From contig NZ_JAKNUT010000001.1 of the NCBI RefSeq assembly GCF_023155855.1, forward strand, positions 1,178,001 through 1,242,000: a DNA stretch of 64,000 nt, written 5' to 3'. This DNA is from Microbacterium aoyamense. GTDB lineage: Bacteria; Actinomycetota; Actinomycetes; Actinomycetales; Microbacteriaceae. Made by a program: the position numbers and the translations under genes. The notes under the pieces were generated by a model. That model searched no databases and was not told where the DNA came from. It saw only the letters and a program-made list of their open reading frames with translations. Shown piece by piece: positions 1 through 64,000 of this stretch (position 1 is its first letter; every line of letters starts with the position of its first letter).

Positions 1-3000
1 TGGCAGCCCCAGTGCGCGGCCACCGATCTGCTGCCCACGGATGTCGAGAACGTCTACGCCGCGGAGTTCGAGGTGCCCGCCGGCGAGTACCTGTACAAGG
101 TCGCCGTGGGCGACTCCTGGGACGAGTCGTACGGTCTCGACGGAGGAAGCGACAACATCCCGCTCACGATCGCCGGGGCATCCACTCTCCGGTTCCTCTT
201 CGACGACACCAGCCACCGCGTCGGGGTGGAGGTCGTGAGCCTCGCCGGCGACTACACGGCAGCGGACGACTCCCTCGCGACCGCCCCCGTCCGCCAGGCG
301 GGGTCGGACGAGCAGTTCTACTTCGTCATGACCGACCGGTTCGCGAACGGCGATGCCTCGAACGACGAGGGTGGGCTGACGGGCGATCGCCTCGCCACGG
401 GCTTCGACCCGACCGACAAGGGCTTCTATCAGGGCGGTGATCTCGCCGGCTTGCATTCGAAGCTCGACTACATCGAGGGCCTCGGCACGACGGCCATCTG
501 GCTCACCCCGAGCTTCGAGAACCGTCCGGTGCAGGGCTCGGGCGCCGACGCGAGCGCCGGCTATCACGGGTACTGGATCACCGACTTCACCCAGATCGAC
601 CCGCATCTCGGCACGAACGAGGAGCTCGAGGACCTGATCGCCGACGCGCACGACCGCGGCATCAAGGTCTACTTCGACATCATCACGAACCACACCGCCG
701 ACGTGATCTCGTACGCCGAGAACCAGTTCTCGTACATCGATCAGGCGACGCGCGAGTACACCGACGCGGACGGCAACCCCTTCGCCCCGGGCGACTACGC
801 CGGCACCGGAACGTTCCCCGAGCTCGACCCCGCCACCTCGTTCCCGTACACACCGGTCATCGCCGCGGGGGACGAGAACGTCAAGGTGCCCGCATGGCTG
901 AACGACCCCACGCTGTACCACAACCGCGGCGACTCGACGTGGGCGGGGGAGTCGGTGACGTTCGGCGACTTCGTGGGTCTCGACGACCTCATGACCGAGC
1001 ATCCGACGGTCGTCGACGGATTCGTCGACGTCTACCAGGACTGGATCGACCTCGGCATCGACGGCTTCCGCATCGACACCGCCAAGCATGTGAACTTCGA
1101 GTTCTGGGAGGAATGGTCGACGCAGGTGCTCGACTACGCCCACGCGAACGGCAAGCCCGACTTCTTCATGTTCGGCGAGGTGTACGACGCCGACCCCGCG
1201 AAGCTCTCGCCGTACGTGCGTGACACCGACATGAACTCGGTTCTCGACTTCACGTTCCAGTCCAACGCGACGGCGTACGCGAAGGGCGGGTCGGCCGAGC
1301 AGCTCCAGACGCTGTTCGCGGGCGATGACATGTACACGACGCCCGATTCGTCGGCGACGGCGCTGCCGACGTTCCTCGGCAACCACGACATGGGTCGCGT
1401 CGGGTATTTCGTGGCCGGGGCCGACGCGCTGCAGCGCGATGAGCTCGCGCACGAGCTCATGTACCTCACGCGTGGCCAGCCCGTCGTCTACTACGGCGAC
1501 GAGCAGGGTTTCGCGGGAGCGGGCGGCGATAAGGACGCGCGACAGAGCCTCTTCGCGACGCAGACCGACGCGTACGCGAACCAGCCGCTCGTCACGGGCG
1601 AGCAGCTCGGCAGTCAGGACCGCTACGACACGGCCTCGCCGCTCTACCAGCGCATCGCCGAACTCGGCGCGCTGCGTGCCGCGCACCCGGCCCTCGCGAC
1701 CGGCGCGCAGATCGAGCGCTACGCCGACGACGGTGCGGGCGTCTACGCCTTCAGTCGCGTCGACCGCGACGACAGGATCGAGTACCTCGTTGCGACGAAC
1801 AACACGACGGCTGACAAGACGGTCACGATTCCGACGCTGACGACGGATGCTTCGTTCACGTCGCTCTACGGCGGCGGTTCGGCCTTCACGACGGACGGGG
1901 AGGGTACGGCATCCGTCACAGTCCCCGCTCTCTCGGCACTGGTCTTCACGGCGGACAAGACCGTGACGGCACGGTCCGCCGCAGGCGACATCGCGATCGA
2001 GGTGCCGACCGCAGGTGCGGGGGTCACCGGCCTCACCCCGGTCGCAGCCGACGTCGACGACTCGACGTGGCAGGAGACGAGCTTCGCCTACCGCGTCGTC
2101 GGCGACGACGAGTGGACGCCGCTCGGCACGGCCGAGGACACGTCGCCGCGCGTCTTCCACGACACCGCGGGGCTCGCGACCGGCACGCTCGTGGAGTACC
2201 GTGCGGTGTCGACGGATGCCGCGGGCCACCGCGCTGCGGCGAGCGCCTACGCCTCGGTCGGCAACCGGGTGAACCTCGGCGAGGAGCCGACCGAGCCGGA
2301 GGAACCGGGCGAGCCCGAGCCGCAGGAAGGCCCGAACCCGCCCTACGAGAGCGTGAGCGTGCCGGGCAGCTTCAACAGCGAGGCCGGCTGCGGCGGTGAT
2401 TGGGACCCCGCGTGCGAAGCGATCCAGATGACCCACCGTGCCGGCGATGTCTGGAGCCTCGCCCTCGCCGATCTGCCCCTGGGCGACTACGCCTTCAAGA
2501 TCGCGATCAACAAGGCGTGGACCGAGAACTACGGTGGCGGAGGTGTCGGGAACGGCCCGGACATCGCGTTCTCGCATGCGGGCGGTCCGATCAAGTTCTT
2601 CTTCGACGCCCGGACGAAGAACATCCGCACGACGCTCGACGGTCCCGTCATCACGCTCCCGGGATCACTGCAGAGCGAACTCGGGTGCCCGGGTGACTGG
2701 CAGCCGGACTGCCTGGCGACCATGATGTTCGATCGCAACGCCGACGGCGTCTTCCAGTTCACGACCGACGACCTGCCGACCGGCTCGTACGAAGTGAAGG
2801 TCGCGCACAACCGCTCGTGGGACGAGAACTACGGTGTCGGGGGAGCGCCGGGCGGTGGCAACATCACGTTCAGCGCGAGCGCGGGCAAGGTCACGACGTT
2901 CCGGTACAACCTCGAGACCCACGTGCTCACGGTCGCCTCGACCGACCCCCCGCTCGCGGGAATCGGCGAGTTGCGCGCCCACTGGATCGACGCCGAGACG

Positions 3001-5892
3001 ATCGCCTGGCCGTCGGATCTCGGTGCGCCGGCCGCGGGCGCGAGCTGGCAGCTCTACTCGTCCGCGACGGCCGACCTCGCGCAGGCGGACGGCGAGATCA
3101 CGGGCGGCGACGCCGTCGATCTGACCATCGTCGACGGAGGGCTCACCGACGCGCAGAAGGAGCGTTTCCCCGCGCTCGCCGACTACACGGCGCTGCATGT
3201 CGGGGGAGCAGACGCTGCGGCCCTGCTCAAGGGTCAGCTCATGGTCGCGCAGCGCGGTGAGGGCGACACCCTCACGGCGTACACGGGCGTGCAGATCCCG
3301 GGCGTCCTCGACGACCTCTACGCCTCCGAACTCGATGGCGAACAGCTCGGCGCCGTCTTCGACGACAACAAGCCGACCTTCCGCGTGTGGGCGCCGACGG
3401 CGCAGTCGGCGACGCTGCTGACATGGGACACCGGAGCAGACGGCGATCCCGTTCGTCACGAGGCGGCGTGGGACGCGGCATCCGGAACCTGGTCCGTGGC
3501 GGGCACGAAGGCGCTCAAGGGCGACGAGTATCTGTGGGAGGTCGCGGTCTACGCCCCGACGACAGGCGCGATCGAGACGAACGCCGTGACCGACCCGTAC
3601 TCGATCGCGCTCACGACGAACTCGACGCGCTCTGTCGCCGTCGACCTCGACGACAGGGCCTGGCAGCCCGCGCAGTGGCGCAAGACGAAGCAGCCGGTGA
3701 TCGACCGGCCCGTCGACCGCTCGATCTACGAGCTGCACATCCGCGACTTCTCGATCGGCGACTCCTCCATCCCCGAGGCGGAGCGGGGAACCTATCGAGC
3801 CTTCACGCGCAACGGCGCGGGGGCGAAGCAGCTGAAGCAGCTCGCGGAAGCCGGCATCAACACGGTGCACCTGCTGCCCTCGTTCGACATCGCGACGATC
3901 GAGGAGAACCGGTCACAGCAGGCGGTGCCCGCGTGCGACCTCGCATCCTTCGGACCGGCATCGACCGAGCAGCAGGCTTGCGTCGAAGCCGTCGCCGACA
4001 CGGACGGCTTCAACTGGGGCTACGACCCGTACCACTTCACGGTCCCCGAGGGCTCGTACGCCGTCGATCCCGAGGGAGGCGCGCGTGTTGGTGAGTTCCG
4101 CGAGATGGTCGGCGCTCTGCACAAGATGGGCCTGCAGGTCGTGCTCGACGAGGTGTTCAACCACACGGCGCAGGCGGGCCAGGGCGAGAAGTCGGTGCTC
4201 GACCGGATCGTCCCGGGCTACTACCAGCGGCTCAACGCGGCCGGCAATGTCGAGACCTCGACGTGCTGCCAGAACGTCGCGACCGAGCACGCGGCGGCGC
4301 AGAAGCTCATGGTCGACTCCGTCGTCACATGGGCGCGCGACTACAAGGTCGACGGGTTCCGCTTCGATCTCATGGGGCACCACTCGAAGGAGAACATGCT
4401 CGCGATCCGGGCTGCCCTCGACGAGCTGACGGTGCAGAACGACGGCGTCGACGGCTCGGAGATCTACCTCTACGGCGAGGGCTGGAACTTCGGCGAGGTC
4501 GCGGACAACGCCCTCTTCGAGCAGGCGACGCAGGGGCAGCTGGGTGGCACCGGCATCGGCACGTTCAGCGACCGCCTGCGCGACGCCGTGCACGGCGGCA
4601 GCCCCGTCGACGCGGGTTCGACCTTCCGCCAGGGCTACGGCACCGGCCTCGGCACCGACCCCAACGGCGACCCGATCAACGGTTCGACCGAGCAGGCGCT
4701 CGCCGACCTCGCGACTCAGACGGACCTCGTCAAACTCGGTCTCGCCGGCAACCTCCGCGCATTCGAGCTCACCGCCGCCGACGGTACCGTCAAACGCGGT
4801 GACGAGCTGCTCTACAACGGCCAGCCCGCGGGCTACGCCGATCAGCCGGACGAGATCATCACGTACGTCGACGCGCACGACAACGAGACCCTGTACGACC
4901 TCTCGGTGCTCAAACTCCCGACGGATACGTCGATGGCCGATCGGGTGCGCATGAACACCCTGTCGCTCGCGACCGCGACGCTCGCCCAGACCCCGTCGTT
5001 CTGGCACGCGGGCACCGAGCTCCTGCGCTCCAAGTCGCTCGATCGCAACAGCTACAACTCGGGCGACTGGTTCAACCGCGTCGACTGGACCGGACAGTCA
5101 TCGACCTTCGGATCGGGCCTGCCGCGCGCGGCCGACAACCAGGAGAAGTGGCCGATCATGGCGCCGCTCCTGGAGAACCCCGCGCTCAAGCCTGGAGCAG
5201 CCGACATCGCGGCGGCCGAGGCATCCGCCCTCGATCTGCTCCGCGTGCGGAACGACGTCGATCTGCTGCGGCTCGGGTCCGCCGAGCTGATCGAGCAGAA
5301 GGTCACCTTCCCGGGAGGCGGGGCGGATGCCGCGCCCGGCGTCATCGCGATGCTCGTTGACGACCTCGTGGGCGACGACGTCGATCCCGCACTCGACGGT
5401 GCGCTCGTCGTCTTCAACGCCTCGCCCGAGCCGGTGACGCAGACGATCGGCGACCTGGCGGGCCGCGGCTTCGCCCTGACGAAGGCGCAGGCGAACGGTG
5501 CGGACGCGGTCGTGAAGACGACGACGTGGGATGCCGCATCCGGCACCGTCACCGTGCCCGCGCGCACGGTGGCCGTGCTGGTGGACCACGAGTCGATCTC
5601 GACCAGCGTGCTGGCGGCGCCGAACCGGCTGTTCGCGTCGTTCGGACAGACGGTCAAGGTGCAGGGCGCGGTGAGCTCCTCCGACGGCTCCGCGCCGACC
5701 GGCACCGTCACGGTGACCGACAACGGCAAGGTCGTCGCCACCGCGACCCTGACGGCCGCGGCGAAGGGGAGGATCGACATAGCGCTGCCGAAGCTGTCGC
5801 GCGGCATCCACCTCATCCGCACGACCTTCACGGGCTCGGGCGACTACGAGGACTCTCGGTTCCCGATCGCTCTCCCGGTGATCGTGTTCTGA
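1..5892 (+). CDS. Secreted two-headed alpha-amylase/pullulanase, 5' end cut by window
   Basis: The frame is open from base 1, so the true start and signal peptide lie outside; 1963 residues are visible. Counting from base 1, the order is: the rest of an X25-type starch-binding module (1-70); a GH13 alpha-amylase domain (about 100-620) with nucleophile Asp359 in GFRIDTAKH, acid Glu393 in FGEVYD and Asp463 in GNHDMGR; two more X25 modules with the GC-GDW-P-C pattern (about 785 and 885); pullulanase N-terminal and CBM48 modules (about 985-1180); a second GH13 domain of pullulanase type with Asp1456 in GFRFDLMGHH, Glu1493 in YGEGWN and Asp1627 in DAHDNE; and a C-terminal Ig-like domain (about 1865-1963). 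It should cut alpha-1,4 and alpha-1,6 bonds of starch, glycogen or pullulan outside the cell. There is no sortase or membrane anchor at the C-terminus, so it is probably released. Function is sure at family level; the exact linkage preference of each head is inferred. Confidence 0.95.
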   Translation, partial: WQPQCAATDLLPTDVENVYAAEFEVPAGEYLYKVAVGDSWDESYGLDGGSDNIPLTIAGASTLRFLFDDTSHRVGVEVVSLAGDYTAADDSLATAPVRQAGSDEQFYFVMTDRFANGDASNDEGGLTGDRLATGFDPTDKGFYQGGDLAGLHSKLDYIEGLGTTAIWLTPSFENRPVQGSGADASAGYHGYWITDFTQIDPHLGTNEELEDLIADAHDRGIKVYFDIITNHTADVISYAENQFSYIDQATREYTDADGNPFAPGDYAGTGTFPELDPATSFPYTPVIAAGDENVKVPAWLNDPTLYHNRGDSTWAGESVTFGDFVGLDDLMTEHPTVVDGFVDVYQDWIDLGIDGFRIDTAKHVNFEFWEEWSTQVLDYAHANGKPDFFMFGEVYDADPAKLSPYVRDTDMNSVLDFTFQSNATAYAKGGSAEQLQTLFAGDDMYTTPDSSATALPTFLGNHDMGRVGYFVAGADALQRDELAHELMYLTRGQPVVYYGDEQGFAGAGGDKDARQSLFATQTDAYANQPLVTGEQLGSQDRYDTASPLYQRIAELGALRAAHPALATGAQIERYADDGAGVYAFSRVDRDDRIEYLVATNNTTADKTVTIPTLTTDASFTSLYGGGSAFTTDGEGTASVTVPALSALVFTADKTVTARSAAGDIAIEVPTAGAGVTGLTPVAADVDDSTWQETSFAYRVVGDDEWTPLGTAEDTSPRVFHDTAGLATGTLVEYRAVSTDAAGHRAAASAYASVGNRVNLGEEPTEPEEPGEPEPQEGPNPPYESVSVPGSFNSEAGCGGDWDPACEAIQMTHRAGDVWSLALADLPLGDYAFKIAINKAWTENYGGGGVGNGPDIAFSHAGGPIKFFFDARTKNIRTTLDGPVITLPGSLQSELGCPGDWQPDCLATMMFDRNADGVFQFTTDDLPTGSYEVKVAHNRSWDENYGVGGAPGGGNITFSASAGKVTTFRYNLETHVLTVASTDPPLAGIGELRAHWIDAETIAWPSDLGAPAAGASWQLYSSATADLAQADGEITGGDAVDLTIVDGGLTDAQKERFPALADYTALHVGGADAAALLKGQLMVAQRGEGDTLTAYTGVQIPGVLDDLYASELDGEQLGAVFDDNKPTFRVWAPTAQSATLLTWDTGADGDPVRHEAAWDAASGTWSVAGTKALKGDEYLWEVAVYAPTTGAIETNAVTDPYSIALTTNSTRSVAVDLDDRAWQPAQWRKTKQPVIDRPVDRSIYELHIRDFSIGDSSIPEAERGTYRAFTRNGAGAKQLKQLAEAGINTVHLLPSFDIATIEENRSQQAVPACDLASFGPASTEQQACVEAVADTDGFNWGYDPYHFTVPEGSYAVDPEGGARVGEFREMVGALHKMGLQVVLDEVFNHTAQAGQGEKSVLDRIVPGYYQRLNAAGNVETSTCCQNVATEHAAAQKLMVDSVVTWARDYKVDGFRFDLMGHHSKENMLAIRAALDELTVQNDGVDGSEIYLYGEGWNFGEVADNALFEQATQGQLGGTGIGTFSDRLRDAVHGGSPVDAGSTFRQGYGTGLGTDPNGDPINGSTEQALADLATQTDLVKLGLAGNLRAFELTAADGTVKRGDELLYNGQPAGYADQPDEIITYVDAHDNETLYDLSVLKLPTDTSMADRVRMNTLSLATATLAQTPSFWHAGTELLRSKSLDRNSYNSGDWFNRVDWTGQSSTFGSGLPRAADNQEKWPIMAPLLENPALKPGAADIAAAEASALDLLRVRNDVDLLRLGSAELIEQKVTFPGGGADAAPGVIAMLVDDLVGDDVDPALDGALVVFNASPEPVTQTIGDLAGRGFALTKAQANGADAVVKTTTWDAASGTVTVPARTVAVLVDHESISTSVLAAPNRLFASFGQTVKVQGAVSSSDGSAPTGTVTVTDNGKVVATATLTAAAKGRIDIALPKLSRGIHLIRTTFTGSGDYEDSRFPIALPVIVF

Positions 5893-5922
5893 GTGTCGAC
5901 ATCGGCGAGGGCCGTACGACGC

Positions 5923-5962
5923 CTTCCGTGAAGGGGTTCCCACCTGGAGCCCCTCACGGAAG
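5923..5962. terminator. Hairpin ending the amylopullulanase gene and covering the next Shine-Dalgarno
   Basis: Arms at 5923-5940 and 5946-5962 pair almost completely (one bulge and one mismatch) around a 5-base loop. It lies 30 bases after the stop codon and has no T-run. The 3' arm runs into GGAAGG (5958-5963), the ribosome binding site of the next gene at 5972, so in a read-through transcript the hairpin would hide that site. Confidence 0.6.
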
Positions 5963-5971
5963 GATCACACC

Positions 5972-6304
5972 ATGAAGTACATGATGTTCGTCGTCTCGTC
6001 GCTCGAGCCGGACGCCGTCTCGGATGAGTCCGACGTCGACCTGTGGGTCGACCCTCTGGACGCCTCGGGCAAGCGGATCATCGGCGAGGTGCTCATGCCG
6101 CCGAAGGAGTCGACAGTCGTCCGCGTGCGCGGCGGCAAGGTGCTCACGACGCGCGGCCCGTTCGTCGAGACGAGTGAGGTCATCCTCGGGTTCGACATCC
6201 TCGAGGTCGCGGACCTCGACGAGGCGATCGAGATCGCGGCGAAGCACCCCATGGCCCGCAACGGTCAGATCGAGCTGCGCGCCTTCATGCAGTGGGGCGA
6301 CTGA
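5972..6304 (+). CDS. YciI-like (DGPF-type) small protein
   Basis: The protein has 110 residues. The start KYMMFVV and the central GPFVETSEVILGFDILE are the hallmarks of the YciI/DGPF family, ferredoxin-fold dimers of mostly unknown activity that often sit beside ECF sigma factors or catabolic genes in actinobacteria. The motif here reads RGPFVE in place of DGPF. The length matches the family. The start is an ATG with GGAAGG 8 bases upstream. No sigma factor is adjacent, and the neighbours (a secreted glycosidase and a secreted anchor-type protein) give no clue to the substrate. The family call is firm; the function is unknown. Confidence 0.8.
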   Translation: MKYMMFVVSSLEPDAVSDESDVDLWVDPLDASGKRIIGEVLMPPKESTVVRVRGGKVLTTRGPFVETSEVILGFDILEVADLDEAIEIAAKHPMARNGQIELRAFMQWGD

Positions 6305-6391
6305 CCGGACTGCTCACTCGCCGTTCACGCGGCGGACACCTCGGGTCGGTACTCAGAGAGGGTCCCCCTCCCACCCGAACTGAGGATGAGA

Positions 6392-8926
6392 ATGAACTCT
6401 GCCTTCTCGCGCCGTCCCTGTGCCACCGTCGCAGCCGTGGCCGCGGCATCCGTCACCGCGTCGCTCGTGCTCGCCGCCCCCGCGAGCGCGCGCATCGTCG
6501 ACGCCCCGATCACCTACTCCGCCGACGACGCGACGCTCGCACTCGCGCCGATCGGCACCTACGAGACCGGCGTCTTCGACGAGTCGGCTGCCGAGATCGT
6601 CGCCTTCCACGGTACGCGGCTCTATGTCGTCAACGCCCAGGCGGGCGTCGTGGACGTGCTGGATGCCTCGAACCCCGCTGCTCCGACGAAGCTCTTCTCG
6701 ATCGCCGGCACCGGTGTCGCGAACTCGATCAACGTCCGCGCGGACGGCCTCGGCGTCGTCGCCTTCGAGAGCACCACGAAGACCGAGCCCGGCACGCTGC
6801 TCTTCTTCGACGCCGACGCACCCGAAGCGACGGTGCTCGGTTCGGTCGTCGTCGGCGCGCTGCCCGACAACGTCGAATTCTCGAAGGACGGCGCCTACGC
6901 CATCTCGGCGAACGAGGGCGAGCCGAACGACGAGTTCACGGTCGACCCCGAGGGCTCGGTCAGCGTCGTGACGCTTCCCGCGACGAAGGCCGCGCCGGCG
7001 CAGAGCGACGTGCGCACGGCGGACTTCCACGAGTTCGAGGTCGGCGGATCGAAGACCCTGGATCCGGCCGTCCGCGTCTTCGGCCCGACGCCCCACGGCG
7101 ACGACCTGCCGGTCTCGCGCAACCTCGAGCCCGAGTACGTCGCGGTCGACGGCGGCACGGCCTACGCCGCGCTGCAGGAGGCCAACGCGGTCGCGGTCAT
7201 CGACCTCGCGTCGGCGACCGTCACCGACATCTGGCCGCTCGGCTTCAAGGACCTCAGCGTCGCGGGCAACGGCATCGACCCGAGCGACCGCGACCCGCAG
7301 GGCGCGTCGACGTTCAGCGTGCGCACGTTCGAGAACCTCTTCGGCATCTACAACCCCGACGGCATCGTCGCCTACCAGGCGGGCGATCAGACCTTCCTCG
7401 TCACGGCGAACGAGGGCGACGTCCGCGAGTGGGGCGACTACGTCGAGGCCACGCGTGCGAAGGACATCGAGGACTTCGGCCCCGTGAGCCCCCAGATCGC
7501 CGCACTCCTCGGTGACGGCGACCTCGGCCGCCTCAATGTCAGCATCGAGGACGGCTTCAACGAGGAGACGGGCCAGTACGAGGCGCTCTACACGTACGGC
7601 GGCCGCTCGTTCTCGATCTGGACGACCGATGGCACACAGGTCTTCGACTCGGGCGACCAGTTCGAGAACATCACCTACGCGGCGAATCCGGCGTTCTTCA
7701 ACTCGAACCACTCGGAGGCCAACTTCGAGGGTCGCAGCGACGACAAGGGTCCCGAGCCCGAGAACCTCGCGATCGGTGCCGTCGGCGGTCGCACGTACGC
7801 CTTCATCGGTCTCGAGCGCGTGGGTGGCGTGATGGTCTACGACATCACCGATCCCGCGGGTGCGGACTTCGTCACGTACGTCAACAACCGCGACTTCGCC
7901 GCGGACCCCGAGACGCCCGACGCCGGCGACCTCGGACCCGAGGGACTCGAGTTCATCTCGGGCGCCGCGTCGCCGACGGGCCTGCCGCTCCTCGCGGTCG
8001 GCAACGAGGTGTCGGGCACGACGACGCTCTTCTCGCTCACCGACCTGACGCCCGACACGACGAGCCCCGTGGTCGCGCTCGGCGACACGGGTGGGAGCGT
8101 CTTCGAGGGGAACGCCGTGACGCTCACGGTCGCCGCGAGCGACGATCGCGCGCTCACGAACGTCGTCGGCACGATCACCCGCGACGGCAAGGTCGTCAAG
8201 AAGACGCAGCTCAAGGTCGACGGCGCAGCCCGCGCGACGCACACGATCGACCTGTCGAGCGTCGTCAAGGGCGGTCTGCCGGTCGGCGACTACGTGCTGA
8301 CGTTCTCCGCGAAGGATGCCGCGCGCAACCAGTCGGAGCCTCAGGAGTTCGCGTTCTCGATCGTCGACACGACCCGCCCCGAGGCCGTGCTCGTGACGCC
8401 GACGGCGACCGCCGTCAAGAAGCTCAAGATCCAGGTGGACGCCACCGACGCCCAGGGTCTGCAGCGCGTCGTCGCGAATGTCTACAAGGACGGCAAGCTC
8501 GTGACCTCGACGCAGAAGGATGCCAAGGGCAAGACGACCGCGACCCACAAGGCGACCGTCGAGCTCGCTGACGGCACCTACCAGATCAAGTACAACGCGC
8601 AGGACGTCGCCGGCAACATCTCGAAGACGGGCACGTACAGCGTGACCGTCGACGCGAAGAAGCCGACGATCACCGTCAAGGACGGCGCGACGTACACGAA
8701 GGAGGCGCGACGGGGCTACGAGCTCGTGAGCTTCAAGCTCTACGACGCCGGCAAGATCGCCCGCCTCACGCTCAACGGTGTCGAGAAGGACCTGACCGAC
8801 AACACGTGGTCCGACCTCAACTTCGTGAAGCCCGGTCAGTTCGGCGCCGTCGAGGGTACCAACGTCCTCGTCGTCTACGACGTCGCCGGCAACGCGCAGC
8901 GTCTCAGCTTCCGCCTCGCGGGCTGA
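6392..8926 (+). CDS. Secreted choice-of-anchor I domain protein with Ig-like repeats
   Basis: The ATG at 6392 is preferred over 6386 because GAGG (6382-6385) then stands 6 bases upstream; this gives 844 residues. A Sec signal peptide is clear: Arg-rich start, hydrophobic AAVAAASVTASLVLAAP, then ASA|R near residue 34. Residues about 45-550 form a beta-propeller-like region of the choice-of-anchor I family (NANEGEPNDE-like, PEYVAVDGG, GLEFISG motifs), seen in secreted alkaline-phosphatase-like or phytase-like proteins of unknown activity. The C-terminal third (about 555-844) holds bacterial Ig-like repeats ending in VYDVAGNAQRLSFRLAG, without LPXTG or a membrane anchor. It could be an extracellular esterase or a wall-associated structural protein. 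It is a single gene with its own terminator downstream. Confidence 0.8.
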   Translation: MNSAFSRRPCATVAAVAAASVTASLVLAAPASARIVDAPITYSADDATLALAPIGTYETGVFDESAAEIVAFHGTRLYVVNAQAGVVDVLDASNPAAPTKLFSIAGTGVANSINVRADGLGVVAFESTTKTEPGTLLFFDADAPEATVLGSVVVGALPDNVEFSKDGAYAISANEGEPNDEFTVDPEGSVSVVTLPATKAAPAQSDVRTADFHEFEVGGSKTLDPAVRVFGPTPHGDDLPVSRNLEPEYVAVDGGTAYAALQEANAVAVIDLASATVTDIWPLGFKDLSVAGNGIDPSDRDPQGASTFSVRTFENLFGIYNPDGIVAYQAGDQTFLVTANEGDVREWGDYVEATRAKDIEDFGPVSPQIAALLGDGDLGRLNVSIEDGFNEETGQYEALYTYGGRSFSIWTTDGTQVFDSGDQFENITYAANPAFFNSNHSEANFEGRSDDKGPEPENLAIGAVGGRTYAFIGLERVGGVMVYDITDPAGADFVTYVNNRDFAADPETPDAGDLGPEGLEFISGAASPTGLPLLAVGNEVSGTTTLFSLTDLTPDTTSPVVALGDTGGSVFEGNAVTLTVAASDDRALTNVVGTITRDGKVVKKTQLKVDGAARATHTIDLSSVVKGGLPVGDYVLTFSAKDAARNQSEPQEFAFSIVDTTRPEAVLVTPTATAVKKLKIQVDATDAQGLQRVVANVYKDGKLVTSTQKDAKGKTTATHKATVELADGTYQIKYNAQDVAGNISKTGTYSVTVDAKKPTITVKDGATYTKEARRGYELVSFKLYDAGKIARLTLNGVEKDLTDNTWSDLNFVKPGQFGAVEGTNVLVVYDVAGNAQRLSFRLAG

Positions 8927-8944
8927 CGCGGCATTCATCCGCAG

Positions 8945-8975
8945 GAACGGGGTCCCTCACGAGGGGGCCCCGTTC
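8945..8975. terminator. Rho-independent-type terminator
   Basis: GAACGGGG (8945-8952) pairs with CCCCGTTC (8968-8975), and the inner TCCC/GGGG extends the stem to about 12 pairs. It is followed by TCTTGCTCCT, the weak pyrimidine tract usual in high-GC genomes. It lies 18 bases after the stop of the anchor-I gene. Confidence 0.8.
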
Positions 8976-9106
8976 TCTTGCTCCTAAGATCGGAGGTCCG
9001 TACAGATAGTAGGACGTCCATGTAAACTCGACTCCAGCGCCGACGACGGCGCACTCGCCCCGAGCGCGACCCACGAAGACGCGCGCGGTCGATCATGGAG
9101 ACACCG

Positions 9107-10270
9107 ATGTCGATGACCCTTCCCGCTTCCGCCCTCACCGCCGACGAGCGCGAGGCGATCCTCGAAGCCGTGCGCGACTTCGCCCGCACCGAGCTCGCAC
9201 CCCACGCGCTGGATTGGGACGAGCGCAAGCACTTCCCACGTGAGACCGTGCAGCGAGCGGGGGAGTTGGGGCTCGGCGGCATCTACGTCCGGGAGGATCT
9301 CGGGGGAGCAGGGCTCGGCCGCGCCGAGGCCGTCGCGATCTTCGAGGAGCTCGCTGCGGGCGATCCCGCCATCGCGGCGTACATCACGATCCACAACATG
9401 GTCGCCTGGATGATCGACGCCTACGGCGACGAGGCGCAGCGCGCGCAGTGGCTGCCGCGCCTCACCGCCATGGTCGACCTCGGCAGCTACTGCCTCACCG
9501 AGCCGGGTGCCGGATCGGATGCCGCGGCCATCACGACGAGCGCGATCCGATCGGGCGACGAGTACGTGCTCACGGGCGTCAAGCAGTTCATCTCGGGAGC
9601 GGGCGAGGCATCCGTCTACATCGTCATGGCCCGCACGGGCGAGCCGGGCGCGCGCGGCATCTCGGCCTTCCTGGTGCCCGCCGACGCGCCGGGCCTCTCC
9701 TTCGGCGCGAACGAGAAGAAGATGGGCTGGAACGCGCAGCCGACGCGCCAGGTCATCCTCGACGAAGTGCGGGTGCCGGCCTCGAGCATGCTCGGTATCG
9801 AGGGGCAGGGCTTCAAGATCGCGATGTCGGCGCTGAACGGCGGGCGCATCAACATCGCCGCGTGCTCTCTCGGCGGCGCGCAGTGGGCCCTCGACAAGGC
9901 GACGGCGTACGTGCACGAGCGCTTCACCTTCGGCGAGCCGCTCGCCGAGAAGCAGAGCATCGTCTTCACGCTCGCCGACATGGCGACGGAGCTGCGCGCC
10001 GCGCGCGCCCTGGTGCGGGACGCCGCGGCCGCCGTCGACGCCGGTGCCGAGGACGCCTCTCTGCAGTGCGCGATGGCGAAACGCTTCGCGACGGATGCGG
10101 GGTTCTCGGTCGCGAACCAGGCGCTCCAGCTGCACGGCGGGTACGGGTACCTGCACGACTACGGCATCGAGAAGGTCGTCCGCGATCTGCGCGTGCACCA
10201 GATCCTCGAGGGGACGAACGAGATCATGCGCGTCATCATCGGCCGCGAGTTGCTGGGGTCGAAGCGATGA
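9107..10270 (+). CDS. Acyl-CoA dehydrogenase (isobutyryl-CoA-type)
   Basis: An FAD-dependent acyl-CoA dehydrogenase of 387 residues, the usual family length. The catalytic base is Glu368 in LEGTNEIMR, and the flavin/substrate region QLHGGYGYLHDYGIEKVVRD is intact. The start at 9107 is preferred over 9095 because GGAG (9097-9100) stands 6 bases before it. It overlaps the next gene by ATGA. With 3-hydroxyisobutyrate dehydrogenase and an enoyl-CoA hydratase behind it, the best reading is isobutyryl-CoA (valine) or another branched-chain acyl-CoA dehydrogenase; the exact chain preference is inferred. Its electrons would go to the ETF encoded 2.3 kb downstream. An 8-base palindrome GGACGTCC lies at 9012-9019 upstream and may be an operator. 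Confidence 0.9.
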   Translation: MSMTLPASALTADEREAILEAVRDFARTELAPHALDWDERKHFPRETVQRAGELGLGGIYVREDLGGAGLGRAEAVAIFEELAAGDPAIAAYITIHNMVAWMIDAYGDEAQRAQWLPRLTAMVDLGSYCLTEPGAGSDAAAITTSAIRSGDEYVLTGVKQFISGAGEASVYIVMARTGEPGARGISAFLVPADAPGLSFGANEKKMGWNAQPTRQVILDEVRVPASSMLGIEGQGFKIAMSALNGGRINIAACSLGGAQWALDKATAYVHERFTFGEPLAEKQSIVFTLADMATELRAARALVRDAAAAVDAGAEDASLQCAMAKRFATDAGFSVANQALQLHGGYGYLHDYGIEKVVRDLRVHQILEGTNEIMRVIIGRELLGSKR

Positions 10271-11160
10271 GGATCGCATTCCTGGGCCTCGGCCACATGG
10301 GCCTGCCGATGGCCAAGAACCTCGCTGCGGCCGGCCACGACGTCGTCGGGTTCGACGTCTTCCCCGCGGCGGTCGACACGGCGCTCGACGCCGGCCTCGC
10401 GGTCACCCTGTCGGCGCAGGCCGCGGTGGACGGCGCAGACGTCGTGATCACGATGTTCCAGTCCGGCGCGCAGGTGATCGCGGCCTACCGCGGCGCCGGC
10501 GGCGACGGACTGGTCGACGTCGCCCCGCCGGGCACCCTCTTCATCGACTGCTCGACGATCTCGGTCGAGGAGGCGCAGGAGGCGCACCGCATCGCCGAGA
10601 TCGCGGGTCATCGCTCACTGGATGCGCCCGTGTCGGGTGGGGTCGTCGGCGCCGAGAACGCGACGCTCGCCTTCATGGTGGGCGGCTCCGACGTCGATTT
10701 CGAGTCGGCGCGGCCGATTCTCGAGGCGATGGGACGCCGTGTCGTGCATTGCGGCGGTGCGGGACTCGGCCAGGCCGCGAAGGTGTGCAACAACATGATC
10801 CTCGCCGTGTCGCAGATCGCGGTCGCCGAGGCGTTCGTGCTCGGCGAGCGACTCGGCCTCACTCATCAGGCACTCTTCGACGTCGCCTCGAACGCGTCGG
10901 GTCAGTGCTGGGCGCTCACGACGAACTGCCCCGTACCGGGTCCGGTTCCGACGAGTCCCGCCAATCGCGACTACCAGCCGGGCTTCGCCGGGGCACTCAT
11001 GAACAAGGACCTCGGGCTCGCCGAGCAGGCGATCGCGTCGACAGGTGTCGATGCCCGAATGGGGATGCTGGCGCGCGAGATCTACAAGGAGTTCGCGGAC
11101 GGCGCCGGGGCAGGGCAGGATTTCTCGGGGATCATCAACACGATCCGCGAAGACGCCTGA
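10267..11160 (+). CDS. mmsB: 3-hydroxyisobutyrate dehydrogenase
   Basis: 297 residues. The N-terminus MRIAFLGLGHMGLPMAKNL is the NAD(P)-binding Rossmann motif of beta-hydroxyacid dehydrogenases; DAPVSGGVVGAENATLAFMVGG is the substrate-binding block, and the Lys in GLGQAAKVCNNM is the expected catalytic residue. It oxidises 3-hydroxyisobutyrate to methylmalonate semialdehyde in valine catabolism. The ATG overlaps the preceding stop by 4 bases (ATGA), so translation is coupled. The methylmalonate-semialdehyde dehydrogenase (MmsA) needed for the next step is not in this window. Confidence 0.92.
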   Translation: MRIAFLGLGHMGLPMAKNLAAAGHDVVGFDVFPAAVDTALDAGLAVTLSAQAAVDGADVVITMFQSGAQVIAAYRGAGGDGLVDVAPPGTLFIDCSTISVEEAQEAHRIAEIAGHRSLDAPVSGGVVGAENATLAFMVGGSDVDFESARPILEAMGRRVVHCGGAGLGQAAKVCNNMILAVSQIAVAEAFVLGERLGLTHQALFDVASNASGQCWALTTNCPVPGPVPTSPANRDYQPGFAGALMNKDLGLAEQAIASTGVDARMGMLAREIYKEFADGAGAGQDFSGIINTIREDA

Positions 11161-11169
11161 GGAGACATC

Positions 11170-11943
11170 GTGACGTACGAGACCATCATCGTCGAGACCC
11201 GTGGCCGCGTCGGCTGGATCACGCTGAATCGCCCCGAGGCGCTCAATGCCCTGAACACGCAAGTGATGCTCGACATCGTCGCGGCATCCACCGCCTTCGA
11301 CGCCGACGACACGATCGGCGCGATCGTGCTCACCGGATCGGAGCGCGCGTTCGCCGCTGGCGCTGACATCAAGGAGATGGAGTCGAAGTCGGGGCTCGAG
11401 ATGATCATGGGCGAGCACTTCGGGCAGTGGCAGCGGTTCGCCGACCTGCGCACTCCTGTGATCGCCGCGGTCTCGGGCTACGCGCTGGGCGGCGGGTGCG
11501 AGCTCGCGATGATGTGCGACATCATCCTCGCCGCTGATACCGCCAAGTTCGGGCAGCCCGAGATCAACCTCGGGGTCATCCCCGGGATGGGCGGCTCGCA
11601 GCGCCTGCTCCGCGCGGTCGGCTACTACAAGGCGGCCGAGCTGATCCTGACGGGCCGGATGATGGATGCCTCCGAAGCCGAGCGCTCGGGGCTCGTGTCG
11701 CGCGTCGTGCCCGCCGCGGACCTGCTCGACGAGGCGGCAAAGGTCGCCGAGGCGATCGCATCGAAGTCGCTGCCCTCGGTGTACGCCGCGAAGGCCGCGC
11801 TCGACGTCGCGATGGAGACCCCCCTTGCCGAGGGGCTGCGGTTCGAGAAGCACGCGTTCGCGGCACTCTTCTCGACCGACGACCAGAAGGAAGGCATGGC
11901 GGCCTTCCGCGAGAAGCGGACGCCCGATTTCACCAACCGCTAG
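11170..11943 (+). CDS. echA: Enoyl-CoA hydratase/isomerase (crotonase family)
   Basis: 257 residues, the typical length. It starts with GTG, with GAGGAG 5-6 bases upstream. Crotonase features are present: [11 protein letters not shown] (CoA adenine/oxyanion loop), [15 protein letters not shown] (oxyanion hole) with the first catalytic Glu in ELAM, and [19 protein letters not shown] with the second catalytic Glu. It hydrates trans-2-enoyl-CoA to 3-hydroxyacyl-CoA; in this operon it probably acts on methacrylyl-CoA or short chains. It is the last gene of the three-gene catabolic operon, and its 3' end overlaps the convergent MarR gene by 4 bases. Confidence 0.93.
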
Positions 11944-12476
11944 AGCGGGTCGGGCATGGGCCTCGGGTCTTCGAAGTCGCCGGCGTCCTTGCGCAGCCGC
12001 GCGATGATCGACACCAGTTCGTCGGTGTCCTCGCCCGAGAGACCCGGACGCGTGAAGACCTCGTCGTTGAGGGCGGCCGTGGCGCGCTCGGCGAGGTCGC
12101 GCCCCGCGTCGGTCAGGGTCAGCAGGGTCGCGCGCCCGTCATCGGGGTGCGGCTCGCGAGTGACGAACCCGTCGCGCACGAGACGGTCGACGGTGTTCGT
12201 GACGCTCGTGGGATGCACCTGCAGACGCGCGATCGCGCTCGCCATCGGCATCCGTCCCTCCCGCGTGAATGCGAGCAAACGGAGCATCTCGTACCGCGCG
12301 AACGAGAGACCGAACGGCTTCAGGGCACGATCGATGCGCGCGAGCAGGATCTGCTGCGCGCGGATGATCGAGGTGACGACGGACATGCCGGGCGCGGCAT
12401 CCGTCCACCCGTGCATCAGCCATTGGCGCTTGGCCTCGGCGATCGGATCGACCGGCAGCGCTCCTCGACGTGCCAT
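11940..12476 (-). CDS. MarR-family transcriptional regulator
   Basis: 178 residues when started at the ATG at 12476, which has a strong GAAAGGAGG-type site just upstream; the frame stays open further 5' without family similarity. The winged-helix region is [16 protein letters not shown]...[41 protein letters not shown], with the wing DDGR typical of MarR. It faces the etf operon divergently and converges on the fatty-acid/valine operon, so it probably controls one or both, sensing an acyl-CoA or aromatic acid. The ligand is unknown. Confidence 0.9.
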
Positions 12477-12507
12477 GGTCCTCCTTTCACCGACTTCCAC
12501 GGTACTG

Positions 12508-12560
12508 GTTCGCACCCTGCAACGAACGCGCGCAGGCCTGCACCTGCAGAACAATAGAAT
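12508..12560. promoter_or_regulatory. marR/etfB divergent control region
   Basis: GTTCG (12508-12512) and CGAAC (12523-12527) form an inverted repeat, and GCAGGCCTGC (12532-12541) is a perfect 10-base palindrome. A good -10 box TAGAAT (12555-12560) lies 24 bases before the etfB start. The palindromes sit where a repressor would cover the etfB promoter; the adjacent MarR protein is the natural candidate. Confidence 0.45.
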
Positions 12561-12584
12561 CGAAGAGGCAAAGGAGCGCTGCGT

Positions 12585-13361
12585 ATGAAGATCGTGGTCC
12601 TGGTGAAGGAAGTCCCCGATACGTATGGGGACCGCAAGCTGAGTCTCGAGACGGGTCTCGCCGATCGTGCGGCGTCCGAGACGGTGCTGGACGAGATCGG
12701 CGAGCGATCGCTCGAGGTGGCGCTGAAGTACGCCGATGCTCACGCGGATGCCGAGGTCGTGGTGCTGTCGATGGCGCCGGAGTCGGCGGCCGCGACGGTG
12801 CGCAAGGGGCTCGCGATGGGCGCCGGGTCGGCGGTGCAGGTCGTCGACGAGGCACTGCTAGGTGCTGATCTGGGGCTGACGGCCGAGGTGCTCGCCGCGG
12901 CGCTGCGAAAGACGGGTTTCGATCTCGTCATCACCGGCAATCAGTCCACCGACGGTTCGGGCGGTGTGCTCCCCGCGTGGCTGGCGGAGCTGCTCGATGT
13001 GCCGGCGGCGCTGAATCTGACGTCGGTCGAGATCGGCGAGTCGTCGGTGTCGGGGGTGCGGGCGACGGACGCGGGCACGGCCGAGGTGACGGCCGAGTTC
13101 CCGGCGATCATCTCGATCACCGAGGCGCTGCCCGATGCCCGGTTCCCGAACTTCAAGGGCATCATGGCGGCGAAGAAGAAGCCGTTCGAGACGCTGTCGC
13201 TGGCAGACCTCGACGTCGATGCGGAGGATGCCGCGGCATCCCGCTCGATCATGATCGCGCTCAGCGAGAAGCCCCCGCGCACGGCCGGGGTCAAGATCGT
13301 CGACGAGGGTGACGCGGGCGAGAAGCTCGCGGAGTTCCTCATCCAGAACCGGCTCGCGTAA
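12585..13361 (+). CDS. etfB: Electron transfer flavoprotein beta subunit
   Basis: 258 residues beginning MKIVVLVKEVPDTYG, the standard EtfB start, with the ETF alpha/beta domain (MAPESAAATVRKGLAMGAGSA; ITGNQSTDGSGG for AMP binding) and the C-terminal NFKGIMAAKKKP block. With EtfA it takes electrons from acyl-CoA dehydrogenases. AAAGGAG stands 7-8 bases upstream of the ATG. It is the first gene of an operon running etfB-etfA-cytochrome b-MBL hydrolase with gaps of 2 to 12 bases. Confidence 0.95.
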   Translation: MKIVVLVKEVPDTYGDRKLSLETGLADRAASETVLDEIGERSLEVALKYADAHADAEVVVLSMAPESAAATVRKGLAMGAGSAVQVVDEALLGADLGLTAEVLAAALRKTGFDLVITGNQSTDGSGGVLPAWLAELLDVPAALNLTSVEIGESSVSGVRATDAGTAEVTAEFPAIISITEALPDARFPNFKGIMAAKKKPFETLSLADLDVDAEDAAASRSIMIALSEKPPRTAGVKIVDEGDAGEKLAEFLIQNRLA

Positions 13362-13373
13362 GGAGTGGGTGGC

Positions 13374-14315
13374 ATGGCTTTTCCTGCGGATTCGATCCTC
13401 GTCCTGCTCGACCAGACCCCGTCGGGCGAACTCGCGAAGTCGTCGGCCGGGCTCCTGGGCGCTGCGTCCCAAGTTGGGACTCCAGTCGCGCTCGTCGTCG
13501 GCGGTGACGGAGCGGATGCCGGTGCCTTGGGCGCCGCACACGTCCTGACCGCGTCGGGTGACCGTGTGGACGCTCTGGCTGCCGCAGCGGCGCTCGTCCA
13601 GCCCGACGCGATCCTCGTGTCGCACTCGATCGAGGGGCGCGAGACCGCGGCCCGCTTCGCGGCCCGTGCGCGCTCTGCGCTCGCCGTCGACGCGGTCGGC
13701 GTAGTTCGCGACGACGAGGGCGTCGTGGCGCAGCATTCGGTCTACGGCGGCGCGTACAACGTGCAGTCGACCGCGACGTTCGGTGCCCCCGTGATCACAG
13801 TGCGGCAGGGAGCGGTGGATGCCCGGGCCGACGCCGTCGGGTCACCGGAGGTCCAGGCACTCGACGTGGAGGCTTCGGGCCGCAAGACGGCGACGGTCGG
13901 CGCGATCGAAGAGGCCGTCGTGTCCTCGACGCGGCCCGAACTGCGTGGTGCGGCGAAGGTCGTGTCCGGTGGTCGCGGTCTCGGGTCGGAAGAGAAGTTC
14001 GCCCTGGTCGACCAGCTCGCCGACGCGCTCGGCGCGGCGGTCGGCGCGTCGCGTGCCGCAGTCGACGCCGGGTATGTGCCGCAGACGTACCAGGTCGGTC
14101 AGACCGGTGTCTCGGTGTCGCCGCAGCTGTATGTCGCTCTCGGCATCTCGGGTGCGATCCAGCACAAGGCGGGCATGCAGACGGCCAAGACGATCGTCGC
14201 GATCAACAAGGACGGGGACGCCCCGATCTTCGAGATCGCCGACTTCGGCGTCGTCGGCGACCTGTTCACCGTCGTGCCGCAGCTGATCGCCGCGCTCGAG
14301 GCGAAGAAGGCGTAA
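13374..14315 (+). CDS. etfA: Electron transfer flavoprotein alpha subunit
   Basis: 313 residues from the ATG at 13374, 8 bases after AGGAG; an in-frame GTG at 13365 lies inside the ribosome binding site and is unlikely. The C-terminal FAD domain is complete: [54 protein letters not shown] and [20 protein letters not shown]. It forms the ETF heterodimer with the gene before it. The N-terminal domain is the usual diverged alpha/beta fold. No ETF:quinone oxidoreductase gene follows; a membrane cytochrome b does. Confidence 0.95.
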
Positions 14316-14321
14316 TCCCCG

Positions 14322-15995
14322 ATGGCGTCGTACGGGCAGACACTGCGTCGTGGGCTTCCGCGCCGCCCCGGCGGCGACCCCTGGCCCCCGGCCGGCGACG
14401 CGCCGGTCGAGGCCGTGGGGGCTGTGACGACAGCGCCTGCGGTCGCCGAAACCGTGGAACCGCCCGTCGCGCCGGCCGGGGTCGATGAGTCCATCGCCGC
14501 GGCGCCAGCTGATGTTTCGACGAGCGTGCCCGCCACCGCAGCCGGTGCCGCGGCCTCGCGCGCAGACGCCGGAGGCCGTGCCGTCCGTCGGGGCCTGCCC
14601 CGCGTGCCCGGCGGCGAGCCCTGGCCCCCGGCATCGGCCGCCGCGGCCGCCGTCGCGACCGTAGCCGCCCCCGCCGTTGCCAAGACTCCGGCGGACGAGC
14701 CGGTCGTTCCGGCCGTCGACGCGGCCCCGAAAAGCGAAACCCCCGCGACCACCGTCAGAACTGCTGCGGCGACGACCGCGGGGTCGGGGAGCGCGCTGCG
14801 GCGCGGCCTGCCGCGCGTGCCGGGCGGCGACCCCTGGCCTCCTGCGGGCTTCGCGCCCGCTGCCGTTGTCGCAGACGACATCGTCGTGGAGACGGTCGGC
14901 GTCGCACCCGAGCCTGCGGTGCAGGAGTCCGCCGTGGCCGCGGTGCCCGCGGCATCCATCGACGTGTCGACACCGCTCCCGTTCACCCGCACCGTCTGGC
15001 AGGGCGCGGCCGCTCGCCGGTTCGAGGCGGAGCAGCGGGCGGGAGTGAAGCTGACGACACCCGAACCGCAGCGGCACGGGCCGTTCACGAAGCTGCAGTG
15101 GGCCGGGGCGGTGATCGTCGGCGGTGGTGGACTGCTGTTCGCCGCGGGCATGGCAGTGCTCATCGTCCGATGGCTGCTGTCCACGCAGTGGGGGGTCGAC
15201 TTCCTCGCCGCCTACCCGGGCGAGTATCACCTGCCCGAGGGCGCCCCCGTCGGGTTCCCGGCGTGGCTGGGCTGGCAGCACTTCTTCAATGTGTTCCTGA
15301 TGGTGCTGATCATCCGCTCCGGGCTGCAGGTGCGCACCGAGAAGCGTCCGACCGCGTTCTGGACGCCGCGGAAGAACCCGAAGGGCAAGATCAGCCTCAA
15401 CCTCTGGTTCCACCAGAGCCTCGACATCCTGTGGTTGGTCAACGGTGTCATCTTCGTCGTGCTGCTGTTCGTCTCGGGACAGTGGATGCGGGTCATCCCG
15501 ACCTCTTGGGAGGTCTTCCCCAACGCGGTCTCGGCTGTGCTGCAGTACATCTCGCTGGACTGGCCGACCGAGAACGGCTGGGCGAATTACAACTCGATCC
15601 AGCAGATCGCGTACTTCGTCACGATCTTCATCGCCGCACCGGTGGCAGCGATCACCGGGTTCCGGATGTCGGGCATGTGGCCCAAGAACGCGAAGGGCCT
15701 CAGCAAGGCGTACCCGATCGAGTGGGCGCGCGCCGTGCACTTCCCGACGATGCTGTACTTCGTCGCGTTCATCGCCGTCCACGTCTTCCTCGTCTTCGCG
15801 ACGGGGGCCCTGCGCAACCTCAACCACATGTACGCGGCACAGGGCTCAGTCGACCCGAACGCCTACGCCGACAACTGGACCGGGTTCTGGTTCTTCGTGG
15901 CATCCCTCGTCGTGATCGTCGCCGCCTGGATCGCCGCCCGCCCACTGACCCTCGCCCCCATCGCCCGGTTGTTCGGCAACGTCAGCGGGCGCTGA
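14322..15995 (+). CDS. Membrane cytochrome b (FdhI/b561-like) with repeated proline-rich N-terminal tail
   Basis: 557 residues. The first 250 or so are low-complexity Ala/Pro/Val sequence carrying the motif RRGLPRxPGGxPWPP three times (residues 8-23, 88-103, 159-174). From about residue 255 a di-heme cytochrome b domain follows with several membrane helices; likely heme His residues are in GWQHFFN, LWFHQSL, RAVHFPTM and AVHVFLVF, the layout of formate-dehydrogenase gamma or thiosulfate-reductase cytochrome b subunits. It starts 6 bases after etfA and has no clear ribosome site, so it depends on coupled translation. The context suggests it passes ETF electrons to quinone, in place of ETF:QO; that role is inferred. 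Confidence 0.8.
   Translation: MASYGQTLRRGLPRRPGGDPWPPAGDAPVEAVGAVTTAPAVAETVEPPVAPAGVDESIAAAPADVSTSVPATAAGAAASRADAGGRAVRRGLPRVPGGEPWPPASAAAAAVATVAAPAVAKTPADEPVVPAVDAAPKSETPATTVRTAAATTAGSGSALRRGLPRVPGGDPWPPAGFAPAAVVADDIVVETVGVAPEPAVQESAVAAVPAASIDVSTPLPFTRTVWQGAAARRFEAEQRAGVKLTTPEPQRHGPFTKLQWAGAVIVGGGGLLFAAGMAVLIVRWLLSTQWGVDFLAAYPGEYHLPEGAPVGFPAWLGWQHFFNVFLMVLIIRSGLQVRTEKRPTAFWTPRKNPKGKISLNLWFHQSLDILWLVNGVIFVVLLFVSGQWMRVIPTSWEVFPNAVSAVLQYISLDWPTENGWANYNSIQQIAYFVTIFIAAPVAAITGFRMSGMWPKNAKGLSKAYPIEWARAVHFPTMLYFVAFIAVHVFLVFATGALRNLNHMYAAQGSVDPNAYADNWTGFWFFVASLVVIVAAWIAARPLTLAPIARLFGNVSGR
14343..14843 (+). repeat. Three in-frame copies of an RRGLPRxPGGxPWPP coding repeat
   Basis: Copies lie at 14343-14390, 14583-14630 and 14796-14843, separated by Ala/Pro-rich spacers of about 64 and 55 residues. 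The residues are nearly invariant while the spacers are not, so the motif itself seems to be kept by selection. Its two Arg and Trp-Pro-Pro core could be a docking peptide for a soluble partner. Confidence 0.8.
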
Positions 15996-15997
15996 CC

Positions 15998-16804
15998 ATG
16001 GTGGACGCGGAGGGGTGGACGCGTCTCATCACGCGTGTGCTCGCGTCGAATCCGGGGCCGATGACGCTCGACGGCACGAACTCGCTCGTGATCCGTGCGC
16101 CGGGGAACGAGACGGCGGTGGTCGTGGACCCGGGGCCCGATGACGCGCATATCGAGACGCTCCTCGCGCTAGGCCCCGTCGATCTGATTCTCCTGACGCA
16201 CCATCACATCGACCACACGGAGTCCGCGGCGCGCTTCTCGACCTTGACGGGTGCGCCTGTGCGTGCGGCCGATCCGGCGCTCTGCATCGATGGCCCCCCA
16301 CTCGCAGACGGTGAGCTCATCGTCGCCGGCGGCACACGGATCGAGATCGTCGCGACCCCGGGGCACACGGCGGATTCCGTGTCGCTCTTCCTGCCCGACG
16401 ACACCGCTCTCGAGACGGAGCGGACGGGTTCGATGATCACCGGCGACACGATCCTCGGCCGGGGGACGACGATCATCGCACAGCCCGACGGATCGCTCGC
16501 CGACTATCTGCGTTCGCTCGATCATCTCGCGGCGTTCGGGCCGGTCGCGGTCGCCCCCGCGCACGGGCCGATGCTCGATGATCTCGCCGAAGTCTGCCGC
16601 GTCTACGCGTCGCACCGTCGCGAGCGCCTCGCATCCATCCGCGCCGTGCTCCGAGGTCTCGATCTCGAGCCGAAGACGGACGCCACGACGGTGACGGCCG
16701 TCGTGGATGCGGTGTACTCCGACATCGCCCCAGAGGTGCGGTTCGCCGCCGAGGCATCCACACGGGCGCAGCTCGAGTACTTGGCGGATCACACCGGGGG
16801 ATAA
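15998..16804 (+). CDS. MBL-fold metallo-hydrolase
   Basis: 268 residues with the metallo-beta-lactamase zinc signature THHHIDHTE, a second His in TPGHTADSVS, Asp in TGDTILGRG and a late His in PAHGP. The N-terminal SNPGPMTLDGTNS and the C-terminal helical region (HRRERLASIRAVL) match the LACTB2-like/RNase-Z-like subgroup of small hydrolases. It begins 2 bases after the cytochrome gene and therefore belongs to the etf operon. The substrate is unknown; thioesters or RNA are possible for this subgroup. Confidence 0.88.
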   Translation: MVDAEGWTRLITRVLASNPGPMTLDGTNSLVIRAPGNETAVVVDPGPDDAHIETLLALGPVDLILLTHHHIDHTESAARFSTLTGAPVRAADPALCIDGPPLADGELIVAGGTRIEIVATPGHTADSVSLFLPDDTALETERTGSMITGDTILGRGTTIIAQPDGSLADYLRSLDHLAAFGPVAVAPAHGPMLDDLAEVCRVYASHRRERLASIRAVLRGLDLEPKTDATTVTAVVDAVYSDIAPEVRFAAEASTRAQLEYLADHTGG

Positions 16805-16856
16805 CCCGAAGCGAAGTCTCCGGCCACCTCGGGAGCGCTCGCGCGCACGTGCGGCC

Positions 16857-16862
16857 TACCGT
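16857..16862 (+). promoter_or_regulatory. Leaderless-type -10 box TACCGT
   Basis: TACCGT ends exactly 6 bases before the ATG at 16869, and no Shine-Dalgarno is present. This is the spacing of actinobacterial leaderless promoters, in which transcription begins at the start codon. Confidence 0.55.
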
Positions 16863-16868
16863 GGGCGT

Positions 16869-18134
16869 ATGGCTTCCCAGACTGTCACGCCGACCGTGTC
16901 GGTGACCTCCCCGCGAAGAGTCGCCGCCGCGATCGCCCAGCTCGCCGCGCTCGGCGTCATCGGACCGGTCGTGCTCACGATCCTCGGCACGTTCCTCGGC
17001 CTCGGTGTGGGTCTGCTCCTCGTGTTCCTCATCGGAATCGTGTTCCTGCTCGCGCTCGTCTACATGCTCTACGGCGTCAGCTGGTTCGAGACGGCGCGCA
17101 TCGACGGGCTCTACGGTTTCGGCCTTCCCGCCCGCCGACTCCGCACGAGCGGTCGCCCCGGGTTCGGGGGCTTCCTGCGCACCCTCTGGCTGCAGCTCAC
17201 TGACCCGGGGAGCTGGCGCGGTGTCGCGAGCTTCACGATCGCGACGATCCTCGGCTGGATCGTCGTCGCGCTGGTCGGCATCGCGGCATCCGGTGTCGTG
17301 CTCGCCTTCGCTCCGCTCTATGCCGACGGGCAGGCCGTCCCCCTCGTCCGGACGGGGCTTGACGTCCCCGTCCTGTGGGCGGTGCCGGTGGGCCTGATCG
17401 CCGCTGCCCTCGCGCTCGCCGCGATCGTCGGCTGCGGCATCCTGCACGGGATCCTCGCCCGTGCCGTCCTCGTCCCCTCGCGCGAGGCGCAGCTCGCCGA
17501 AGCCGCGCGCACATCGAGTGCGCAGCGCGCCGGTGCGGTTCGCGCAGCGGACGTCGAGCGCACGCGCATCGAGCGCGACCTGCATGATGGCGTCCAGCCG
17601 CGACTCGTGTCGGTCGGAATGACGCTTGGCCTCGCGCAGCAGAAGCTCGAGAGCGACCCCGAGGCGGCGAAGGCCCTGATCGCCGAGGCGCACACCTCGA
17701 CGAAGGCGGCGATCACGGAGTTGCGGCAGTTGGCCCGCGGCATCCACACCTCCGTCCTCGACGACCGCGGACTCGACGCCGCCCTCTCGGCGCTCGCGGG
17801 CCGCTCGGTCGTGCCGGTGCACCTCGACGTGCGCATAGAGGGGCGATGCAGTCGGGATGCCGAGGCCGCCGCGTACTTCGCGATCGCCGAGGCGCTCACG
17901 AACGCGGCGAAGCATGCACACGCCTCGGAAGTGCGGGTCGTCGTGCGGCGGCGTGACGGTGGGATCCTGTGGGCCCGCGTCGAGGATGACGGCGTCGGTG
18001 GTGCGCGGATCATCGCCGGAGGCGGCCTCGACGGCATCGTGAACCGCATCATCGCGGCGGGCGGAGAAGCGCGCCTCGACAGCCCCGTGGGCGGACCGAC
18101 GTCGGTGGAGGTGAGCCTGCCGTGCGCATTCTGA
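16869..18134 (+). CDS. Sensor histidine kinase with polytopic N-terminal sensor
   Basis: 421 residues. Two hydrophobic segments lie near residues 17-65 and two more near 118-205, separated by a cytoplasmic ARIDGLYGFGLPARRL stretch typical of the putative sensor domain found in actinobacterial kinases. The HisKA_3 box RIERDLHDGVQ places the phospho-accepting His at residue 239; the ATPase part has the N-box EALTNAAKHAHAS and the G-box VEDDGVGGARI, then GGLDGIVNRI. It is a NarL-type kinase paired with the response regulator that overlaps its end by 13 bases. The ORF stays open upstream, but the family similarity and leaderless promoter support 16869. Confidence 0.9.
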   Translation: MASQTVTPTVSVTSPRRVAAAIAQLAALGVIGPVVLTILGTFLGLGVGLLLVFLIGIVFLLALVYMLYGVSWFETARIDGLYGFGLPARRLRTSGRPGFGGFLRTLWLQLTDPGSWRGVASFTIATILGWIVVALVGIAASGVVLAFAPLYADGQAVPLVRTGLDVPVLWAVPVGLIAAALALAAIVGCGILHGILARAVLVPSREAQLAEAARTSSAQRAGAVRAADVERTRIERDLHDGVQPRLVSVGMTLGLAQQKLESDPEAAKALIAEAHTSTKAAITELRQLARGIHTSVLDDRGLDAALSALAGRSVVPVHLDVRIEGRCSRDAEAAAYFAIAEALTNAAKHAHASEVRVVVRRRDGGILWARVEDDGVGGARIIAGGGLDGIVNRIIAAGGEARLDSPVGGPTSVEVSLPCAF

Positions 18135-18799
18135 TCTGCGAGGATTCCGCGCTGTTGCGCGAAGGACTCGTCCGGGTGCTGGAGGACGCGGGTCACGACG
18201 TCGTCGCCGCGGTTCCGGATGCCGCGAACCTCGACGAGACGGTCGACGAGTCCGCTCCCGAACTGTGCATCCTCGACGTCCGCCTCCCGCCGACCTGGAC
18301 CGACGAGGGCATCCGCGCCGCGCTCGCACTGCGCGCACGGCTGCCGCAGCTCGCGGTGCTCGTGCTGTCGCAGTACGTCGAGGAACGCTACGCCGCAGAG
18401 CTCGTGACGGGCAGCGGCGGAGCACTCGGCTACCTGCTCAAGGACCGCGTCGCGGACGTCGCCGAGTTCCTCGAGACGGTCGACCGCATCGGCGCCGGGG
18501 CGACCGTGCTCGATCCTGAGGTCGTCGCGCAGCTGCTGAACCGCCGCACGCGGGACGACCGGATGCTGCGGCTGACCGACCGGGAGTCCGCGGTGCTCGC
18601 GCTCGTCGCCGAGGGCCGCTCCAATCAGTCCATCGCCCAGACCCTCCACGTGACAGAGGGCAGCGTCGAGAAGCACATCACGAGCATCTTCCAGAAGCTC
18701 GGCCTCGAGCCCGACGAGTCGGGCAACCGGCGGGTGCTCGCTGCTCTCGCCCACCTCGAACACGGGGGCAGCGGCCCCCAGGCAGGAACGAACCGATGA
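18122..18799 (+). CDS. LuxR/NarL-type response regulator
   Basis: 225 residues with a GTG start inside the end of the kinase gene. The receiver domain has the acidic pair in ICEDSALL, phospho-acceptor Asp52 in CILDVRLPP and Lys in YLLKDRV. The C-terminal HTH reads LTDRESAVLALVAEGRSNQSIAQTLHVTEGSVEKHI. It forms a two-component pair with the preceding kinase and probably controls the DUF4097 protein that follows, the usual arrangement for LiaSR-like envelope-stress systems. The 3' end overlaps the next gene by ATGA. Confidence 0.92.
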   Translation: MRILICEDSALLREGLVRVLEDAGHDVVAAVPDAANLDETVDESAPELCILDVRLPPTWTDEGIRAALALRARLPQLAVLVLSQYVEERYAAELVTGSGGALGYLLKDRVADVAEFLETVDRIGAGATVLDPEVVAQLLNRRTRDDRMLRLTDRESAVLALVAEGRSNQSIAQTLHVTEGSVEKHITSIFQKLGLEPDESGNRRVLAALAHLEHGGSGPQAGTNR

Positions 18800-19635
18800 C
18801 CACCACGCTCACCCCGCCGCCCGTCTCGCCCGGCCCGCCGCCGGCGTCGTCGCCGTCCAGCAGCGGACGCATCATCGCCATCGTGCTGATCGTGATCGGC
18901 GCGGTCATCATCCTCGGTGCTGTCGCATCGGCAGTGTTCGCGACGGTCGCGGCGGCCTCGGCACGCACGACGTCGACCGCGCTCGCCGTCGACGGCGTCA
19001 GCGACCTCGACGTCGACGTGTCAGCCGGGTCGCTGCGGATCGAGTTCACCGACACCCGCGAGGCCGAGCTCGAGGTCACGAGCTCGTGGGGTCTCGCCCG
19101 GTGGACGCTCGAGCGCGAGGGAGACGAGCTCAACGTCGCCTCACCCCAGGGGTTCTTCAACGGCGGATGGCTCTGGGGCGGCACGGGCGATGCCGTGCTG
19201 CGACTGCCGAGCACGCTCAAGGGCATCGATGCCGACCTGGGCCTGTCGGCCGGAGACCTCCGCGTGGACGCCGCCTTCGACGAGGTGAACCTCGAGATCG
19301 GTGCGGGGAGCGCCGACATCCAGGGCATAGCGCGCGACCTCGATGCGCAGGTCAGCGCGGGCAGCGTCGACCTCGACCTCGAGAACGCGATCGAGGTGTC
19401 GATCGGGTTGAGTGCGGGATCGATGGATGCCGTCTTCACCGGCAGTCAGCCTCGGTCGATCGACGCCGAGGTGAGCGCCGGCAGCCTCGACCTGACCGTG
19501 CCCGAGGGCGAGTACAACGTGCAGTCCGAGGTCTCGGCCGGAGACTTCGACAACCGGATCGACTCGACCTCGGACGCGCGCAGCACGATCCGCGTGCAGC
19601 TGTCCGCGGGCTCGGCGACGCTCCGCGCCGGCTGA
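18796..19635 (+). CDS. DUF4097-type membrane-anchored beta-helix protein
   Basis: 279 residues: a Pro-rich cytoplasmic tail, one membrane segment (about 25-55), then an outward-facing repetitive domain with recurring VSAGSLRIEF, LSAGDLRVDA, IGAGSADIQG, VSAGSVDLDL, LSAGSMDAVF, VSAGSLDLTV and LSAGSATL strands. This regular S-A-G-[SD] period is the DUF4097 right-handed beta-solenoid. The family sits next to envelope-sensing two-component systems and may act as a stress-sensor accessory. The start overlaps the regulator stop by 4 bases, so the three genes form one operon. Confidence 0.85.
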   Translation: MTTTLTPPPVSPGPPPASSPSSSGRIIAIVLIVIGAVIILGAVASAVFATVAAASARTTSTALAVDGVSDLDVDVSAGSLRIEFTDTREAELEVTSSWGLARWTLEREGDELNVASPQGFFNGGWLWGGTGDAVLRLPSTLKGIDADLGLSAGDLRVDAAFDEVNLEIGAGSADIQGIARDLDAQVSAGSVDLDLENAIEVSIGLSAGSMDAVFTGSQPRSIDAEVSAGSLDLTVPEGEYNVQSEVSAGDFDNRIDSTSDARSTIRVQLSAGSATLRAG

Positions 19636-19670
19636 GCGGCGGCTCGCGGGCCCCCGCCTCCCGCACGAAA

Positions 19671-19738
19671 ATCGGTCAACCGCGCGAACTTCGGACCCCA
19701 GTGAGCTGGGAACTCCGACCTTCGCGCGGTTGATCGAT
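19671..19738. terminator. Long cruciform-like hairpin between convergent genes
   Basis: Arms 19671-19688 and 19721-19738 pair over 18 bases with one G-T wobble. The loop contains its own stem (CCCAG 19697-19701 with CTGGG 19706-19710) and a TCGGA/TCCGA pair, giving a nested structure. It probably terminates both the DUF4097 operon and the facing cofE operon. Confidence 0.7.
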
Positions 19739-19787
19739 TCTGGTGACGGGGACTGGTGGCAGGCGCCGCACCGCGTAGGAGGAGCGG

Positions 19788-20543
19788 TTAGGCGGATGCG
19801 CGGCCTGCGGCGAAGCCCTCGGCGTACGCCTCGTCGGCGCCGAGACGGAACATGTCGCGCTCGAGAGGACGCACGATCGACCGGGCGCCCGGCAGATCGA
19901 GCGGGCCGACCAGATCGGCGCGGCCGCGCACGACGGCGACGGGGCGCTGGGATGCCTTGCCCTTGACGAGATCGGCGGCCGAGGCGATCTCGTCGGCGAC
20001 ACACGGCATCGTTACCACGAGGGGGCGGCCCTCGGCATCGGTCTGTCCGCGCAGATCTTCGAAGACGTGGACTCCGGCCGCCCCGATCGCGGAGTCGGTC
20101 TGGCCCTCGCGCCACGCGCGGCCGAGGGTGTCGGTGACGATCACCCCGATCTCGGCGCCGAGCAGCGTGCGCAGACCCGACGCGATGGCGCGGGCCGAGG
20201 CATCCGGATCCACCGGCAGGAGCAGCACCGTGCCTTCGGGAGTGTTGGATGCATCGACCCCCGCGGCGGCGGACACCATCCCGAGCCGGTTCTGCACGAT
20301 GCGCGTGCGACCGCCGTTCGGCGTCTCGCGCGTCGCGACGACGCGCACGGTCTCGGCCGTGATGGCGTCCTCGCGATCATCGGCGGCGACGATCCGACCC
20401 TCGGCCTTCGAGACGATCTTGGACGTCACCACGACGATGTCACCGCCCTGAAGCTCGCCACGTGCAGCGGACGCGATCAGTGCGACGAGGTCGTCGCCCG
20501 GGACGATCTCAGGAATGCCCTCGAGGGCCCAGACGGAGAGCAT
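19788..20543 (-). CDS. cofE: Coenzyme F420-0:L-glutamate ligase
   Basis: 251 residues. CofE features: [70 protein letters not shown] (the family signature) and [16 protein letters not shown]. It adds glutamates to F420-0 using GTP. This is a stand-alone CofE domain, without the C-terminal FMN-reductase-like domain seen in mycobacterial FbiB. Its ATG abuts the stop of the GNAT gene upstream, so the two are co-transcribed. No other F420 genes are in the window. Confidence 0.92.
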
Positions 20544-21050
20544 TCAGCGGACGAACCGTACCTCGGTGAGCGTCTCGCCGAGGAAGGGCTCGGTGTGCGT
20601 CGCTCCGTCGAGGGTGAAGCCGTTGCGCACGTAGAAGCGGTGCGCGCGGGGGTTGTCGTCGGCGACCCAGAGGTACGACTCCTCGTCGTCGGGAACGACG
20701 GCGTCGAAGAGGCGCTGGCCGATGCCCGTGCCGTGGAACGCGTCGAGGAGGTAGATGAAGTACAGCTCGCGGAAACGCGGGGCATCCTTGTCGCGAGCGG
20801 GACCCGAGCCGGCGAAGCCGACGATCTCGCCGTCTGAGAGGGCGGCGAACATCTTGAAGTCGGGGCCCTGTGCTGCCCAGTGCGTCCACAGCTCGGCCAG
20901 GCGCTTGGGTGAGACGGCCTCGAGGGCCGCCTTGCTGATCAGGTGGTCGTACGTCTCGTGCCAGCACGTCGCGTGGACGCGACCGAGTGCTTCGGCATCC
21001 ACGTCACGGACCGGACGGACGACGATGTCGGTCTGGAGTTCGGCAACCAT
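20544..21050 (-). CDS. GNAT-family N-acetyltransferase
   Basis: 168 residues with the GNAT core: VVRPVRDVDAEALGRVHATCWHETYDHLI at the start, beta-strand LYFIYLLDAFHGTGIGQRLFDAV carrying the acetyl-CoA loop (GTGIGQRL), and AHRFYVRNGFTLDG at the end. The substrate is unknown. It is the first gene of a two-gene operon with cofE and has a leaderless-type promoter. Confidence 0.88.
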   Translation of the reverse strand: MVAELQTDIVVRPVRDVDAEALGRVHATCWHETYDHLISKAALEAVSPKRLAELWTHWAAQGPDFKMFAALSDGEIVGFAGSGPARDKDAPRFRELYFIYLLDAFHGTGIGQRLFDAVVPDDEESYLWVADDNPRAHRFYVRNGFTLDGATHTEPFLGETLTEVRFVR

Positions 21051-21056
21051 GGCCAG

Positions 21057-21062
21057 ACTCTA
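21057..21062 (-). promoter_or_regulatory. Leaderless-type -10 box TAGAGT
   Basis: On the minus strand TAGAGT ends 6 bases before the ATG at 21050, and no ribosome site is present. Confidence 0.5.
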
Positions 21063-21091
21063 CGCGCGCCCTGCGACGACGCGAAATCGAA

Positions 21092-21108
21092 CCGATTCGC
21101 CGAATCGG
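21092..21108. promoter_or_regulatory. Perfect 17-base palindrome in a divergent promoter region
   Basis: CCGATTCGCCGAATCGG has two perfect 8-base arms around one base. It stands 30 bases upstream of the GNAT -10 box and 69 bases upstream of the thioesterase -10 box, a fitting place for an operator. No regulator gene is adjacent. Confidence 0.4.
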
Positions 21109-21176
21109 CGGACAGAAATCATCGCCGCGGTCTGTAGGAATGCGACATCCCTTTCGCTGAAAGGACCGCGTGTGGC

Positions 21177-21182
21177 TACCAT
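21177..21182 (+). promoter_or_regulatory. Leaderless-type -10 box TACCAT
   Basis: TACCAT ends 8 bases before the GTG at 21191. If it is used, it decides for that start over the longer GTG at 21170. Confidence 0.35.
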
Positions 21183-21190
21183 CGCACCTC

Positions 21191-21751
21191 GTGAACGTGA
21201 TCTGGCGCACCCTCCTGACGATCTGGCGCGCGAAGGCGCAGCTGCGCCGCAACGGCCCCCTCGACCCGACCGCGATCGGCCGTGTCACGGTGCGGACGCT
21301 CCCCACCGACATCGACCTGCTCGGCCACATGAACAACGGCCGGTACGGCTCGCTCTTCGATCTCGGCCGGTTCGATCTGCTGATCCGCACGGGCCTGTGG
21401 GACCTCCTCGCCGAGCGCAAGTGGTACGCCGTCGTCGCGAGCGAGACGATCACGTTCCGCAAGTCGCTGGAGTTGTGGCAGTCCTTCACCGTCGAGTCTC
21501 GGCTCATGGGTCACGACGAGAAGTCGTCGTACCTCATCCATCGGGCCGTCGTCGACGGCGAGATCTACGCCGAGATGATCGTGCGGGCCCGCTTCCTCCG
21601 CCGGAGCGGAGGGATCGTGCCGCTCGAGGAGCTCTTCGAGGCGCTGCATCGCCCCGATGACCTTCCCGAGCTCGAGCCCTGGGTGCACGAATGGGCCGAG
21701 GCATCCGCCCTGCCGTCGACCAAGAAGCCCGCACCGAGCACCTGGCGCTGA
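21191..21751 (+). CDS. Acyl-CoA thioesterase-like hotdog protein
   Basis: 186 residues from the GTG at 21191 (MNVIWRTLL..., a common start in this family); a GTG at 21170 behind AAAGGA would add seven residues. The hotdog domain shows LPTDIDLLGHMNNGRYGSLFDLGRFDLL, the 4-hydroxybenzoyl-CoA-thioesterase-like signature with the D-x-x-GHMNN motif, and AVVASETITFRKSLELWQSFTVESRL. A hydrophobic first helix (VIWRTLLTIW) suggests membrane contact. The thioester substrate is unknown. Confidence 0.85.
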   Translation: MNVIWRTLLTIWRAKAQLRRNGPLDPTAIGRVTVRTLPTDIDLLGHMNNGRYGSLFDLGRFDLLIRTGLWDLLAERKWYAVVASETITFRKSLELWQSFTVESRLMGHDEKSSYLIHRAVVDGEIYAEMIVRARFLRRSGGIVPLEELFEALHRPDDLPELEPWVHEWAEASALPSTKKPAPSTWR

Positions 21752-21760
21752 TCGTCGCGA

Positions 21761-21766
21761 TACCGT
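21761..21766 (+). promoter_or_regulatory. Leaderless-type -10 box TACCGT
   Basis: TACCGT ends exactly 6 bases before the GTG at 21773, the same hexamer and spacing as before the kinase at 16869. Confidence 0.55.
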
Positions 21767-21772
21767 GAGATC

Positions 21773-23107
21773 GTGATCGCGATCCTCACCGGAGCCGGGC
21801 GGCAGCTGCTCGCCCACTGGCCTCCGATCGTCGCGTGGTTCCTCGCGGGAGTCCTCGTGAACTGGGCGGTCATCCAGGTCGCCGGGTGGGTCGGCGCGTA
21901 CTCCGCGCTCGGCGGTGCGCTCCTGCTTCCGCTCGCGATCCTCGCGCGCCTCGTGAGCTACGTCGCGATGTTCCTCGTCGTGCGCGACGGGATGCGGGAG
22001 CTCGGCATCATCGCACCGCGGCCCGAGAGCGCCGACGATCGCCGCGAGCAGTTCCTGCGCGCGCTCCTCGGATCGATCCTTCCGTTCGTCGCGTTCTACG
22101 CCGCGTGGGGTCTCCTGCGCGACGACATGGCCTTCTACTACCAGCGTGTGCTGGAAGTGGGCGTACTGCGCGGCGAGGTCGGCGACGGCGAGAACGGCTG
22201 GCTGTCGTTCAGCATCTGGACGGTGCTGCTCATCGTCATCGCCTTCGGTCTGCGCTGGCTCCTGAAGCGGCACGCGGCACGGCTGCCACGATGGTTCGCT
22301 TTCGGGGCCGTCTATCTCGAGCTGCTCTGGGTCTTCCTCACCGCCACGCTGATCGGCGACGGGTTCGCTGCGCTCGGTTCGTGGGTGGACTCCCGTCAAG
22401 CGGTCGTGTGGGTCGCGGACGCGCGGTCATGGCTCTCAGGTCAGCTCGTGGTCATCGCCTGGCTCTGGGAGGCGATCGAGTGGTTCCTCGGCGAAGCGGG
22501 CGGCATCATCCTCAAGCCCCTCGCGTGGCTCGCGATCGCCGGCGTCGTGTACGGCCAGGCGGTGGCGCCCCGCGGCGTCCAGGTGCGTGGGGGCTTCGTC
22601 GATCGCGCGCGCACGCGGTGGACGCGGGTCCCGGGCTGGCTTCGGTCGAGGCTCGCTGACGTGTGGGGCGACCTCATCGGTCGCTTTCGGCCCATCGGAC
22701 GCGTGTTCGTGCTGATGTGGCGGGCGGGGCCCATCCTCATCGGCGGGTACATCCTGCTCTACACGGTGCTGACGGCTCTCGAGTCCCTCTTCGGGATCGG
22801 GGTCACACGCGTGTTCGGGCCGAACGACTTCGCGGGCTTCTGGGCCGTCAACGATCAGCTGATCCTGCTGCTGATCCCGCTTCTCATCGAACCGCTGCGC
22901 ATCGTGCTCGTCTCGTCGTCGTACGACCAGGTGATCGGTCGGCTGCTGCAGCGGGATGCCGACGCCTCCGCCGAGGCGCTGACCACGGCATCGGACGGCG
23001 CCGGGTCGACTCACGGCACGGCAGCCAGCAGCAGGCGCTCGCCGTCTCCGGCGGCGCTGAACAGCTCCAGCACGAATGGTCCCGATGCGTCCGAGGGGAC
23101 GACGTAG
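21773..23107 (+). CDS. Polytopic membrane protein, unknown
   Basis: 444 residues, not recognised. There are about eight hydrophobic segments: roughly residues 10-40, 42-70, 100-120, 148-165, 175-198, 220-265, 318-345 and 358-385. Between them lie Arg-rich cytoplasmic loops (RARTRWTRVPGWLRSRL). The C-terminal 60 residues are hydrophilic, rich in Ser/Ala/Asp, and coded by DNA that is also the 3' end of the facing gene (97-base overlap). GTG start, leaderless-type promoter. It may belong with the neighbouring small membrane-anchored proteins, but they are on the other strand. Confidence 0.75.
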   Translation: MIAILTGAGRQLLAHWPPIVAWFLAGVLVNWAVIQVAGWVGAYSALGGALLLPLAILARLVSYVAMFLVVRDGMRELGIIAPRPESADDRREQFLRALLGSILPFVAFYAAWGLLRDDMAFYYQRVLEVGVLRGEVGDGENGWLSFSIWTVLLIVIAFGLRWLLKRHAARLPRWFAFGAVYLELLWVFLTATLIGDGFAALGSWVDSRQAVVWVADARSWLSGQLVVIAWLWEAIEWFLGEAGGIILKPLAWLAIAGVVYGQAVAPRGVQVRGGFVDRARTRWTRVPGWLRSRLADVWGDLIGRFRPIGRVFVLMWRAGPILIGGYILLYTVLTALESLFGIGVTRVFGPNDFAGFWAVNDQLILLLIPLLIEPLRIVLVSSSYDQVIGRLLQRDADASAEALTTASDGAGSTHGTAASSRRSPSPAALNSSSTNGPDASEGTT

Positions 23108-23520
23108 TCGAGCGACAACGTGTACGGACCGGGCTGCGAGGTATCGCAGTAGGTCACGCGCTCCGGATCGTACGGACGATCCAGCGAGAGGCTGGATTCG
23201 ATCCAGCGGCGGCCTTGGCCTGACGCTTCGACGAGCTCCGGGGGGAGGCACGCGAACTCCGAGCGCCGGGGATCGAGTTCGAGCTCGACCGCGATCACGC
23301 GCGCACCCGGAGGCGCGCCCTCGACGCGGTCGAAGCTCGCTCGGAGCGGACCGACGTCCGCACCCGCGTATTCGGCCGTCTCGCCGACGGCGACGGCCCG
23401 CGTGTGCATCGCCGGCAGGTCCTGCCACGCGTTGAGCGAGATCACCACGGCCGTCACGGGAGCCAGCACCGCGATCGCGCCCAGCGCGAGCGCGTTGCTC
23501 CTCCACCAACCCCGCGTCAC
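23011..23520 (-). CDS. Small membrane-anchored protein, unknown (third of three)
   Basis: 169 residues: a membrane segment at 10-30 (ALALGAIAVLAPVTAVVISLN), then an extracytoplasmic beta-rich domain (GARVIAVELELDPRR, two Cys in EFACLPPE and TYCDTSQPG that could form a disulfide). Not recognised with certainty. It resembles the two upstream genes in plan (one anchor plus one DUF4352-like domain). Its start overlaps the preceding stop by 4 bases, and its 3' end overlaps the convergent membrane-protein gene by 97 bases. Confidence 0.75.
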   Translation of the reverse strand: MTRGWWRSNALALGAIAVLAPVTAVVISLNAWQDLPAMHTRAVAVGETAEYAGADVGPLRASFDRVEGAPPGARVIAVELELDPRRSEFACLPPELVEASGQGRRWIESSLSLDRPYDPERVTYCDTSQPGPYTLSLDYVVPSDASGPFVLELFSAAGDGERLLLAAVP

Positions 23521-24056
23521 GATCGGGCCGATTCTGTCGGGTTCAGTTCGATCGAGTCGACGGTGTCGAGTGCGGCCAGGTCGACGGACAGCTCGATGAC
23601 GGAGTCCAGCCGAGGCGTGGGGTTCATACCGAGCACGATCGTCGCGCCGCCCGTGCGCACGTCCGGGGGCAGCTCGAACGCGAGGTCGCCTGCCATGGTG
23701 AGTCCGGCATCGAGCGACTGCCGACGCATCGTCGACACGCGTTCGCTCGCGGAGTAGGTGCGACCGTCGGTCTCGAGTGTCGTGAGGAACAGACCGCCGG
23801 GTTCGAGGATCGCGCCGGCCGACAGTTCCACAACGATCCAGTTGCCGTCCGCACTCCAGTCGCCGGAGGTCACGGTGTCGGCGTGGCGAACGCTCGAGAT
23901 CGTGGCGTGGAGGTTCCGGCCGACGGCCGGTTCCCCGATCGAGGCGCGAACGGGGAAGGGCGCCTCACGGGCGTCCTCGGGTGGGGTGAGTGCGGACACG
24001 CCCCATGCCGCCACGACGAGCGAGACGCCGATCGTCCATTGCAGCGCGCGCTTCAT
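23517..24056 (-). CDS. Small membrane-anchored protein, unknown (second of three)
   Basis: 179 residues with an N-terminal anchor or signal (LQWTIGVSLVVAAWGVSAL), then a beta-rich domain: VGRNLHATISSVRHADTVTSGDW..NWIVVELSAGA..., with the V-x-E-L strand and GRTYSASERVSTM typical of DUF4352-like folds that sense or bind ligands outside the cell. It has no Cys lipobox. Overlaps of 4 bases on both sides make it the middle gene of a three-gene operon. Function unknown. Confidence 0.75.
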   Translation of the reverse strand: MKRALQWTIGVSLVVAAWGVSALTPPEDAREAPFPVRASIGEPAVGRNLHATISSVRHADTVTSGDWSADGNWIVVELSAGAILEPGGLFLTTLETDGRTYSASERVSTMRRQSLDAGLTMAGDLAFELPPDVRTGGATIVLGMNPTPRLDSVIELSVDLAALDTVDSIELNPTESARS

Positions 24057-24745
24057 GACGGCTCCGTCTGCGCCGCGTCGCGGATCTGGAGCGTCAGCTC
24101 GGCCGCGGGCCGCGGGTCGGTCCAGGACGTCCCCGACATGACGAACGTGCCGGTGTACAGGGCGAGATCGTTGAGGGTGACCCGCAGTGTGTCGCCGTCG
24201 TGGTACTCGCCGTCTTCGACGCGCAGACGGAAGTCGAGTTCGACCGGCATGCCGGGCTGCAGCGTCTCGGACGCCGTCGCGTCATCGACCCGCATGGCGC
24301 GCGCATCTGCCAGTGACAGCCCGTCGATCGTGATGTTGTCCGTCAACCCCGCCGTGGGCTGGGGCTTGTCCCAGAGGTTCTCGGCGAGAACGCGCACGAT
24401 GAGCATCCGCTCGCCTTCGTCGAGGTAGATCCCCGCGTCGGGGTCCGCGTCCTGCAGGTACGCACTCTCGACCGTGAGTGCGTACTGGTCGCTCACGTGC
24501 ACATCGCCGGCGGCGATCGTCGAAGGGCCGGGCGGGTCGACGGTCGCGAGGCCGCCGAAGGCAGCCGTGACGACCAGGAGGAGCGCGGTCGCGATGCCGG
24601 CGAACCAGGATGTGGGCACGCGGCCGGCCGCCGTCCGCACCCAGCGGAAACGGCGCTGCGGCTCGGGCGCCGGGGGCTGCGCAGCCTGAACCTCGCGCAC
24701 GCGGCGCGCGTCAGCGCGTGTCTGCGGCGCACCCCCATCCGTCAC
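24053..24745 (-). CDS. Small membrane-anchored protein, DUF4352-like (first of three)
   Basis: 230 residues with a GTG start. A cytoplasmic, charged N-terminus (about 45 residues) precedes one membrane helix (SWFAGIATALLLVVTAAFGGL) and an outer domain with YALTVESAYLQDAD..., GERMLIVRVLAENLWD and DGLSLADARAM strands, as in DUF4352. It is the lead gene of the three-gene operon. The start codon is 10 bases from the LysR stop on the same strand, so it could also be read through from LysR. Confidence 0.75.
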   Translation of the reverse strand: MTDGGAPQTRADARRVREVQAAQPPAPEPQRRFRWVRTAAGRVPTSWFAGIATALLLVVTAAFGGLATVDPPGPSTIAAGDVHVSDQYALTVESAYLQDADPDAGIYLDEGERMLIVRVLAENLWDKPQPTAGLTDNITIDGLSLADARAMRVDDATASETLQPGMPVELDFRLRVEDGEYHDGDTLRVTLNDLALYTGTFVMSGTSWTDPRPAAELTLQIRDAAQTEPS

Positions 24746-24751
24746 GCGATC

Positions 24752-24757
24752 AGCCTA
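24752..24757 (-). promoter_or_regulatory. Possible leaderless -10 box TAGGCT
   Basis: On the minus strand TAGGCT ends 6 bases before the GTG at 24745. Its first three bases are the TAG stop codon of the LysR gene, so the match may be partly chance. Confidence 0.35.
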
Positions 24758-25651
24758 TTCGACGGTTGTGCCGTCGGATCTGCGCGCGGGGAAGGCGGCC
24801 TGGAGGGCGCCGAGCACGGCGCGGATGCCGGGCCGCGTCGCCGACGAGGCTCGCAGTGCGGCGAAGACGTCGCGCGCGGGCTCGCCGGGAAGCTCCACGA
24901 GACGCACCGGCGGTCGTGAGCCCGCCCATACGAGGTCGGGCAGTACCCCGACGGCGACGCCGGAGCGGATGAGTCCGATGTGCGCGGTGAGGTCGGCGAG
25001 CTCGAACCGCACGTCCGGCTCGAAGCCCGCGGCCCGACACTGCTGCACAGCCCACTCGCGGGCGGCCGTTCCCTTCGGCTCCATGACCCACGCGCGGCCG
25101 GAGACCGCCGCGAGACCATCGGCGGGATCCGATGCCGGCACCGCGAGCCGGATCGCATCGCTGCCGAGGAGCACCCGCTCGAGGCCGGCTTCGTGCGCCC
25201 GCGTGCGCCCCGGGTACTGCTCGGCGATCACGAGGTCGAACCGCCGCGCCGAGAGCTCGAAGAGTCCCTCCTCCGGAGGACGTTCGGCGACCTCGATGCG
25301 CACAGCCGGGTCCAGCGCCGAGAGAGCTGCCGGAAGGATCGCATGGACGGCGGTCTGCATCGCGGCGATGCGCACGGGGGCGATCCCCGGCTGCAGCGAC
25401 TCGAGCTCGCCGCGGATCCCCTCTTCGAGCTCGAGTGCGCGCGCCGCGTGCTCCGCGAGCGCCGCGCCGTGCTCGGTCAGTCGGACGCGCCGCCCGTCGG
25501 CCACGAGCAGCGGCACACCGGCATCCTTCTCCAACTGGGCGAGCTGCTGCGAGATCGTCGACGGACTGTACGCGAGGGCCTCCGCGACGGCGGCGAGCGT
25601 GCCCCGGAGCGCGAGCTCGTGCAGCAGTCGCAGCCGTCTCAGCTCGAACAC
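24755..25651 (-). CDS. LysR-family transcriptional regulator
   Basis: 298 residues from the GTG at 25651, which has GAAGGG 5 bases upstream; an ATG at 25684 would add 11 residues but lacks a ribosome site. The N-terminal HTH reads FELRRLRLLHELALRGTLAAVAEALAYSPSTISQQLAQLEKDAG, typical of LysR. The effector domain follows (VRIAAMQTAVHAILPAAL). It is divergent from putA, so it likely controls proline use, with proline or an intermediate as ligand (inferred). Confidence 0.9.
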   Translation of the reverse strand: MFELRRLRLLHELALRGTLAAVAEALAYSPSTISQQLAQLEKDAGVPLLVADGRRVRLTEHGAALAEHAARALELEEGIRGELESLQPGIAPVRIAAMQTAVHAILPAALSALDPAVRIEVAERPPEEGLFELSARRFDLVIAEQYPGRTRAHEAGLERVLLGSDAIRLAVPASDPADGLAAVSGRAWVMEPKGTAAREWAVQQCRAAGFEPDVRFELADLTAHIGLIRSGVAVGVLPDLVWAGSRPPVRLVELPGEPARDVFAALRASSATRPGIRAVLGALQAAFPARRSDGTTVE

Positions 25652-25678
25652 GATGACCCTTCGATGATGTCGATGAGT

Positions 25679-25710
25679 AATCATCGCAGATGATCGCTTT
25701 TCATGAATGA
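25679..25710. promoter_or_regulatory. Palindromic operators between lysR and putA
   Basis: TCATCGCAGATGA (25681-25693) and TCATGAATGA (25701-25710) are adjacent dyads sharing TCAT/ATGA arms 20 bases apart, on the same face of the helix. They fit the two half-sites of a LysR-controlled divergent promoter. Confidence 0.5.
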
Positions 25711-25753
25711 TTGAAGGGTGGATGCTGGAACCACCCTGAAACGAAGGACCGCG

Positions 25754-28700
25754 ATGTCGCCGCAGCCCGCCCCCACCACTTCGCTCGCCGACGCGGCGAT
25801 CGCTCTCGCCCAGCGCTGGACGACGGAGGCCGCCGGTGCCCACGTCGATCCCGCCGCCGAGCGGCTGGCCGGGGTCTTGAAGGATCCCAACGGCCTTCCC
25901 TTCACGATCGGCTTCGTCGACGGCGTGATGCGCCCCGAGAGCCTCTCGGCCGCGGCATCCCACCTCCAGCGCGTAGCGCCGCTCGTGCCGGACTTCCTGC
26001 CCTGGTACCTTCGCTCGGCGGTCGCCGTCGGGGGTGCTGTCGCGCCCGTGCTGCCGACACCGGTCGTGCCGATCGCGCGGCGCGTCCTGCGCGAGATGGT
26101 CGGGCACCTCGTGGTCGACGCGCGTCCCGAGAAGCTCGGCCCCGCGATCGCGAAGATCCGCGAGAGCGGCGCACGGCTCAACCTCAATCTGCTCGGCGAG
26201 GCCGTGCTCGGCGAGACCGAGGCGCAGCACCGGCTCGAGGGCATCCACGAGCTGATCCGCCGGCCGGATGTCGACTACGTGTCGGTCAAGGTGTCGGCGA
26301 TCGCGAGCCACATCTCGATGTGGGCGTTCGACGAGGTCGTCGACAAGGTCGTCGAGCGGCTGCTCCCGCTGTACCTCAGCGCGCAGCAGGACGGCACCTT
26401 CATCAACCTCGACATGGAGGAGTACCGCGACCTCGACCTGACGATCGCGGTGTTCACCCGCATCCTCGCCGATCCGCGGCTCCAGGGCCTCGAAGCGGGG
26501 ATCGTCCTGCAGGCCTACCTGCCCGATGCGCTGCCCGCTCTCGAAGGCCTCACGGAGTGGGCGCAGGAGCGCGTCGAAGCGGGCGGGGCGCGCATCAAAG
26601 TGCGTCTCGTCAAGGGTGCGAACCTCGCCATGGAGCGAGTGGATGCCGCGATGCACGACTGGTCGCTCGCGACCTACGGCTCCAAGCTCGATTCGGACGC
26701 GAACTACGTGCGCTGCCTCGACTTCGCGCTGCGCGCAGCGCACACGGGTGCGGTGCGGATCGGCGTCGCGGGGCACAATCTGTTCGACATCGCCTACGCG
26801 TGGCTGCTCGCGGGGGAGCGCGGCGTTCGCGACGCGGTCGAGTTCGAGATGCTGCTCGGGATGGCGCAAGGGCAGGTCGAAGCCGTGACGCGCGAGGTGG
26901 GACACGTCCTGCTCTACGTGCCGGTCGTGCGTCCGGACGAGTTCGACGTCGCGATCAGCTATCTCGTGCGGCGGCTCGAGGAGAACGCCTCGAGCGACAA
27001 CTTCCTTTCGGCGGCCTTCGAACTCGTCGACGACCCGTCGATGTTCGACCGCGAACGCGACCGGTTCGTCGCATCGCTCGAGCGCGCGGCAGATCCGTCG
27101 CTGCCGACCGGGCCGAACCGCTCCCAGGATCGGACAGTCGGCGTCGCCCCGACCGCATCCCTCACCCGCCCGGCCGCTTCGGACGAGGCAGGGCTCACCG
27201 AGGCCGTGCTCGGCATCGCCCGCTCAGCGGCGGCGGATCCGGGCGAGACGGTTCCCGTCGCCGGGCCGGTCGACGCACATCTGTTCGGCGGCGAGGCGTT
27301 CGTCGACACGGCCGTCTTCTCGTCGCGCGAGTCGGAAGCGACGGCGTACGGCGCGCCGGGGTTCCGCAACGCGGCCGACTCCGACCCGGCACTGCCCGCG
27401 AACCGCGCGTGGGCGCGCGACATCCTCTCGCGCATCGACGGGTCGACCGCCGGCGACGCGACGATCGAGGCGTCCCATGTCTCCGACCCCGCCGCGCTCG
27501 ACGCGATCGTGGCCCGTGTGCGTGCCGCGGCCGCCGCATGGGGGGCGACCCCCGCGGCCGACCGCGCTCTCGTGCTGCAGGCGGCGGCACGCGCGCTCGA
27601 GGAGCGACGCGGCGAGCTCATCGAGGTCGCCGCCTCCGAGACGGGCAAGGTCTTCGCCGAGGCCGACGTCGAGGTCAGCGAAGCCGTCGACTTCGCCAAC
27701 TACTACGCGGCGACCGCACGCGAGCTCGACAGCGTGAGCGGTGCCGTATTCGAGCCGGCGAAGCTCACGGTCGTCACGCCGCCGTGGAACTTCCCCCTTG
27801 CGATTCCCGCGGGCGGAGTGCTCGCCGCTCTCGCCGCCGGCTCGGGCGTCGTCTTCAAGCCGGCTCACCAGGCGCGTCGCTGCGCCGCCGTCATCGCCGA
27901 GGCACTGTGGGACGCGGGGGTCCCCCGCGACCTGCTCGCCCTCGTCGCGCTCGACGAGCGCGAGCTCGGAACGCAGCTGATCTCGCACCCCGACGTCGAT
28001 CGGGTGATCCTCACGGGTGCGTGGGAGACCGCGGCGCTGTTCCGCTCCTGGCGACCCGACCTGCCGCTGCTCGCCGAGACGAGTGGTAAGAACGCGATGA
28101 TCGTCATGCCGTCGGCGGACCTCGACCTCGCGGCATCCGATCTCATCAAGAGCGCCTTCGGCCATGCCGGGCAGAAGTGCTCGGCGGCATCGCTCGCGGT
28201 CCTCGTCGGATCCGTCGGCCGTTCGAAGAGGTTCGCACGACAGTTGGTGGATGCCACGACCTCTCTCCGCGTCGGCCCGCCGACCGACGCGCTGAGCGAA
28301 GTGCCGCCCGTCATCGAGCCCCCGCACGGCAAGCTCGAGTGGGCGCTCACGACCCTCGACGAGGGCGAACAGTGGCTCGTCGCGCCGCAGTCGATCGATC
28401 ACGGTCCCGAGTACGAGGGCCGCTTCTGGCGACCGGGCATCCGTGCCGGCGTCCAGGCCGGATCGAGGTTCCACCGCGAGGAGTTCTTCGGTCCCGTGCT
28501 CGGCATCATGCACGCGAACTCCCTCTCCGAGGCGATCGAGCTGCAGAACGCCGTCGCCTACGGATTGACTGCCGGGCTGTACACGCAGGACCCCGACGAC
28601 CTCGCTCAGTGGCTCGACACCGTGCAGGCCGGAAACCTCTACGTGAACCGCGGCACGACGGGCGCCATCGTGCAGCGACAGCCTTTCGGCGGCTGGAAGC

Positions 28701-29419
28701 GCTCCTCGGTCGGTGCCGGCACGAAGGCCGGCGGGCCCAACTACCTGATCGGTCTGGGGACATGGCGCGCGTCCGCGGGCGGACAGCCCTCGTCGACGCT
28801 CCACCTGCGCGGCCTGGACTCGCGGCTCACCACCATCATCGAGGCGGCCCAGCCCTCCCTCGGGTACGAGGAGTTCGAGTGGCTTCGCCGTGGCGCGCTC
28901 TCGGACGCGATCGCGTGGGACCGCGAGTTCGGCCAGGTCAAAGACGTCTCGCGCCTCGGGGTTGAGCGCAACCTGTTCCGCTATCGGCCGATGCCGGGCG
29001 TCGCGGTGCGGGCGACGTTGGATGCCGCGCCCCACGCGATCCTGCGGACAGCCCTCGCGGGCATCCGCTCGGGCGCGGCCTTCGCGATCAGCGCTCCGAC
29101 GGGCCTTCCGGCGGCCGTGCGCCGAGCGCTCTCCGACGTCGGCATCGGTGTGTTCGTCGAGACCGACGACGAATGGCTCGCTCGCGCGACCGCGGATCGC
29201 CCGTCGCGCGTGCGGTTCATCGGCTCACCGGCATCCGTCGCCCGCGCCCACCGCGCGCTCGCCGAAGCGACCGACGGCGACCCCGATCTGGCGGTCTACG
29301 ACAACGAGGTCACGACGGCGGGGCGGCTCGAGCTGCTGCCATTCCTGCATGAGCAGGCCATCGCGATCACGGCGCACCGCTTCGGCAACCCCGATCGGTG
29401 GAGCGAGCAGGTCATCTGA
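25754..29419 (+). CDS. putA: Bifunctional proline dehydrogenase / glutamate-semialdehyde dehydrogenase
   Basis: 1221 residues from the ATG at 25754, which follows GAAGGA; an upstream GTG at 25718 is unlikely. The proline dehydrogenase barrel (about 1-440) has VSVKVSAI, VRLVKGAN, GVAGHN and a late Arg pair in YLVRRLEENA. The aldehyde dehydrogenase domain (about 530-1010) has PPWNFPLAIPAGG, catalytic Cys809 in GHAGQKCSAAS and Glu775 in LAETSGKN. The C-terminal 200 residues are the usual extension. It converts proline to glutamate via P5C, with FAD then NAD, and lacks the N-terminal DNA-binding domain of Escherichia coli PutA, so it is an enzyme only. Confidence 0.95.
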   Translation: MSPQPAPTTSLADAAIALAQRWTTEAAGAHVDPAAERLAGVLKDPNGLPFTIGFVDGVMRPESLSAAASHLQRVAPLVPDFLPWYLRSAVAVGGAVAPVLPTPVVPIARRVLREMVGHLVVDARPEKLGPAIAKIRESGARLNLNLLGEAVLGETEAQHRLEGIHELIRRPDVDYVSVKVSAIASHISMWAFDEVVDKVVERLLPLYLSAQQDGTFINLDMEEYRDLDLTIAVFTRILADPRLQGLEAGIVLQAYLPDALPALEGLTEWAQERVEAGGARIKVRLVKGANLAMERVDAAMHDWSLATYGSKLDSDANYVRCLDFALRAAHTGAVRIGVAGHNLFDIAYAWLLAGERGVRDAVEFEMLLGMAQGQVEAVTREVGHVLLYVPVVRPDEFDVAISYLVRRLEENASSDNFLSAAFELVDDPSMFDRERDRFVASLERAADPSLPTGPNRSQDRTVGVAPTASLTRPAASDEAGLTEAVLGIARSAAADPGETVPVAGPVDAHLFGGEAFVDTAVFSSRESEATAYGAPGFRNAADSDPALPANRAWARDILSRIDGSTAGDATIEASHVSDPAALDAIVARVRAAAAAWGATPAADRALVLQAAARALEERRGELIEVAASETGKVFAEADVEVSEAVDFANYYAATARELDSVSGAVFEPAKLTVVTPPWNFPLAIPAGGVLAALAAGSGVVFKPAHQARRCAAVIAEALWDAGVPRDLLALVALDERELGTQLISHPDVDRVILTGAWETAALFRSWRPDLPLLAETSGKNAMIVMPSADLDLAASDLIKSAFGHAGQKCSAASLAVLVGSVGRSKRFARQLVDATTSLRVGPPTDALSEVPPVIEPPHGKLEWALTTLDEGEQWLVAPQSIDHGPEYEGRFWRPGIRAGVQAGSRFHREEFFGPVLGIMHANSLSEAIELQNAVAYGLTAGLYTQDPDDLAQWLDTVQAGNLYVNRGTTGAIVQRQPFGGWKRSSVGAGTKAGGPNYLIGLGTWRASAGGQPSSTLHLRGLDSRLTTIIEAAQPSLGYEEFEWLRRGALSDAIAWDREFGQVKDVSRLGVERNLFRYRPMPGVAVRATLDAAPHAILRTALAGIRSGAAFAISAPTGLPAAVRRALSDVGIGVFVETDDEWLARATADRPSRVRFIGSPASVARAHRALAEATDGDPDLAVYDNEVTTAGRLELLPFLHEQAIAITAHRFGNPDRWSEQVI

Positions 29420-29428
29420 GGGCTGCCC

Positions 29429-29447
29429 AAGATAAACAACTTATCTT
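29429..29447. terminator. Short inverted repeat after putA
   Basis: AAGATAA and TTATCTT form a 7-base stem around ACAAC, 10 bases after the putA stop. It is strikingly AT-rich for this genome. It may be a weak terminator or an operator for a promoter in the 29420-29549 gap, where I see no gene beyond a 16-codon open frame at 29477. Confidence 0.4.
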
Positions 29448-29549
29448 TCTGGTTCCGCGGTTACGAATGCGCCACCATGAACGAGGGGAGTGATCGACCC
29501 GGCCATCCTGGGGGGAGTGCCGGCTGAGGTCACCCGCAAAACACTGGGG

Positions 29550-30308
29550 TCAGCGGCCCGGGTCGTCCTGGCGACCCGCGGCCGCTGCGGTGTTTCCGGC
29601 ATCGTCTTCGTCGCGGATCATGAAGACCTCGACGAGCCCACGGGCGGCGATGCCGAAGAGAGTCCAGGTGCCGGCGGGCAGCGGCGCGCCCTCTTCGATC
29701 TCGTACATCGGATGATCGAGTCCCTCGGCCGCGCGCACGGCGAAACCTTCGCCGAGTGCCGCCATGGCCTCGGCGAAGTCCTGCACGGTGAACGGCTCAC
29801 GCATCCGCAGACCGACCTGCGGCATGATCGCGGTGTAGAAGGCGGTGAAATCCGCGATCGACTCGGCGTGCCGCTCGGCACTCGCGTCGCGCAGTTCCGG
29901 CCAACTGCCCGCTGCGGTGCGCAACGCGAGCGCCGTGATGAACGCGTGCGAATCGCGCGACTCCGGTTCCCGATGGAAGCGCGACGCATAGTCGACGTGG
30001 TCCTGCGTCGTCGCGCGGAGGACGTCATCCATCGATCCGTCGTCTTCGAGCACGGTACGCGCGGCGTTCTGAGCGCTGGATGACGGTGGCGCGAACCGCA
30101 GACTCACCATCTCGATCGACAGGTCGCGATGGAAGTCGTCCTGATCCGCCCAGATGCGGTACGCCGCCCCCGTCGTGAGCCCGACGCTGCGCAGCACCTC
30201 CTGCAGCCTGATGTGCTGAACCCCCGCCGAAGCGCCGCGCTCGAGCAGCAGCTTCAACCCCGCGTCGAGGATGAGCTTGCGCGTCTCCTCCGCTGTACGC
30301 CTCCCCAT
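29550..30308 (-). CDS. TetR-family transcriptional regulator
   Basis: 252 residues from the ATG at 30308 (MGRRTAEETRKLILDAG), the natural TetR start; an ATG at 30365 would add 19 unrelated residues. The HTH is AGLKLLLERGASAGVQHIRLQEVLRSVGLTTGAAYRIWADQDDFHRDL. The ligand domain has no clear signature. It is divergent from the small membrane protein and ferritin-like gene, and convergent with putA. Its targets are unknown. Confidence 0.85.
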   Translation of the reverse strand: MGRRTAEETRKLILDAGLKLLLERGASAGVQHIRLQEVLRSVGLTTGAAYRIWADQDDFHRDLSIEMVSLRFAPPSSSAQNAARTVLEDDGSMDDVLRATTQDHVDYASRFHREPESRDSHAFITALALRTAAGSWPELRDASAERHAESIADFTAFYTAIMPQVGLRMREPFTVQDFAEAMAALGEGFAVRAAEGLDHPMYEIEEGAPLPAGTWTLFGIAARGLVEVFMIRDEDDAGNTAAAAGRQDDPGR

Positions 30309-30394
30309 CTGCCCAGAATCCCAGGTGACCGAGCGAAACGCCAAATGTGCTGCAACGATCGTCACGAATCGTCCCGTGACGGACGGCGAAGTCG

Positions 30395-30400
30395 TAGTCT
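30395..30400 (+). promoter_or_regulatory. Leaderless-type -10 box TAGTCT
   Basis: TAGTCT ends exactly 6 bases before the ATG at 30407, with no Shine-Dalgarno between. Confidence 0.5.
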
Positions 30401-30406
30401 GGCGCC

Positions 30407-30610
30407 ATGGACTACCTCTTCATCATCGGAATGGCTGTCCTCATCGCGATCGGATTCCTCGCATGGGCATTCGTCCACTGGTACCGGCGCTACACCGACC
30501 AGCGTGACGATCTTCAGCGCGCCGGTGATCCGGGCGAAGCGCTCACTCCGCAGCAGGCGAGTCGCCGCGCCGAAGGCAAAGCGGCCTGGACGCGCATCAC
30601 CGGGATGTAG
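30407..30610 (+). CDS. Small single-pass membrane protein
   Basis: 67 residues: a membrane helix at 3-24 (YLFIIGMAVLIAIGFLAWAFV) followed by a charged cytoplasmic tail (WYRRYTDQRDDLQRAGD... EGKAAWTRITGM). Not recognised. It is separated from the next gene by only 2 bases, so both are made from one leaderless mRNA. Coding is supported by the strong hydrophobic pattern and codon use. Confidence 0.7.
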   Translation: MDYLFIIGMAVLIAIGFLAWAFVHWYRRYTDQRDDLQRAGDPGEALTPQQASRRAEGKAAWTRITGM

Positions 30611-30612
30611 GC

Positions 30613-31482
30613 GTGGCGGAGCAGATCACGCAACAGCGCATCCTCGAGCACGTGCAGCGGCTCGGCGAGCTGTACCCGCCCATCACGCTCGACTCCGTCG
30701 ATCGGCAGGTGCACGATCCCCGAGCGGTCGCGGACAAGTACGGGCATGTCGTCGACTATCTCGCCCGGGTCGAGCTCGAGGTCGACCGCAACGTGCTGGA
30801 GCTCCTCGTGCTCCTGCCCGACGTGCAGGAGGTCGACCGCCTCTTCTACGCCGACGTCTGGCAGCCGCAGGAGATCCAGCACGGGCTGATCCTCGACCGC
30901 CTGCAGCAGGACCTCGGGCGCCCCGCGACGACTCCCGAGCTCGAGGTGTCGATGAAGATGAAGATCATGGGCGCGCTCGCGCACCTGTCATCCATCCAGG
31001 ACATCGCCCGCCTGCTCTACTACCTCACGGGCGCGAGCACCGAGCGGCAGGCGGTGCTGGCGTACAACGTGATCAACGAGGGGATGCGGGAGCTCGGCGA
31101 GACCGCGATCGCCGAGACGATCATCACCCCGATCAAGCAGCAGGAGCCGGGGCACTTCGCGTTCTACCGCATGTCGGCGACGGCGATGATCCAGGCCGGT
31201 GAGCTGCGGCCGTGGCAGCTCTACCTCGCCCGCATCCTGCGCGAGAAGACCTACAACCTCGTCGGCACGAACGGACAGGACCGCTACCGCGCGCAGATGG
31301 GCGGCGTCGTCACAGCGCTCGGCTTCGCAACCGATCTTGAGAAGTACGCGCGCGAGGTCGGCCGGATCGAGGCGCAGCTGCTGTGGGCGGACCACCAGGG
31401 CATGGAGTTCCCGCCATACGTCCTCAAGGCGCTCCGCGAATCCGTGGAACTCTATAGAGATCGCGGGTTCGACGCGGCTTAG
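30613..31482 (+). CDS. Putative diiron ferritin-like protein (acyl-ACP-desaturase-like)
   Basis: 289 residues, all-helical, GTG start. Two E-x-x-H motifs lie where diiron helical bundles place them: E87-IQ-H90 in QPQEIQHGLIL and E178-PG-H181 in QQEPGHFAFYR, with further acids in ARVELEVDRNVLELL and NEGMRELGETAIAE. This matches acyl-ACP desaturases and related ferritin-like oxygenases in layout, though overall similarity is low and such proteins are sometimes given unrelated names. The substrate is unknown. It is paired with a small membrane protein 2 bases upstream, and its last 4 bases overlap the convergent PIG-L gene. Confidence 0.6.
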   Translation: MAEQITQQRILEHVQRLGELYPPITLDSVDRQVHDPRAVADKYGHVVDYLARVELEVDRNVLELLVLLPDVQEVDRLFYADVWQPQEIQHGLILDRLQQDLGRPATTPELEVSMKMKIMGALAHLSSIQDIARLLYYLTGASTERQAVLAYNVINEGMRELGETAIAETIITPIKQQEPGHFAFYRMSATAMIQAGELRPWQLYLARILREKTYNLVGTNGQDRYRAQMGGVVTALGFATDLEKYAREVGRIEAQLLWADHQGMEFPPYVLKALRESVELYRDRGFDAA

Positions 31483-32324
31483 CCGAGGGGCTCCGCCGCG
31501 AGATCCCGTACGTGGTAGAACTCGTTGTCCCACAGCAGGTACACGAGCCAGGCGGGCAGGTAGTACGCCGCCTGCAGGTAGTTCTCCTGCGATGCGTGGA
31601 TCTTCCATCCCTCGAGCTTCTTGCCGGTCTCGGCGTTCATCGCGTACTCGGGGTCGGGCTGGTTCTCGACGACGAGCGCGCCCTGCTCGCCGCCGAAGAT
31701 CGAGAGCGCGGTCGTGGGGCTGATCGTGTAGACGAGGTAGTCGGGTCCGGAGTACGACCCGCCCTCTGCTTCGAGCTGCGCGATCGCGAGTTCGGTCACA
31801 CGCCCCATCTCCATATGGTCCTTGTGCCCGGTGGCGCCCGACGCCGGCCAGAATCCGACGACGACATCAGGCTTGATCCGCTTCATCGCCGTGACGAGCC
31901 GGTCGACCAGCTCATCTTCATCGACCTCAGGCACTCCGCCGTCGGGGTAGTCCCACACCTCGTGTTCGTCGACGCCCAGGTTGAAGCTGTTCTTCAGCGC
32001 CTCTGCCGTTCGGACGAGACCGAGGTCCTCATCGCGGGCGACGGTGGGAACCTGGTGCCCGGCTTCGCCGGCCGTCGCCGTGATCATCGCGGTGTAGGCG
32101 CCGTCCTGCGTCTTCGCGCGCCAGAACAGGCCGTTCACCGTCTGCTCGTCGTCGGGGTGCGCGAACACGCCGAGGACGCGCTGACCGCCGAGCTCGCCGA
32201 CGACGGAGTCGACGCCCTTCGCGGTCGGCATGTGGAAGAGGCTGCGGCCGGCCCAGTAGGCGCCGGCGAGGATGACGACGAGGACGGACGCGACGACGAT
32301 GAGCGCGATCCAGCGCTTGCGCAT
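31479..32324 (-). CDS. PIG-L family deacetylase, membrane-anchored
   Basis: 281 residues. An N-terminal membrane anchor (WIALIVVASVLVVILAGAYWAG) puts the enzyme outside the cell. The zinc site is clear: AHPDDE (first His, Asp) and GHKDHMEMG (third His) with the catalytic Asp in the first motif. PIG-L enzymes remove N-acetyl groups from sugars such as GlcNAc-inositol; an outer-face member may modify wall or surface glycans. The ATG has GGAG upstream. Substrate unknown. Confidence 0.88.
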   Translation of the reverse strand: MRKRWIALIVVASVLVVILAGAYWAGRSLFHMPTAKGVDSVVGELGGQRVLGVFAHPDDEQTVNGLFWRAKTQDGAYTAMITATAGEAGHQVPTVARDEDLGLVRTAEALKNSFNLGVDEHEVWDYPDGGVPEVDEDELVDRLVTAMKRIKPDVVVGFWPASGATGHKDHMEMGRVTELAIAQLEAEGGSYSGPDYLVYTISPTTALSIFGGEQGALVVENQPDPEYAMNAETGKKLEGWKIHASQENYLQAAYYLPAWLVYLLWDNEFYHVRDLAAEPLG

Positions 32325-32410
32325 GGGAGGACTCCGGGGGGGTTGGGGCTGCCGTCGTCATCGACGGCTTGAGCATCCTAAACCGAGCGCCGCTCGGTTC
32401 CGAATCGGCT

Positions 32411-32476
32411 TGTAAAGAATTCTTGACATGGATGCCGCGGGCGTCGTACTCTCGCGATGTAAAGAATTCTAGACAT
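32411..32476 (+). promoter_or_regulatory. Paired palindromic operators over a strong promoter (membrane protein/XRE operon)
   Basis: TGTAAAGAATTCTTGACAT (32411-32429) and TGTAAAGAATTCTAGACAT (32458-32476) agree at 18 of 19 bases, 47 bases apart. Each is a dyad of the form TGTnAAGAATTCTTnACA. The first contains a consensus -35 TTGACA (32423-32428); TACTCT (32447-32452) is the -10 at 18-base spacing; the second lies on the expected start of transcription. A repressor bound at both would block the promoter. The XRE protein at 32924 is the likely binder, giving autoregulation. Confidence 0.75.
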
Positions 32477-32489
32477 TCGGGAGAAGCTC

Positions 32490-32924
32490 ATGGTCTATGA
32501 AGAGCGCAATACGTGGGTCGGACTCATCGTCTCGGTGATCGTCATCCCGATCTACATCATCGTCGTCCTCCAGCAGGCCGCGGGCGGCCCCCTCGAGGAC
32601 GTCGAGTGGTGGCCGATCATGCTGTGGACCATCGTCGGCGGCATCGTGCTCTCGATCGTCGGGAGCATCGTGTGGGGCATCCTCGCCGGGATGCGCGATC
32701 GCGAGGGGATCGGCAAGTCGGACGAGCGCGACCGCGACATCTCGCGCATGGGGAGCCGGGTGGGTCAGTCCTTCATGGTCATCGCGGGCCTCGGCGTGCT
32801 CGTGGAGTGCGCCTTCGAAGTCGACTGGTTCTGGATCGCGAACACGATGTTCTTCGGGTTCTTCCTCTCGGCTGTCGTCGGCGGCATCGCCAGTGTCATC
32901 GCCTACCGACGGGGACTCGCCTGA
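32490..32924 (+). CDS. Four-helix membrane protein partnered with XRE regulator
   Basis: 144 residues with hydrophobic segments at about 9-28, 42-66, 90-108 and 113-137 and a charged middle loop (MRDREGIGKSDERDRDISRMG). Small membrane proteins of this layout often precede a short XRE regulator. It has a good site (GGGAGAAG) before the ATG, and its stop overlaps the next ATG (TGATG). Function unknown; possibly a signal or transport component controlled by the regulator. Confidence 0.8.
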   Translation: MVYEERNTWVGLIVSVIVIPIYIIVVLQQAAGGPLEDVEWWPIMLWTIVGGIVLSIVGSIVWGILAGMRDREGIGKSDERDRDISRMGSRVGQSFMVIAGLGVLVECAFEVDWFWIANTMFFGFFLSAVVGGIASVIAYRRGLA

Positions 32925-33145
32925 TGGTGAAGCCCACGAAGGTCACCAACACGATCCGTGCGGTGCGCGAGAGCGCGGGAATGACGCAGGCCGACCTCGC
33001 GGGGCGGCTCGGCGTCACCCGCCAGACCCTCATCGCGATCGAGCAGGGGAAGTATTCGCCGACGCTCGAGCTCGCCTTCCAGATCAGCCGCGTCTTCGGG
33101 GTCGGCCTCGACGACGTCTTCCACTACCCCGAGGAGTCATCATGA
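32924..33145 (+). CDS. Short XRE-family transcriptional regulator
   Basis: 73 residues, almost only a Cro/CI-type HTH: TIRAVRESAGMTQADLAGRLGVTRQTLIAIEQGKYSPTLELAFQISRVFGVGLDDVFHYPEE. It belongs to the YozG-like small regulators that pair with membrane proteins. Translation is coupled at both ends (TGATG and ATGA). It probably binds the two dyads at 32411-32476 upstream of its own operon. Confidence 0.92.
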   Translation: MVKPTKVTNTIRAVRESAGMTQADLAGRLGVTRQTLIAIEQGKYSPTLELAFQISRVFGVGLDDVFHYPEESS

Positions 33146-34125
33146 CCATCACGACCGACACCATGACAGCGTGGCGACAGAACGTGTACGGCGGCGCCGA
33201 CACGGTCCTCGCCGAGACGATCCCGGTTCCACGGCCGCGCAAGGGCGAGGTGCTCGTGCGCTTCGAGGCGGCGTCGATCAACTCCGGCGACATCCATCTC
33301 ATGCAGGGCGAGCCGAGGCTCGTCCGGCTCGTCTTCGGCGTCCGCCGGCCGCGGGTGCATGGCCGGGGGATGGACCTCGTGGGGAGAATCGTGGCGGTGG
33401 GCGAAGGAGTGGATGCGTTCGCCCCGGGCGACCGGGTCGTCGGATCGGGCGACGGCACGCTCGCCGAGTACGTCGCGATCAAGGCGTCGCGCGTGTCACG
33501 CGTGCCTGACGGGCTCGCGCCGGAGATCGCCGCATGCCTGCCGATCGCGGGCAACACGGCCGTGACGGTGCTCGACGCGTGCCGTGTCGGGCAGAACTCG
33601 CGGGTGCTCGTGATCGGTGCGGGCGGGGGCGTCGGCACGCTGACGGTCCAGCTCGCCGCGGACCGCGGCGCCGAGGTCTGGGCGACGTGCGGCGCGCGCG
33701 CGGAGAGCCTGCTGCGCGAGCTCGGGGCATCCCGCACCTTCGACTACCGGACGCTCGCGCTGTCGTCACTCCCCGCGGGGAGCTTCGACGCGATCGTCGA
33801 CATCGCCGGCGAGCCTCCGCTTGAGAACCTGCGCGCGCTGCTCGCGCGCGGCGGTACCGTCGCACTGGTCGGCGGCGAGGGCGGCCGCGTGCTCGGTCCG
33901 ATCCCGCGCATGATCCGTTCGCTGTTCGCCGCGCGGCCCGGACGCCGCTTCCGCTCGATCACGGCCGTGACGAAGACTCCTGTCACGGCACGGCTCGCGG
34001 AACTCGCGACCTCCGGTCGCCTCACACCGGCGATCGAGCGCACGTACGCGCTCGCCGAGGCGGGCGCGGCGCTCGCGCACGTCGAGTCCGGTCGCACGGT
34101 CGGCAAGGTCGTCGTCACGGCCTGA
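33142..34125 (+). CDS. Quinone-oxidoreductase-type MDR dehydrogenase
   Basis: 327 residues. Medium-chain dehydrogenase fold: N-terminal GroES-like part (VLVRFEAASINSGDIHLMQGEP), GMDLVGRIVAVGEGVDAFAPGDRVVG, and the nucleotide site VLVIGAGGGVGTLTVQLAADRGAEV. It lacks the structural zinc cysteines and the catalytic Cys/His zinc ligands, so it is the zinc-free NADPH:quinone reductase type. It overlaps the XRE gene by ATGA and is therefore under the same operator pair, which suggests a stress or detoxification role. Confidence 0.88.
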   Translation: MTITTDTMTAWRQNVYGGADTVLAETIPVPRPRKGEVLVRFEAASINSGDIHLMQGEPRLVRLVFGVRRPRVHGRGMDLVGRIVAVGEGVDAFAPGDRVVGSGDGTLAEYVAIKASRVSRVPDGLAPEIAACLPIAGNTAVTVLDACRVGQNSRVLVIGAGGGVGTLTVQLAADRGAEVWATCGARAESLLRELGASRTFDYRTLALSSLPAGSFDAIVDIAGEPPLENLRALLARGGTVALVGGEGGRVLGPIPRMIRSLFAARPGRRFRSITAVTKTPVTARLAELATSGRLTPAIERTYALAEAGAALAHVESGRTVGKVVVTA

Positions 34126-34149
34126 TCCTCCATTCGCCCCACGCCGCTC

Positions 34150-34235
34150 GTGCAGATCGGCGGGAGTTCCGGGCGACACGCGGCCGGTGGGGGGCGAGCG
34201 TCAGCGTGTCGCCCGAGATCCCCGCTGATCTGCAC
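34150..34235. terminator. Very long near-perfect inverted repeat between convergent genes
   Basis: The 31-base arm 34150-34180 pairs with 34205-34235 at 26 of 31 positions (blocks of 9, 5 and 11 perfect pairs), around a 24-base loop. It begins 25 bases after one stop and ends 58 bases before the facing one. A bidirectional terminator is the simple reading, but the arms are far longer than needed. Confidence 0.65.
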
Positions 34236-34292
34236 GGGTGGTTGCGCTCAGCTCAAGCAGAGCGACGGCCGCCGTGGGCGGCGGGTCGATCG

Positions 34293-35570
34293 TCAGCGTG
34301 TCGTCGACGACTCGCGCTGCGGTGTCCGGGGTGCGGTGGCTGCGGGCCGCGGCGCGGCGATCGCGCGGGCGCGCTGAGCGGCGACGAGGGCCGCGCGCAG
34401 CGGCACACCGAGCACGAGGGCCACGCGCCCGGCGGCCGACCGGTCGAGCGGTCCGAGCGCGCGCTTGCGCTCCCACGTGTCGCGCAGGCTGCCCCCGCGG
34501 CGGGAGAGAGGCTCTCGGTGCGGCAGCAGGCCCTCGCGGCGGCGCTCGACGAGCTCGGCCACGGCGGCGGTCCAGTCGTCGTCGGCCGGGTCGTGCAGGT
34601 AGTTGTCGTGGATCCACGATGGATCCGGATGCCGGAAGCGGCGGGCCGCGGCATCCACCTCGTCTCCGAACAGTCCGCTGCCCTCGAAGACGACGTTGAT
34701 GAGTTCGGGCGCGATGCCGAACGAGTCGAGCGCGATGACGGGGATGCCGCGGGCGACCGCCTCGATCGCCGCGGTAGAGCTGACCGTCACGAGGCCTTCG
34801 GCGGAGTCGAGCGCCGCGCGCATGGGAGCCGTCGAGATCACGAGGTTCGACGGCAGCGGCGCGAAGCGCTCCAGCAGCTCGGGGTAGGGGTCGGCCTCGG
34901 CGTGCGTCTGGTGCTCCCCGCGCTCGGCGCGCAGCTTCACGACGACCCGGCGATCGGGGTGGGCCCGCGCCGCGGCGAGAAGCATCGCCGCGATGCGCAG
35001 GCGATCCGAGCGCTCGGCGGGGACCAGCGCCTGCGCGGCGAACACGAGGTCGTCGCCGTGCGCGGCGCGATCCCGGCCGGCGAAGGGCAGGCTCGCCAGC
35101 GCGAACGACTGGGGCAGGCCGATGCGCTCAGCCAGAGCATCGAACTCGCGTACCTCGCGGTGCGAGTGCACGACGAAGACGTCGCACTGGGCGCGGTAGA
35201 GCAGCGCCTTGCGCGTCGCGGGGATCGAGATGCCCGGGAGGCCCGTCACGATCACGGCGAACGGCGCGCGCTCCGCGACGGTGCGGGCGACGACGCGGGC
35301 GAGCGGACCGCGGGCGGCGACGAGCACCGCGTCGGGCGGACGACTCGTCAGCGCGAACTCGAGCTCGTCGAAGGTGACGCGGCGCGCGGCCGCGGCATCC
35401 ATCCCGCTCCCCGCCAGCGCCGAGTGCAACTGGGCATCCGAGACGACCGAAGGGGTGTCGAGGACGAGCAGCTCGACATCCCAGTCCGCCGACGCCGAAC
35501 CGAGCAGGGCCGCGCCCCACTTGACGTACGAGTCGGTGTCGGCGACTCCGACGACCCGCAGACGAGTCAC
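34293..35570 (-). CDS. Putative glycosyltransferase (DUF6716-like) of the nonulosonate operon
   Basis: 425 residues, GTG start overlapping the preceding stop by 4 bases. The plan is GT-B-like: an N-terminal Rossmann half (LRVVGVADTDSYVKWGAALL), a middle KLRAERGEHQTHAEADPYPELLERF and the donor-site-like region GLVTVSSTAAIEAVARGIPVIALDSFGIAPELIN. This resembles the DUF6716 putative glycosyltransferases of actinobacteria and, more remotely, CDP-glycerol or polysialic-type transferases. As the last gene of a NeuB/NeuA operon it probably moves the activated sugar acid to a surface acceptor. The activity is inferred. Confidence 0.65.
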   Translation of the reverse strand: MTRLRVVGVADTDSYVKWGAALLGSASADWDVELLVLDTPSVVSDAQLHSALAGSGMDAAAARRVTFDELEFALTSRPPDAVLVAARGPLARVVARTVAERAPFAVIVTGLPGISIPATRKALLYRAQCDVFVVHSHREVREFDALAERIGLPQSFALASLPFAGRDRAAHGDDLVFAAQALVPAERSDRLRIAAMLLAAARAHPDRRVVVKLRAERGEHQTHAEADPYPELLERFAPLPSNLVISTAPMRAALDSAEGLVTVSSTAAIEAVARGIPVIALDSFGIAPELINVVFEGSGLFGDEVDAAARRFRHPDPSWIHDNYLHDPADDDWTAAVAELVERRREGLLPHREPLSRRGGSLRDTWERKRALGPLDRSAAGRVALVLGVPLRAALVAAQRARAIAAPRPAATAPRTPQRESSTTR

Positions 35571-36439
35571 GCCGGAACGCGGCGGAGCTTCGCCATCGCA
35601 GCGAGCTCCCCGTCGTAGACGCGCTTGACGCCGTCGCCGAGAGCGGACTCGATGATGCGGATGTCACGCACGAGGTGCTGCAGGCCCGCGGGCTCGAGCG
35701 ATGCGGCGTGGTCCGAGCCCCACATCGTGCGGTCGAGTGTGATGTGACGCTCGACCGCGACGGCGCCGAGGGCGACGGCGGCGAGCGACACCTGCAGGCC
35801 GCGCTCGTGTCCCGAGTAGCCGACGGCGACGCCGGGGAAGCGGTCGCGCAGTGCGGGGATCATGCGCAGGTTCGCCTCCTCGGGCTCCATCGGATAGGTC
35901 GAGGTCGCGTGCATGAGGACGAGGCGGTCGGTGCCGAGCACGTCCGTCGCGCGGTCGATCTGCTCGATCGTGGACATGCCGGTCGAGAGGATGATCGGCT
36001 TGCCGGTGTCTCGCAGGGTCTGGAGCAGGCCGGTGTCGGTGAGGCACGCCGAAGCGACCTTGTGCGCCGAGACGCCGAGGTCCTCGAGGAACGCGACGCT
36101 CGGCTCGTCCCACGGCGAGGCGAACCATTCGAGTCCGCGCAGCATCGCGTGATCGGACACCTCGATGTACTCGTCGCGATCGAACTCGACGCGGCGGCGG
36201 TATTCGAGGTACGTCATCGTTCCCCACGGCGTCTCGCGCGGCATGTCGCGCATGTGCTCGGGGGTCGAGATCTCGGGTGTGCGCTTCTGGAACTTGACGG
36301 CGTCGGCTCCGGCATCCGCGGCGACGTCGATGAGGCGCTTCGCGAGCTCGACGTCGCCGTTGTGGTTGAGGCCGATCTCGGCGATGACGTAGACGGGGCG
36401 TCCGCCTCCGACGACACGGGATCCGATGGTGACGGTCAT
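35567..36439 (-). CDS. neuB: NeuB-type nonulosonate synthase, without SAF domain
   Basis: 290 residues. The TIM-barrel synthase domain is clear: YVIAEIGLNHNGDVELAKRLIDVAADAGADAVKFQKRTPE, KVASACLTDTGLLQ, ILSTGMSTIEQIDRA, HATSTYPMEPEEANLRMI, GYSGHERG and ERHITLDRTMWGSDHAASLEP. It condenses a hexosamine (or its 6-phosphate) with phosphoenolpyruvate to give a nine-carbon sialic-acid-like acid. The C-terminal antifreeze-like SAF domain common in NeuB is missing; the protein stops at the barrel, as in short actinobacterial forms. It overlaps both neighbours by 4 bases. Confidence 0.88.
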   Translation of the reverse strand: MTVTIGSRVVGGGRPVYVIAEIGLNHNGDVELAKRLIDVAADAGADAVKFQKRTPEISTPEHMRDMPRETPWGTMTYLEYRRRVEFDRDEYIEVSDHAMLRGLEWFASPWDEPSVAFLEDLGVSAHKVASACLTDTGLLQTLRDTGKPIILSTGMSTIEQIDRATDVLGTDRLVLMHATSTYPMEPEEANLRMIPALRDRFPGVAVGYSGHERGLQVSLAAVALGAVAVERHITLDRTMWGSDHAASLEPAGLQHLVRDIRIIESALGDGVKRVYDGELAAMAKLRRVPA

Positions 36440-37626
36440 GAGGGCGTCCTCTCGTGGGGGATGGATGCGGTTCTCTCGCGTGCGCGCAGCACGAGGTCGG
36501 CGAGCTCGCGGACGGCGCCGTCGCCGCCTGCGCGCTCGAGCACGACCCGCGCCGAGGCGGTGACGAGCGGGTGCGCATCGCAGACCGCGACGGGCCACCC
36601 CACGATCTCGAGGCAGCCGAGGTCGTTGACGTCGTTGCCGAGGTACGCGATGCGCGAGAGGGGGACGGATGCCGCATCCGCCCACTCCCGCAGGCTCGCC
36701 GCCTTGTCGTCGATGCCCTGCAGTACGTCGACCCGGAGCTTCGCCGCTCGAGCCGACACGACGGGGTTCTTCTCGGTCGAGAGGATCAGCACGGGGATGC
36801 CGGCGCGGCGCAGGAGGGCGATGCCCATCCCGTCGGATCGACTCACCCGCACGGCTTCTTCGCCGCGGTCGGTCACCGTCACGGTGTCGTCCGTGTGCAC
36901 GCCGTCGAAGTCGGTCACGACCGCGTCGACGTCGATCGGGGCGGCGGCGTCGAGCAGCGGCGCCATCGCGCGGGCGAGCGCCAGCTCGTCGTGCATGTCG
37001 ATCTCGATCGCGCTGCGCGCCGGAACCTCGGCGATGCCGATGCTGCCGAAGAAGCGGTGTCCGACGGCACGGAACGCCTTGGCCCGCATGACGTAGAACG
37101 CGCCCGTCTCGAGGAAGTGCGGCTCGCGGTCCTGCCGGCGAGGCCGGCGGGACGCGTCGTGGTTGATCGCCGTCGCGGCGGCGCCCGCGCCGCGCGACCA
37201 CAGGAACCCGTACGTCTCGACCGCCGAGAAGACGGTGTCGCGGCGACGCGACCGCACGAGCTGGACGGCTTCGCAGAGCGCTTCGGAGTCGATGAAGGGC
37301 GATGTCGCCTGCAGGAACGCGAGGATGCCGACATCCACTCGCCGCTCCTCCAGCACATCGAGCGCATGCAGGAGCGCGCTCTCGGACGACGCTTCGTCGC
37401 CGGCCAGGTCGACGGGACGCAGGACGACGTCGGCGCCCCACTCGCGGGCGACGTTCGCGATCTCGGCGTCGTCCGTCGACACGACGACGCGATCGACCTC
37501 GGTGCACCGCTGGGCCGCGACGATCGCACGGGCGACGAGAGCGATCCCGCCGACCCGACGCAGGTTCTTGCGCTCGATGCCCTTCGATCCGCCTCGCGCG
37601 GGGATGATCGCGACGACCTCGCTCAC
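36436..37626 (-). CDS. neuA: CMP-nonulosonate cytidylyltransferase fused to HAD phosphatase
   Basis: 396 residues in two parts. Residues 1-230: cytidylyltransferase with IIPARGGSKGIERKNLR, the CTP-binding signature, LQATSPFI and the DxD-like IEIDMHDE. Residues 235-396: KdsC-like HAD phosphatase with nucleophile motif DFDGVHTDD, STEKNPVV and GNDVND. A fused phosphatase suggests that the acid is made as a 9-phosphate from a 6-phosphate precursor, dephosphorylated, then activated with CMP. GTG start overlapping the upstream stop. The order of steps is inferred. Confidence 0.88.
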   Translation of the reverse strand: MSEVVAIIPARGGSKGIERKNLRRVGGIALVARAIVAAQRCTEVDRVVVSTDDAEIANVAREWGADVVLRPVDLAGDEASSESALLHALDVLEERRVDVGILAFLQATSPFIDSEALCEAVQLVRSRRRDTVFSAVETYGFLWSRGAGAAATAINHDASRRPRRQDREPHFLETGAFYVMRAKAFRAVGHRFFGSIGIAEVPARSAIEIDMHDELALARAMAPLLDAAAPIDVDAVVTDFDGVHTDDTVTVTDRGEEAVRVSRSDGMGIALLRRAGIPVLILSTEKNPVVSARAAKLRVDVLQGIDDKAASLREWADAASVPLSRIAYLGNDVNDLGCLEIVGWPVAVCDAHPLVTASARVVLERAGGDGAVRELADLVLRARERTASIPHERTPS

Positions 37627-38528
37627 GAGGACACCCGCGTCTGCGTCTCACCCGTGCGCACGACCGAGCCCGTGCCCGCGAGCACGAGGGGCAGGGTCGA
37701 GGTCGTGCTCGAGGGCAGCGTGAAGATCTCGAGCGGCGCGCGCGTGCCCGCCAGCACGAGCTCGACCGGCAGGTCGGAGTGCACGATCCTCACGCCGGCG
37801 ACGGCCGCGACCGCGTCGAGCTGGCGATCGGTCTCGCGTCGGTGGGGCAGGTAGGCGACCGGACCCGCAGCTGCCGTCGCGGCGACCCACTGCAGATAGA
37901 GAGGGAGCGGCATCCGTCCGTCGACGGGTCGCGCGCTGCCCAGCGCGATGCGCGTGCCGAGCTCCACGGGAGCCGGCGCCGAGGCGCGTGTCCACTCGAA
38001 GGCGTGGGGCCGGACGCCGAACCCACGATCGGCGAGGTCGTCTCGGCGGCCGGGGCCGAGGTCGAAGGCCGTGAAGAAGTCCGCGCGACGGCGTCGGCCC
38101 AGGCGCAGCACCTTCTCGAGCGCGAACGGGCGCAGAGTGGTCGTGAGTCCACGCTCCGAGACGCCCGGACGTGCGTATGGACGCGTGCCGAGAAGCGTCT
38201 CGGCGAAGGCGATCGCGTTGGCTCCGTCATCCAGGAACGTGATCCGCCGGGGACGCAGGACGGATGCCGCGAGCCGGAACTGCCCCGAGAATCCGTCGCC
38301 CACGAGCCAGTGCCCGTGCTGCGAGAGCAGCGACCACGGGATGCCGACGTAGGGCTCGAGTGCGCCGAACCGTGCTCCGCGCGACAGGAGCTCATCGGCG
38401 GTCGCCGACATCTGCGGCGTCAGCCGACCGGCGACGGGCACGCGACGATCCTCGGCCGCCGCCCACTCGGCGGCTCCGACGAGCTGCAGGGGCGACTCCA
38501 CCCAGGCCAGCACGGCTTCCTTGTCCAC
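37623..38528 (-). CDS. Putative polysialyltransferase-like glycosyltransferase
   Basis: 301 residues from the GTG at 38528, which stands 7 bases after GGAAGGAG. The N-terminus VLAWVESPLQLVGAAEWAA resembles the ESPLQ-L-A-E start of the alpha-2,8-polysialyltransferase family; later blocks are RITFLDDGANAIAF (DDG motif), VAYLPHRRETDRQLDA and SDLPVELVLAGTRAPLEIFTLPSSTTSTL, the last matching the P-x-E-x-x-L ... S-S motif of that family. It is the first gene of the four-gene nonulosonate operon. Activity is inferred from these motifs and the context. Confidence 0.6.
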   Translation of the reverse strand: MDKEAVLAWVESPLQLVGAAEWAAAEDRRVPVAGRLTPQMSATADELLSRGARFGALEPYVGIPWSLLSQHGHWLVGDGFSGQFRLAASVLRPRRITFLDDGANAIAFAETLLGTRPYARPGVSERGLTTTLRPFALEKVLRLGRRRRADFFTAFDLGPGRRDDLADRGFGVRPHAFEWTRASAPAPVELGTRIALGSARPVDGRMPLPLYLQWVAATAAAGPVAYLPHRRETDRQLDAVAAVAGVRIVHSDLPVELVLAGTRAPLEIFTLPSSTTSTLPLVLAGTGSVVRTGETQTRVSS

Positions 38529-38726
38529 GGTCACACTCCTTCCCCACACCCTGCGGGGCCTTCGTGACGGTCCGGCGAGCAGAAAGCGACGTCGAGGTGA
38601 ACGGTGAAGGTCGTCTGACGGGGCCCGTGAGATGATGGATGTCGGCGTGCCCGTGTCGCCGGCTCAGATCATCCGAGCACCGCCGGGCCCATGGACAGCG
38701 TCCGCCGCACTCGTGCAAGGAGCCCC

Positions 38727-39593
38727 ATGACCACGCCCGACACGGCCACCGCCGGCACCACGACCCGCATCGCGCAGCACCGCACGTACCTGATGTGCCG
38801 GCCCGAGCACTTCACCGTCAGCTACACGATCAACCCCTGGATGGAGCCGGCCAATCCGACCGACACCGCGAAGGCCGTCGCGCAGTGGCAGAAGCTCTAC
38901 GACACGTATCTCGAGCTCGGCCACGAGGTGCACCTCATCGAACCGATCGAGGGCCTGCCCGACATGGTCTACACGGCCAACGGCGGCTTCCTGATCGACG
39001 GCACCGCGTACGGCGCGAAGTTCCGCTTCGCCGAGCGCGTACCCGAGGGCCCTGCGTTCATGGAGTGGTTCGCCGCGAACGGCTACACCGTCGCCGAGCC
39101 GGTGGAGGTCAACGAGGGCGAGGGCGACTTCCTGCTCGTGGGCGACACGATCCTCGCGGGCACGGGCTTCCGCTCGACGGGCGACAGCCACCGCGAGCTC
39201 GGCGAGATCTTCGGCAAGGAGGTCGTCTCGCTCACGCTGGTCGATCCGCGGTTCTACCACCTCGACACCGCGATCGCGGTGCTCGACCCCGTGCAGGGCG
39301 AGGGCGGCGTCGAGAAGGCGAACATCGCGTACCTGCCCCACGCGTTCGACGAGGCGTCGCAGGCGATCCTCGCCGAGCGCTACCCCGAGGCGATCCGGGT
39401 ATCGGACGACGACGGAGCGGTCTTCGGCCTGAACTCGTCGAGCGACGGGTACAACGTCATCATCTCGCCGCGCGCCAAGGGGTTCGAGAAGCAGCTGCGC
39501 GAGCGCGGCTACAACCCGATCCTGGTCGACCTCTCCGAGCTGCTGCTCGGCGGCGGCGGCATCAAGTGCTGCACGCTGGAGCTGCGCCGATGA
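38727..39593 (+). CDS. ddaH: Dimethylarginine/arginine amidinohydrolase (DDAH-like)
   Basis: 288 residues from the ATG at 38727 behind AAGGAG. Guanidino-group-modifying fold: ANGGFLIDG, EGEGDFLLVGD, FYHLDTAIAVLD (catalytic His) and a C-terminal GGIKCCTLEL with the nucleophilic Cys. It should hydrolyse methylated arginine or arginine-like compounds to citrulline or ornithine-level products. It is coupled by ATGA to ornithine aminotransferase. Whether the substrate is dimethylarginine, arginine or ornithine-lactam-like compounds is open; some members of this fold turn arginine into ornithine. Confidence 0.85.
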   Translation: MTTPDTATAGTTTRIAQHRTYLMCRPEHFTVSYTINPWMEPANPTDTAKAVAQWQKLYDTYLELGHEVHLIEPIEGLPDMVYTANGGFLIDGTAYGAKFRFAERVPEGPAFMEWFAANGYTVAEPVEVNEGEGDFLLVGDTILAGTGFRSTGDSHRELGEIFGKEVVSLTLVDPRFYHLDTAIAVLDPVQGEGGVEKANIAYLPHAFDEASQAILAERYPEAIRVSDDDGAVFGLNSSSDGYNVIISPRAKGFEKQLRERGYNPILVDLSELLLGGGGIKCCTLELRR

Positions 39594-40816
39594 CCACGCA
39601 GACGTTCGTTCCGGATGCCGCGACCTCTGCCGTCATCGAGGCCGAGTCCGAGCATCTCGCGCACAACTACCACCCGCTCCCCGTCGTCATCTCGCGCGGT
39701 GAGGGCGCCTGGGTGACGGATGTCGAGGGCAAGCGCTACCTCGACCTGCTGTCGGCCTACTCGGCCCTCAACTTCGGGCACGGGCATCCCGCGATCCTCG
39801 CCGCCGCCCGCGAGCAGCTCGGGCATCTCACGCTCACGAGCCGTGCGTACCACAACGACCAGCTCGGACCCTTCGCCGCGGCGCTCGCCGACCTGTGCGG
39901 CAAAGACATGGTGCTGCCCATGAACACGGGCGCCGAGGCCGTCGAGACGGGCATCAAGGTCGCGCGGGCGTGGGGTTACCGCGTCAAGGGGATCACGCCG
40001 GATGCCGCGACGATCGTGGTCGCGGACGGCAACTTCCACGGCCGCACGACGACGATCGTCGGATTCAGCGACGACCCCGTCGCACGCGAGGGCTTCGGCC
40101 CCTTCACGCCCGGGTTCGTGCACGTGCCGTTCAGCGATGCCGACGCGATCGCCGCGGCCATCACCCCCGAGACGGCCGCCGTGCTGATCGAGCCGATCCA
40201 GGGTGAGGCCGGGGTCGTCATCCCGCCCGCCGGCTATCTGCAGGCGGTGCGCGAGATCTGCACGCGCGAGAACGTGCTCTTCATCGCGGACGAGATCCAG
40301 TCGGGCCTCGGTCGTGTGGGTGCGACGTTCGCGTGCGACCGCGAAGGCGTCGTGCCCGACGTGTATCTGCTGGGCAAGGCGCTCGGCGGCGGCATCCTCC
40401 CGCTCTCGGCGGTCGTCGCCGACCGCGAGATCCTCGGCGTCATCCATCCCGGCGAGCACGGCTCGACGTTCGGCGGCAACCCGCTCGCGTCGGCGATCGG
40501 CCTGCGTGTCGTCGAGATGCTGCAGACGGGCGAGTTCCAGCGGCGCGGTGCGGCCCTCGGCGAGCACCTCGAGACCCGTCTCGCGGCCCTCGTCGGCCAC
40601 GGCGTCACGGGCGTCCGCGTCGCAGGTCTGTGGGCGGGCATCGACATCGACCCGGCGTACGGCACGGGGCGCGAGATCGCCGAGAAGCTCCTCGCCCGCG
40701 GTGTGCTCGCGAAGGACACGCACGGCCAGACGCTGCGCATCGCGCCGCCGCTCGTCGTGCGCGCGACCGAGCTGGACTGGGCGGTCGAGCAGCTCGCCCT
40801 CGTGCTCAAGGGCTGA
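39590..40816 (+). CDS. rocD: Ornithine aminotransferase
   Basis: 408 residues, class III PLP aminotransferase: SAYSALNFGHGHPAIL, MNTGAEAVETGIKVAR, NFHGRTTTIVGFS, IEPIQGEAGVVIPP, FIADEIQSGLGRVG and the Schiff-base Lys in LLGKALGGGILPLSA. The NTGAEAVE and GRT pattern fits RocD, which makes glutamate semialdehyde from ornithine, feeding the same pool as PutA. The start overlaps the DDAH stop (ATGA), so the pair is one operon for arginine-type nitrogen sources. Confidence 0.93.
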   Translation: MTTQTFVPDAATSAVIEAESEHLAHNYHPLPVVISRGEGAWVTDVEGKRYLDLLSAYSALNFGHGHPAILAAAREQLGHLTLTSRAYHNDQLGPFAAALADLCGKDMVLPMNTGAEAVETGIKVARAWGYRVKGITPDAATIVVADGNFHGRTTTIVGFSDDPVAREGFGPFTPGFVHVPFSDADAIAAAITPETAAVLIEPIQGEAGVVIPPAGYLQAVREICTRENVLFIADEIQSGLGRVGATFACDREGVVPDVYLLGKALGGGILPLSAVVADREILGVIHPGEHGSTFGGNPLASAIGLRVVEMLQTGEFQRRGAALGEHLETRLAALVGHGVTGVRVAGLWAGIDIDPAYGTGREIAEKLLARGVLAKDTHGQTLRIAPPLVVRATELDWAVEQLALVLKG

Positions 40817-40834
40817 GACCCGCGCCGCGAGACG

Positions 40835-40898
40835 ACACGATCCTCACGAATCAACGCGCTATTCACGCGCGCAGAGTGTGCGTTCGTGAAGATCGTGT
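40835..40898. terminator. Long inverted repeat between convergent genes
   Basis: Arms 40835-40850 and 40883-40898 pair over 16 bases with one central mismatch; the 32-base loop is rich in GCGC. It lies 18 bases after rocD and 20 bases before the facing molybdoenzyme stop. Confidence 0.65.
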
Positions 40899-40918
40899 TG
40901 ATTCGCACGGGGTCGAGG

Positions 40919-42457
40919 TCACTCGAAGACGGTGATGAACCTCTCGTGCCAGCCGGTCGCGCCGTCGGGCGCGGGATGCGCGCGGTCGGACGTCTGCACC
41001 TCTCCGTCGGCGCTGATCGCGCGACAGCGCAGCAGATGATCGCCGACCGTCGCCGTCCAGGGCATGCTCCACTGCACCCACGTGTCGTCCGAGATCGCGG
41101 TCGCCAGGCGTGCCGGCATCCATTCGCCCTCGTCGATCTGCACCTCGACGCCCGTGACGCCGACGTGCTGCTGCCACGCGACGCCCGCGATGACCGTGTC
41201 GCCCGCCTTGAGCCCCTGCTGCTTGCGGGGCACGTCGATGCGCGACTGGAGCTTGATCGGCCCGCGCTCCGACCACCCGCGGTCGGTCCAGTACCCGCGG
41301 GCGCGGTCGAACCGCGTCACCTCGAGCTCGGTCACCCACTTCGTCGCCGAGACGTAGCCGTACAGCCCCGGCACGACCATCCGCACGGGGAACCCGTGCT
41401 CGAGCGGCAACGGTTCCTCGTTCATGCCGACGGCGAGGATCGCGTCCCGATCGTCGGTCAGCACGTCGAGGGGAGTGGATGCCGTGAACCCGTCGATCGA
41501 GCGCGACAGCACCATGTCGGCGTCCGCTGTGGGCTGCGCGCGCTCCAGGAGCGAGCGGATGGGATAGCCGAGCCACTTCGCGTTGCCGATGAGGGTCCCG
41601 CCGACCTCGTTCGAGACGCACGCGAGCGTGGTCCAGCTCTCGTCGAGCGGGAGGGCGAGCAGCTCGTCCCACGTCAGCACGACCTCGCGCTCGACCATGC
41701 CGTGGATGCGCAGGCTCCAGTCGGCGGGATCGACCTCGGGCACGATGATGGCCGTGTCGATCCGGTAGAACTGATCGTTCGGCGTGACGACTCTCGCGAG
41801 GCCGGGGATGTCGAGCTCGGCACCGGTGGGAACGGGGGATGCCGCGACCGCCGGGGCCGGGAGCCTGAGCGCCGAGCGCACCGCCTCGACGGCGGCACCA
41901 CCTGCGCGCCGGGCGCTCGCTGCGATCGTCGCGAGCACGCCCACCCCGACGGCGACGCCAGTCACCGCGAAGAACGCGCGACGTGAGGGCTCCGGCCCGT
42001 CGGCCGCGACCGGTTCGCGGGGTCGCAGCATCCGGATCAGACCCCACAGCGTGACCGCGCCGATCCCGCCCGCGACCGCGGCGGGAACCCACGCGAGCGA
42101 CCCCGCATCCGCGCGGGTCGTCGCGACGACCGCGCCGGCCACGCCGACGGCGGCGACGAGCACGACTCCCCACGGTGGGCGGCGCGCCTGCAGCCACCCC
42201 GCGAAGAACGCGAGGCCGATCGCGACGATGCCGATGCCCACGAGCAGGGCGATCTTGTCCGCCGTGCCGAACAGTGCGATGGCGGTGTCCTTGGCCCACG
42301 ACGGGGCCGCATCGATGAGTGCACCGCCGACGACGGCGAACGGCCGTGACTCGGGTGCGACGAGCGCTCCGACGAGTTCGCCGAGGCCCGCACCCACCGC
42401 GACGGCGGCGATGCCGGCCACGCCCGCGATCGGGGCGGACACCCGAGTCGTGCTCAC
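40919..42457 (-). CDS. Membrane-bound sulfite-oxidase-type molybdoenzyme
   Basis: 512 residues, GTG start. About four hydrophobic segments fill the first 190 residues (for example KIALLVGIGIVAIGLAFFAGWL and GVAVGVGVLATIAASA). The catalytic part (about 210-420) has FYRIDTAIIVPEVDPADWSLRIHG, the molybdenum-ligand Cys in TTLACVSNEVGG, PVRMVVPGLYGYVSATKW and GYWTDRGWSERGP; a C-terminal dimerisation Ig-like domain follows (IAGVAWQQHVGVTGVEVQIDEGEW). Its likely role is an extracytoplasmic oxidase or reductase for sulfite, sulfoxides or similar; the substrate is not set by the sequence. No heme or partner subunit is adjacent. Confidence 0.9.
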   Translation of the reverse strand: MSTTRVSAPIAGVAGIAAVAVGAGLGELVGALVAPESRPFAVVGGALIDAAPSWAKDTAIALFGTADKIALLVGIGIVAIGLAFFAGWLQARRPPWGVVLVAAVGVAGAVVATTRADAGSLAWVPAAVAGGIGAVTLWGLIRMLRPREPVAADGPEPSRRAFFAVTGVAVGVGVLATIAASARRAGGAAVEAVRSALRLPAPAVAASPVPTGAELDIPGLARVVTPNDQFYRIDTAIIVPEVDPADWSLRIHGMVEREVVLTWDELLALPLDESWTTLACVSNEVGGTLIGNAKWLGYPIRSLLERAQPTADADMVLSRSIDGFTASTPLDVLTDDRDAILAVGMNEEPLPLEHGFPVRMVVPGLYGYVSATKWVTELEVTRFDRARGYWTDRGWSERGPIKLQSRIDVPRKQQGLKAGDTVIAGVAWQQHVGVTGVEVQIDEGEWMPARLATAISDDTWVQWSMPWTATVGDHLLRCRAISADGEVQTSDRAHPAPDGATGWHERFITVFE

Positions 42458-42463
42458 GGTGTC

Positions 42464-42469
42464 AGCGTA
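42464..42469 (-). promoter_or_regulatory. Leaderless-type -10 box TACGCT
   Basis: On the minus strand TACGCT ends exactly 6 bases before the GTG at 42457, with no ribosome site. Confidence 0.5.
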
Positions 42470-42551
42470 GGACTGAGCAGGTGCGCACGGGCCGTTCTCG
42501 GCGAATCCGCAGCAGACTCGTGCGGAAACACTCTCGCAACACGGCCCGGAC

Positions 42552-42557
42552 TAGGCT
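42552..42557 (+). promoter_or_regulatory. Leaderless-type -10 box TAGGCT
   Basis: TAGGCT ends 6 bases before the ATG at 42564 of the ATP-grasp gene. The divergent box at 42464-42469 is 82 bases away. Confidence 0.5.
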
Positions 42558-42563
42558 CTCCCC

Positions 42564-44240
42564 ATGGGTGATCTGTTCGACGGCTACGGCTCGACTCTGG
42601 CGCCGCGCAAGACGGCATCCGGGGTGCCCGCCTTCGACGAGATGTTCGGGAGCCCCGCCAGTTCCGGCGAGCCGGCCGAGTCGCGTCAGGCGTATCGGGA
42701 GCTCTACCAGGCGCTCGCGAAGATGACGCAGGAGGAACTCCGCGGTCGTACCGATTCGCTCGCGAGCTCGTACCTCGCGCAGGGTGTGACGTTCGATTTC
42801 GCGGGTGAGGAGCGTCCGTTCCCGCTGGATGCCGTGCCCCGCATCATCACGTACGACGAGTGGTCGCGGGTCGAGGCCGGGGTCAAGCAGCGCGTGCGCG
42901 CGCTCGAGGCCTTCCTCGACGATGCCTACGGTCACCAGCACTGCGTGCGCGACGATGTGCTGCCCGCAGGGCTCATCGCGTCATCCCAGTACTTCTATCG
43001 CCAGGCCGCCGGCATCCACTCCGCCAACGGCGTCCGCATCCACGTCTCGGGGATCGACCTGATCCGCGACGAGCACGGCGAGATGCGCGTGCTCGAAGAC
43101 AACGTGCGGGTGCCCTCGGGTGTCTCGTACGTCATCTCCAACCGCCGTGTCATGGCCCAGACGCTCCCCGAGCTCTTCGTCTCGATGCGCGTGCGGCCCG
43201 TCGGCGACTACCCCAACAAGCTGCTCGCGGCGCTGCGCGCGTCGGCACCGCCCGGCGTCGAGGACCCGAATGTCGTCGTCCTGACGCCCGGCGTCTACAA
43301 CTCGGCGTACTTCGAGCACACCCTGCTTGCGCGACTCATGGGCGTCGAGCTCGTCGAAGGGCGGGACCTGCTCTGCATCGGGGGCAAGGTGTTCATGCGC
43401 ACGACGCGGGGCCCCAAGCGCGTCGATGTCATCTACCGCCGCGTCGACGACGACTTCATCGACCCGCTGCAGTTCCGGGCCGACTCGATGCTCGGTGCGC
43501 CGGGGCTGATGCTCGCCGCGCGACTCGGCAACGTCACCATCGCGAACGCCGTGGGCAACGGCGTCGCCGACGACAAGCTGCTCTACACGTACGTGCCCGA
43601 TCTCATCCGCTACTACCTCGCCGAGGAGCCCATCCTCAAGAACGTCGACACGTGGCGGCTCGAAGACCCCGGTGCACTCGAAGAGGTGCTCGACAGACTG
43701 CCCGAACTCGTGGTCAAGCCCGTCGACGGATCGGGTGGCAAGGGTCTCGTCGTCGGGCCGGATGCCTCCCCAGCCGAACTCGAAGCACTGCGCAAGCGGC
43801 TCGTGGCCGACCCCCGCGGCTGGATCGCGCAGCCCGTCGTCATGCTGTCGACGATCCCCACGCTCGTCGAAGACGGCATGCGGCCGCGCCACGCGGACCT
43901 GCGGCCTTTCGCGGTCAACGACGGCGACGACATCTGGGTCCTGCCGGGCGGACTCACACGCGTCGCGCTCCCCGAGGGCGAGCTCGTCGTGAACTCCAGC
44001 CAGGGCGGCGGGTCGAAGGACACCTGGATCGTCGGCGGAGCGGCTCCCGGGCACGTCGAGTACGGGCAGGGCGCGGGACTCGCGGGACTCGTCGCGGACC
44101 AGGCATCCGTCACCGCGGCCATCCCGATCATCTACGACACGAGCGCCCCACCCACCCACTCGCCGCAGGACCGCCCGCGGTCCACGGTCGAGCAGCAGGA
44201 GCAGCAGCAGCAGGCGCAGGAGGTGACCGCCGATGCTTAG
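42564..44240 (+). CDS. Circularly permuted type-2 ATP-grasp protein
   Basis: 558 residues. The signature of the family is present: MTQEELRGRTDSLASSYLAQGVTF near the start, HVSGIDLIRDEHGEMRVLEDNVRVPSGVSYVISNR (magnesium/ATP acids), LTPGVYNSAYFEHTLLARLMGVELVEGRDL, RVDVIYRRVDDDFIDPLQF and VVKPVDGSGGKGLVVGP. These proteins are predicted amide ligases and always travel with alpha-E and transglutaminase-like partners. The C-terminal tail is Gln-rich (QQEQQQQAQ). It heads a three-gene operon; the next gene starts 8 bases before its end. The substrate is not known. Confidence 0.92.
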   Translation: MGDLFDGYGSTLAPRKTASGVPAFDEMFGSPASSGEPAESRQAYRELYQALAKMTQEELRGRTDSLASSYLAQGVTFDFAGEERPFPLDAVPRIITYDEWSRVEAGVKQRVRALEAFLDDAYGHQHCVRDDVLPAGLIASSQYFYRQAAGIHSANGVRIHVSGIDLIRDEHGEMRVLEDNVRVPSGVSYVISNRRVMAQTLPELFVSMRVRPVGDYPNKLLAALRASAPPGVEDPNVVVLTPGVYNSAYFEHTLLARLMGVELVEGRDLLCIGGKVFMRTTRGPKRVDVIYRRVDDDFIDPLQFRADSMLGAPGLMLAARLGNVTIANAVGNGVADDKLLYTYVPDLIRYYLAEEPILKNVDTWRLEDPGALEEVLDRLPELVVKPVDGSGGKGLVVGPDASPAELEALRKRLVADPRGWIAQPVVMLSTIPTLVEDGMRPRHADLRPFAVNDGDDIWVLPGGLTRVALPEGELVVNSSQGGGSKDTWIVGGAAPGHVEYGQGAGLAGLVADQASVTAAIPIIYDTSAPPTHSPQDRPRSTVEQQEQQQQAQEVTADA

Positions 44241-45165
44241 TCGCATCGCCGAGTCCTTGTTCTGGATCGGCCGCTACATCGAGCGGAGCGACGGCACCGC
44301 GCGCATCCTCGACGTGCACCTGCAGCTGCTGCTGGAAGATCCGTGGATCGACGAGGACACCGCGTGCCGGTCGCTCCTGGGCGTCATGGGATCGAACCCC
44401 CCCGCCGATCTCGAGGTCGTGCGGCGGCAGGACGTCCTCGCGCGACTCGCCGTCGACCGCGGCAATCCGTCGAGCATCGCGTACGCCCTCACGGCCGCCC
44501 GCGAGAATGCGCGCCGCGCACGCGAGATCGTGAGCACCGAGCTGTGGGAGACCCTCAACACGACGAGCGCGCGGATGCCGCGACGCCTGCAGACGGAGAA
44601 GGTCCACGAGTTCTTCCAGTGGGTGCGCGAGCGTGCGGCGCTCGCCGTCGGGATCGTGGACTCCTCGACGAGTCGCGATGAGGCGTGGCAGTTCTTCACC
44701 CTCGGCCGCAGCATCGAACGCGCCGACATGACGGCGCGCATGCTGGCGACGCGGTCGCTGACCGAGGCATCCGGTCCGTCGTGGACGACGATCCTGCGGT
44801 CGTGCGGCGCGTACGAGGCATACCTGCGTACGTATCGCGGCATGCCCAGCGCCCGCAATGCCGCCGAGTTCCTGCTGCTCGACCGGCTGTTCCCGCGGTC
44901 GATCGTCTATTCGGTCTCCCGCGCCGAGGACTGCATGAGCGCGATCGACCCGCGGGCGGACCGCGTCGGGCACTCCAACACGGTCCTGCGTGCGCTGGGC
45001 CAGATCCGCAACGACCTGGAGTACCGGCCCATCAGCGAGATCCTGCACGAGCTGCCCGAGCACATGGATGCCGTCCAGAAGGTCACGCGCGAGGCCTCCG
45101 AAGCCATCCGCCAGCGGTTCTTCCCGACGCAGGCCGAGCCGAGCTGGATCGGGGAGATCTCATGA
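44233..45165 (+). CDS. Alpha-E domain protein
   Basis: 310 residues, all-helical, beginning MLSRIAESLFWIGRYIERSDGTARILDVHLQLLLE, the hallmark of the alpha-E family; further blocks are ARENARRAREIVSTELWETLNT, FFTLGRSIERADMTARML and RSIVYSVSRAEDCM. The repeated E-R-x-D/A-x-T-A-R motif may bind ATP or the product of the ATP-grasp partner. Function is undetermined for the family. It overlaps the ATP-grasp gene by 8 bases and the transglutaminase gene by 4. Confidence 0.92.
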   Translation: MLSRIAESLFWIGRYIERSDGTARILDVHLQLLLEDPWIDEDTACRSLLGVMGSNPPADLEVVRRQDVLARLAVDRGNPSSIAYALTAARENARRAREIVSTELWETLNTTSARMPRRLQTEKVHEFFQWVRERAALAVGIVDSSTSRDEAWQFFTLGRSIERADMTARMLATRSLTEASGPSWTTILRSCGAYEAYLRTYRGMPSARNAAEFLLLDRLFPRSIVYSVSRAEDCMSAIDPRADRVGHSNTVLRALGQIRNDLEYRPISEILHELPEHMDAVQKVTREASEAIRQRFFPTQAEPSWIGEIS

Positions 45166-46007
45166 AGCGCCTGAGGGTCGAGCACGCGACCGGATTCTCG
45201 TACCAGGGGGATGTCACGGCGTCCTACAACGAGGCGCGGATGCTGCCGAGCTCGACCGACAGCCAGTTCGTGCTGAGCTCTTCGCTCGACATCGAGCCGT
45301 CGACGAGTGTCAATCAGTACGTCGACTACTTCGGCACGCGTGTCGCGGCGTTCGACGTGCTCTCGCCGCATAGCGATCTGAAGATCACGGCTCGCTCCCT
45401 CGTCGAGGTGCGGCCGCGCCCGATCGAGCAGTTCGATGTGAGCTGGGACGACCTCTCACACGACATCGCGCGCTCGATCGAGACGGTCGAGCAGCTCGGC
45501 CAGACCGCGCGCACCCGCCCGCATCCCGAGGTCGCCGACCTCGCGCGCACGATCGCAGCGCGCCATGCGCAACCCGGCCGTGCAGCGCACGAGATCGCCG
45601 AGGCGATCGGCGACGCGGTCGAGTACATGCACGGCATCACGGGCGTCCACTCGACGGCTGCGGAGGCGTGGGCGGCCCGAAAGGGCGTGTGCCAGGACAT
45701 CGCGCACATCACGCTCGGTGCGCTGCGCGAAGTGGGCATCCCCGTGCGCTACGTCTCGGGATACCTGCATCCGCGCGCCGATGCCGAGGTCGGCGAGGCC
45801 GTGCCGGGTGAGTCGCACGCCTGGGTCGAGTGGTTCGCGGGCGAGTGGCAGGGCTTCGACCCCACGAACAACATCGAGATCGGCGACCGGCACGTCCTGG
45901 TCGGACGCGGCCGCGACTACGGCGACGTGCCGCCGCTGCGCGGCGTGTACGCGGGACCGTTCAAGTCCCACCTGCACGTGAAGGTGACCATCACTCGAGA
46001 GGCGTAA
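45162..46007 (+). CDS. Transglutaminase-like cysteine protease/amidase
   Basis: 281 residues. The N-terminal bacterial transglutaminase-like beta domain (RVEHATGFSYQGDVTASYNEARMLP) precedes the papain-like core with the full triad: Cys177 in ARKGVCQDIAHI, His219 in GESHAWVEWF and Asp233 in GFDPTNN. It may hydrolyse or trans-amidate the peptide bonds that the ATP-grasp protein makes. It is the last gene of the trio, coupled by ATGA. No signal peptide is seen, so it acts inside the cell. Confidence 0.93.
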   Translation: MKRLRVEHATGFSYQGDVTASYNEARMLPSSTDSQFVLSSSLDIEPSTSVNQYVDYFGTRVAAFDVLSPHSDLKITARSLVEVRPRPIEQFDVSWDDLSHDIARSIETVEQLGQTARTRPHPEVADLARTIAARHAQPGRAAHEIAEAIGDAVEYMHGITGVHSTAAEAWAARKGVCQDIAHITLGALREVGIPVRYVSGYLHPRADAEVGEAVPGESHAWVEWFAGEWQGFDPTNNIEIGDRHVLVGRGRDYGDVPPLRGVYAGPFKSHLHVKVTITREA

Positions 46008-46034
46008 GCCTGTCGAGCCGCCGAACCCACGCAC

Positions 46035-46101
46035 TTCTCGCGAAACCACTCGGATCTGCGCGCGAAATCGAGTGGACTCGCGAGAATCAGGTGGTTTCGC
46101 G
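46035..46101. terminator. Inverted-repeat element with two competing foldings
   Basis: Arm 46035-46052 pairs with 46069-46086 (16 of 18), while its inner part 46039-46049 also pairs perfectly over 11 bases with 46091-46101. The two stems cannot form together. It lies between the trio operon and the facing small acidic gene and probably ends both transcripts. Confidence 0.6.
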
Positions 46102-46106
46102 GTGGC

Positions 46107-46253
46107 TCAGGCCGGAGGCGCGTCGGGATCCAGGGTCTTCAGGGTGTCCTCTTCGGCCGGATTGTCGGCTTCCAGCTCCTCTTCGGTGGTCTCATCGCCG
46201 CCCACCGGAGCGTCCTGCTCGATGGGCTGATCCTCTGCGCGGCGCTCATCCAT
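46107..46253 (-). CDS. Very acidic 48-residue protein
   Basis: Short open frame of 48 residues, starting MDERRAEDQPIEQDAPVGG and ending TLKTLDPDAPPA. It has 18 Asp/Glu against three basic residues, six Pro, one Lys (K39) and no Cys or aromatic residue, so it is surely unfolded alone. Coding is supported by the clean acidic composition, codon use and a TACCGT -10 box exactly 6 bases before the ATG. It faces the ATP-grasp/alpha-E/transglutaminase trio. Small acidic disordered proteins are the substrates of pupylation-like ligations, so it might be a target or tag for that trio; this is speculation from position and composition. Confidence 0.65.
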   Translation of the reverse strand: MDERRAEDQPIEQDAPVGGDETTEEELEADNPAEEDTLKTLDPDAPPA

Positions 46254-46259
46254 GGGTCC

Positions 46260-46265
46260 ACGGTA
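46260..46265 (-). promoter_or_regulatory. Leaderless-type -10 box TACCGT
   Basis: On the minus strand TACCGT ends 6 bases before the ATG at 46253, the same hexamer as before 16869 and 21773. Confidence 0.55.
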
Positions 46266-46328
46266 GAACTGAACGCACCGGAGGTCGACGGCTTGCGCGC
46301 GAGCGCGCCCGGTCGGAGAATGCTCCCC

Positions 46329-46381
46329 CGGTCGGAGGTTTCGGCGCGAATGGATCCGACTTCGGTGACATCCTCCGACCG
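46329..46381. terminator. Terminator of the rhamnose operon
   Basis: CGGTCGGAGG (46329-46338) pairs perfectly with CCTCCGACCG (46372-46381). It lies 35 bases past the rhaB stop in the direction of transcription. A partial direct repeat of the left arm (CCGGTCGGAG) stands just beyond it. Confidence 0.6.
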
Positions 46382-46415
46382 CAAGGGCATGCGGAGCCGG
46401 GTGCGTCGAGGCGAC

Positions 46416-47843
46416 TCAGCCGCGGGGCTCGTACCGGACCGGCGCGACGGACCGCGCGACCACGTCGCGCAGCGTCTCGAGCGTCGCGTCCGATCCCAGC
46501 CAGCCGTGGGCGCGCGCCTGCACGAGCACGTTGCCCAGCGCCGTCGCTTCGACCGGTCCTGCCAGCACCGGCAGTCCGGACCGGTCGGCCGTCGCCTGGC
46601 ACAGCAGACGGTTGAGTGCGCCGCCGCCGACGATGTGGATGACGTCGATCTCGCGATCGGTCAGGCGTCCCGCTGTCGCGACGGCGTTCGCGAAAGCCTG
46701 CGCGATGCTCTCGACGATCGTGCGGGCGAACGCCGCCCGCGACGAGGGAACCGGAGAACCCGCGAGCTCGAGGACTGCCGCGATGCGGGCGGGCATGTCA
46801 TCGGGCGCCGCGAGCCGCGGGTCGTTGGCGTCGAAGAGCGGGGCGTCGCCGTCGACCGCGGCCGCGGCATCCAGCAGCTCGGGCAAGTCGATCACGGCGC
46901 CGTCTTCGGCTTCCCACGTGCGCACCGATTCGCTCAGCAGCCAGAGCCCGGTCACGTTGTGCAGGAACCGCACCCGGCCGTCGACTCCGCCCTCGTTCGT
47001 GAAATTCGCTTCTCGCGCCGCGTCGCTCACGACCGGGGCATCCAGTTCGACGCCGACCAGCCCCCACGTGCCGCACGAGATGTACGCCGCGTTCGGCGAC
47101 GACAGCGGCACGGCGACGACGGCCGACGCGGTGTCGTGCGAGCCGACGGCGATGACGTCCAGGGCCGCACCTACGCGCTCGCGCGCTTCGCCCTTGAGGG
47201 GACCGAGTGACGTCCCCGAATCGACGAGGGGAGGGAGGAGGGATGCCGGAAGCCCGAGTTCTTCGATCAGTTCGAGGTCCCACTCGCCCGAGGCGACGTC
47301 GACGAGTCCGGTCGTCGACGCGTTCGTGCGCTCCGCGACCCGCGTGCCCGTCAGCAGGAAGGCCACGAGGTCGGGGATGAGGAGCGCAGCATCCGCGTCG
47401 GTGAGGCGGCGCTCCGTCGCGTATTGGTAGAGCGTGTTGAAGGGCAGGAACTGCAGGCCGTTCCGACGGTAGAGCTCGGCGAACGGCACGCTCGCGTGGA
47501 CGCGATCGACTCCGCGCGCCGTGCGATCGTCGCGATAGTGGAAGGGCTCACCGAGAAGCTCGGCGCCGCTCACGAGCCCGTAGTCGACGGCCCACGAGTC
47601 GATCCCCACGCTGGCGACCTGGGGCTCGCGCTTCACCGCCTCGGCGAGGCCGGCCAGGATGTGGCGATAGAGCGTCGTGAAGTCCCAGTGCAGGCCGCCA
47701 TCGGGTCCGGGCACGGGGCCGTTCGGGAACCGCGCGACCGGCTCGAGCCGCAGCATCCCGCCGTCGACGTAGCCGAGCATGACGCGACCGCTCGTCGCGC
47801 CCAGGTCGACCGCCGCGACCACGCCGCCCTTCGAGCCGCTCAT
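46416..47843 (-). CDS. rhaB: Rhamnulokinase
   Basis: 475 residues from the ATG at 47843; the frame is open far upstream but the family start VVAAVDLGATSGRVMLG fixes it. FGGY kinase features: DLGATSGR (phosphate loop), SVGIDSWAVDYGLV, HYRDDRT, GSHDTASAV with the catalytic Asp, and IHIVGGGALNRLLCQATADR. It phosphorylates L-rhamnulose to rhamnulose-1-phosphate. Last gene of the ten-gene sugar operon, separated from the aldolase gene by a long inverted repeat. Confidence 0.92.
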   Translation of the reverse strand: MSGSKGGVVAAVDLGATSGRVMLGYVDGGMLRLEPVARFPNGPVPGPDGGLHWDFTTLYRHILAGLAEAVKREPQVASVGIDSWAVDYGLVSGAELLGEPFHYRDDRTARGVDRVHASVPFAELYRRNGLQFLPFNTLYQYATERRLTDADAALLIPDLVAFLLTGTRVAERTNASTTGLVDVASGEWDLELIEELGLPASLLPPLVDSGTSLGPLKGEARERVGAALDVIAVGSHDTASAVVAVPLSSPNAAYISCGTWGLVGVELDAPVVSDAAREANFTNEGGVDGRVRFLHNVTGLWLLSESVRTWEAEDGAVIDLPELLDAAAAVDGDAPLFDANDPRLAAPDDMPARIAAVLELAGSPVPSSRAAFARTIVESIAQAFANAVATAGRLTDREIDVIHIVGGGALNRLLCQATADRSGLPVLAGPVEATALGNVLVQARAHGWLGSDATLETLRDVVARSVAPVRYEPRG

Positions 47844-47865
47844 GCGCCCATCCCCTTCGTCGAAA

Positions 47866-47933
47866 CGACTTCGTATCCACGAGCGAACTCGCCTCGCGCG
47901 CGCGGAGGACGTCGCCTCGTGAGTACGAAGTCG
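47866..47933. repeat. Long inverted repeat between rhaD and rhaB
   Basis: Arms 47866-47883 and 47916-47933 pair at 16 of 18 bases with the two mismatches side by side in the middle; the loop contains a GCGCGCGC run. Both flanking genes read the same way, so this is not a convergent terminator. It could lower or stabilise rhaB message. Confidence 0.65.
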
Positions 47934-47961
47934 ACTCGGGGGAACGCGTCGGCGGGAGCTG

Positions 47962-49998
47962 TCATCGGAGGAAGGCGGCGGCGACGCCGGAGTCGACGGG
48001 GATGTGGAGTCCGGTCGTGCGGGAGAGTTCGGGGCCGGTGAGCACGTAGACGGCATCCGCGACGTTCTCGGGCACGACTTCGCGCTTGAGGATCGTACGG
48101 TTGGCGTAGAACTGGCCGAGGTCCTCTTCCTTGACACCGTAGGTCGCGGCGCGGTTGGCACCCCAGCCCGCGGCGAAGATGCCCGAGCCGCGCACGACGC
48201 CGTCGGGGTTGATGCCGTTGACCTTGACGCCGTGCTCGCCGAGTTCGACAGCCAGCAGGCGCACCTGGTGTGCCTGATCGGCCTTCGTCGCGGAGTAGGC
48301 GATGTTGTTCGGACCGGCGAAGACGCTGTTCTTGGAGGAGATGTAGATGACGTCGCCGCCCATGCCCTGCTCGATGAGAGCCTTCGCGGCCGCCTTCGAG
48401 ACGAGGAACGAGCCCTTCGCCATGACGTCGTGCTGCAGGTCCCAGTCCTTCTCGGTGGTCTCGAGCAGCGGCTTGGACAGCGAGAGCCCGGCGTTGTTGA
48501 CGACGAGGTCGATGCCGCCGAACGCGAGCAGGGTCGCGTCGATCGCTGCCTGCACGCCGGCGGCGTCGGCGACGTTCGCCGCGACGCCGATCGCGACGTC
48601 CGTGCCACCGAGTTCGGCGGCCGCGGCCTGCGCCTTCTCGAGGTCCAGATCGGCGACGACGACGCACGCGCCTTCGGCCGCGAGGCGGGTCGCGATGGCC
48701 TTGCCGATGCCGGATGCGGCGCCCGTGACGAACGCGATGCGGCCCTGGTGCGTCTTGGGCTTGGGCATGCGCTGCAGCTTGGCCTCTTCGAGGGCCCAGT
48801 ACTCGATGCGGAACTTCTCGGCATCCGAGATCGGCGAGTACGTCGAGACCGACTCGGCGCCGCGCATGACGTTGATCGCGTTGACGTAGAACTCGCCCGC
48901 GACGCGCGCGGTCTGCTTGTTCGCGCCGTACGAGAACATGCCCACGCCGGGGACGAGCACGATGAGGGGGTCGGCGCCGCGGATCGCGGGGCTCTCGGAG
49001 GTCGCGTGCGCGTCGTAGTACGCCTGGTAGTCGGCGCGGTACTCGGCGTGCAGCTCCTTGAGGCGCGCGATCGACTCTTCGACGGAGGCGGATGCCGGCA
49101 GGTCGAGAAGCATCGGCTTGACCTTCGTGCGGAGGAAGTGGTCGGGGCAGCTCGTGCCCAGCGCCGCGAGGTCGGGCGCCTTCGCCGACGCGAGGAAGTC
49201 CAGCACGACGTCCGAGTCGGTGAAGTGGCCGACCATCGGCTTGTCCGTGGACGCGAGACCGCGGATCGTCGCTGCCAGCGCCGCAGCCTTCGCGTGTCGC
49301 TCCTCGAGCGGAAGCGCCTCGAAGCCCGGGCGGGGCAGCCCGAACGGCACCGCGGAGCCGTGCTCGTCGAGGTACGCCTGCGCCGTCTGGATGATCCACA
49401 GCGAGTTCGCCTCGGACTCCTCGGACGTGTCGCCCCATGCGGTGATGCCGTGCCCGCCGAGGATCGTGCCGATCGCCTGCGGGTTCTGCTTCTTGATCTC
49501 GGCGATGTCGAGGCCCAGCTGGAAGCCGGGGCGCCGCCAGGGCACCCACACGACCTTGTCGCCGAAGATCTTGGCGGTCAGCGCCTCGCCGTCGGCGGCC
49601 GTCGCGATCGCGATGCCGCTGTCGGGGTGCAGGTGGTCCACGTGCGCGGCATCCACCAGCCCGTGCATCGCCGTGTCGATCGACGGTGCCGCGCCACCCT
49701 TGCCGTGCAGGCAGTAGTCGAACGCGGCGACCATCTCGTCCTCACGGTCGACACCGGGGTACACGTTCACGAGGGAGCGGAAGCGGTCCAGCCGCAGCAC
49801 CGCGAGCCCCGACTCGGTCAGCGTGCCGAGATCGCCGCCCGAGCCCTTGACCCACAGCAGTTCGACGGGCTCGCCCGTCACGGGATCGGTCTCGGTGCCC
49901 TTCGCGGACGTGTTGCCGCCGGCGTAGTTCGTGTTCGCGGGGTCGGCGCCGAGACGATTCGAACGGGCGATCAGGTCGGCAGCAGCTGGATTGGTCAT
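47962..49998 (-). CDS. rhaD: Bifunctional rhamnulose-1-phosphate aldolase / lactaldehyde dehydrogenase
   Basis: 678 residues. Residues 1-400: class II aldolase with NTNYAGGNTSAKG, zinc His residues in HVDHLHPDSG and GGHGITAWGD. Residues about 420-678: short-chain dehydrogenase with FVTGAASGIGKAIA and the Tyr-x-x-x-Lys pair in AYSATKADQ. Together they split rhamnulose-1-phosphate into DHAP and L-lactaldehyde and oxidise the latter to L-lactate, as in Bacillus-type RhaEW. It has a GGA-rich site before the ATG. Fifth-from-last enzyme step of the rhamnose route, all in this operon. Confidence 0.93.
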   Translation of the reverse strand: MTNPAAADLIARSNRLGADPANTNYAGGNTSAKGTETDPVTGEPVELLWVKGSGGDLGTLTESGLAVLRLDRFRSLVNVYPGVDREDEMVAAFDYCLHGKGGAAPSIDTAMHGLVDAAHVDHLHPDSGIAIATAADGEALTAKIFGDKVVWVPWRRPGFQLGLDIAEIKKQNPQAIGTILGGHGITAWGDTSEESEANSLWIIQTAQAYLDEHGSAVPFGLPRPGFEALPLEERHAKAAALAATIRGLASTDKPMVGHFTDSDVVLDFLASAKAPDLAALGTSCPDHFLRTKVKPMLLDLPASASVEESIARLKELHAEYRADYQAYYDAHATSESPAIRGADPLIVLVPGVGMFSYGANKQTARVAGEFYVNAINVMRGAESVSTYSPISDAEKFRIEYWALEEAKLQRMPKPKTHQGRIAFVTGAASGIGKAIATRLAAEGACVVVADLDLEKAQAAAAELGGTDVAIGVAANVADAAGVQAAIDATLLAFGGIDLVVNNAGLSLSKPLLETTEKDWDLQHDVMAKGSFLVSKAAAKALIEQGMGGDVIYISSKNSVFAGPNNIAYSATKADQAHQVRLLAVELGEHGVKVNGINPDGVVRGSGIFAAGWGANRAATYGVKEEDLGQFYANRTILKREVVPENVADAVYVLTGPELSRTTGLHIPVDSGVAAAFLR

Positions 49999-50019
49999 GA
50001 GGATTCCTTCGGTGCGGAG

Positions 50020-50850
50020 TCAGAGAGCCGCGAGGCGTGCGGCGATGAGTTCGAGCGACGCGGATGCCGCGGGCCCGGGAGTGTTGAGGTGTCCGTGCGT
50101 CGTGCCGGGCTCGATCTCGAGCTGCACGTCGCGTCCGGCGCGGACGAGGGTCGCGGCGAAGTGCTCGCCCGAGACGCGCAGTTCGTCGACCTCGCCGTTG
50201 ATCATGAGGACGGGTGGGAACTCGGCGACGTCCGCCGATGTCGCACGGCCCGGGATCGCGAAGAGCGGAGCGTCGTCGACGGGGCCGCCGAGGTACGCCT
50301 CGTACATCGCGAGCACGGCCGCGGGGCCGAAGCGGTCGGCTTCGGGGTCGGCGTCGAGCGCGGCGCGGAGCGCGGCATCCGGAGCCGGCTGCACCGCGAG
50401 GAGTGTCGGGTAGGCGAGTACGACGAGAGCGGGGGTGACTGAGCCCTCGGCGAAGAGTCGGAGCGTCGCGCCGGTCGCGAGGTTCGCGCCGGCGCTCGCC
50501 CCGCCGATCGCGAGACGGGATGACTCGATGCCGAGCTCGTCGGCGTGCTCGAGCGTCCACGTCCAGGCGCGCACGATGTCGTCCGAACCGGCCGGGTAGT
50601 GCTCGCCGTCGCGTGCGGCGATGCCCATGCTCTCGGCCCAGACCGCGGGGAGCGGTGCGAGCCGGTAGTCGACCGACACGACCGTCGTGCCGGCCGCGGC
50701 GAGCGCGCGCGCGACGCCGTCGGCCTCGGGCATGTCGAGATCACCCGCGACGAACGCTCCACCGTGCGCCCAGAGCAGACCGGAGCCGTTCGGCTCTCGC
50801 GCGGGGTAGACCCGCACGAGCCCGCCCGCTGCGGCATACGGCTCTGTCAT
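50020..50850 (-). CDS. Alpha/beta hydrolase, HSL-type esterase
   Basis: 276 residues with the hormone-sensitive-lipase features: oxyanion HGGAF (LLWAHGGAFVAGD), nucleophile Ser in GGASAGANLA, Asp in NGEVDELR and His in GTTHGH. No signal peptide, so it works on imported compounds. In this operon it probably removes acetyl or other acyl groups from plant sugars, or opens a lactone. The exact substrate is unknown. SD GAAGGAA precedes the ATG. Confidence 0.85.
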   Translation of the reverse strand: MTEPYAAAGGLVRVYPAREPNGSGLLWAHGGAFVAGDLDMPEADGVARALAAAGTTVVSVDYRLAPLPAVWAESMGIAARDGEHYPAGSDDIVRAWTWTLEHADELGIESSRLAIGGASAGANLATGATLRLFAEGSVTPALVVLAYPTLLAVQPAPDAALRAALDADPEADRFGPAAVLAMYEAYLGGPVDDAPLFAIPGRATSADVAEFPPVLMINGEVDELRVSGEHFAATLVRAGRDVQLEIEPGTTHGHLNTPGPAASASLELIAARLAAL

Positions 50851-50923
50851 CGATGTTCCTTCGTGGAGTGGTGCGCCGAGGGCGGGCGGTTCGGGTCCGC
50901 CGCCCCCGGCGGGTCTGATGCTG

Positions 50924-52090
50924 TTACGCGCCCCAGCCGGCCTGGACGCCGCCGACCCGCTCGGCCTCGATGCGCTCCTGGTAGCCCGAGGCGGCGTAGG
51001 CGGCCATGGGGTCGGCCGGGAGGCCGCGCGACTCGCGCCACTCCGCCAACGCGGGGCGGACGTCGGTGTAGAAGGCGTCCATGAACACTGCCTGGGCGCC
51101 GAGCACATCGTTGGCGGACTGCGCCGCGGCGAGTGCGCCCTGGTCGATGAGGAGCGCACGCGCCGTCATCTCCTGGACGTTCAGCACCGAGCGGATCTGG
51201 CCGGGGATCTTCGCCTCGATGTTGTGGCACTGGTCGAGCATGAAGGCAACATCGGGGTTGTTGAGACCGCCGCCGCGGATGACCTCGACGAGGATGCGGA
51301 ACAGCTGGAACGGGTCGGCCGCGCCGACGATGAGGTCGTCGTCCGCGTAGAAGCGGGAGTTGAAGTCGAACGAGCCGAGCTTGCCGAGGCGCAGGAGCTG
51401 CATGACGATGAACTCGATGTTCGTGCCCGGGGCGTGGTGGCCCGTGTCGAGGCACACCATCGCGCGGTCGCCGAGGGTCGCCACCTGTGCGTACGACGTT
51501 CCCCAGTCCGGAACGTCGGTGTGGTAGAACGACGGCTCGAAGAACTTGTACTCGAGCACGAGTCGCTGGTCGCCCGTGAGGCGCGCGTAGATCTGACGAA
51601 GCGAGTCGTTCAGGCGGTCCTGCCTGGCGCGCATGTCGGTCTGGCCGGGGTAGTTCGAGCCCTCGGCGAGCCAGATCTTCAGATCGCGGGAGCCCGTGGC
51701 ATCCATCACGTCGATGCACTCGAGGTGATGATCGATCGCCTTGCGGCGGATGCGGTCGTCCTCGTGGGTCAGGGCGCCGAACTTGTAGTCCTCGTCCTGG
51801 AAGGTGTTCGAGTTGATGGTGCCGAGCGTCACGCCGAGGTCTTCGGCGTGACGGCGGAGGGCCCCGAAGTCGTCGACCTTGTCCCACGGGATGTGCAGTG
51901 CGACCGACGGCGCGAGGGCGGTCACACGGTTGACCTCGGCCGCGTCGGCCACCTTCTCGAACGGATCGCGCGGGGTGCCCTCGGTCGTCCACACGCGGAA
52001 CCGCGTGCCGGAGTTGCCGAACGCCCACGAGGGGAGCTCGATGCCCTGGCCTTCGAGGGTGGCCTGGATGTCGGGAGACAGCGTCGTCAT
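50924..52090 (-). CDS. rhaI: L-rhamnose isomerase
   Basis: 388 residues. TIM-barrel sugar isomerase of the RhaI (Pseudomonas/actinobacterial) type: ELPSWAFGNSGTRFRVW, ALHIPWDKVDD, GTINSNTFQDEDYKFG, LEYKFFEPSFYHTDVPDWG with a metal Glu, CLDTGHHAPGTNIEF and FDFNSRFYADDD with metal acids. It converts L-rhamnose to L-rhamnulose. Start at the ATG at 52090, overlapping the mutarotase stop by 4 bases. Confidence 0.94.
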   Translation of the reverse strand: MTTLSPDIQATLEGQGIELPSWAFGNSGTRFRVWTTEGTPRDPFEKVADAAEVNRVTALAPSVALHIPWDKVDDFGALRRHAEDLGVTLGTINSNTFQDEDYKFGALTHEDDRIRRKAIDHHLECIDVMDATGSRDLKIWLAEGSNYPGQTDMRARQDRLNDSLRQIYARLTGDQRLVLEYKFFEPSFYHTDVPDWGTSYAQVATLGDRAMVCLDTGHHAPGTNIEFIVMQLLRLGKLGSFDFNSRFYADDDLIVGAADPFQLFRILVEVIRGGGLNNPDVAFMLDQCHNIEAKIPGQIRSVLNVQEMTARALLIDQGALAAAQSANDVLGAQAVFMDAFYTDVRPALAEWRESRGLPADPMAAYAASGYQERIEAERVGGVQAGWGA

Positions 52091-52443
52091 GATCGCGTGC
52101 TTTCTGTGAGCTGGTCGTGCAGGTTGAAGATCTCGGTGAGGGGAGTGGATGCCTGATCCGGCCGACCCTCGAGACCGGTGAAGAAGCGCCCCATCTCGGC
52201 CTCCCATCGGGCCGCGACGGGGGAGGCGGCGAGGTAGGCCTGAGCTGCGGCATCGTCGTCGGTCTCGTAGTAGCCGATCAGCCTGCCGCCCTCGCCGACG
52301 AAGAGTGAGTAGTTTCGGCGACCGGATGCCGCGATCTCGGCGAGCATCTCGGGCCAGACCGGAGAATGCCGCGCGATGTATTCATCGAGCAGTTCGGGGG
52401 CGACCTGCAACTGGAAGCACACGCGCTGTGTCGGGCTCGTCAT
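52087..52443 (-). CDS. rhaM: L-rhamnose mutarotase
   Basis: 118 residues. RVCFQLQVAPELLDEYIARHSPVWPEMLAEI carries the conserved His of the family, then GRRNYSLFVGEGGRLIGYYET and the late MGRFFTGLEG. It interconverts alpha- and beta-L-rhamnopyranose, giving the isomerase its proper anomer. It overlaps rhaI by ATGA. Confidence 0.93.
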   Translation of the reverse strand: MTSPTQRVCFQLQVAPELLDEYIARHSPVWPEMLAEIAASGRRNYSLFVGEGGRLIGYYETDDDAAAQAYLAASPVAARWEAEMGRFFTGLEGRPDQASTPLTEIFNLHDQLTESTRS

Positions 52444-52492
52444 CGAGATGCTCCTTGTGCTGCCGACGTGCGAGCGCCGACGATGAATCGTT

Positions 52493-53806
52493 TCATCGAA
52501 CGATAGTCGACGCGGGGGATCCGGTCAAGACGTCGAACTCGCGCACGCGCTCGAACAGGTCGTCGTCGCCGACCTGGCCGCCCTTGAGCAGCAGCTCGAG
52601 CCCGTCGATGGCGGCGTCCTCTGCGTGCGCGCGCAGGAGCACGACGTTCCCGCCGAGTGTCGCGGCGATCGACAGCGAGTCGATTCCGAGCAGGCGCACG
52701 ATGCGCCCGGACGTGTCACCGCCGCACACGATCACGCGCCGAGTCGCTCCGCTGCGGACAGAGGCGAGGACGATGGATGCCGCGGCCTCCGCGATCGCGG
52801 CGAGCGGGTCGTCCGCGCTCGCGAACCCGTCGGCGTCGTCGGAGGTCAGGGCGACGCTGCGTCCGGACGCGAGAGCGGCGACGACGTCGTCGAGCGCCCC
52901 GAAAGGCTGCACGTGCCAGCCCGCGACGGCCGCGGCATCCACCTGCCGCCGCGTCTTGGGCGACCGGCTCCCCGAGACCACGAGCACGGGGCCGTGCGTT
53001 TCGCGCTCAGCGACCGAGTCGGACGCGTCGGTCGTGGAGTGCGGAGCGAAGCGACGAGACGCGCCCGCAGAGACGGCGAGGGCGACGGCGCGGCTCAGTC
53101 CTCCCGAGCCGATCGCGAACAGCGGCCGCCGCGACTCCGCGAGTTCGACGAGTGCGTCTCCGATGGTCGCGAGGTGCGCGTCGTCCAGCGCGTCCAGCAC
53201 GAGGCCGGCGACCGCGGAGTCGCGCACCGCGCCCGTGATCGATCCGCCATAGCTCGTCCACGGCAGAGACGCGATCGACAGATCGGTCTGGCGCGCGAGG
53301 TGGCGCGCGAGGTCGGACTCGTCCATCGGAGTCGAGGGGTGGGTCGACATCGTCGGCTGACGGTCGAGGCGGTGGACGAGTCCGGCCTCGGCCGCGAAGT
53401 GATGGCCGAAGACGGTGTACCGCCCGAAGTCGGGCTGCGCGAACAGGATCGGCACGGGCCCCTCGCCGAGCACGTCGCGACCGATCTCGAGCACGCGACC
53501 GAGGCTGCCGATCGTCGGTGAGGAATCGGCGGTCGAGCACGCCTTGTACTGCACGATGTCGGGGTCGATCGTCGCGAGCGCCTCGAAGGCGGAGCGGACC
53601 TCGGCATCCAACGCGTCCGTGCCGAGCGATCGTGCGATGCCCGCGATGCCGACGACGGGCACGTCGGCGGCCGCGTGAGCGAGGGCCGCGGCATCCGGTG
53701 TCCCGACGAACAGACGCCCCGCGAGCCCGCAGCGCGCGAACTGCAGCAGGACGTCGACGCTGCCCGTGACATCGTCGCCGTAGAACGCGATGCGCAGGTC
53801 AGTCAC
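52493..53806 (-). CDS. DUF1537 four-carbon acid-sugar kinase, OiaK/OtnK-like
   Basis: 437 residues from the GTG at 53806, inside the end of the RuBisCO-like gene (8-base overlap). N-terminal acid-binding domain: IAFYGDDVTGSVDVLLQFA, YKACSTADSSPTIGS, FAQPDFGRYTVFGHHFA; C-terminal ATP domain: LVVSGSRSPKT and IVCGGDTSGRIVRLLG. DUF1537 kinases phosphorylate threonate, erythronate, 2-oxo-tetronate or 3-oxo-isoapionate. Pairing with a RuBisCO-like protein is the mark of the 3-oxo-isoapionate route of D-apiose breakdown, where the members are called OiaK and OiaX. That substrate is inferred from context. Confidence 0.85.
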   Translation of the reverse strand: MTDLRIAFYGDDVTGSVDVLLQFARCGLAGRLFVGTPDAAALAHAAADVPVVGIAGIARSLGTDALDAEVRSAFEALATIDPDIVQYKACSTADSSPTIGSLGRVLEIGRDVLGEGPVPILFAQPDFGRYTVFGHHFAAEAGLVHRLDRQPTMSTHPSTPMDESDLARHLARQTDLSIASLPWTSYGGSITGAVRDSAVAGLVLDALDDAHLATIGDALVELAESRRPLFAIGSGGLSRAVALAVSAGASRRFAPHSTTDASDSVAERETHGPVLVVSGSRSPKTRRQVDAAAVAGWHVQPFGALDDVVAALASGRSVALTSDDADGFASADDPLAAIAEAAASIVLASVRSGATRRVIVCGGDTSGRIVRLLGIDSLSIAATLGGNVVLLRAHAEDAAIDGLELLLKGGQVGDDDLFERVREFDVLTGSPASTIVR

Positions 53807-55052
53807 GAGGCGGTCCGAACAGTTCCGTCGCGCGGCGCAGCGCGGGCGACGCGGCGAGGGCCTGATCGACGGACTCGCCGCGCTCGGCCGAGGCCCAGGC
53901 ATCCCGCATGCTCGCGACGCCCTCCGCCGCTCCGCCCGGGTGGCCGTGGATGCCGCCGCCCGCCAGGACGAGCAGGTCGGTCGTGCCGACGGCACGGTAT
54001 GTGGCGTGGGCGAGTCCGCCCCACTGACCCGACGACAGCACGGGGACGGTCGCCCCGATGCCGTCGAGAGGCGTGCGCACGGCGGCGATCGCATCGAGCA
54101 CCTGCGCGTCGGACTCGTAGAACTTGTTCGAGATGCCGTTCGTGTGCAGGTGATCCGCGCCCGACAGACGGGCGAGCTTCTGCCACGCCCGGAACGAGAA
54201 GCCGAGCTGATCGGAGCGGCTGATGGCCCCGAACATCGCCCGGTGGCCGTGGATCGGCACGCGTGCGAAGCGATTCACGTGCGCGAGTCCCGCAAGCCCG
54301 ACCATGTTGATGCACACCATGACGCACGTGCCGCCAGCGCTCACGACGAGGTCGTGATTCTGCTCCAGGAGGTGGATGTCGTCGGTGATGTTGAAGGCGT
54401 ACATCGGCATGCGGCCCGTGCGGTCGGCATGCCGCTTCAGGACGGGCATCACCGCGGCGACGCGCGCCGCGAGCGGAGCCGACGGTCCGTTGCCCTGCAG
54501 CTCGTCGTCCTTGATGAAGTCGACGCCCGCACGGGCGAGTTCGTCCACGACCTCGGCGAGTTGCTCGGGCGAGAGCCCGATCGAGGGCTTCACGATCGTG
54601 CCGATCATCGCGCCCTGTTCACGACCGACGAGCGTCCGGGTGCCCGCGACGCCGAAGCGCGGACCGCCGTACCGCTCGGCGAACGCGACGGGCAGATCGA
54701 GGTCGACGAGCTTGATCGCCGCGAGCTCCTTGATCTCGAACAGATTGCCGGCGACGGCCGCCTGGAGGTTCGGGATCGACGGGCCGAAGTTGTCGAGCGG
54801 GAAGCGCAGACGCAGGAGCGCGCGCCGCCGAAGGGCGGGGTCGCCGACGGATCCCGGGAGGGCCGAAGCATCCGTCATCGGGATCTCTTCGAGACTCTCG
54901 ACCTGGGCAGCGAAGCGGGCCCGCACGGCGCCTGACTCGCGTTCGACGCGCACGAACGTCCCCGTCGACTGCTCGCCCGCGAGCACTTCGGCGGCCCGCT
55001 CGAGCGGCAGCGACGTCTCGATGACGTACGAGGCCGTGACGTGATCGGTCAT
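53799..55052 (-). CDS. RuBisCO-like protein (form IV), OiaX-like
   Basis: 417 residues from the ATG at 55052 (behind AAAGGCGG); an ATG at 55070, forming ATGA with the previous stop, would add six. Large-subunit fold with most catalytic residues: Lys155 in IVKPSIGLS (Lys175 of plant enzyme), the carbamate-metal motif Lys181-Asp-Asp-Glu184 in DFIKDDELQGN, the His in HGHRAMF and a loop-6-like Lys in NGISNKFYES. The second Lys of KPK is Ser (KPS), which speaks against CO2 fixation. Members beside a DUF1537 kinase act on 3-oxo-isoapionate 4-phosphate as transcarboxylase/hydrolase; this assignment is likely but not proven by the sequence. Confidence 0.88.
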   Translation of the reverse strand: MTDHVTASYVIETSLPLERAAEVLAGEQSTGTFVRVERESGAVRARFAAQVESLEEIPMTDASALPGSVGDPALRRRALLRLRFPLDNFGPSIPNLQAAVAGNLFEIKELAAIKLVDLDLPVAFAERYGGPRFGVAGTRTLVGREQGAMIGTIVKPSIGLSPEQLAEVVDELARAGVDFIKDDELQGNGPSAPLAARVAAVMPVLKRHADRTGRMPMYAFNITDDIHLLEQNHDLVVSAGGTCVMVCINMVGLAGLAHVNRFARVPIHGHRAMFGAISRSDQLGFSFRAWQKLARLSGADHLHTNGISNKFYESDAQVLDAIAAVRTPLDGIGATVPVLSSGQWGGLAHATYRAVGTTDLLVLAGGGIHGHPGGAAEGVASMRDAWASAERGESVDQALAASPALRRATELFGPPRD

Positions 55053-55069
55053 GGGATCACCGCCTTTCA

Positions 55070-57031
55070 TCACCAGACGATCGGCAGCCACACCGACATC
55101 TCGCCGGGTCCGCGGTTGCCCCACGCGAAGTAGGGGATGAAGCGGGCGGGCGTCGTGTCGAGCACGGCATCCGAGATATCCGCGTAGAGCTCGTCGCCCG
55201 GCCGCGGGAGGACGGCGAGCTCGGTCTCGAGCGCGATGAGCCGCGTGCCTGCGATCTCGGTCTCGGCGACGCGCAGTTCGGATCCGCGACGCAGGGCAGC
55301 CTGCTCGAGGACCACTCCGTCGGGCAGATCGGCGCTCTCGAGGCAGTACACGACCGGGCCGCGCTGCACGGCCACCTGGTTGGTCGCCTCCTCGGCGAGA
55401 CGGTGGGCGCGCAGCACGCGCACGGGCATCGGCAGATCGAGCACGATCTCGTCGCCCACGCGCCACGCGCGCTCGATCACGGCATACTTGCCCGGGGCGG
55501 TGATCCCGACGCGCTCGCCGTTCACTTCGAGCGTCGCATCCTTCGACCATCCCGGCACGCGCAGGCGGAGCGGGATGCCGGAGCCGCTCGCTTCGGTCAC
55601 GGTGAACGTGATGCGCCCGTGCCAGGGGTAGTCGCTCTCTTCGCGAAGGGCGAGCGTGCTCTCGCCGAGCGCCGCGCGCAGTTCGCTGCCGCCGTACTGG
55701 TGGACGTACAGGCCGTCGGCTGCGACCGAAGCGGCGCGTTCATGGAACCGCGCGAGCGTGCGCGCCGTGTTCGGCGGACAGCAGAAGCAGCTGAGATAGC
55801 GCTCGCGCAGCCGCTCGTCCGACGGCGGCGGTGAGGGGACGGGATGCAGGCCCGTGTCGCCGGGGCGACGCAGCTCCCACGGCAGATCGCGCACCTGCCG
55901 CAGCGCGTTCGTGTAGAAGTAATCGTTGCCGTCGAGGCTGATCCCCGCGAGGAACGCGTTGAACGCGATGCGCTCGACGAGATCGGCGTACTTCGCGTCG
56001 CCGGTGAGCGCCAGCATCCGCTCGCTCCACAGCAGCAGCCCGATGTTCGCGCACGACTCGGCGTGCGCTGTCGTGTGCGGCAGCTGGTAGGAGCGGCCGT
56101 ACGCCTGGTGGATGCGGCTGATCTCCTCTTGCCAGGGGTGGCCGTCGGGCGAGGCGCCGTCGTAGAGAGCGCCCGCGCCGCCGGTGACGTACAGCTTCGT
56201 CTCGACGACGTCGGTCCAGAGGTTCTCGAGCACGGCGGTCAGCTCGGCGTCGCCCGTCTCGGCGACCAGGTCGGCGAGCCCGGCGTACAGATAGTTCGCC
56301 CGCACGGCGTGACCCGCGACGGTCGTCTGGTCGCGCACCGGGAGGCGGTCCTGGTTGTCGTCGCCGCCCTCGAAGTCGTCGCGCACGCGCACGAACGCCT
56401 CGGCGAGCTCCAGATACCTCTTCTCGCCCGTCGCCCTGTACAGCTCGATGACGGCCATGTAGTGCGACGGGCAGATGGCGCTGCGCGCGAGCTCGAGCGG
56501 CTTGTTCGTGGCGAGGTCTTCGAGGAAGGATGCTGCGCCCCGCGCGACCTCCAGGAGCGTCGTCGAGCCGGTGACCTCGTAGTGCCGCACGCCGGCGGTG
56601 ATGAGGTGCCCGAGGTTGTAGGTCTCGAAGTGGAAGCGGTCGGCGAGCGCCGTGGCCGACACCTCGTTGCGATCGGCGATGAGCGTGGGCGTGTGCAGGT
56701 AGCCGTCCTCGCGCTGCACCGATGCGATGAGGTCGGCTGTGCGCTCGATCGTCTCGGCGAGCCACGGCTCGGGATCGGTCTCGAGCTGTGCGATCGCGGC
56801 CTCGAGCCACTTGTAGAAGTCGCCGTCCATGAACGGCGGACCCGTGTGCGTTCCGGGCTCGAGTCCCGCCGCGATCTCGAAGTTGCGCAGGCCGGGGCTG
56901 ACGTCGGGATCGCTCAGCGAGGCCCACATGCTCGGCACGGTCGCGGTGCGCGTGCGCGTGTGCACGTCGCCCCAGAATCCGCTCGCCCAGCGGGCATCGG
57001 GAGCGCCGAGCGGGCGCAGTGGCGCGGTCAT
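55070..57031 (-). CDS. GH127-type beta-L-arabinofuranosidase
   Basis: 653 residues, no signal peptide, so intracellular. The family zinc site is complete: Glu325 and Cys327 in AHAESCANIG, and the pair Cys417-Cys418 in SCFCCPPNT, the first of which is the nucleophile in characterised members. The (alpha/alpha)6 region (FHFETYNLGHLITAG, AICPSHYMAVIELYRATG) and C-terminal beta domains (VAVQRGPVVYCLE) are as in HypBA1. It should release beta-L-arabinofuranose or a similar furanose (possibly apiose-like) from short glycans. It overlaps the racemase-like gene by ATGA. Confidence 0.88.
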   Translation of the reverse strand: MTAPLRPLGAPDARWASGFWGDVHTRTRTATVPSMWASLSDPDVSPGLRNFEIAAGLEPGTHTGPPFMDGDFYKWLEAAIAQLETDPEPWLAETIERTADLIASVQREDGYLHTPTLIADRNEVSATALADRFHFETYNLGHLITAGVRHYEVTGSTTLLEVARGAASFLEDLATNKPLELARSAICPSHYMAVIELYRATGEKRYLELAEAFVRVRDDFEGGDDNQDRLPVRDQTTVAGHAVRANYLYAGLADLVAETGDAELTAVLENLWTDVVETKLYVTGGAGALYDGASPDGHPWQEEISRIHQAYGRSYQLPHTTAHAESCANIGLLLWSERMLALTGDAKYADLVERIAFNAFLAGISLDGNDYFYTNALRQVRDLPWELRRPGDTGLHPVPSPPPSDERLRERYLSCFCCPPNTARTLARFHERAASVAADGLYVHQYGGSELRAALGESTLALREESDYPWHGRITFTVTEASGSGIPLRLRVPGWSKDATLEVNGERVGITAPGKYAVIERAWRVGDEIVLDLPMPVRVLRAHRLAEEATNQVAVQRGPVVYCLESADLPDGVVLEQAALRRGSELRVAETEIAGTRLIALETELAVLPRPGDELYADISDAVLDTTPARFIPYFAWGNRGPGEMSVWLPIVW

Positions 57032-57681
57032 GCCGTCTCCTCCACGACCGAGCGAAGGCGATCGACGCCGGGGGCGATGCTCGTGAGCACCGGGACGTCG
57101 AGTGATACCGCGTCGGCGGCCGAGGCCATCGACGCCTGCGCGAGCACGACCACGTCGGCGTCCGCGCCGAGCCGGCGGATCGCGGCGGCGACGAGCTCGT
57201 CGTGCCGCGGACGATCGCCCGACGAGACGGCGGCGAACGCCCCCTCGACGACTTCCTCGACGATGACGGGCTCGGCCCCCGCGAGGGCGGCGCGTTCGCG
57301 CAGTAGCTCCACCGTCGGCACGAGCGTCGTCGGCAGGGTCGCGAGCACCGCGACGCGCGGACCCGCGGCGACCGCGGCATCCGCCATCGCTTCGTCGATG
57401 CGCAGCACGGGGATGCCGACCTCGGCGGCCGTGGAGGCGGCGAAGTGCGAGATCGACGAGCACGTGAACATGACGACGTCCGCACCACCCGCCTTCGCGG
57501 CGCGGGCGAGGTCGACGAGGCGTTCGGGGACGGATGCCGCGCGCGACGCATCCCCGAGGTCGGCGACGATCCGATCGTCGAGGTAGTTCACGAACGTCGC
57601 ATCGGGCAGCGCCGCGCGGGCGCGCTCGGTCACCGGGCCGATCACGACGGCGCCCGTGTGGAGGAAGGCGACGCGGGTCAT
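57028..57681 (-). CDS. Asp/Glu-racemase-fold protein with a single catalytic cysteine
   Basis: 217 residues of the Asp/Glu/hydantoin racemase superfamily: VAFLHTGAVVIGPVTERA at the start, catalytic Cys74 in MFTCSSISHFA. The second cysteine expected near LA-C-A-S-M is Gln182 (VLAQASMAS). Loss of one of the two cysteines rules out normal two-base racemisation and suggests a decarboxylase-, isomerase- or lyase-type reaction. It sits between the two glycosidase genes with 4-base overlaps on both sides, so it must act in the sugar route. The reaction is unknown. Confidence 0.8.
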   Translation of the reverse strand: MTRVAFLHTGAVVIGPVTERARAALPDATFVNYLDDRIVADLGDASRAASVPERLVDLARAAKAGGADVVMFTCSSISHFAASTAAEVGIPVLRIDEAMADAAVAAGPRVAVLATLPTTLVPTVELLRERAALAGAEPVIVEEVVEGAFAAVSSGDRPRHDELVAAAIRRLGADADVVVLAQASMASAADAVSLDVPVLTSIAPGVDRLRSVVEETA

Positions 57682-60287
57682 GCGGCATCCACCGCCTCGA
57701 TCAGGGCGACGACGCGCTCGTGCGTGCCGTGGCCGAGCTCTTCGGGGTCGGCGCCCTCGAGGTCGAGGACGGCGCTCGCGCCGACGGGCACCTCGACCCG
57801 CACGCGCAGCTCACCGCCGTCGATGCTCCACTCGATCGCCGCCGTGCCGTAGGGCGTGCGGTGGCGGGCGGATGCCTCGGTGAGGCCGCCGCCGGGCCGC
57901 GGCGCGAACCGGATCCGGCGATAGCCCGGCTCGGCCGCCTCGAGGCCCGCGACGACGCGGTGCAGCCAATCGGCGACGGCACCCAGCGCGTAGTGGTTGA
58001 ACGACGTCATGCTGCCGGAGTTCACGCGGCCGTCGGGGAGCATCGAATCCCAGCGCTCCCACACCGTCGTCGCACCCATCTCGACCTGGTAGAGCCACGA
58101 CGGGCACTCCCGCTCGAGCAGCAGATCGTATGCCGCGTCGAGCTGCCCGTGCGCGCTCAGGGCGTCGGTGACGACCGGGGTGCCGACGAAGCCCGTCGCG
58201 ATGCGGTTGCCCGCTTCGTGCACGAGCTGCGCGAGGCGCTCCGCGGCAGGTGCGCGCAGGTGCTCGGGCAGAAGCTCGAACCGCAGGGCGATCGCGTACG
58301 CGGTCTGGGCGTCGGACGTCATCCGGCCGTCGGCGTCGACGTAGCGGCCGACGAACGCTGCCGCAGCCTCGTCGGCGAGCGTGCCGTAGTGCTGAGCGGC
58401 ATCCTGCTCGTCGAGCGCGTCCGCCATGCGTGCGACGAGCCGCGCCGAGAGCGCGAAGTAGGCGCTCGCCACGAGGTGGCGGTCGGTGCGGGCATCCGCG
58501 GGATCCTGCGGGGGAGCGGCGGGGTCGAGCCAGTCGCCGAGCTGGTAGCCCGTGTCCCACAGGCGAGAGGGGCCGGCGATGTCAGCCTGCAGGTCGACCC
58601 ACGCGCGGGCGCTGTCGAACTGATCGCGCAGCACCTGGAGGTCTCCGAACCGCTCGTAGAGGGTCCACGGGACGACGGTCGCGGCATCCCCCCACGCGGC
58701 GCCCGGGCGCTGCGGGGTCCACATCGTGTCGGCGGGGATGACGGGCACGAACCACGGCACGGTGCCGTCGGGCAGCTGTTCGGCCGAAAGGTCGCGCAGC
58801 CAGCCGGTGAGGAATCCCGACGAGTCGAAGAGGAAGGACGCGGTCGGCGCGAAGACCTGGATGTCGCCCGTCCACCCCAGGCGTTCGTCGCGCTGCGGGC
58901 AGTCGGTGGGGATGTCGACGAAGTTGCCGCGCATGCCCCACACGATGTTCTCGTGCAGACGGTCCAGGAGTGGATCGGATGACGTGAACCAGCCCGTGCG
59001 CTCGAGGTCGGTGTGCAGCACGCGAGCGGTGAATGCTCCCGCTGCTGCGTCGGCGTCGAGGTCCCCCGGCCAGCCGTCGACCTCGACGTACTGGAAGCCG
59101 TGGAACGTGAATCGCGGCTCCCACTCCTCGCCCTCGGGGCGCCCGGCGAACGTGTAGACATCCGTCGACTTCGCGTCGCGCAGCGGACGGGTGTAGAGCT
59201 CGCCGTCCTGCAGCACTTCAGCCGTGCGCAGCGTCACGGTCGTGCCGGCGGGCGCCGCGCCGCGCAGGCGCACGACGCCGGTGAGGTTCTGGCCGAAGTC
59301 CAGGATGCGGCGGCCGCTCGGCGTCGTCAGCACCGCGACCGGTGCGACCTCCTGCGTCACGCGGACGGGTGGGCCGGTCGGGGCGACGAGGGTCGCGCGG
59401 TCGCGTCGCCGGAGCTGCACACGGCTCCACTCCGCGTCGTCGAGTCCGGCGCGGGACCAGCCGGGAACCTCGTCGCGCGCATCGTAGGTCTCGCCGTCGT
59501 AGAGGCTCGACGACACGATGGGGCTGGGAGCCGCCCGCCACGTCGTGTCGGTCGCGACCGTCTCGCGGGCGCCGTCGGCGTAGACGAGTTCGAGCTGCCC
59601 GATGAAGGACTGGTCGTCGCCGAACAGGTTGCGGAACCCGCCGCGCCAGCCGAGTCGGCCGCGGTACCAGCCGTCACCGAGCCACGCGCCGATCGCGTTC
59701 GCGCCCTCGGCGACGAGGTCGGTCACGTCGTAGGTGTAGTAGCGCAGGCGCTCGCGGTACACGGTCCACCCTGGCGAGAGCACGTCGTCCCCGACGCGCA
59801 CGCCGTTGAGCTCCGCCTGGTACAGGCCGTGGGCGCTGGCGTAGAGGCGCGCCCGCACGAGGCCGGGCCGCACGTCGAACTCGCGTCGCACGAGGGCCGC
59901 GCGACGCGTGTCGGTCATGGGGTTCTCGTTCCAGATCGGGCCGACGGGGCCCGCGACCCAGTCCGATGCGTCGAGGAGCCCGGCCTCGACGCTCGCCCAC
60001 GGCCCGGGCGCGCTCCATGACCCGTCGACGCCCTGCACCGAGACGCGCACCTCCGCGCGGTCGCGAGAAGCGAGGTCGGCGGCCGGCCAGGGAACGAGGA
60101 CCTGCTCGCCGGACTCGACGTCGAACGACTCTGCTCGGGCATCCGTCCGCACGTCGACGCGGTACGCGGACTGTCGCCAGCCCTCGGGCGCGGCCTCGAC
60201 GATCCACGAGAGCCGAGGGCGGGATTCGCCGATCCCGAGAGCCTCTCGATGATGCTCGAAACGGGGGGCCGACACCGTGGCCGTCAT
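57678..60287 (-). CDS. Alpha-L-rhamnosidase, GH78
   Basis: 869 residues. N-terminal fibronectin-like part (PRLSWIVEAAPEGWRQSAYRVDVR), beta-sandwich with LYASAHGLYQAELNGVRVGDDVLSPGW, (alpha/alpha)6 catalytic domain with the signature DCPQRDERLGWTGD at 462-475 holding active-site acids, and C-terminal YRRIRFAPRPGGGL. No signal peptide, so it acts on imported oligosaccharides or glycosides, releasing L-rhamnose. It is the first gene of the ten-gene operon. AGGAG stands 6 bases before the ATG. Confidence 0.94.
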   Translation of the reverse strand: MTATVSAPRFEHHREALGIGESRPRLSWIVEAAPEGWRQSAYRVDVRTDARAESFDVESGEQVLVPWPAADLASRDRAEVRVSVQGVDGSWSAPGPWASVEAGLLDASDWVAGPVGPIWNENPMTDTRRAALVRREFDVRPGLVRARLYASAHGLYQAELNGVRVGDDVLSPGWTVYRERLRYYTYDVTDLVAEGANAIGAWLGDGWYRGRLGWRGGFRNLFGDDQSFIGQLELVYADGARETVATDTTWRAAPSPIVSSSLYDGETYDARDEVPGWSRAGLDDAEWSRVQLRRRDRATLVAPTGPPVRVTQEVAPVAVLTTPSGRRILDFGQNLTGVVRLRGAAPAGTTVTLRTAEVLQDGELYTRPLRDAKSTDVYTFAGRPEGEEWEPRFTFHGFQYVEVDGWPGDLDADAAAGAFTARVLHTDLERTGWFTSSDPLLDRLHENIVWGMRGNFVDIPTDCPQRDERLGWTGDIQVFAPTASFLFDSSGFLTGWLRDLSAEQLPDGTVPWFVPVIPADTMWTPQRPGAAWGDAATVVPWTLYERFGDLQVLRDQFDSARAWVDLQADIAGPSRLWDTGYQLGDWLDPAAPPQDPADARTDRHLVASAYFALSARLVARMADALDEQDAAQHYGTLADEAAAAFVGRYVDADGRMTSDAQTAYAIALRFELLPEHLRAPAAERLAQLVHEAGNRIATGFVGTPVVTDALSAHGQLDAAYDLLLERECPSWLYQVEMGATTVWERWDSMLPDGRVNSGSMTSFNHYALGAVADWLHRVVAGLEAAEPGYRRIRFAPRPGGGLTEASARHRTPYGTAAIEWSIDGGELRVRVEVPVGASAVLDLEGADPEELGHGTHERVVALIEAVDAA

Positions 60288-60305
60288 TGGTCACTCCTGA
60301 TTACT

Positions 60306-60317
60306 CGAAACGTTTCA
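60306..60317. promoter_or_regulatory. LacI-type operator, site 1 (GH78 promoter)
   Basis: CGAAACGTTTCA, containing the perfect palindrome GAAACGTTTC (60307-60316). It lies just downstream of a minus-strand -10 box TAGGCT (60326-60331), over the expected transcription start of the ten-gene operon. Confidence 0.75.
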
Positions 60318-60360
60318 GAGACAAAGCCTATGCGAAATGCAGGGCGGGAAGGAATAGGAT

Positions 60361-60372
60361 TGGGACGTTTCA
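60361..60372. promoter_or_regulatory. LacI-type operator, site 2 (dehydrogenase promoter)
   Basis: TGGGACGTTTCA matches site 1 in its right half. It directly follows a plus-strand -10 box TAGGAT (60355-60360), over the expected start of the dehydrogenase transcript. The sites are 55 bases apart, allowing joint repression of both directions. Confidence 0.55.
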
Positions 60373-60433
60373 AAAAACGACGCACCGACGCGTGGACGCG
60401 CGGAGTGCGACACTGGACCCCGGAGGCCCGCGC

Positions 60434-61264
60434 ATGTACATCGCAGTGACCGGAAGCAGCGGAACGCTCGGACGAGCGACGGTCGAACGGCTGCGCGCCG
60501 ACGGGCACGACGTCATCGGCTTCGACCTCACCGGCACGGCCGGGCCAGGATTCACACGCGTCGATCTGTCCGACTACGGGCAGACGCTCGACGCGTTCTT
60601 GGGCGTGACCGCGCGCCACACCGGGCTCGACGCGGTCGTGCACCTCGCTGCCGTCCCCGTCAACGGTCTGGTGCCCGACGTCACGACGTTCGAGAACAAT
60701 CTCTCGGCCTCGTACCACGTGCTCTTCGCGGCCCATCGCGCCGGCATCCGAAAGGTCGTCCTCGCGTCGAGCATCACGGCGATGGGCTTCCCGTTCGAGA
60801 TCGCGCCGCCGGCGCTGCCCGTGGACGAGACGTACACCCGCGCGTTCAACACCTACGGCCTCGGCAAGGTCGCCGAAGAGGCGATCGCCGCGCAGCTCGT
60901 CGGCTGGGACCCGGATGCCTCGATCACGGCGCTGCGGTTCACCAACGTGGTCGCACCCGACGCCTACGACACCTTCGCCCGCGCCGCCGATCCCGACTAC
61001 CGTCGCGATCTCGTCGGCTCGTGGGTCGACGCGCGTGACGGAGCCGAAGCGGTCGCCCTCGCGCTCGCCGGAGCGCAGCCCGGCTTCGAGGTCTACAACG
61101 TCGCTGCTCCAGGCTCCGGCAACGCCGCGCCGTCGCGCGCCGTCGCGGAGCGATGGTTCCCGGGCATCCCCGTCGCCGAAGACCTCGGCGAGTTCGAGTC
61201 GCTCATGTCCACGCGCAAGATCCAGGACCGCCTCGGCTTCCGCGCCCGCTACGACTGGCGCTGA
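60434..61264 (+). CDS. NAD(P)-dependent extended short-chain dehydrogenase/epimerase
   Basis: 276 residues. Nucleotide site MYIAVTGSSGTLGRATVERL, AVVHLAAVPVNG, catalytic Ser in LASSITAMGF and Tyr-x-x-x-Lys in NTYGLGKVAEEA. The layout resembles uronate dehydrogenases and sugar epimerases. It is divergent from the rhamnosidase operon and shares its operator region, so it probably oxidises or epimerises a sugar or sugar acid from the same substrate. GGAGG stands 7 bases before the ATG. Confidence 0.85.
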   Translation: MYIAVTGSSGTLGRATVERLRADGHDVIGFDLTGTAGPGFTRVDLSDYGQTLDAFLGVTARHTGLDAVVHLAAVPVNGLVPDVTTFENNLSASYHVLFAAHRAGIRKVVLASSITAMGFPFEIAPPALPVDETYTRAFNTYGLGKVAEEAIAAQLVGWDPDASITALRFTNVVAPDAYDTFARAADPDYRRDLVGSWVDARDGAEAVALALAGAQPGFEVYNVAAPGSGNAAPSRAVAERWFPGIPVAEDLGEFESLMSTRKIQDRLGFRARYDWR

Positions 61265-61268
61265 GGGA

Positions 61269-61302
61269 TGCCGGCGGGCGCCGTCCTCGCAGCCCGCCGG
61301 CA
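61269..61302. terminator. Bidirectional terminator
   Basis: TGCCGGCGGG (61269-61278) pairs perfectly with CCCGCCGGCA (61293-61302) around 14 bases. It lies between the dehydrogenase stop and the facing permease stop. Confidence 0.75.
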
Positions 61303-61308
61303 CCCGGT

Positions 61309-62217
61309 TCATCCCTTGACAGCGCCGGCCGCGAGGCCCTTCATGATGCGCTGGTTCAAGAAGAGGTAGAGGATCAGGATTCCGAACACCGTGATGCAGA
61401 TCGCGGCGAACAGGGGCCCGTAGTTGATCGCGCCGTACTCGCCCGAGAAGTTGAGCAGCCCGACCTGGATCGTGTTGAGGCTCTTCTTGCCGCCGAAGAT
61501 GAGCGCGATGAGCAGGTCGTTCCAGATGAGGAAGAACTGCACGATCGCGACCGTGAGGATCGCGTTGCGCATCATCGGGAAGCCGATCGAGAAGAACGCC
61601 CGCACCATCGAGGCGCCGTCGAGGGTCGACGCCTCGAAGATCTCGCGCGGGATGGCGCGGAAGTACGTCGCCATCATGAACACCGTGAGCGGCAGGCCGC
61701 CCGCCGTGTAGATGAGGATCATCGGCCAGTGCGAGCCGTTGATGCCGAGCTGGAAGAACGAGTTGAACAGCGGCAGGATGATCATCTGGCCGGGGATCAT
61801 GATGCCCGCGAGGAACAGCAGCAGGATCGTGCCACGCCCCTTGAAGACGAGCACCTCGAGGGCGAAGCCCGCCGCCGTGCCGAGCAGCACGATGAAGAAG
61901 AGCGACGGGATCGTGACGATGATCGAGTTCGTGATCGTCGTGGCCAGGTTCCCGGTCTCCCACGCCACGGCGTAGTTGCTCCATTGCCAGACCTCGGGCA
62001 TCGCGTACGACGGGTTGTTGAGGAAGTCGCTGTTCGACTTGAACGAGTTGATGACCATCCAGAACAGCGGGTACGCGAACACGACGACGAGGACGACCAC
62101 CGTGAGCCACGTCGGGATGCGGCGCAGCACACGCATGACCGCCTGGCCCGGCGTGCGGCGATGCGGTTCGAAGCGTCGAGGGGTCGAGACGGCTGTGGTG
62201 TCGAGAGTGGAAGTCAT
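61309..62217 (-). CDS. Sugar ABC transporter permease, MalG-type
   Basis: 302 residues with six membrane helices and the ABC-permease EAA loop EASTLDGASMVRAFFSIGFPM. The first helix is LTVVVLVVVFAYPLFWMVINSF; the C-terminus ends FLNQRIMKGLAAGAVKG, as in CUT1 sugar importers. It forms the channel with the permease upstream, 12 bases away. No ATPase gene follows; CUT1 systems in actinobacteria usually share an MsiK-type ATPase encoded elsewhere. Confidence 0.93.
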   Translation of the reverse strand: MTSTLDTTAVSTPRRFEPHRRTPGQAVMRVLRRIPTWLTVVVLVVVFAYPLFWMVINSFKSNSDFLNNPSYAMPEVWQWSNYAVAWETGNLATTITNSIIVTIPSLFFIVLLGTAAGFALEVLVFKGRGTILLLFLAGIMIPGQMIILPLFNSFFQLGINGSHWPMILIYTAGGLPLTVFMMATYFRAIPREIFEASTLDGASMVRAFFSIGFPMMRNAILTVAIVQFFLIWNDLLIALIFGGKKSLNTIQVGLLNFSGEYGAINYGPLFAAICITVFGILILYLFLNQRIMKGLAAGAVKG

Positions 62218-62229
62218 TGCCGGAGCCCC

Positions 62230-63111
62230 TTAGACCGTGTTGTCGCGTCGTGAAGAGCGGAAGATGAGCAGCGTGACGATGAGGCACATGACGGTCAGCA
62301 GGAGGGCGATCGTCGAGCCGTAGCCGAAGTCGCTGAACTGGAACGCCGTGCGGTACATGTAGATCGTCAGCGGGGTGGTCTGGTTGCCGGGACCGCCGCC
62401 CGTGAGGGCGAACACCGAGTCGAAGACCTTGATCGTGCCGTTGATGCTGAAGATGAACGAGGCGAAGAGGATCGGCAGCGACATCGGCAGGATGATGTGA
62501 CGGAAGAGCTTGAAGGTCTTCGCGCCGTCGATCCGCGCGGACTCGATGATGTCGTCGGGGATGTCCAGGAGTCCCGAGAAGATCAGGACGCCGTAGAAGC
62601 CGACCGAGCGCCAGACGTCCATGATGATGATGACGATGAAGGCGGTGCCGCCGGCGCCGAGCCAGTCGACGGGGGCGATGCCGACGTTGACGAGCAGCTC
62701 GTTGACGAGTCCGTCGCTCGGTGCCGACTGGAAGAGCTTCTGGTACAGGAGCGAGATGGCGACGGTCGGCAGCACGACGGGGAAGAACACGAGCGTGCGC
62801 ACGAGCACCGAGGACTTGCGGAGCACGAACTGGTACAGGAGCGCGAGGCCGTAGCCGACGACCACCTGGAAGAGCGTCACGATCAGGGCGTACTTGATCG
62901 TGAACCAGAACGCGTCGGCGACGTACGGATCGCTGAAGAGCCGCTCGAAGTTCTCGACGCCGTTGAACTCGAAGCCGGTGAGGATGCTGCCGGTGAAGAA
63001 CGTCAGGCCGAACGACCAGACGACGGGCGCGAGGATGATGAGCGTGTAGACGAGCAGTGCCGGCGTGAGCAGCAGCATGATCGCCTTGCGGTCGCCGAGG
63101 ACGGACTTCAT
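62230..63111 (-). CDS. Sugar ABC transporter permease, MalF-type
   Basis: 293 residues from the ATG at 63111 (behind AAAGG). Six helices, beginning IMLLLTPALLVYTLIILAPVVWSFGL, with EAA loop IESARIDGAKTFKLFRHIILP and the FDSVFALTGGGPGNQTTPL motif of CUT1 permeases. It pairs with the MalG-type permease and the solute-binding protein; the likely cargo is a plant oligosaccharide or glycoside for the adjacent glycosidases. Confidence 0.93.
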   Translation of the reverse strand: MKSVLGDRKAIMLLLTPALLVYTLIILAPVVWSFGLTFFTGSILTGFEFNGVENFERLFSDPYVADAFWFTIKYALIVTLFQVVVGYGLALLYQFVLRKSSVLVRTLVFFPVVLPTVAISLLYQKLFQSAPSDGLVNELLVNVGIAPVDWLGAGGTAFIVIIIMDVWRSVGFYGVLIFSGLLDIPDDIIESARIDGAKTFKLFRHIILPMSLPILFASFIFSINGTIKVFDSVFALTGGGPGNQTTPLTIYMYRTAFQFSDFGYGSTIALLLTVMCLIVTLLIFRSSRRDNTV

Positions 63112-63153
63112 TGTGGCGGCCTTTCGGTGCGAAGTGGGGCGGGTACAGGATGA

Positions 63154-63190
63154 CGCCCCGGTGCGTCTGTCGTCCAGACGCACCGGGGCG
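63154..63190. terminator. Perfect 16-base hairpin between binding protein and permease
   Basis: Arms 63154-63169 and 63175-63190 match without error around a 5-base loop. It follows the solute-binding protein gene inside the operon and lacks a T-run. Such hairpins protect or partly end transcription so that more binding protein than permease is made. Confidence 0.75.
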
Positions 63191-63197
63191 CCGTGGA

Positions 63198-64000
63198 TCA
63201 ACCTTCGTCGAGCGCGTCCTGCACGAGGGTCATGAACTCCTCGGCCGAGAGCTGGCCGGTCACCAGCAGCGCCGCGTTGGTCGACGAGATGTTCGACGCC
63301 TTGGCGTTGAACAGCGCCTCGAACCACAGCACGCTGTCGGTCGCGGTCGCGATCTCGTCCGCGATCGCCTGCGAGATCGCGGGGAGCTCGACGGGCTCAT
63401 CGGCGATGAAGCCCGTGATCTGACCCTGCTTGAGCGCCTCGTTGCCGTAGTTGGCCGTGATGCACTCGAGCCATGCGCCCACGTTGTTGTCGGCCGCGTA
63501 GGTCTTGGCGTTGAAGGTCGCGGGCAGGCCGACGTTCGAGGGGTACTCGTCGATCGAGCCGGCGCCGCCTTCGACGGCCGGGAACTTCATGAAGCCGACG
63601 TTGTCGGCACCGATCTGGTTGCCGTCGCCGTTGATGTTGCCCAGCAGCCAGCTGCCCATGTAGATCATCGCGGCGTTGCCCGTGAAGAACTCGTTGCTGG
63701 CGGCGTCGTAGTCGAGCGAGGCGACGTTGTCGCCGAAGTAGCCGTCGGCGCCGAGGTCGGCGATCGCCTGCGCGGCCGCGACGTAGTCGGGGTCGGTCAG
63801 CTTGGCTTCGCCGTCGGCGACCTTCTGCAGCGCGTCGGGGCCGAGCGAGCGGAAGAGGTAGCCGCTCACGAGACGCGTCAGGGGCCAGCCCTGCTCACCG
63901 GATGCCGCGAACGGCGTGAGGCCGGCGGCCTTCGCTTCGCCGGCGACCGTCAGCAGGTCGTCCCACGTCTCGGGGACATCCCAGCCGTTCTCCTCGAAGA
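63198..64000 (-). CDS. ABC transporter solute-binding protein, N-terminal part outside window
   Basis: About 267 residues of the C-terminal part are visible; the frame continues past base 64000. Sugar-binding (family 1) features: WDVPETWDDLL, GLTPFAASGEQGWPLTRL, FFTGNAAMIYMGSWLLGNI and AMIYMGSW with FPAVEGGAGSIDEYPSNVGL, ending SAEEFMTLVQDALDEG. It delivers sugar to the two permeases. The specificity is not visible; the neighbours suggest rhamnose-containing glycans. Confidence 0.9.
   Translation of the reverse strand, partial: FEENGWDVPETWDDLLTVAGEAKAAGLTPFAASGEQGWPLTRLVSGYLFRSLGPDALQKVADGEAKLTDPDYVAAAQAIADLGADGYFGDNVASLDYDAASNEFFTGNAAMIYMGSWLLGNINGDGNQIGADNVGFMKFPAVEGGAGSIDEYPSNVGLPATFNAKTYAADNNVGAWLECITANYGNEALKQGQITGFIADEPVELPAISQAIADEIATATDSVLWFEALFNAKASNISSTNAALLVTGQLSAEEFMTLVQDALDEG

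Follow-up and report, generated by a model that had tools for sequence, protein, structure and literature searches.

What does a protein of the Asp/Glu racemase fold do in a sugar operon when it carries only one of the two catalytic cysteines of two-base racemases? Such a protein is encoded in a stretch of 64,000 nucleotides from Microbacterium aoyamense (contig NZ_JAKNUT010000001.1, positions 1,178,001 to 1,242,000; hereafter the window). The explanation that we find best, and on balance probable, is that the enzyme is an isomerase with a single base and starts a short pathway for the breakdown of aceric acid. The substrate, the reaction, the step order and the residue roles are probably those proposed below, as judged from gene company and chemistry.

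The single cysteine and its signature

A preliminary description of the locus had reported a racemase-fold enzyme with Cys74 at the first catalytic position and Gln182 at the second. Its open reading frame is real and its residue numbers are right (Table 1); the strand, which that description did not give, is minus. The protein belongs to PF01177, the Asp/Glu/hydantoin racemase family (72.6 bits, gathering cut-off 31). In a profile of 81 sequences, the TCSS motif that contains Cys74 aligns with the first-cysteine motif of 2eq5, and LAQASMA, which contains Gln182, aligns with LGCGGMA of the solved allantoin racemase 5lfd.

Table 1. Features of the window and their coordinates
Feature	Position	Strand	Basis
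Racemase-fold protein, 217 aa	57028..57681	minus	ORF call; ATG 57681, stop 57028; PF01177; function inferred
Cys74 codon, first catalytic position; sole cysteine of the racemase-fold protein	57460..57462	minus	
Gln182 codon, at the second catalytic (Cys) position	57136..57138	minus	aligned to LGCG motif of 5lfd
GH127, closest to aceric acid hydrolase	55070..57031	minus	NF049879 764.7 bits, cut-off 950
RuBisCO-like protein (RLP), OiaX type, proposed decarboxylase	53799..55052 (start could be 55070)	minus	PF00016 212.8 bits
DUF1537 kinase, OiaK type	52493..53806	minus	SBD_N + NBD_C, PF07005 + PF17042
GH78 alpha-L-rhamnosidase	57678..60287	minus	PF17389 411 bits
L-rhamnose isomerase RhaI	50924..52090	minus	TIGR02635 619.4 bits, over cut-off
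Bifunctional rhamnulose-1-phosphate aldolase/dehydrogenase	47962..49998	minus	TIGR02632 996 bits, over cut-off
Rhamnulokinase (FGGY)	46416..47843	minus	TIGR02627 402.8 bits, below cut-off 528
Alpha/beta-hydrolase esterase	50020..50850	minus	PF07859
NAD-dependent epimerase/dehydratase-family protein, divergent from operon	60434..61264	plus	PF01370
ABC transporter permease	61309..62217	minus	PF00528 51.4 bits
ABC transporter permease	62230..63135	minus	PF00528 61 bits

The two residues occupy matching points of the two halves of an AlphaFold2 model (pLDDT 96.6), each two residues past a strand and directly before a helix: strand 69-72 and a helix from 75 for Cys74, strand 177-180 and a helix from 183 for Gln182. 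The model matches the aspartate racemase 1jfl (Z 22.1, rmsd 2.5, 210 aligned), which places the protein in the Asp/Glu-racemase fold; sequence identity to its structural matches is 11-21% in the rows compared. Cys74 is its only cysteine, so the second site cannot be filled by another cysteine of the same chain, an objection that the preliminary description had raised against itself and that is now ruled out. The protein has neither the two catalytic cysteines, one per half, of a two-base racemase nor the Gly74 and proton-donating Cys188 of arylmalonate decarboxylase (AMDase): it has Cys first and Gln second.

This C/Q arrangement is shared by 41 of 41 aligned sequences, the window protein and 40 relatives from a family scan, mostly the strongest of 77 other family rows (37 weaker rows were left out). 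A wider scan with two patterns, from which the best 80 of 514 confirmed relatives were kept, gave C/Q in 81 of 81 sequences including the window, a count that is biased for Gln182 because one of the patterns, VLAQASMA, contains it. His8, His160 and Asp161 are invariant in the same 81 sequences. Judged from these alignments, Cys first and Gln second is the signature of a subfamily. A single scan yielded at least 514 confirmed relatives, the signature being checked in part of them; in the window's family, 64 of 398 genomes have a match, and the signature was seen in the part that was aligned. None of the 36 viral-contig stretches that matched a pattern encoded a relative.

Linkage to a RuBisCO-like protein, a kinase and a hydrolase

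The gene lies inside a sugar operon, as had been claimed, together with the GH78, GH127, RLP and DUF1537 kinase genes. It is overlapped at both ends, its stop by the start of the GH127 gene and its start by the stop of the GH78 gene. It had also been placed next to the RLP gene; the two share the operon, but the GH127 gene stands between them.

The best PDB match of the GH127 protein is 5mqo (611.5 bits versus 262.8 for the beta-L-arabinofuranosidase 3wkw). The RLP, related to the 3-oxo-isoapionate-4-phosphate decarboxylase OiaX, keeps the KPSIG, FIKDDE, HGHR and NKF motifs, and the kinase is a member of the DUF1537 family (SBD_N 149.5 and NBD_C 67.5 bits, both over cut-offs). All three proteins fall under the cut-offs of the specific models, and we count this against the aceric acid reading: the GH127 protein misses that of the aceric acid hydrolase model, the RLP scores 394.8 bits with the OiaX model NF042437 and the kinase 255.5 bits with the OiaK model NF042436 (cut-off 700 for each). 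The apiose-type comparison locus L178 itself reaches only 468 bits for its RLP and 387 for its kinase.

A search for the same gene beside RLPs elsewhere, which the preliminary description had suggested, was positive. In the window's family, the genomes with a close racemase are also those with a close RLP (at least 61% identity), 7 of 398 in all. Among 345 Bacteroidia genomes (the class name is that of Paradesertivirga, applied by us to the set), close RLP and racemase again coincide, in 5 genomes, two of the five having been picked via the racemase, so that the unbiased part is 3 of 3; three further genomes of this set have distant RLPs only (27-30%). With match thresholds set by us, RLP, kinase and racemase stand together in 68 of 80 named loci (best 80 of 514 relatives), and 47 of these 68 also contain a GH127 gene. 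An accessory amino-acid or hydantoin racemase with no tie to the pathway would fit an annotation that comes from the fold only (PF01177), but we give it almost no credence, since the protein lacks a second cysteine and, in two phyla, close RLP and racemase share genomes.

A hydrolase over the aceric acid hydrolase cut-off is present in all five Bacteroidia genomes with RLP and racemase, and in 11 of the 345 overall. In Paradesertivirga (L121) it scores 1196 bits with NF049879 (cut-off 950) and directly precedes RLP, kinase, racemase and a transporter of the bile-acid-symporter family, which is found in 29 of 29 Bacteroidota loci. The racemase-fold gene goes with RLP, kinase and aceric acid hydrolase. 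We count three observations against the aceric acid reading: 6 of the 11 hydrolase-bearing genomes are without RLP and racemase; the GH127 protein of G421, a genome without an RLP match, scores as high as the one encoded in the window (769 bits); and a Ramlibacter MAG (L119) has RLP, kinase and racemase with no hydrolase match. A gene missing from a genome carries little weight where that genome is a MAG, as several are. An OiaX-like RLP is encoded elsewhere in the genome of L102, and a close RLP on another contig in that of L112. Homologues of the ABC permease at 61309..62217 are present in 24 of 80 scan loci (best 80 of 514).

The preliminary description had proposed that the protein supplies a missing decarboxylation or isomerisation. 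Isomerisation of a branched sugar acid is indeed the step that the pathway lacks; decarboxylation would already be supplied by the RLP, and a decarboxylase role for the racemase-fold protein is therefore not supported. A cofactor-free decarboxylase like AMDase, acting on a branched sugar acid, nevertheless has to be weighed because decarboxylation is within reach of fold members with a single cysteine (PMC4996985, excerpt). AMDase 2vlb is a structural match (Z 16.4, rmsd 3.6, 203 aligned), and a first-cysteine-only AMDase mutant, Gly74Cys/Cys188Ser, appears among the references of PMC4996985 for inverted enantioselectivity. The analogy is weaker than had been thought: AMDase has Gly74/Cys188 with Cys188 as only proton donor (PMC4996985, excerpt), it keeps the opposite cysteine, and the likeness is thus a mirror image. 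Aspartate racemase is also closer in fold (Z 22.1), 68 of 80 scan loci (best 80 of 514) show linkage to an RLP related to a decarboxylase, and aceric acid before isomerisation is not activated for CO2 loss. We judge a decarboxylase very improbable.

A candidate route for aceric acid

Aceric acid, 3-C-carboxy-5-deoxy-L-xylose, is a rare sugar of the plant pectin rhamnogalacturonan II (RG-II). It lacks both a primary hydroxyl and a beta-keto group. A single shift from aldose to ketose would supply the two and give the core of 3-oxo-isoapionate, the substrate of the apiose-pathway relatives of the kinase and the RLP. The branched sugar acid of the D-apiose pathway presumably has the core HOCH2-CO-C(OH)(COOH)-R, to go by compound names; there, the beta-keto acid is made by the oxidoisomerase ApnO. 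The release of aceric acid is known (BT1003), and no breakdown of it was found in the open-licence literature among the matches listed.

In the single-base isomerase route, the GH127 enzyme would release aceric acid and the racemase-fold enzyme would move its carbonyl from C1 to C2. Cys74, the sole thiol, would take the proton off C2 and put it back on C1 from the same face; Gln182, in the place of the second cysteine, would hold the oxygens and deliver no proton from the other side. The ketose would carry a new primary hydroxyl at C1 and would now be a beta-keto acid. The DUF1537 kinase would put a phosphate onto O1, and the RLP would remove the C3 carboxyl as CO2 to give 5-deoxy-pentulose 1-phosphate. 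A class II aldolase would split this product into DHAP and acetaldehyde; in the window, the rhamnulose-1-phosphate aldolase/dehydrogenase could perhaps do so in addition to its own reaction. We know of no aldose-ketose isomerase in the Asp/Glu racemase fold.

RhaI was rejected as the general isomerase of the route: it is present in the clusters of the window and L075 (1 of 80 scan loci) and in 1 of the 68 loci with RLP, kinase and racemase (both from the best 80 of 514). G107 has the RLP/racemase cluster, and a rhamnose isomerase was not found there (best 42.8 bits). Rhamnose-isomerase matches of at least 395 bits (three over the cut-off) lie outside the cluster in 11 of 12 genomes checked; they could do the isomerisation there, and we count them against the isomerase reading of the racemase-fold protein. 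Oxidation at C1 first, by the divergent epimerase-family protein, was rejected because it leaves no primary hydroxyl for the kinase; 13 of 80 scan loci (best 80 of 514) contain the gene for this protein.

The RLP and kinase resemble OiaX and OiaK, an apiose-like module, with an ApnO-like gene and an ApnL-like one, is situated just outside the window, and apiose also occurs in RG-II (PMC6302742, excerpt). These points suggest a variant D-apiose pathway in which the racemase-fold protein handles apionate or 3-oxo-isoapionate. We find this improbable: a search of 21 non-actinobacterial genomes with RLP and racemase found PF16896, the ApnO-like domain, in none of the 21, GH127 genes are present in 47 of 68 core loci (from the best 80 of 514), and isomerisation of apiose yields no carboxyl for the RLP to remove. 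The PF16896 gene, which we label ApnO-like, stands by an ApnL-like gene; it gave no match to an NCBIfam ApnO model, and the ApnL-like genes score 268 and 215 bits where the cut-off of their model is 750. Of the 7 family genomes with a close racemase, 6 do have an ApnO-like gene, among them that of the window, which means that RLP and kinase may act on the apiose route as well. Four of seven OiaX-like RLP loci without racemase have ApnO-like and ApnL-like genes; in the other three (L175, L179, L180), an ApnO-like gene is likewise missing from the neighbourhood.

A single origin of the racemase-linked RLPs was rejected, as the RLP tree resolves them into two supported groups plus Ramlibacter. 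One group has 38 actinobacterial rows, one of them labelled Planococcus (support 99/93), and the other 35 rows from Bacteroidota, Planctomycetota and Verrucomicrobiota (99/100). The apiose-type RLPs fall between these groups in a tree with long branches and an unsure root. Residues that separate the two RLP types proved weak markers only: position 342 is Gly in 74 of 74 racemase-linked RLPs and Ala in the four RLPs with ApnO-like genes, the other three being mixed.

More distant C/Q relatives keep similar company. A DUF1537 kinase stands alongside in 22 of 34 loci versus about 0.9% expected (shared ancestry ignored). A class II aldolase is encoded in 16 of these 22 loci too, with a kinase over the 3-oxo-tetronate kinase cut-off in 13 of the 16. 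The threonate pathway has an isomerase OtnI, a kinase OtnK and a decarboxylase OtnC (PMC12540250, excerpt). An OtnI-like gene is present in 1 of the 16 loci (the search used one seed and covered about 10 kb, so that distant ones may be missed), and the racemase relative thus appears to occupy the place of OtnI. Two loci, L069 and L071, contain both an OtnI-like gene and the racemase homologue, and in 6 of the 22 DUF1537 loci there is no class II aldolase and the kinases fit no model well; both are counted against the isomerase reading. We propose, tentatively, that the C/Q subfamily comprises one-base carbonyl-shift isomerases that prepare substrates for DUF1537 kinases, acting on aceric acid here and replacing OtnI in 3-oxo-tetronate kinase loci.

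The same linkage data would suit an epimerase of the same pathway, which would invert a single carbon in aceric acid, in its ketose or in the RLP product 5-deoxy-pentulose 1-phosphate. The fold is a racemase fold with His8, His160 and Asp161 invariant in 81 of 81 sequences (best 80 of 514 plus the window), and a non-cysteine residue such as His160 might act as second acid/base. The view that two-base racemases need both cysteines, taken in the preliminary description, holds for the most part, but EcL-DER is active although Thr replaces one of its cysteines (PMC8142540, excerpt), which favours the epimerase. We consider it unlikely, since 41 of 41 sequences have Gln, not a general acid/base, at the second site, since the aldose-ketose step would be left without an enzyme in G107, for which the search found no RhaI, and in minimal clusters, and since the 3-oxo-tetronate kinase loci in which no OtnI was found would be left unexplained.

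Taken together, these results confirm what the preliminary description had observed and partly support its interpretation. A single-base isomerase would give aceric acid a fate, add one more reaction to the RuBisCO superfamily, and show how a racemase can become an isomerase when it loses one catalytic cysteine of the two. If the reading of the whole C/Q subfamily holds, the aceric acid pathway would be complete, with an isomerase, a kinase and a RuBisCO-like decarboxylase of new reaction, and a large group of racemase-family proteins would be offered a function.

Comparison with known systems

The protein shares with Asp/Glu racemases (1jfl, glutamate racemases, 5lfd) the full-length fold, the first catalytic cysteine and two similar halves; they have a second cysteine where it has Gln182, and its gene stands beside sugar-acid genes. 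AMDase (2vlb) has the same fold and likewise one catalytic cysteine, but keeps Cys188 with Gly74, whereas the window protein keeps the first cysteine and has Gln at the second position. EcL-DER, an L-aspartate/glutamate-specific racemase (5ell, 5elm), also has one catalytic cysteine replaced (PMC8142540, excerpt), there by Thr and with an amino-acid substrate, here by Gln.

The D-apiose OiaK/OiaX system is alike in that a DUF1537 kinase and an RLP act on a branched sugar acid (PMC6302742, excerpt). That route uses ApnO, whereas here a racemase-fold protein stands beside the kinase/RLP pair. The L-threonate OtnI/OtnK/OtnC system has the same succession of an isomerase, a DUF1537 kinase and a decarboxylase (PMC12540250, excerpt). 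The OtnI-like gene of L071, however, belongs to the TIM-barrel family PF01261, a fold other than that of the racemase, and the decarboxylase of the L-threonate system is a class II aldolase homologue where here it would be an RLP.

The racemase-fold gene and its catalytic residues

The racemase-fold gene proved to be a real open reading frame and is part of a tight operon, since its start overlaps the GH78 stop and its stop overlaps the GH127 start. Profile matches identified, further downstream, genes for a RuBisCO-like protein (RLP), a DUF1537 kinase, a rhamnose isomerase, an esterase, a bifunctional rhamnulose-phosphate aldolase/dehydrogenase and a rhamnulokinase. The preliminary description had placed the RLP gene next to the racemase gene; it actually lies one gene off. 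In the RLP tree, the closest relative of the window RLP is from Microbacterium oxydans (86% identity).

Coordinates of the features and loci discussed
Feature	Location	Strand	Remarks
Racemase-fold gene	window 57681 down to 57028	minus	ORF, 217 residues
RLP gene	window 53799-55052	minus	
Esterase gene	window 50020-50850		in operon
PF01758 transporter gene	L121:10656-11996		bile-acid-symporter family; in 35/80 scan loci (best 80 of 514)
Apiose-like module	L191:5041-13569		near the operon, from contig position 1245040 onwards; the window ends at 1242000
Bacillota cluster	L123:6720-17394		no RLP in locus
Bacillota cluster	L148:6695-19607		no RLP in locus
Distant relatives with class II aldolase	L046, L047, L049, L050, L054-L057, L059, L061-L063, L067, L069, L072, L073		16 loci

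C74 is the sole cysteine of the protein, and Q182 aligned by profile to the LGCG motif of the allantoin racemase 5lfd. In a confident AlphaFold2 model (pLDDT 96.6, pTM 0.91), C74 and Q182 each lie between a strand end and a helix start in their own half. Profile alignment and model topology indicate that Q182 occupies the second catalytic site. The predicted fold is the Asp/Glu racemase fold: aspartate racemase 1jfl matched with Z 22.1 (rmsd 2.5, 210 aligned), and arylmalonate decarboxylase 2vlb scored Z 16.4 (rmsd 3.6, 203 aligned). C74 and Q182 were unchanged in 41/41 aligned family sequences (the window protein and 40 of the 77 other racemase match rows in Microbacteriaceae genomes), with identity down to ∼31%. 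Thus, the absent second cysteine is a subfamily trait rather than a defect. His8, Thr9, Asp35, Arg54, Asp96, His160, Asp161, Ser184 and Met185 were also invariant in a second set of 81 sequences, in which Q182 is overrepresented by design, as it formed part of one of the two patterns used for searching.

Linkage of the racemase to RLP and kinase

The suggested check for the same gene beside RLPs elsewhere was positive: RLP, kinase and racemase occurred together in 68 of 80 scan loci (the best 80 of 514 relatives), and 47 of these 68 stretches also contained GH127. The scan loci span Actinomycetota, Bacteroidota, Planctomycetota, Verrucomicrobiota and one Ramlibacter metagenome-assembled genome (MAG), and the link is present in two groups set apart by the RLP tree. 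Among 398 Microbacteriaceae genomes, 28 had any RLP match and seven an RLP of at least 61% identity; the same seven carry a close racemase (E-value at most 1.3e-58, against 2.5e-38 for the next match). Among 345 genomes of Bacteroidia, eight had any RLP match and five a close RLP, and the racemase was found in these five and no others; two of the five came in via the racemase scan, so that the unbiased linkage is 3/3. The aceric acid hydrolase model NF049879 exceeded its cut-off in 11/345 Bacteroidia genomes, including all five; the other six of the 11 had neither RLP nor racemase.

All 29 Bacteroidota loci represented in the RLP tree hold RLP, kinase, racemase and a bile-acid-symporter-family transporter, a candidate aceric acid importer, and 14 also hold GH127. 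The search for a hydrolase elsewhere in the genome covered 14 of the 15 loci without local GH127 (all but L138): 13 belong to genomes with an over-cut-off hydrolase, and one (L110) has a hydrolase fragment at a contig end. The genes of the Paradesertivirga locus L121 are arranged as GH106 rhamnosidase, aceric acid hydrolase (1196 bits; cut-off 950), RLP, kinase, racemase and transporter.

We also searched for the hydrolase in 26 genomes reached through their loci. Racemase, kinase and close RLP are present in 22 (in the L112 genome the RLP is on a different contig): 15 had a hydrolase over the cut-off, five scored 650–934 bits, L110 gave its fragment and the Ramlibacter MAG (L119) gave no hydrolase match. 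The remaining four, with a racemase homologue and no RLP in the locus, had none over the cut-off: L102 (406 bits; OiaX-like RLP elsewhere, 47%), L123 (769 bits; no RLP match), L148 (527 bits) and L152 (no match), the last two with RLPs of 29% only. The hydrolase score alone cannot settle the substrate, because the 769 bits of L123 are close to the window's own 765. By inspection, the L123 and L148 clusters hold transporter genes; a racemase homologue, FGGY kinase, GH38, DUF1537 kinase and class II fructose-bisphosphate-type aldolase are also present (L123 labels from Pfam).

Aceric acid as the candidate substrate

The best PDB match of the window GH127 was 5mqo, which we take to be BT1003 (611.5 bits, versus 347.5 and 262.8 for the arabinofuranosidases 4qjy and 3wkw); on NF049879 it scored 764.7, under the cut-off of 950. 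BT1003 has been named an aceric acid hydrolase, an exception in the GH127/146 tree (PMC10850190), and aceric acid is 3-C-carboxy-5-deoxy-L-xylose (PMC8565777).

We propose a route of carbonyl shift, kinase and RLP for aceric acid. Because C5 is a methyl, the sugar has no primary hydroxyl, and its C3 carboxyl is not beta to a carbonyl. A shift of the carbonyl from C1 to C2 would yield HOCH2-CO-C(OH)(COOH)-CHOH-CH3, a ketose with the same core as 3-oxo-isoapionate, HOCH2-CO-C(OH)(COOH)-CH2OH. Apiose-pathway RLPs decarboxylate or transcarboxylate 3-oxo-isoapionate 4-phosphate (PMC6302742). Kinase and RLP, acting like their relatives, would then give a 5-deoxy-pentulose 1-phosphate; cleavage of 5-deoxyribulose 1-phosphate into DHAP and acetaldehyde has been proposed (PMC6302742). 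In minimal clusters, the racemase-fold protein would be the candidate for the carbonyl shift, a step otherwise without an enzyme. Such a shift requires one base on one face, as in triose-phosphate isomerase, and by this analogy would fit a protein that retains C74 without a second base. The protein may instead be an epimerase that uses a different acid/base, for example His160. Rhamnose-isomerase matches in 11 of 12 genomes checked (three over the cut-off) and window GH127, RLP and kinase scores below the curated cut-offs count against this proposal. Among the matches listed in the open-licence literature for aceric acid catabolism, and for an RLP or racemase together with rhamnogalacturonan II (RG-II) or DUF1537, there was no such pathway, which is not proof of absence.

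Aceric acid is O-acetylated in RG-II, so the operon esterase may be a deacetylase. The related operon L035 adjoins one gene of the apiosidase family and one ApnL-like gene, and ApnO-like and ApnL-like genes lie shortly past the window end; both fit RG-II use. Besides its ApnL-like and ApnO-like genes, the L191 module near the operon includes genes that on inspection look SDR, TIM-like, RpiB-like and DhaK-like. Six of the seven Microbacteriaceae genomes that carry a close racemase have both front ends, the racemase and the ApnO-like gene. In the window's genome, a single DUF1537 gene and a single RLP match were found, so the two sugars may depend on the same kinase and RLP. Racemase, RLP, kinase and GH127 are all present in G107, in which searches for PF16896 (ApnO-like) and for a rhamnose isomerase (best 42.8 bits) were negative; PF16896 was also not found in 21/21 non-actinobacterial genomes with RLP and racemase. 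ApnO-like and ApnL-like genes accompany four of the seven OiaX-like RLPs whose loci lack the racemase. RLP residue 342 (window numbering, SSGQ motif) is Gly in 74/74 racemase-linked RLPs and Ala in 4/4 beside ApnO-like genes, a possible specificity marker. L175, L179 and L180 form a third context: an OiaX-like RLP, on a long branch of the RLP tree, is paired with DUF1537, and both the racemase and an ApnO-like gene are missing from the surroundings.

Distant relatives and known racemase-fold enzymes

Distant racemase relatives lie beside DUF1537 kinases in 22/34 loci. About 0.9% per locus is expected by chance, from ∼1.4 DUF1537 genes per genome (50 matches across 35 genomes), a rate that ignores shared ancestry. 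The threonate pathway runs through the isomerase OtnI, the DUF1537 kinase OtnK and the decarboxylase OtnC (PMC12540250). A class II aldolase is present in 16 of the 22 loci (the L073 aldolase seed scored 231 bits versus the OtnC-type cut-off of 250), and the kinase exceeded the curated 3-oxo-tetronate kinase cut-off of 350 at 13 of the 16 (below it: L046, 255; L062, 343; L067, 347). An OtnI-like gene was found in one of the 16 and not detected in 15. Because 3-oxo-tetronate kinase and decarboxylase need a prior isomerase, the C/Q protein is a candidate for that step and may replace OtnI at these loci. L069 and L071 carry an OtnI-like gene besides the racemase homologue, which speaks against strict replacement. 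In the remaining six of the 22 loci (L040, L042-L045, L051), the kinases fit no model well.

By fold and Pfam score, the window protein belongs to PF01177. It lacks the second cysteine that defines two-base racemases. It also differs from arylmalonate decarboxylase, which retains the other cysteine (PMC4996985), whereas the window protein retains the first, C74. Loss of one cysteine alone is no proof of new chemistry, since EcL-DER is a known one-cysteine racemase with Thr replacing one cysteine (PMC8142540). Thus, beyond cysteine loss, the case for new chemistry is carried by Gln182 and the gene context.
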